Origin: an uncultured Lachnospiraceae bacterium
GTDB lineage: Bacteria; Bacillota_A; Clostridia; Lachnospirales; Lachnospiraceae
Assembly (NCBI GenBank): GCA_949957035.1
Contig: CATLIP010000014.1
Coordinates: 1-17,017 of the forward strand
DNA length: 17,017 nt
Direction of reading: 5' to 3'
This document shows positions 1 through 17,017 of this stretch, piece after piece. The notes under the pieces were generated by a model. It made no database searches and had not been told where the DNA came from. It saw only the letters and a list, made by a program, of their open reading frames with translations. The position numbers were made by a program, and so were the translations under genes. Position 1 is the first letter of the stretch. Each line of letters opens with the position of its first letter.

Positions 1-2
1 AA

Positions 3-818
3 GAGACCGTTCGTGCCATGGCAGAAGAGTTCCTTAAGGAGAAGCCCATAATCGTCCGATTTAATCCGGATAGAATAGCGAAGGAAGAACTGCTTCAGAT
101 ACTTAAGGAGGAGGGGGTCTGTGTGAAGGAAGACTCAGACCTTCCCAATGCCCTTGAGCTGTCGAATTTTGATTATCTGGCGAAGCTTCCGAGTTTTCAA
201 AAAGGATACTACTATGTACAGGACATAAGCTCTATGCAGGTGGCTTGGTGGGCGGCGCCCAAAGAAGGCGACTATATCATCGATGTATGCGCCGCTCCCG
301 GGGGGAAGGCGCTCCATCTGGCAGAGATGCTTCGGGGAACTGGTCATGTGGAGGCCAGGGACCTGACAGAATATAAGATTGGACTGATTCAGGAGAATAT
401 CCTGCGAAGCGGTCTGACGAATATAGAAGCGGTTCGAATGGATGCACGTCTAAGGGATGAGGCGTCTGTAGAGAAGGCAGATATTGTGATAGCGGATCTT
501 CCCTGCTCCGGGCTTGGTGTACTGGGGAAGAAGCCGGATTTAAAATATAAGCTCACAAAGGATGCACAGTCAGAACTGGCGAAGCTTCAGCGAGAGATTC
601 TGTCTGTGGCGGCAGAATATGTGAAGCCGCAGGGAACGTTAATTTACAGTACATGTACTGTCAACAGAGAAGAGAATGAAGAAAATGCCAGGTGGTTTGC
701 CGGGAGGTTTCCGGAATTTGAGCTCTGCCGTGATCAGCAGATGCTTCCGGGGCGCGACTTAGGGGACGGCTTCTATATTGCATTGTTCCGGCGAAGAATC
801 AGACAGGAAAGTGAATAG
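3..818 (+). CDS. rsmB: 16S rRNA m5C967 methyltransferase RsmB, C-terminal part (5' end outside window)
   Basis: This is the SAM-dependent RsmB/NOP2-type methyltransferase that makes 5-methylcytosine in 16S rRNA. The frame is open from base 3, before the first ATG at 18, so the gene enters from outside the window and its N-terminal NusB-like RNA-binding domain is off the edge. Visible motifs are the SAM-binding DVCAAPGGKA (about nt 282-311), DLPCSG with its Cys codon at 504-506, and STCT with the catalytic Cys codon at 654-656. Both cysteines of the m5C mechanism are therefore present. The C-terminal DGFYIALFRR is typical of the family. It stops 2 bp before rlmN, and the order rsmB-rlmN-prpC-prkC matches the Bacillus subtilis ylo cluster. 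The family is near certain; the exact target base is by homology. Confidence 0.95.
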   Translation, partial: ETVRAMAEEFLKEKPIIVRFNPDRIAKEELLQILKEEGVCVKEDSDLPNALELSNFDYLAKLPSFQKGYYYVQDISSMQVAWWAAPKEGDYIIDVCAAPGGKALHLAEMLRGTGHVEARDLTEYKIGLIQENILRSGLTNIEAVRMDARLRDEASVEKADIVIADLPCSGLGVLGKKPDLKYKLTKDAQSELAKLQREILSVAAEYVKPQGTLIYSTCTVNREENEENARWFAGRFPEFELCRDQQMLPGRDLGDGFYIALFRRRIRQESE

Positions 819-820
819 AT

Positions 821-1879
821 ATGGAAGATACAATTAAGAAAGATATCTGTTCCTTCAACTATGGCGAATTGTCGGAAGAGATTCGAGCAATGGGCGAAAA
901 GCCCTTTCGCAGCCGTCAGCTCTATGAATGGCTCCATGTGAAATTGGCCGGCAGTTTTGAAGAGATGACGAATCTTTCGAAGAGTTTACGGGAAAAATTA
1001 TCCCGGGAATATAGGATTCCCAAGGTAGAACCGGTGGAGCGCCAGATTTCCAGGGTGGATTCAACGGAGAAGTTCCTGTTTGAGCTTTTAGACGGGAACA
1101 TGATTGAAAGCGTTCTGATGCGTCATCCTTATGGGAATTCAGTCTGTGTCTCGTCTCAGGCCGGATGCCGGATGGGGTGCCGCTTCTGTGCATCTGCCAT
1201 TGGCGGGCTTAAGCGGAACCTCGCTTCGTCGGAGATGTTAAGGCAGATATACCAGATTCAGAGAATAACGGAAGAACGGGTTTCTCAGATAGTAGTGATG
1301 GGAACAGGGGAGCCCCTTGACAATTACGAGAACTTTGTCAGATTTATACGGATGGTGAGTGATGAACATGGCCTGAACATCAGCCAGAGAAATATCACAG
1401 CCTCCACCTGCGGTATTGTTCCTAACATGCACAGGCTTGCATCAGAGGGCCTGCAGATTACATTGGCTTTATCTCTCCACGGCTCCAGTCAGGAGAAGCG
1501 CAGAAGGCTGATGCCTGTGGCTGATAAGTATGAGCTTTGCGAAGTGTTAGAAGCCTGCGACGACTATTTTCAAAAGACAGGACGAAGAGTGACGTTTGAG
1601 TACAGTCTGATAGAAGGTATAAACGACAAACCGGAGGATATTAGGGAGCTTACGGCGCTCCTGAAACCAAGGAACTGCCATCTTAATGTTATCCCTGTGA
1701 ATCCGGTCAGGGAGCGGGATTACCGCAAACCCGACAGGAAAAATGCAGGTGTATTTAAAAATAAACTTGAAAAAAATGGAATTAATGTTACTATAAGAAG
1801 GGAAAGAGGCTCAGATATAGACGGAGCATGCGGCCAGCTTAGAAGGCGGTATATGGCCGCAGACGGGAGAACCAGATGA
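821..1879 (+). CDS. rlmN: Dual-specificity 23S rRNA/tRNA adenine-C2 methyltransferase RlmN (radical SAM)
   Basis: RlmN methylates C2 of A2503 in 23S rRNA and of A37 in some tRNAs by a radical-SAM, Cys-relay mechanism. The 352-residue protein has the usual family length. An N-terminal substrate-binding region (about 1-90, with KPFRSRQLYEWL) precedes the radical-SAM core. The 4Fe-4S motif is CRMGCRFC, with Cys116, Cys120 and Cys123. The SAM-binding GTGEPLDN follows, then SLHGSS, and the C-terminal catalytic Cys337 lies in DIDGACGQLR. The ATG at 821 follows the rsmB stop by 2 bp, with a modest AGGAAAG upstream. Its 3' end overlaps the phosphatase start by 4 bp (ATGA), indicating translational coupling. 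Nothing is missing; this looks like a normal functional gene. Confidence 0.97.
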   Translation: MEDTIKKDICSFNYGELSEEIRAMGEKPFRSRQLYEWLHVKLAGSFEEMTNLSKSLREKLSREYRIPKVEPVERQISRVDSTEKFLFELLDGNMIESVLMRHPYGNSVCVSSQAGCRMGCRFCASAIGGLKRNLASSEMLRQIYQIQRITEERVSQIVVMGTGEPLDNYENFVRFIRMVSDEHGLNISQRNITASTCGIVPNMHRLASEGLQITLALSLHGSSQEKRRRLMPVADKYELCEVLEACDDYFQKTGRRVTFEYSLIEGINDKPEDIRELTALLKPRNCHLNVIPVNPVRERDYRKPDRKNAGVFKNKLEKNGINVTIRRERGSDIDGACGQLRRRYMAADGRTR

Positions 1880-2616
1880 AGATATTTGCAATGACTGATG
1901 TAGGGAGAAAGCGTGAAGTCAATCAAGACTATGTATATGTGACGGACAAGCCTATCGGACCGTTTCCGAATCTTCTTGCGGTTGCCGATGGAATGGGCGG
2001 CCACAAGGCGGGAGATTTTGCGTCAAAATATACGGTGGGTGTGTTGCGGGAGGAGTTAGAGAGTACCCCCCTAAACAAACCGGAAGAGATTCTGCGCAAT
2101 GTAGTCAGCATTGCAAATGATAAGTTAATCGAAGTCGCATCTGCGGACATCAAGTTGGAAGGAATGGGCACCACTCTGGTAGTAGCTACGGTTGTTGGCA
2201 ATACGCTGTATTTTGCCAATGTGGGAGACAGCCGGCTCTATCTGATTAACGAGAAGATTCGCCAGATATCCAAAGACCATTCTCTGGTGGAGGAGATGGT
2301 AAGGCTTGGCGGTATCAAAGCGGAGGAGGCCAGAAACCATCCGGACAAGAACATCATTACAAGGGCAATCGGCGTGAAGGAAGGCGTAGAGGCAGATATC
2401 TATGAATTTCGGCTCAAGAAGGGGGACATCATTTTGATGTGTACGGATGGCCTGAGCAATATGGTGGAGGATGAAGATATGTTTGATATCGTGCGGGGCT
2501 CCAGAGATGTAGTGGAGGCTGTGCAGATGTTGATTGAGAAGGCAAACAGCAATGGCGGGAGAGATAACATAGGGGTTGTTATAGCAGAGCCACTTGCAGA
2601 TGAGGTGAGTGTATGA
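1876..2616 (+). CDS. prpC: PP2C-family Ser/Thr protein phosphatase (PrpC/Stp)
   Basis: This is a cytosolic metal-dependent PPM phosphatase that reverses phosphorylation by the adjacent PASTA kinase. The 246 residues match the bacterial Stp/PrpC length. Metal-site motifs are in order: RxxNQD with Asp18, ADGMGGHKAG with Asp38 and Gly39, MGTT near 97-100, VGDSR near 116-120, CTDGLSN with Asp191, and GGRDN with Asp230. It has no signal peptide or membrane segment. The start overlaps the end of rlmN by 4 bp and the stop overlaps the prkC start by 4 bp, so phosphatase and kinase are probably made at a fixed ratio. The pairing is the standard Firmicute arrangement (PrpC-PrkC in B. subtilis, Stp-Stk elsewhere). 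Known functions of the pair include control of cell wall growth, translation GTPases and germination or dormancy; the targets here are unknown. Confidence 0.96.
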   Translation: MKIFAMTDVGRKREVNQDYVYVTDKPIGPFPNLLAVADGMGGHKAGDFASKYTVGVLREELESTPLNKPEEILRNVVSIANDKLIEVASADIKLEGMGTTLVVATVVGNTLYFANVGDSRLYLINEKIRQISKDHSLVEEMVRLGGIKAEEARNHPDKNIITRAIGVKEGVEADIYEFRLKKGDIILMCTDGLSNMVEDEDMFDIVRGSRDVVEAVQMLIEKANSNGGRDNIGVVIAEPLADEVSV

Positions 2617-4769
2617 GTGTGAAAGATGGTATTATTCTTGGAAAACGTTATGAGGTGCTCAGTAAGGTAGGGGCAGGCGGAATGGCGGATGTGTACAAGG
2701 GCCGTGACCGCATGCTGAACCGTTACGTGGCAATCAAGGTTTTGAAGAAGGAATACAAAGAAGACGAGAATTTTGTGCGGAAGTTCCGCTCGGAAGCTCA
2801 GGCGGCGGCAGGCTTGATTCATCCGAACATTGTCAATGTATATGATGTGGGGGAAGACCGTGGCCTGTACTATATGGTCATGGAGTTGGTCGAGGGAATT
2901 ACGCTGAAAGAATATATTGAGAAAAAGGGCAGGTTATCCCATAAAGAGGTCATCAGTATTGCGATTCAGATGTGTACAGGCGTTGGAATCGCGCATGCGG
3001 CAGATATTATTCACAGAGATATCAAACCGCAGAACATTATCATCTCCAAGGACGGTAAGGTGAAAGTGACAGATTTCGGGATTGCCAAGGCCACCACGTC
3101 CAATACTGTCAGCTCCAATGCCATGGGCTCTGTCCACTACACATCGCCGGAGCAGGCAAGGGGCGGATTCAGCGACCAGAGAAGCGATATCTATTCTGTG
3201 GGTATCACCTTGTACGAGATGGTGACAGGAGAGGTGCCTTTTGACGGCGAGTCTACGGTATCTGTTGCGATTAAGCATCTGCAGGAGGAGATTACGCCGC
3301 CTTCTGAGCTGGTACCGGATATTCCCTACAGCTTGGAACGAATCATTCTGAAATGTACCCAGAAGAACAGTGAACGGAGATATCGGAATACGGATGAACT
3401 GATTCAGGATTTAAAACGTTCTCTGGTGGATCCCAATGGAGATTTTGTGGTGATTCCGCCTCTTCGAAGTGCGAATACGGTCATCATTACCGGCGATGAG
3501 CTGGATGATATCCGAAGCTATGATGATGACGATTATGATGATTACGGTGATGATGATTACGGCCATGATGACAGATATGGCGGGCATGACGACTATGACG
3601 ATCATGACGATTACGGCGACGATGATTATGACAGAGACCGTGATTATGATGATGACTATGACAGAGACCATGACGACTACGATGACGACGAATTCGATGA
3701 TGACGACTATGATTCACGCGGAAGGCGGCGCAGGGATTCTGACGATGTGAATCCCCGTATGAACAAGGTTATGAAGATTTTGACCATTGTGGTTGCGGTT
3801 ATCATAGTATTTATCCTGATTTTTGTGATTGGAAAGGCGGCAGGATTATTCAAGTTTACGCCGAGCCTTAAGACGGAGACCAAGGAAGAGGACCAGGTCA
3901 AGGTTCCGAATGTGGTAGGAAAGACAGAGGAGGAAGCGAAGAAAGAGCTGAACAAGATGGGACTTGGATTCAAGGTGAAGGAGCGTAAGGAATCCAACAA
4001 GTATGAGGAAGGAACGGTTTCGGAACAGAAGACAGAAGCAGGTAAGAAGGTAGATAAGAATACAACGATTCTGGTGGTAGTAAGCTCTGGACTTATAGGC
4101 AAAGAGATTGAGGTGCCGGACGTCAAAGGACATAATGAGAGTGAGGCGCACAGCATGCTGACTCAGGCAGGTTTCAAGAAGATTACCTCAGATTTTGTGT
4201 ATAGTGATACTGTGGCAGAGGGGGATGTCATCGAGACGACCCCGGCCGCACATGCGAAGGCGACGGAAGAGACTCAGATTGTAATGAAGGTCAGCAAGGG
4301 AGCAGAGAAGAAGACGGTTCCGAACGTAATCGGATATGCAGATGCAGATGCACAGAATGCGATTATAGCGGCAGGGCTTAATGTGGGAACTGTGACATAC
4401 GACTATCATGACAGCGTTCCGGAAGGCCAGGTGGTATCTCAGAGTGTGGACGGCGGCAAGAAGGTATCTGCGGGTACGTCCATTGGATTGGTAGTAAGTC
4501 AGGGCCCGAAACCGCCGGAGCAGGTAGGAGTGCCGCCGGTAACCAATACCTCCTTGGAGAATGCAAAGCAGCTTCTTTACAGCGCGGGACTTCAGACGGG
4601 AAACGTGTCTTATCAGAACCATGATTCGGTTCCGTCGGGGTATGTCATTAGCTGTGAGCCTGGCGTGGGCAGCAGTGTGGATGAAGGGACGTCGGTAAAT
4701 CTTATCGTCAGTCAGGGACCGGCGCAGTCGATTCCGAACCCGGGCGATGACGTATCGCCTGAGGAGTAG
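2613..4769 (+). CDS. prkC: PASTA-domain Ser/Thr kinase PrkC, with four PASTA repeats and an Asp/Tyr-rich linker
   Basis: This is a membrane-spanning Hanks-type kinase that senses muropeptide or lipid II outside and phosphorylates proteins inside. The cytoplasmic kinase domain (about 10-275) has the glycine loop GAGGMADVY, Lys42 in VAIK, HRDIKPQN with catalytic Asp136, DFG at 154-156 and SPE at 178-180, so it should be active. Residues 304-367 form an acidic linker, followed by a basic RGRRRR patch, a transmembrane helix (about 387-407) and four extracellular PASTA repeats (about 429-493, 499-563, 567-631, 638-702). Each repeat opens with a VPxV/VPPV-type motif and ends with a V(S/V)S(Q/S/K)G-type strand. 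The stop is followed 8 bp later by rsgA; the RsgA orthologue CpgA is a PrkC substrate in B. subtilis. The unusual part is the long Asp-rich juxtamembrane linker. Confidence 0.97.
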   Translation: MSVKDGIILGKRYEVLSKVGAGGMADVYKGRDRMLNRYVAIKVLKKEYKEDENFVRKFRSEAQAAAGLIHPNIVNVYDVGEDRGLYYMVMELVEGITLKEYIEKKGRLSHKEVISIAIQMCTGVGIAHAADIIHRDIKPQNIIISKDGKVKVTDFGIAKATTSNTVSSNAMGSVHYTSPEQARGGFSDQRSDIYSVGITLYEMVTGEVPFDGESTVSVAIKHLQEEITPPSELVPDIPYSLERIILKCTQKNSERRYRNTDELIQDLKRSLVDPNGDFVVIPPLRSANTVIITGDELDDIRSYDDDDYDDYGDDDYGHDDRYGGHDDYDDHDDYGDDDYDRDRDYDDDYDRDHDDYDDDEFDDDDYDSRGRRRRDSDDVNPRMNKVMKILTIVVAVIIVFILIFVIGKAAGLFKFTPSLKTETKEEDQVKVPNVVGKTEEEAKKELNKMGLGFKVKERKESNKYEEGTVSEQKTEAGKKVDKNTTILVVVSSGLIGKEIEVPDVKGHNESEAHSMLTQAGFKKITSDFVYSDTVAEGDVIETTPAAHAKATEETQIVMKVSKGAEKKTVPNVIGYADADAQNAIIAAGLNVGTVTYDYHDSVPEGQVVSQSVDGGKKVSAGTSIGLVVSQGPKPPEQVGVPPVTNTSLENAKQLLYSAGLQTGNVSYQNHDSVPSGYVISCEPGVGSSVDEGTSVNLIVSQGPAQSIPNPGDDVSPEE
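3522..3713 (+). repeat. Low-complexity GAY/TAY codon tract encoding the Asp/Tyr-rich linker of PrkC
   Basis: These 64 codons (residues 304-367) contain about 38 Asp and 11 Tyr, with scattered Gly, His and Arg. They are made of imperfect repeats of units such as DDYDD, GDDDY and DRD. Codons alternate GAT and GAC irregularly, so this is not a clean microsatellite, but it is still the most repetitive DNA in the window. It separates the kinase domain from the transmembrane helix, where most PrkC proteins have a shorter Lys/Arg/Ser-containing linker. Long open frames on both strands here are by-products of the repeat composition and are not genes. Confidence 0.9.
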
Positions 4770-4805
4770 AGGCGCTTATGCAGGGGAAGATTGTGAAAGG
4801 AATTG

Positions 4806-4839
4806 CCGGATTCTACTACGTACATGTAGTAGAATCCGG
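4806..4839 (+). repeat. Perfect 14-bp inverted repeat (hairpin) inside the 5' coding region of rsgA
   Basis: The left arm CCGGATTCTACTAC (4806-4819) and right arm GTAGTAGAATCCGG (4826-4839) are exact reverse complements around a 6-base loop, GTACAT. Two further G-U pairs can extend the stem to 4804-4841. It spans codons 10-21, starting 28 bases after the A of the start codon. No U-run follows, so it is not a classical intrinsic terminator. In mRNA it would be a very stable structure within the first ribosome's path. A role in slowing early elongation, protein binding or RNase processing is inference only. Confidence 0.85.
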
Positions 4840-5644
4840 TGTTTATGAATGTAAGGCAAAAGGTATCTTCCGCAAGGAGAGAGTGAAACCCTTAGTGGGA
4901 GATAGAGTAGAGATTGAAGCGATTAAGGAAGAGGAAAAGATCGGCAATATTATTCGGATTTTTCCCAGAGACAACGAACTGATTCGGCCGGCGGTCGCCA
5001 ATATTGACCAGGCATTAGTAGTATTTGCCGTGTTGCGTCCCGCGCCGCACTATAACCTTTTGGACCGATTTCTGGTTATGATGGAGCGAAAAAGGATTCC
5101 TTCGATATTATGCTTTAATAAAGAAGATCTAGCAGAGCAGTCCCAGCTTGATGAGCTTGAGGCAATCTACGGAAAATGTGGGTATCCTTTCATATTTACC
5201 AGTGCGTTGGAAGGGAAGAATGTGGAATGTGTCAGGGAGATTTTAAAAGGAAAGACGACGGCCATAGCCGGACCCTCCGGAGTTGGAAAGTCCTCTCTGA
5301 TTAATATGCTTACGCCGGAGGCGAATATGGAGACCGGGGATATCAGCCGGAAGATTGAGCGGGGAAAGCATACTACCAGACATTCAGAATTATTTCCTAT
5401 TGACAGGGATTCCTACATTATGGATACACCGGGGTTTAGTTCTCTGTATGTCAATGATTTTGAGAAGGAAGAGCTGAGACAGTAATTTCCTGAATTTACA
5501 GAATATGAAGGACTGTGCCGGTTTAAGGGATGCGACCATGTACATGAGCCCGGATGCAGGGTCAAAGAGGCGGTAGAGGAGGGAAAGATTCATCCTATCC
5601 GATATCAGAACTATAGGGAGATGTATGAAGAGTTGAAGAATAGA

Positions 5645-5650
5645 AGGAGG
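5645..5650 (+). promoter_or_regulatory. Ribosome binding site of rpe (decides the start codon)
   Basis: AGGAGG at 5645-5650 lies 8 bases before the ATG at 5659. An in-frame TTG at 5653 would leave only 2 bases, so ATG 5659 is the real start of rpe. The site lies inside the last codons of the interrupted rsgA frame, so rpe would normally be read by ribosomes finishing rsgA. Confidence 0.85.
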
Positions 5651-5658
5651 TATTGAAT

Positions 5659-6321
5659 ATGAATTACATATTAGCCCCGTCGATTCTGGCGGCAGATTTT
5701 AAGGAGCTTGGCAGAGAGATTAGGACTACAGAGGAAAATGGAGCCGCGTATCTTCATTTTGATGTGATGGACGGTATGTTCGTCCCGAGTATCTCTTTTG
5801 GTATGCCGGTGCTGGCGTCCATTCAGGGAGCGACGAGCCAGGTGATGGATGTACACCTGATGGTACAGGAACCCATCCGGTATATAGAGGATTTTAAGAA
5901 AGCCGGAGCAGACCTTGTGACGGTTCATATGGAGGCCTGTGAGGATGTGAGTGCGACTATAGAGAAGATTCGTTCCTGCGGCATGAAGGCAGGGCTGTCT
6001 ATCTGTCCGGAGACGGAAGGCGAAGCTGTAAGAGACTATCTGAAAGATGTGGATATGGTTCTGGTCATGAGTGTTCATCCGGGATTTGGCGGTCAGAAGT
6101 TTATTATGGATTCATTGGACAAGATTCGTTTGATTCGTCAGATGGCCGAGAAGCAAGGGGTATCCTTGGATATAGAAGTGGACGGGGGAATCTATCTGTC
6201 CAATGTACGTGAAGTTCTTGATGCGGGAGCCAATGTTATTGTTGCGGGGTCTGCTGTATTTGGAGGAGACCCGGGGAAGAACACCAGAGATTTTATGGAG
6301 ATTTTGAGAGAATATGAGTAA
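5659..6321 (+). CDS. rpe: Ribulose-phosphate 3-epimerase
   Basis: This TIM-barrel, metal-dependent enzyme interconverts ribulose 5-phosphate and xylulose 5-phosphate in the pentose phosphate pathway. The 220-residue protein has the usual length. Seen in order are the N-terminal APSIL, His33 and Asp35 in HFDVMDG, His66 in DVHLMV, MSVHPGFGGQ (about 137-146) and Asp175 in EVDGGI. The ligands His33, Asp35, His66 and Asp175 match the family metal site, with Asp35 and Asp175 acting as the acid-base pair. ATG 5659 is preferred over an upstream TTG because of the AGGAGG spacing. The gene follows rsgA, as in B. subtilis, and its last 8 bp overlap thiN. Loss of full rsgA translation upstream could reduce its expression if the two are coupled. 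Confidence 0.97.
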   Translation: MNYILAPSILAADFKELGREIRTTEENGAAYLHFDVMDGMFVPSISFGMPVLASIQGATSQVMDVHLMVQEPIRYIEDFKKAGADLVTVHMEACEDVSATIEKIRSCGMKAGLSICPETEGEAVRDYLKDVDMVLVMSVHPGFGGQKFIMDSLDKIRLIRQMAEKQGVSLDIEVDGGIYLSNVREVLDAGANVIVAGSAVFGGDPGKNTRDFMEILREYE

Positions 6322-6997
6322 GAGAAGTATCATTATCAGCGGCGGGGATTTGGATGAAGCGTTGACACTGACTGTCCTTAAAGAACAGAATGACAGGTGT
6401 GTGATAGCAGTAGACCGTGGTGTGGAATTTCTATATCATCACCGGATTATGCCGGATTATATCGTAGGAGATTTCGACAGCACCAGGGAGGATATTCGGA
6501 ATTATTATAAGAATGAGACGAATGTTCCGGTGAGGGAGTATAATCCGGTAAAGGATGCCTCCGATACGGAGATTGCAATTCGGCTCGCTATGACGTTAGG
6601 TTGTAAGGAGTTAATAATTCTTGGCGCCACAGGCGGTAGGATTGACCATCTATGGGCAAATGTTCAGAGTCTTATGATTCCCTTCAAGGCCGGGATTGAT
6701 GCAAGAATTCTGGATTGTCAGAATTTGATTAGAATTATTGGCGGTGGAGAGACTCATATTCAAAGAGGTAAGGCATTCGGGGCATATTTTTCTGTATTCC
6801 CGTTGGGGGAGGACGTCTTTGGTTTCAATATCAGCGGGGCAAAGTATCCATTGAAAAACCATACGCTGACACCCTACAACAGCCTGTGTGTGAGCAATCA
6901 GATTGCGGAAGGCTTTGATGAAGCTGTCATCAGTTTCCCATCGGGACGGGTAATCTTGATGGAGACAAGGGATAAGGATGATAGGTATCATGCATAA
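6314..6997 (+). CDS. thiN: Thiamine pyrophosphokinase
   Basis: The enzyme transfers pyrophosphate from ATP to thiamine, giving thiamine diphosphate. The 227-residue protein has a Rossmann-like N-terminal catalytic domain and a C-terminal beta-sandwich thiamine-binding domain. Diagnostic motifs are VGDFDS (about 51-56), KDASDTEIAI (about 80-89) and LGATGGRIDH (about 103-112), followed by the SGAKYPL and VSNQI segments of the binding domain. Its start overlaps rpe by 8 bp in another frame, so it is translationally coupled. The rpe-thiN pairing next to prkC-rsgA is the normal Firmicute order (yloS in B. subtilis). Transketolase uses thiamine diphosphate in the same pathway as Rpe, which may explain the pairing; that link is inference. 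No thiamine riboswitch is visible upstream. Confidence 0.94.
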   Translation: MSKRSIIISGGDLDEALTLTVLKEQNDRCVIAVDRGVEFLYHHRIMPDYIVGDFDSTREDIRNYYKNETNVPVREYNPVKDASDTEIAIRLAMTLGCKELIILGATGGRIDHLWANVQSLMIPFKAGIDARILDCQNLIRIIGGGETHIQRGKAFGAYFSVFPLGEDVFGFNISGAKYPLKNHTLTPYNSLCVSNQIAEGFDEAVISFPSGRVILMETRDKDDRYHA

Positions 6998-7036
6998 AGA
7001 AGAGGACTAAAAAGACAATATAGGAGAGTAGTGAAA

Positions 7037-8137
7037 ATGAAACTAGGGATTGTAGGATTACCTAATGTAGGAAAGAGTACGCTGTTCAATTCATTGACGA
7101 AGGCGGGAGCGGAGTCGGCGAATTACCCGTTCTGCACCATCGACCCCAACGTAGGGGTCGTCACCGTACCAGACGAGAGGCTGAACGTGTTAGGCGAGAT
7201 GTACCACACGAAGAAAATCATACCGGCTGCCATTGAATTTGTGGATATTGCAGGACTGGTGAAGGGAGCTTCTAAGGGCGAGGGCCTTGGCAACCAGTTT
7301 TTGGCAAATATCCGGGAAGTGGACGCCATCGTCCATGTAGTCCGGTGTTTCGAGGACAGCAACATTGTCCATGTGGATGGGAGCATCAACCCGCTGCGGG
7401 ATATCGAGACGATTAATCTGGAACTGATTTTTTCCGATTTGGAGATATTGGAGCGCAGGATTTCCAAGACGGCAAAGGTGGCGCGCAACGACAAGGCGGC
7501 GGCAAAGGAGCTGGCGTTGTTGGAGAAGATTAAGGCACATCTGGAAGAAGGAAAACTTGCAAAAACATTTACAGGTGCAGAAGATGAGGAAGAGGAGTCT
7601 TGGCTCTTGGGATATAACCTGCTTACTTACAAACCTGTCATCTATGCTGCGAATGTGGCGGAGGACGACCTTGCCGACGACGGCGGGACCAATGAGGGCG
7701 TACAGGCTGTGCGGGATTATGCCAAAGAGGAGCTAAGCGAAGTGTTCGTCGTGTGTGCCCAGATTGAGCAGGAGATTGCGGAGCTTGAGGACGATGAGAA
7801 GAAGATGTTCTTAGAAGACCTTGGATTATCCGAGTCAGGGCTTGAGAAGCTGATTAAGGCAAGTTATCGGCTTTTAGGGCTGATCAGTTACCTGACGGCG
7901 GGAGAGCCTGAGGTGCGCGCATGGACGATTACGGAAGGGACGAAGGCCCCTCAGGCGGCAGGGAAGATTCACTCTGATTTTGAGAGAGGATTCATCCGGG
8001 CAGAGGTGGTATCCTATGACGATTTGATGGAATGTAAAAGCCACAGTGCGGCGAAGGAGAAGGGACTTATCAGGCTGGAAGGCAAGGACTATGTTGTGAA
8101 GGACGGGGACATTATGCTGTTCCGGTTCAACGTATAG
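7037..8137 (+). CDS. ychF: Redox-regulated Obg-family ATPase YchF/OLA1
   Basis: YchF is a conserved TRAFAC-class P-loop NTPase that prefers ATP, binds ribosomes and is linked to stress and translation fidelity. The 366-residue protein begins MKLGIVGLPNVGKST with the P-loop near 7-14. It continues with the Obg-type G3 segment DIAGLVKGASKGEGLG and NVAED, which lies where the adenine-preferring NxxE motif is expected. It ends in a TGS-like domain (about 280-366, with AWTITEGTKAPQAAG and HSDFERGFIRAEV). I place the start at ATG 7037, which gives the family-standard N-terminus; an in-frame GTG at 7031 would add two residues. AGGAG at 7022-7026 is 10 bases before the ATG. It lies 39 bp after thiN with no visible terminator, so it is probably co-transcribed. 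Confidence 0.97.
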   Translation: MKLGIVGLPNVGKSTLFNSLTKAGAESANYPFCTIDPNVGVVTVPDERLNVLGEMYHTKKIIPAAIEFVDIAGLVKGASKGEGLGNQFLANIREVDAIVHVVRCFEDSNIVHVDGSINPLRDIETINLELIFSDLEILERRISKTAKVARNDKAAAKELALLEKIKAHLEEGKLAKTFTGAEDEEEESWLLGYNLLTYKPVIYAANVAEDDLADDGGTNEGVQAVRDYAKEELSEVFVVCAQIEQEIAELEDDEKKMFLEDLGLSESGLEKLIKASYRLLGLISYLTAGEPEVRAWTITEGTKAPQAAGKIHSDFERGFIRAEVVSYDDLMECKSHSAAKEKGLIRLEGKDYVVKDGDIMLFRFNV

Positions 8138-8155
8138 GAAGGAAGTAATGGCATC

Positions 8156-9019
8156 ATGCATAGAACCATAGATTTTCCCAATATCGGAATTCATCTGAAG
8201 TCGGTAGGCGACCACATCACGGTATTTGGGTTTGAGATTGCTTATTATGGTATTATCATTGGGATTGGAATCCTGACCGGGATTCTGATTGCGGCATTAG
8301 AGGCAAGACGTACGAAACAGAACCCGGAGGATTATTATGATTTGGCAATCTACGCTGTGATATTTGCGATAATCGGGGCAAGGATTTATTATGTGATTTT
8401 CTCGTGGGACATGTATAAAGATAATCTCTTGAGTATCTTCAATATTCGGGAAGGCGGGCTTGCCATTTACGGAGGGGTCATTGCCGCGGTTATCACGGTT
8501 TTTGTGTTCGCCCATGTGAAGCATCTGTCTGCTCCTCTTTTACTGGATACGGCAGGGCTTGGCCTGGTGGCAGGGCAGATGATTGGGCGATGGGGCAATT
8601 TCTTTAACAGGGAGGCCTTCGGGGAATATACGGACTGGCTTCTTGCCATGCGCCTGCCGGTGGATGCGGTGCGGGGGTCGGATATCACGGAGCTTATGCG
8701 GGAGCATATGGAGACGAAGGATGGGGTTTCCTATATTCAGGTACATCCTACGTTTCTCTATGAGTCCCTGTGGTGCCTGCTGATTCTGATTTTATTGCTT
8801 TTGTACCGTAAGCATAAGAAGTTCAACGGAGAGATATTTCTGATGTATCTGGCGGGGTACGGTTTCGGGCGTTTCTGGATTGAGAGGCTTAGGACAGACC
8901 AATTGCTGCTTCCGGGCATCGGGTTTCCGGTATCCCAGCTTTTGGCAGGAATCCTGGTGGTGGCGTCGGCTGCGGTGATTGCATATAACTGGCGGAAAAC
9001 AAGATATTTTGATTCATAG
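8156..9019 (+). CDS. lgt: Prolipoprotein diacylglyceryl transferase
   Basis: Lgt is the integral membrane enzyme that moves diacylglycerol from phosphatidylglycerol to the lipobox cysteine of prolipoproteins, the first step of lipoprotein maturation. The 287-residue protein has about seven hydrophobic segments, for example near 28-48, 65-82, 103-120, 128-143 and 207-217, plus two nearer the C-terminus. The family signature GRWGNFFNREAFG (about 144-156), the GGLAIYGG loop (100-107), HPTFLYES and the C-terminal GFGRFWIERLRTD are all present. The ATG at 8156 is 10 bases after AAGGAAG. It starts 18 bp after ychF, consistent with one transcript. It is complete, with no missing motif. Confidence 0.97.
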   Translation: MHRTIDFPNIGIHLKSVGDHITVFGFEIAYYGIIIGIGILTGILIAALEARRTKQNPEDYYDLAIYAVIFAIIGARIYYVIFSWDMYKDNLLSIFNIREGGLAIYGGVIAAVITVFVFAHVKHLSAPLLLDTAGLGLVAGQMIGRWGNFFNREAFGEYTDWLLAMRLPVDAVRGSDITELMREHMETKDGVSYIQVHPTFLYESLWCLLILILLLLYRKHKKFNGEIFLMYLAGYGFGRFWIERLRTDQLLLPGIGFPVSQLLAGILVVASAAVIAYNWRKTRYFDS

Positions 9020-9046
9020 ACGGAAAGAGTCATTTTGGGGAAAAGA

Positions 9047-9568
9047 ATGGAATATTATAAAGATGGTAAGATTACAATCCGCGATTTGGAAGAGGCGGAT
9101 GCAGAGTTGATTGCAGGCGGGGAGCGAAAGCAGGGGTGGGACGCGTCGGCAGACAAGTATCACACCCGTTTGAAAGACGCGGCCCAAGGCAGGGCGGTGG
9201 CGCTGGCAGCCGAGTATGAGGGCTGTGTTGCAGGATACATCAATGTCTATTTAGAATGTACCGGAGGAGCGTATCAGGGAAAGGGATTACCGGAGATAGT
9301 GGATTTCGGAGTCCTCCAAAAGTACAGGAGGCATGGGATTGGGACTAAGCTCATGGACACGGCGGAAAAGATTGCTGCAAGATATGGAGATACCGTCTGT
9401 CTGGGGGTAGGGCTTCATCAGGGATATGGGAGCGCCCAGAGGATGTATGTAAAACGGGGCTATGTTCCGGACGGTTCCGGGGCGTGGTATCAGGATAAAA
9501 TCTGCGAACCTTACGGCGAATGCCGGAACGATGATGATTTGGTGTTATATTTTTCTAAAGAACTATAA
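9047..9568 (+). CDS. GNAT-family N-acetyltransferase of unknown substrate
   Basis: This is a single-domain acetyl-CoA-dependent acyltransferase of 173 residues. The acetyl-CoA pyrophosphate-binding motif is RRHGIGTKLMDTAEK (the Q/R-x-x-G-x-G/A class), preceded by the usual beta-4 strand IVDFGVLQKY. The C-terminal part, with LGVGLHQGYGSAQRMYVKRGY, has the typical Asn/Gln-Ala-x-x-x-Tyr-x-x-x-Gly-Tyr layout. The substrate cannot be read from sequence. I start it at ATG 9047, with purine-rich GGGGAAAAG just upstream; a TTG at 9035 is in frame and would add four residues. It is the last gene before a strong terminator, so it probably closes the housekeeping transcript. Confidence 0.88.
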   Translation: MEYYKDGKITIRDLEEADAELIAGGERKQGWDASADKYHTRLKDAAQGRAVALAAEYEGCVAGYINVYLECTGGAYQGKGLPEIVDFGVLQKYRRHGIGTKLMDTAEKIAARYGDTVCLGVGLHQGYGSAQRMYVKRGYVPDGSGAWYQDKICEPYGECRNDDDLVLYFSKEL

Positions 9569-9569
9569 G

Positions 9570-9643
9570 GTCTGCCAAGGGCATGAAATTTCTGTGAATA
9601 TTGCGGGAATCATGCTCTTGGCAGACTTATTTTACGTATTTTT
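9570..9643 (+). terminator. Intrinsic terminator after the GNAT gene, possibly bidirectional
   Basis: The left arm at 9570-9586 (GTCTGCCAAGGGCATGA) pairs with the right arm at 9610-9626 (TCATGCTCTTGGCAGAC) with one G-U pair, giving a 17-bp stem with a 23-base loop. A T-rich run follows (9627-9643, ending in TTTTT). It begins 2 bases after the GNAT stop. A shorter T-rich stretch also follows on the minus strand, so it could have served the minus-strand hicB gene whose remnant faces it. Confidence 0.9.
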
Positions 9644-9766
9644 CTATAAAGCGAGTTTATATAGAGCAAGCTGGTTCAGGCTTACGCCTTCTTTCTCCGC
9701 TTCTATTGCTAATCGCTGATGCAATGATTTAGGCAATCTTACAACAAATTTGCCACCCAATTCGAG
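9644..9766 (-). pseudogene. hicB: HicB-family antitoxin remnant (C-terminal ribbon-helix-helix part only)
   Basis: Read on the minus strand, the frame gives GKFVVRLPKSLHQRLAIEAE and then KEGVSLNQLALYKLAL before TAG (complement 9644-9646). This is the recognisable HicB C-terminal DNA-binding domain, with the RLPxxLHxxLxxxA and GxSLNQL motifs. Full HicB proteins are around 100 residues or more, with an N-terminal partial RNase-H-like domain; that part is absent, because an in-frame stop lies about seven codons upstream (complement 9788-9790). There is no good start codon or ribosome binding site (only a TTG at complement 9758-9760) and no HicA toxin nearby. It is most likely the decayed end of a toxin-antitoxin locus. 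Confidence 0.75.
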
Positions 9767-9806
9767 TAAATAAAAAAGAATAAAATTTTATAAATTACAG
9801 ATAACT

Positions 9807-9851
9807 AAAGTACCCTCAGCGTATCCTTTTCATTTACGCTGAGGGTACTTT
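9807..9851. repeat. Perfect 17-bp inverted repeat, possible bidirectional terminator
   Basis: AAAGTACCCTCAGCGTA (9807-9823) and TACGCTGAGGGTACTTT (9835-9851) are exact reverse complements around an 11-base loop. The A-run and T-run at the stem ends are typical of bidirectional terminators, but no long U-tract follows on either side. It lies where the missing 5' half of the HicB gene would have been. It could instead be an excision or insertion footprint, or a dispersed repeat of this genome. Confidence 0.75.
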
Positions 9852-9906
9852 CACATATGGAAAGAAGTAACCTGTAATTGTGCAACATGACCAAAAATTT
9901 ATCTCA

Positions 9907-9933
9907 AAAACACGCCTCAAACTGGTGTGTTTT
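9907..9933. repeat. Short inverted repeat upstream of the nan promoter
   Basis: AAAACACGCC (9907-9916) and GGTGTGTTTT (9924-9933) pair over 10 bp with one G-T, around a 7-base loop. It lies 8 bp before the first operator-like dyad. It may be a weak terminator or a protein site; nothing decides between these. Confidence 0.5.
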
Positions 9934-9941
9934 GAAAATGA

Positions 9942-9955
9942 TGAAAGAAGTTTCA
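9942..9955. promoter_or_regulatory. Operator-like dyad 1 upstream of the nan promoter
   Basis: TGAAAGAAGTTTCA is a perfect dyad of 5-bp half sites around 4 bases (6-bp half sites if flanking A/T is counted). It ends 16 bp before the -35 box. Such TGAAA/TTTCA dyads are plausible for RpiR-family regulators, and one is encoded in this operon. It also resembles a CcpA cre site except that the central CG is missing. Confidence 0.5.
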
Positions 9956-9971
9956 TAATATCACAAATCTA

Positions 9972-10000
9972 TTGAAAATAAATTCATAAATGCGTATACT
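9972..10000 (+). promoter_or_regulatory. Sigma-A promoter of the sialic acid operon
   Basis: The -35 TTGAAA (9972-9977) and -10 TATACT (9995-10000) are separated by exactly 17 bp. Transcription would start near 10007, giving a leader of about 55 bases before the nanE ATG at 10062. It is the best promoter match seen in the window and follows the terminator and junction region directly. Confidence 0.75.
9973..9986. promoter_or_regulatory. Operator-like dyad 2 overlapping the -35 box
   Basis: TGAAAATAAATTCA has the same 14-bp architecture as the dyad at 9942-9955, with one half-site mismatch. The two start 31 bp apart, about three helical turns, so they face the same side of the DNA. Overlap with the -35 box would let a bound protein block RNA polymerase. 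Confidence 0.45.
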
Positions 10001-10061
10001 GTGTGGCAGAAACCAGGAAACAAACAGGAGCACAGACATTCTACGGGAAAGGAGCAAGCGT

Positions 10062-10751
10062 ATGAAAGAATGTGTAGAACAATTAAAGGGCGGGCTGGTG
10101 GTATCCTGCCAGGCATTGCCGGATGAGCCGCTCCATTCGTCTTTTATCATGGGACGGATGGCATTGGCGGCAGAACAAGGAGGGGCGAAAGGTATCCGGG
10201 CGAACACGAAGGAAGACATCCGTGAGATACAGTCCCAGACGGGTCTGCCGATTATCGGAATCGTAAAGCGGGACTACGATGACAGCGGCGTCTACATCAC
10301 CCCCACGATGAAAGAGGTCGATGAACTGATGGAAGTCAAGCCGGAAATCATCGCCATGGATGCTACCGGAGGATTAAGGCCGGGTAATCTGCCGCTGGAT
10401 ACATTTTTCGCACAGGTGAAAGAAAAGTATCCAGAGCAACTCTGGATGGCAGACTGTTCCACCGTCGAGGAGGCTCTTCATGCAGACGAATTAGGGTTTG
10501 ATTTTATCGGGACGACTATGGTCGGATACACAGACCAGAGCAGGGGAGACAGGATTGAGGCAAATGATTTCGAGATTATTCGGAAGATACTTGGACAGGC
10601 CAAACACCGGGTCATCGCAGAGGGCAACATCGACACGCCCGCGAAAGCAAAACGGGTCATTGAGCTTGGCTCTTTCTGTGTGGTGGTAGGCTCCATCATT
10701 ACAAGGCCCCAGCTCATCACGAAAGCATTTGCAGACAGCCTTGCAAGATAA
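10062..10751 (+). CDS. nanE: N-acetylmannosamine-6-phosphate 2-epimerase
   Basis: NanE converts ManNAc-6-P to GlcNAc-6-P in cytosolic sialic acid catabolism. It is a TIM-barrel protein of 229 residues, the family length. Recognisable segments are VSCQALPDEPLHS (about 14-26), GAKGIRAN, IGIVKRDY with the likely catalytic Lys69, AMDATGGLRP, MADCSTVEEA and IAEGNI with Glu187. Lys69 and Glu187 correspond to the Lys-Glu catalytic pair known in Clostridium perfringens NanE. An in-frame ATG at 9990 overlaps the -10 box and is rejected; ATG 10062 has AAAGGAG (10048-10054) 7 bases upstream. It is the first gene of the operon, although its reaction comes late in the pathway. Confidence 0.96.
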   Translation: MKECVEQLKGGLVVSCQALPDEPLHSSFIMGRMALAAEQGGAKGIRANTKEDIREIQSQTGLPIIGIVKRDYDDSGVYITPTMKEVDELMEVKPEIIAMDATGGLRPGNLPLDTFFAQVKEKYPEQLWMADCSTVEEALHADELGFDFIGTTMVGYTDQSRGDRIEANDFEIIRKILGQAKHRVIAEGNIDTPAKAKRVIELGSFCVVVGSIITRPQLITKAFADSLAR

Positions 10752-10768
10752 GGCAGACATCAGGATTC

Positions 10769-10797
10769 ATGACATAAAATAACAAAAAGCGTATACC
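10769..10797 (+). promoter_or_regulatory. Possible secondary promoter before nanA
   Basis: ATGACA (10769-10774), a 17-bp spacer and TATACC (10792-10797) lie in the 72-bp gap between nanE and nanA. The -10 context GCGTATAC is shared with the main nan promoter. The predicted start near 10804 leaves room for the AAGGAG ribosome site. The -10 is imperfect, so this remains tentative. Confidence 0.35.
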
Positions 10798-10823
10798 AAT
10801 AAGAATAAAAAGGAGAAGAAACA

Positions 10824-11744
10824 ATGAGAGATTTAAACAAGTACAAAGGAGTAATCCCGGCATTTTACGCATGTTATGACAAGGAAGGAAACGTAAGCCC
10901 CGAAGGAGTCCAGGCATTGACTCAGTATTTTGTAGAAAAGGGCGTGAAAGGACTCTATGTGAATGGTTCCTCCGGAGAATGCATCTATCAGAGTGTGGAA
11001 GACCGGAAGATGATACTGGAAAATGTCATGAAAGCAGCAAAAGGTAAGCTGACAATTATCGCCCATGTGGCTTGCAACAATACCAAGGACAGCATGGAAC
11101 TTGCCAGACATGCCCAGAGTCAGGGAGTAGATGCAATCGCTGCAATCCCGCCAATCTATTTCCGTCTGCCGGAGCATGCCATTGCAAAATACTGGAATGA
11201 TATAAGTTCTGCTGCGCCAGATACCGATTTCGTCATCTACAACATTCCCCAGCTTGCGGGCGTTGCGCTCACCATGGGTCTGTTTGAGGAAATGCGTAAG
11301 AACCCCAAGGTCATCGGTGTAAAGAACTCCTCCATGCCAGTACAGGATATCCAGATGTTCAAACAGGCGGCGGGCGAGGACTACATCATTTTCAACGGCC
11401 CGGACGAGCAGTTCATCAGCGGACTTGCAATCGGGGCAGAAGGCGGCATCGGCGGAACCTACGGGGCGATGCCGGAACTGTTCCTGAAATTGGAAGAGTA
11501 TGTGAAGTCAAATGAGATGGCAAAAGCAAGAGAACTCCAGTATACGGTCAATGAGATTATCTACAAGCTGTGTTCCGCAAAGGGAAATATGTACGGAGTC
11601 ATCAAGGAAGTCTTAAAACTGAATGAAGGCCTTGAGCTTGGCGGGGTGAGAGCGCCGCTGCCGTCCCTGGCAGACAGCGACATGGCTGTAGTGGAAGAAG
11701 CCGCACAGATGATCCGCAGTGCCAAGGAAAGCTATATTGCTTAA
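10824..11744 (+). CDS. nanA: N-acetylneuraminate lyase (sialic acid aldolase)
   Basis: NanA is a DapA-superfamily class I aldolase that splits N-acetylneuraminate into ManNAc and pyruvate through a Schiff base. The 306-residue protein has the carboxylate-binding GSSGE at 48-52, the active-site Tyr139 in YNIP and the Schiff-base Lys167 in VIGVKNSS. These positions are within two residues of E. coli NanA (Tyr137, Lys165). GAEGGIGGTYGAMPELF in the C-terminal half is a typical lyase segment. The ribosome site AAGGAG lies about 8 bases before the ATG. DapA relatives can act on other keto acids, but its place between nanE and a transporter in a complete nan operon supports sialic acid. Its 3' end is followed by an imperfect copy of itself. 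Confidence 0.95.
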   Translation: MRDLNKYKGVIPAFYACYDKEGNVSPEGVQALTQYFVEKGVKGLYVNGSSGECIYQSVEDRKMILENVMKAAKGKLTIIAHVACNNTKDSMELARHAQSQGVDAIAAIPPIYFRLPEHAIAKYWNDISSAAPDTDFVIYNIPQLAGVALTMGLFEEMRKNPKVIGVKNSSMPVQDIQMFKQAAGEDYIIFNGPDEQFISGLAIGAEGGIGGTYGAMPELFLKLEEYVKSNEMAKARELQYTVNEIIYKLCSAKGNMYGVIKEVLKLNEGLELGGVRAPLPSLADSDMAVVEEAAQMIRSAKESYIA

Positions 11745-11777
11745 TTCGCAGTGCCAAGGAGAAACTATATCGCTTGA
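11715..11777 (+). repeat. Imperfect tandem duplication of the nanA 3' end
   Basis: Copy 1 (11715-11744) covers the last nanA codons and the stop. Copy 2 (11747-11777) repeats it with a few substitutions and one extra base. Both begin CGCAGTGCCAAGGA and end with a TATAT(T/C)GCTT(A/G)A-type segment. The period is 32 bases, so the copies are in different frames. Copy 2 read in its own frame would still encode a similar tail, RSAKEKLYRLND, before a stop. Confidence 0.8.
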
Positions 11778-11784
11778 ACGACTA

Positions 11785-11844
11785 AGTGTGCTGACTGCAT
11801 TATATCCTGCAAAGTTTCGCTAGATATAATGCAGAAAGCACACT
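11785..11844 (+). repeat. Large intercistronic hairpin between nanA and the symporter gene
   Basis: The left arm 11785-11806 (AGTGTGCT, GA, CTGCATTATATC) pairs with the right arm 11823-11844 through 8 bp and 12 bp, interrupted only by a 2x2 mismatch. The loop is 16 bases. No U-tract follows (the next bases are GGGGATTG), so it is not an obvious terminator. It is a candidate for RNase III processing or for protecting the nanE-nanA message 3' end. Confidence 0.8.
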
Positions 11845-11888
11845 GGGGATTGAGAATATACGTACTCCCCGAGTCTGGGATTTGGGGA
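11845..11888 (+). promoter_or_regulatory. Possible alternating stems in the symporter leader
   Basis: GGGGA (11845-11849) can pair with TCCCC (11866-11870), and the same TCCCC can instead pair with GGGGA (11884-11888). The two pairings exclude each other. The last element lies 9 bases before the AGGAGGA ribosome site. Each stem is only 5 bp, so this is a weak structural suggestion. Confidence 0.3.
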
Positions 11889-11910
11889 ATACAAATGAGG
11901 AGGATAGAAA

Positions 11911-13416
11911 ATGCAAGGATTTACAGTTATTGATTTAATTATATTAATCGTTTATCTGGCAGCGGTATTATTTGCCGGACTCCATTTCGCAAAAAAAGAT
12001 ATGAAGGGAAAAGAATATTTCAAAGGCGACGGAACCGTGCCGTGGTGGGTGACTTCCGTATCCATCTTTGCGACCCTGTTAAGCCCCATTTCCTTTCTGT
12101 CCCTTGCGGGCAACTCCTATGCCGGGACTTGGATTATGTGGTTTGCACAGTTGGGCATGCTGCTTGCCATCCCGCTGACTATCAAGTTTTTCCTGCCGAT
12201 CTACAGCAAACTGGATATTGATACGGCGTACCATTATCTGGAGCTGAGGTTCGGGAGCAAAGGGCTTAGGGTGTTGGGGGCCGTGATGTTCATCATTTAT
12301 CAGGTAGGGCGTATGTCCATTATCATGTACCTTCCCTGTATGGTATTGGGAAGCCTGACCGGAATCAACGTGAACGTATTGATTATCATCATGGGTGTGA
12401 TTGCAATCATTTATTCATACACAGGTGGATTGAAATCCGTACTCTGGACAGACTTTATCCAAGGCTCAGTGCTCCTGATTGGCGTCACCTTCTCACTGGT
12501 GTTCCTGCTGGCACATATTGACGGAGGAATCGGTGCGGTATTTTCCACATTGACCACAGAGCACAAATTCCTTGCCACAGACCAGCCAATCTTTAATATT
12601 AACATTTTCAAAGACAGCGTATTCATCTTGATTGTGGGCGCAGGTTTCAACACTATGGGCTCCTATGTGTCAAGCCAGGATATTGTGCAGCGTTTTACGA
12701 CGACGACAGATACCAAGAAGTTAAATAAAATGATGCTGACCAACGGTGCGCTTTCTATCTTTATTGCGACTGTGTTCTACCTGATTGGAACCGGGTTGTA
12801 TGTGTTCTATCAGCAGAATGCGCTGCCTCCGGCAGCGGCGCAGGATCAGATTTTTGCATCCTACATTGCCTTTGAGCTTCCGGTGGGCATTACGGGACTG
12901 CTTCTGGCGGCTATCTATGCGGCGTCCCAGTCTACGCTTTCCACAGGGCTTAACTCCGTTGCGGCAAGCTGGACGCTGGATATACAGGCACGTCTGACGA
13001 AGAAAGAGCTGAGCTTCGAGAAACAGACGAAGATTGGACAGTACGTGTCTTTGATCGTAGGAATTTTTTCTATCGTGGTAGCGATGGTCCTGGCGAACGG
13101 AGGCGTCAAGTCTGCATACGAGTGGTTCAACGGATTTATGGGACTGGTTCTTGGCATCCTGATCGGAACCTTTATCCTTGGGGCGTTTACAAAGGTGGCA
13201 AATACCTTCGGGGCAACGCTGGCATTTATCGCGGCATCCCTTGTCATGGTGGGAATCAAGTATTTTGTTCCGGCCGAGGCCGTTTCCATCTGGTCTTACT
13301 CGCTGATATCCATTGCAGTATCCTTGGCGGTGGGGATTCCGGCAAGTATCATTTACCGGAAGGCCAAGGGCGATACTTCCGTACCAGCGCCTAATACGAC
13401 GATTTACAAAAATTAG
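11911..13416 (+). CDS. Sodium:solute symporter (SSS family), probable sialic acid transporter (SiaT-like)
   Basis: This polytopic membrane protein of 501 residues belongs to the LeuT-fold SSS family and uses a sodium gradient for uptake. It has about 13 hydrophobic segments, beginning at 7-25. Family features include SVSIFATLLSPISFLSLAGNSYAG (partly unwound TM1-type region), GRMSIIMYLP, YTGGLKSVLWTDFIQ (the sodium symporter signature area) and SSQDIVQRF. The substrate cannot be read from sequence. The place between nanA and yhcH/nanK strongly suggests N-acetylneuraminate or a close derivative, as for SiaT of Proteus or Staphylococcus. AGGAGGA at 11898-11904 precedes the ATG by 6 bases. No sialic acid ABC, TRAP or MFS transporter is present, so this is the only importer in the cluster. 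Confidence 0.9.
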   Translation: MQGFTVIDLIILIVYLAAVLFAGLHFAKKDMKGKEYFKGDGTVPWWVTSVSIFATLLSPISFLSLAGNSYAGTWIMWFAQLGMLLAIPLTIKFFLPIYSKLDIDTAYHYLELRFGSKGLRVLGAVMFIIYQVGRMSIIMYLPCMVLGSLTGINVNVLIIIMGVIAIIYSYTGGLKSVLWTDFIQGSVLLIGVTFSLVFLLAHIDGGIGAVFSTLTTEHKFLATDQPIFNINIFKDSVFILIVGAGFNTMGSYVSSQDIVQRFTTTTDTKKLNKMMLTNGALSIFIATVFYLIGTGLYVFYQQNALPPAAAQDQIFASYIAFELPVGITGLLLAAIYAASQSTLSTGLNSVAASWTLDIQARLTKKELSFEKQTKIGQYVSLIVGIFSIVVAMVLANGGVKSAYEWFNGFMGLVLGILIGTFILGAFTKVANTFGATLAFIAASLVMVGIKYFVPAEAVSIWSYSLISIAVSLAVGIPASIIYRKAKGDTSVPAPNTTIYKN

Positions 13417-13437
13417 TGTTGAGAAGGAGAAAAGAGT

Positions 13438-13887
13438 ATGATATTCGGCAATATTTTGAACCTCAAGGACTATTTCTTTCTGGAAGACGGAGTATTCGAG
13501 TGCTTCCGGTATGCAAAGGAGCATAATTTGGACGAATACGAGAAGGGAAGCCATGAAATAGACGGAAAACGGCTGTTCGTCAATATCGTGGAATACGAGA
13601 CGGTGACAGCCAAGGAACGTTTCTGGGAAGCACACAAGGAATATCTGGATATCCATCTGATGCTTGAGGGCGAAGAGCAGATTGATATGAATTTCCTCCC
13701 GAATATGGACGTAAAGGACTATGTGCCGCAGGATGATTTCCTGCCGATGGAGGGCGGGAAGAACGGTTCCGTTATACTGCGGAAAGGGGATTTCCTGATT
13801 TGTTATCCAAGCGACGCCCACCGTACGGCGGTTGCTGTGGAAGAATCGGAGAAAATCAAGAAAGCGATTTTCAAAGTGCGTATTTAA
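13438..13887 (+). CDS. yhcH: YhcH/YjgK/YiaL (NanQ-type) sugar anomerase-family protein
   Basis: This is a 149-residue cupin-like protein of the YhcH/TabA family. E. coli YhcH (NanQ) is a metal-dependent anomerase that supplies the open-chain form of N-acetylneuraminate to the aldolase. Seen here are AKERFWEAHKEYLDIH (about 58-73), with Glu and His residues expected to bind metal, LEGEEQID, and the C-terminal GDFLICYPSDAHR with another conserved His. AAGGAG at 13424-13429 lies 8 bases upstream of the ATG, and the gap after the symporter is 21 bp. The association with nan genes supports a sialic acid rather than a biofilm (TabA) role. The catalytic claim is by family; the sequence shows only conserved candidate ligands. 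Confidence 0.92.
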   Translation: MIFGNILNLKDYFFLEDGVFECFRYAKEHNLDEYEKGSHEIDGKRLFVNIVEYETVTAKERFWEAHKEYLDIHLMLEGEEQIDMNFLPNMDVKDYVPQDDFLPMEGGKNGSVILRKGDFLICYPSDAHRTAVAVEESEKIKKAIFKVRI

Positions 13888-13906
13888 TGAATGAAAATGA
13901 ATGAAA
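13887..13906 (+). repeat. Two tandem copies of a 10-bp repeat after yhcH
   Basis: ATGAATGAAA occurs twice back to back, beginning at the last base of the yhcH stop codon. The function is unknown; it contains TGAAA half-sites like those at the nan promoter but no TTTCA partner. Confidence 0.6.
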
Positions 13907-13907
13907 T

Positions 13908-13974
13908 CTGACTGGATGTGTGTTACTGTTTACACCTACGGCGTTCACAGTAACGGATGTGTACATCCGGTCAG
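13908..13974 (+). repeat. Two-tier hairpin between yhcH and the ROK kinase gene
   Basis: An outer stem pairs 13908-13919 (CTGACTGGATGT) with 13963-13974 (ACATCCGGTCAG), 12 bp with one G-U. An inner stem pairs 13922-13929 (GTTACTGT) with 13947-13954 (ACAGTAAC), 8 bp perfect with a 17-base loop. An asymmetric internal bulge joins them. No U-run follows. It fills much of the 149-bp gap and may set mRNA stability or segment expression within the operon. Confidence 0.75.
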
Positions 13975-14036
13975 CGTATGACGTTTGTATGGATTGCGGA
14001 AATGATGGGAATATATTATAATAAAGAGGTACAGAT

Positions 14037-14930
14037 ATGAAGAGATATGTAAGCATAGATATAGGCGGGACGGCGATAAAATACGGGGTCTTGAACGGAG
14101 ACGGGGAACTGGTATGTCGAAGTGAAATGCGCACAGAGAGCTATAAGGGCGGCATGTCCATTCTGGCGAAAGCAGTCGGGATCGTGGAACGGTATTGCGA
14201 GACCGGGGCTGTGGACGGCATCTGTATTTCAACGGCGGGAATGGTGGATACCGAGAAGGGAGAGATTTTTTATGCCGCTCCATTGATTCCTGAGTATGCC
14301 GGAACCCGGTTCAAAGAAACCATGGAGAGCCGGTTCGGGATTCCCTGTGAGGTGGAGAATGACGTCAACTGCGCGGGACTTGCGGAGTCTGTGTCCGGCG
14401 CGTCCAAGGGCAGTTCTTCTTCCCTCATGCTGACAATCGGGACAGGCATCGGCGGATGCGCCATTATAGACGGGAAAGTGTTCCATGGCTTCAGCAACAG
14501 CGCGTGCGAGGTGGGTTACATGCATATGGCAGGCAGCGATTTCCAGACGCTGGGGGCGGCTAGTATCCTTTCAAGGAAGGTGGCGGAATGGAAGAACGAG
14601 CCGTCGGAGAGGTGGAACGGCTACCGAATCTTTCAGGATGCCCAGAAAGGCGACGCGCTCTGCATGCGGGCAATCGACGAGATGACGGATGTGCTGGGCC
14701 AGGGGATTGCCAATATCTGCTATGTGCTGAACCCTGAGGTAGTCGTGCTGGGCGGAGGTATTATGGCGCAGGAGGAGTATCTGAAAGGCAGGGTAGAAAA
14801 GGCTGTTGAGAAATATCTGGTGGCAAGTATCGCTTCCCGTACAAGGATTGCATTTGCAAAGCACAGGAACGATGCGGGCATGCTTGGGGCATTCTATCAT
14901 TTCATGCAGCGGCAGGAACAGGACAATTAG
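14037..14930 (+). CDS. nanK: ROK-family sugar kinase, probable N-acetylmannosamine kinase NanK
   Basis: This cytosolic kinase of 297 residues is expected to phosphorylate ManNAc at O6 before NanE. The ASKHA phosphate-binding motif DIGGTAIKYG starts at Asp8, ENDVN carries the catalytic Asp109, and TIGTGIGG (133-140) and VVLGGGI close the ATP site. The segment that normally reads GEIGH is CEVGYMHM, so Tyr161 replaces the usual zinc-ligand His. The CxCGxxGC zinc motif that should follow is absent. The same non-canonical zinc-less form is known for Staphylococcus aureus NanK, so activity is still expected. The upstream gap holds a large hairpin; AAAGAGG lies 7-13 bases before the ATG. The exact sugar is inferred from the operon; ROK relatives also use glucose or GlcNAc. 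Confidence 0.9.
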   Translation: MKRYVSIDIGGTAIKYGVLNGDGELVCRSEMRTESYKGGMSILAKAVGIVERYCETGAVDGICISTAGMVDTEKGEIFYAAPLIPEYAGTRFKETMESRFGIPCEVENDVNCAGLAESVSGASKGSSSSLMLTIGTGIGGCAIIDGKVFHGFSNSACEVGYMHMAGSDFQTLGAASILSRKVAEWKNEPSERWNGYRIFQDAQKGDALCMRAIDEMTDVLGQGIANICYVLNPEVVVLGGGIMAQEEYLKGRVEKAVEKYLVASIASRTRIAFAKHRNDAGMLGAFYHFMQRQEQDN

Positions 14931-14945
14931 AAGAAAAGAATAAGG

Positions 14946-15800
14946 ATGAAGTCACAGATGGAGTATTATGTTAAATCCGTAGTACCGATGATTGAGTCGA
15001 ATTATGATAATTTTACACTGGTGGAGAAGACGATTGCAGATTTCTTTATACGGAACCGCAAGCGGATGGATTTTTCTGCAAAATCCATTTCCGAACTTTT
15101 GTATGTGTCAGAAGCCTCGCTGTCCCGTTTCGCCAAGAAATGCGGGTATCGGGGATACCGTGAGTTCGTCTACCAGTATGAGGAGACTTTCGTGGAGAAG
15201 CAGGAATCTATGACGGGCAATACGAGAATGGTCTTGAACGCATATCAGGAGCTTCTGAACAAGACTTATAATCTGGTGGACGAGACGCAGATTGCGCGAA
15301 TCGGCAGATATTTGAACCAGTCGAACCGGGTTTTCGTGTGCGGCATCGGCAGTTCCGGGCTTACGGCGGAAGAAATGGAATCCCGGTTCATGAGAATCGG
15401 CGTTGATATTGATTCCATTAAGGATGCAGATCTGATGCGCATGCGGGCCGTGTTTCAGGACAGGGACAGCCTGGTAATCGGTATCAGTATCAGCGGCGAG
15501 AAGGAGGATGTTTTGTATCTGCTCAAAGAGGCTCACAGAAGAGGCGCGAAGACCATACTTTTGACGGCTAAGAACAAAGGGATTTTTGAGGAATTCTGCG
15601 ATGAAATCGTACTGCTTCCTTCCCTTAGGCACCTGAACCATGGAAATGTCATTTCTCCCCAGTTCCCGATTCTGGTAATGCTTGATATTATTTATTCTTA
15701 TTATGTAGAACAGGATAAGTTTGCAAAAGAAATCCTGCATGACAATACGCTGCGGGCGTTGGAGGAAGGGAGCGGAAGACGCAGGCAGGTGTTGGAATAG
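14946..15800 (+). CDS. RpiR-family transcriptional regulator (HTH-SIS), probable sialic acid operon regulator
   Basis: This 284-residue regulator has an N-terminal RpiR helix-turn-helix (about 15-85, with AKSISELLYVSEASLSRFAK forming the recognition region) and a C-terminal SIS sugar-phosphate-binding domain (about 115-250, with VCGIGSSGLTAEE, IGISISGEKED and ILLTAKN). RpiR proteins such as NanR of Clostridium and Streptococcus sense amino-sugar phosphates of this pathway. It sits inside the operon between nanK and nagA, so it would regulate its own expression. Candidate targets are the two TGAAA/TTTCA dyads at the nan promoter. The start at 14946 has only a purine-rich GAAAAG upstream; Met5 at 14958, about 11 bases after AAGGA, is a possible alternative. 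Confidence 0.92.
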   Translation: MKSQMEYYVKSVVPMIESNYDNFTLVEKTIADFFIRNRKRMDFSAKSISELLYVSEASLSRFAKKCGYRGYREFVYQYEETFVEKQESMTGNTRMVLNAYQELLNKTYNLVDETQIARIGRYLNQSNRVFVCGIGSSGLTAEEMESRFMRIGVDIDSIKDADLMRMRAVFQDRDSLVIGISISGEKEDVLYLLKEAHRRGAKTILLTAKNKGIFEEFCDEIVLLPSLRHLNHGNVISPQFPILVMLDIIYSYYVEQDKFAKEILHDNTLRALEEGSGRRRQVLE

Positions 15801-15824
15801 GAAACGTCGTATGGAGGTAAGTTT

Positions 15825-17003
15825 ATGATTATTAAGAATGTGAAGGTCTACACAGAAGAGAAGGAATTTGTAGATGGAGAGATTGTCATCCGGGAGGGAA
15901 AGATTGAGGCGGCGGGGCCGGCTTGCCCTGAAGCGGGCAGAGCGGCTTCGGAGGAGACGGTTATTGACGGAGAAGGGTGTTACGCCATTCCCGGCCTGAT
16001 TGATCTGCATTTTCATGGATGCAAAGGCTATGATTTCTGTGACGGGACGAAAGAAGCCATTGAAAAGATTGCAGAATACGAGGCATCTGTGGGCGTGACT
16101 GCCATTTCCCCGGCGACGATGACCCTTCCGGTCAATGAATTGGAGGATATTCTGTCGGTTGCGGCGCAGTACAAGGCGGAAGTAAACAGCAAGGCGGCAG
16201 GGCAAAATAGCGGGGCTGACTTGGTGGGCGTGAATATGGAAGGCCCGTTCATCAGCGAGGAGAAGAAGGGGGCGCAGGACGAGCGGAATATTATTTCCTG
16301 TGATGCGGATATCTGCCAGCGTTTTCTGGATGCCTCAGAAGGGCTTGTGAAGTTCGTCGGGATTGCGCCGGAGCGAAATGGGGATGCGGCGGAGTTCATA
16401 CGGAAGATGAAGGACAAGGTGCATATTTCCCTTGCCCATACCAATGCGGATTATGATACGGCAATGGCGGCGTTCGAGGCGGGGGCTGACCATGCGGTGC
16501 ATCTGTACAATGCCATGCCGGCATTTACCCACAGAAAACCAGGAGTTGTGGGCGCAGTGTCTGACAGCGCCCATGTGAATGCGGAGATGATCTGCGACGG
16601 AGTCCATATCCATCCTTCCGTAGTGCGTGCCGCATTTAAGATGTTGGGTGCAGAACGGATTGTGCTGATCAGCGACAGCATGCGTGCCACAGGGATGCCG
16701 GATGGACAGTATACCCTTGGGGGACTGGATGTGAATGTTGCAGACGGACGGGCGACCCTTGTATCTAACGGCGCGCTGGCCGGCTCGGCTACGAACCTGA
16801 TGGAATGTATGAAGACTGTGGTCCAAAAGATGGGGATTTCTCTTGAGACGGCAGTGGCATGCGCCACCGCAAATCCGGCGAATTGTCTGGGAATCCATGG
16901 GGAATATGGTTCTCTTACGCCGGGGAAGAAGGGGAATGTTGTGCTCTTGGATGAGGAATTGAACCTGAAAGCCGTGGTGAAAGACGGTGTGAAGATTCGG
17001 TAG
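15825..17003 (+). CDS. nagA: N-acetylglucosamine-6-phosphate deacetylase
   Basis: NagA is an amidohydrolase-superfamily enzyme that removes acetate from GlcNAc-6-P to give GlcN-6-P, the product handed to NagB. The 392-residue protein is of normal length. Metal and catalytic residues are visible: His62 and His64 in DLHFHG, Glu139 in MEGPF, His205 in AHTNA, His226 in HLYNAM, DGVHIHP near 258-264 and the catalytic Asp284 in LISDSMRATG. A second conserved block, GSATNLMECM, follows. GGAGG at 15813-15817 is 7 bases before the ATG. It begins 24 bp after the regulator gene. The window ends 14 bp after its stop, so whether nagB or a terminator follows cannot be seen. Confidence 0.97.
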   Translation: MIIKNVKVYTEEKEFVDGEIVIREGKIEAAGPACPEAGRAASEETVIDGEGCYAIPGLIDLHFHGCKGYDFCDGTKEAIEKIAEYEASVGVTAISPATMTLPVNELEDILSVAAQYKAEVNSKAAGQNSGADLVGVNMEGPFISEEKKGAQDERNIISCDADICQRFLDASEGLVKFVGIAPERNGDAAEFIRKMKDKVHISLAHTNADYDTAMAAFEAGADHAVHLYNAMPAFTHRKPGVVGAVSDSAHVNAEMICDGVHIHPSVVRAAFKMLGAERIVLISDSMRATGMPDGQYTLGGLDVNVADGRATLVSNGALAGSATNLMECMKTVVQKMGISLETAVACATANPANCLGIHGEYGSLTPGKKGNVVLLDEELNLKAVVKDGVKIR

Positions 17004-17017
17004 GGGATGCGATGCCT

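Follow-up and report, generated by a model that had tools for sequence, protein, structure and literature searches.

The closest described relatives of the locus analyzed here are the ribosome assembly factors RsgA/YjeQ of Escherichia coli and CpgA (YloQ) of Bacillus subtilis. According to the E. coli study (PMC4436671), the zinc ligands of YjeQ are Cys297, Cys302, His305 and Cys310, and the C-terminal region was truncated by a stop at Leu278 (M1), which removes the whole zinc domain, or at Phe287 (M2), which removes the zinc loop. In the same study, binding of the Leu278 and Phe287 truncations to the mature 30S subunit was down four- and five-fold, respectively, and binding to the immature 30S subunit about two-fold; 30S subunits caused no marked stimulation of their GTPase activity, and the proteins lost stability at higher temperature. 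The residue of B. subtilis CpgA that PrkC phosphorylates is Thr166 (PMC6449344). Earlier work cited there proposed that this phosphorylation raises GTPase activity and ribosome association, and the study itself saw no condition under which it made a difference (PMC6449344).

We compared these systems with the rsgA locus of the window, by which we mean the whole 17,017-nucleotide stretch analyzed, from a contig (CATLIP010000014.1) of an uncultured Lachnospiraceae bacterium. The gene order in the window was rsmB-rlmN-stp1-prkC-rsgA-rpe-thiN, followed by a gene that we take to be ychF and by lgt, which was named from relatives bearing it. The locus shares with the RsgA/YjeQ/CpgA (YloQ) systems the OB-fold, the circularly permuted GTPase domain, in-frame codons for the zinc domain and the order stp1-prkC-rsgA-rpe-thiN; it differs from them in its open frame, which is closed by a stop at codon 236 and does not reach the zinc domain. 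The frame as read (4778..5485, forward strand) encoded 235 residues with both N-terminal domains and ended in TAA exactly at 5483-5485 (forward strand), in the context CTGAGACAG TAA TTTCCTGAATTT. Translation from 4778 gave the 235 residues, the stop, a further 56 residues and a TGA at 5654-5656, which bears out the initial annotation both in ending the rsgA frame at this TAA and in describing the next 56 codons (the in-frame remainder, 5486..5656, forward strand) as open and carrying all four zinc ligands. Residues 1-235 scored 187.5 bits against TIGR00157, for which the cut-off is 100, and the frame matched PF16745 (70.2 bits) and PF03193 (193.6 bits), which we take to be the OB-fold and the circularly permuted GTPase domain, respectively. 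The downstream 56 residues scored 52.1 bits against the C-terminal end of the TIGR00157 model, the two pieces matching it in the correct order. The codons for Cys247, Cys252, His254 and Cys260 were all downstream of the TAA, and the zinc ligands are thus encoded solely beyond codon 236. The intact relative P0002 matched the solved structure 1t9h over residues 2-290. The 56-codon tail is the rest of rsgA and not a chance open frame, since it matched the family and kept every one of the 22 conserved columns considered below. The TAA is an ordinary stop here, because TAA closes 6 of the 17 window genes that were read, and also rsgA itself in some relatives (e.g. loci L007 and L008).

To place the stop among relatives we used a sample consisting of the best 80 of 506 rsgA loci from a scan of a species-genome collection, which by their titles come from Lachnospiraceae and similar gut bacteria, and 30 loci from a second search of 98 genomes, 94 of which matched, some of the weaker matches being other GTPases. 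A frame of 285 to 300 residues was present in 111 of 112 relative loci. The 112 loci represented 98 distinct rsgA genes, of which 97 read through the place of codon 236. The sole exception was L064 (positions 1740-2618 of that locus), in the draft genome of an uncultured Mediterraneibacter, where rsgA had a TAG at codon 52, was otherwise open and carried a sense codon at the place of codon 236. L064 therefore resembles the window in that one in-frame stop interrupts a gene that is open elsewhere, but the stop itself, TAG at codon 52 versus TAA at codon 236, is not shared. Thus the alignment of related rsgA genes, a check that had been proposed for this locus, revealed no stop at the codon-236 place among the 98 distinct genes, and no split rsgA form was found among the relatives examined. 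At the stop column, 100 rows of length 292 (duplicates counted) had Tyr in 68 cases, Cys in 21, His in 6 and Phe in 5; the initial annotation had given Tyr as the normal residue of the family, which holds for about two thirds of the rows and not for the remainder. The four zinc-ligand columns were invariant across the same 100 rows, duplicates again counted. The L068 gene (285 aa) had an altered C-terminal end that looks like a frameshift, and protein P0115 (250 aa) ended within the zinc domain, either by a stop or by the end of its contig. The protein search lists cluster representatives (P0001 stands for 2 sequences and P0002 for 11), and an intact copy from the same species could sit inside a cluster. 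For a base rate, 380 gene copies from the 80 named loci (rlmN, stp1, the front part of rsgA, rpe and thiN) were examined by tblastn, and two of them had a stop lying over 12 residues ahead of the query end. One was the L064 rsgA; the other was the L068 thiN at query residue 8, where the apparent stop may reflect an alignment running upstream of the true start.

We then assessed the constraint on the tail by counting the private changes of the window with L003 and L004 as references. The first 235 codons had 34 synonymous and 18 non-synonymous private changes, and the tail had 7 and 5, respectively. The corresponding tail counts in the intact relatives were 6 and 11 for L003 and 8 and 7 for L004; the tail of the window is no looser than theirs. 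All 22 tail columns that are conserved in at least 95% of 86 distinct 292-aa relatives were kept by the window, while neutral change over the whole private branch was expected to alter these columns about 11.7 times (observed 0, P about 8e-6). The 95% bound placed the age of the stop at less than about 26% of the private branch of the window. An old, drifting pseudogene, to which a premature stop in a conserved gene could point, is rejected because 0 changes were seen where 11.7 were expected. There was no relaxed constraint past the lesion, and we give this explanation the least weight of any considered here, a negligible one. The initial annotation had already argued against a drifted pseudogene and in favor of a very recent mutation or a sequencing error, and both points stand given the intact, constrained tail. 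This constraint is no argument for function of the tail in the window, since the same outcome is expected from a recent stop or an error.

Comparison with the nearest genome, G001, indicated that the window is a mosaic. Against G001 contig C13 the identity was 77% over positions 1-795 and 82% over 836-6980, while against contig C29 it was 99% over 7020-9756 and 98% over 9757-17017. The junction lies at the 5' end of ychF (7020..7170), where many differences from C29 up to 7063 give way to an exact run of 107 bases (7064-7170), so that identity steps at about 7064 from mostly 82% on the left to 98-99% on the right. Two proteins of the left half, RsgA and ThiN, were searched, and exact copies of the truncated RsgA (P0001) and of ThiN (P0121) each occurred on one contig, that of the window; its length of 17017 bases suggests that the window spans a contig in full. 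For Lgt, in the right half, 9 contigs carried the exact protein and 194 a form 99% identical to it. The RsgA of G001 (P0004) is intact and was found on 79 contigs. The window is therefore a rare lineage joined to a common one; the join was made either in assembly, at a conserved stretch, or by real recombination. The change of parent at about 7064 fits a misjoin; if it reflects homologous recombination instead, which it may, it would be uninformative about error. At columns invariant in all other taxa, odd residues numbered one in rlmN and none in rsmB, stp1, prkC, the front part of rsgA, rpe or thiN. We found no further lesions or excess errors in the left half (about 7 kb, rsmB to thiN), which argues against a badly error-ridden contig.

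That G001 is coherent, with an insert at the gap between thiN and ychF, is at least as likely as that it is a mixed bin, because P0004 occurred on 79 contigs, rsgA gave a single match and both contigs continue into other sequence. Upstream of ychF, G001 carries unrelated genes (locus L125, 3297-6568 and 7009-7677), presumably ATPase-like, DUF262-like and recombinase-like as judged by eye, and an element seems to have been placed between thiN and ychF. G001 also has about 385 extra bases at window position 9756/9757 (L125 27-411), holding most of a 117-aa frame (L125 171-524). The Stp1 protein of the window (1876-2616) was 99.6% identical to that of L003 and L004, with DNA identity of only about 91-92%; the other left-half proteins, unlike Stp1, were 76-90% identical.

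Taken at a probability of about 0.9, our reading is that the TAA is a sporadic single-base lesion in the otherwise ordinary rsgA of a Lachnospiraceae gut bacterium: either the consensus or the assembly of this one metagenomic contig is in error, or the strain has very recently acquired a nonsense mutation of its own. We favor it because 97 of 98 relatives read through the position and the remaining one has a sense codon there, because the changes in the tail are no looser than in intact relatives with all the conserved columns kept, and because the left half is otherwise intact, one odd residue having turned up over seven segments. Also in its favor are the finding of the exact RsgA and ThiN on one contig, as against 9 for Lgt, and the parent change. 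L064, with its single TAG in an open gene, is a parallel case. About half of the probability goes to error and most of the remainder to a mutation of this kind. Whether the mutation is real and fixed, such that the strain lives with an RsgA lacking the zinc domain after a recent loss of function, is a question on which we lean slightly toward no. The lesion is single and clean and its neighbors are intact; moreover, E. coli YjeQ truncations are reported to retain intrinsic GTP hydrolysis (PMC4436671), and B. subtilis without CpgA to grow, slowly (PMC6449344). Against a fixed mutation, the stop is absent from all relatives examined and was seen in a single contig that itself bears a sign of misjoining.

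Two other explanations would make the tail an expressed product. Reading through the TAA would yield a mixture of short and full-length RsgA, and the tail is indeed constrained as in relatives, but a recent stop accounts for this equally well. The stop has no counterpart in the relatives examined (a conserved stop with a constrained extension was seen in 0 of 98 distinct relative genes), and TAA is the very codon that ends 6 of the 17 window genes. We consider read-through very improbable. A split gene, in which the tail is translated on its own to give a free zinc domain, would agree with a tail that is open and complete; however, the first in-frame ATG, GTG or TTG of the tail is at residue 282, past all four ligands, the sole CTG ahead of them is at residue 246, and the relatives examined include no split form. 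This makes a split gene, to our mind, slightly less credible still. The suggestion in the initial annotation of an expressed two-part or read-through product was thus not supported, since the stop was seen in no relative examined and the tail offers ATG, GTG or TTG only from residue 282 on. Overall, the stop is ordinary in meaning, and the locus looks less like a new kind of gene than like a case of error or very recent mutation. A premature stop seen once, in a single metagenomic contig, does little to establish a new gene form, and this caution weighs more where the contig changes parent 1.6 kb away.

If the stop is real, translation would end ahead of the zinc domain and the OB-fold and GTPase domains would be retained. 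The numbering offset from the window to E. coli was 50 for the three zinc cysteines and 51 for the histidine. By the cysteine offset of 50, the stop corresponds to about E. coli residue 286 and adjoins the Phe287 truncation, so that the predicted product resembles M2; M1 and M2, however, were engineered and assayed, whereas the window protein is predicted and perhaps not real. By analogy with the E. coli truncations as described in PMC4436671, the truncated RsgA would be expected to have lower stability, to bind the mature 30S subunit weakly and to lose 30S-stimulated GTPase activity, which lends support to the earlier expectation of poor 30S binding without the zinc domain. An effect on PrkC signalling had also been suggested. 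The case for it is weak: Thr166 is outside the lost domain, and PMC6449344 found no condition in which its phosphorylation mattered. Ribosomes would halt 173 bases short of the rpe ATG (5659) and no longer 2 bases short of it, and coupling to rpe may loosen. If the stop is both real and fixed, the strain would be a naturally occurring counterpart of the truncated E. coli variants, and it could reveal whether cells can dispense with the zinc domain.

A feature that we consider to matter more than the stop, and to deserve its own follow-up, is a hairpin within the coding sequence of rsgA (codons 10-21; 4805..4840, forward strand). It has 14 perfect pairs and a 6-nt loop in the window, where the stretch encodes AGFYYVHVVESG, and up to 16 pairs including wobbles in relatives. 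We tested 68 distinct 45-base stretches by folding against codon-shuffled versions and found a mean z of -3.5; in 59 of the 68, the real codons were at least as stable as the most stable 5% of the shuffled versions. When whole genes from 18 taxa were scanned, only the scan windows at bases 15 and 30 stood out on average (mean z -3.6); no other had a mean below -0.92, with single taxa reaching -1.7 to -4.6 elsewhere. An intrinsic terminator was rejected, as no T-run followed the hairpin on either strand when read by eye, and so was a dispersed repeat, there being one place per genome at the sensitivity of the covariance model described below. A search of the whole window against Rfam gave no match at E values up to 1, and no title on an rsgA hairpin was found in the open-licence literature searched.

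The covariance model, built from 34 chosen rows, found one place per genome in 41 of 150 genomes of the same family (one genome per genus), the match in G033 being marginal (E 0.0075; locus L102). We fetched 30 of these 41 places and all 30 were inside rsgA, though these loci lean towards pairing since the model rewards it. In 50 rows, comprising the 34 chosen by us and 16 of the 30 model-found loci picked for new variants, 96.8% of pairs were standard, three pairs had changed on both sides and the covariation score was reached by 0 of 500 shuffles. Without such picking, standard pairs made up 97.1% in the 63 distinct rows of the hairpin group and 89.3% in all 78 distinct rows, which include those lacking the hairpin; pair 11-26 was broken in 19 of the 63. 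In an alignment of 83 rows, from which five loci with indels or odd loops were left out (L057, L077, L105, L107 and L112), 93.8% of pair cells were standard, as against 29-47% in slid versions and 93.0% in shuffles, which leave relatedness in place. In these 83 rows the number of pairs changed on both sides was unremarkable (119 of 500 shuffles reached the value), as was the number of further pair types (95 of 500), and some slid versions had more double-change cells. An RNAalifold consensus recovered 10 of the 16 pairs. Individual paired differences included C-G for A-U in L153, with Ala for Ser in the protein, and U-A for G-U in L151, L155 and L157, with Ser for Ala. L057 and L077 had an extra codon in the loop and kept a stem.

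We regard it as reasonably likely that the rsgA hairpin is a real cis-acting RNA element, new to Rfam and to the literature searched, to which the stop is incidental, and to a similar degree that codon choice and matched changes have maintained it in a large group of Lachnospiraceae. The main alternative is formation of the palindrome by template switching in replication. If the hairpin is indeed such an element, many gut bacteria would have RNA control within the coding sequence of a ribosome assembly factor. The hairpin might govern how fast RsgA is made, for instance by slowing ribosomes just after initiation, or how fast the stp1-prkC-rsgA-rpe-thiN message is processed. Among 40 further places picked from the search of 98 genomes, most of them more distant, three were below z -2.5 and the mean was -0.63. 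Two more distant genes, L171 and L099, had unbroken predicted stems at the same place, but the register and the residues differed: a stretch within the codons for the variable part of the protein is predicted to pair with the GFYY codons. Given these two predicted stems, the selected feature may be the hairpin rather than the peptide.

Two other repeats were noted in the window. Positions 11785-11844 hold an imperfect 29-bp palindrome with partial copies at at least 7 other places in G001, i.e. a dispersed repeat, and positions 13921-13958 hold an inverted repeat, with a similar stretch at one other place in G001 and at two in G010.
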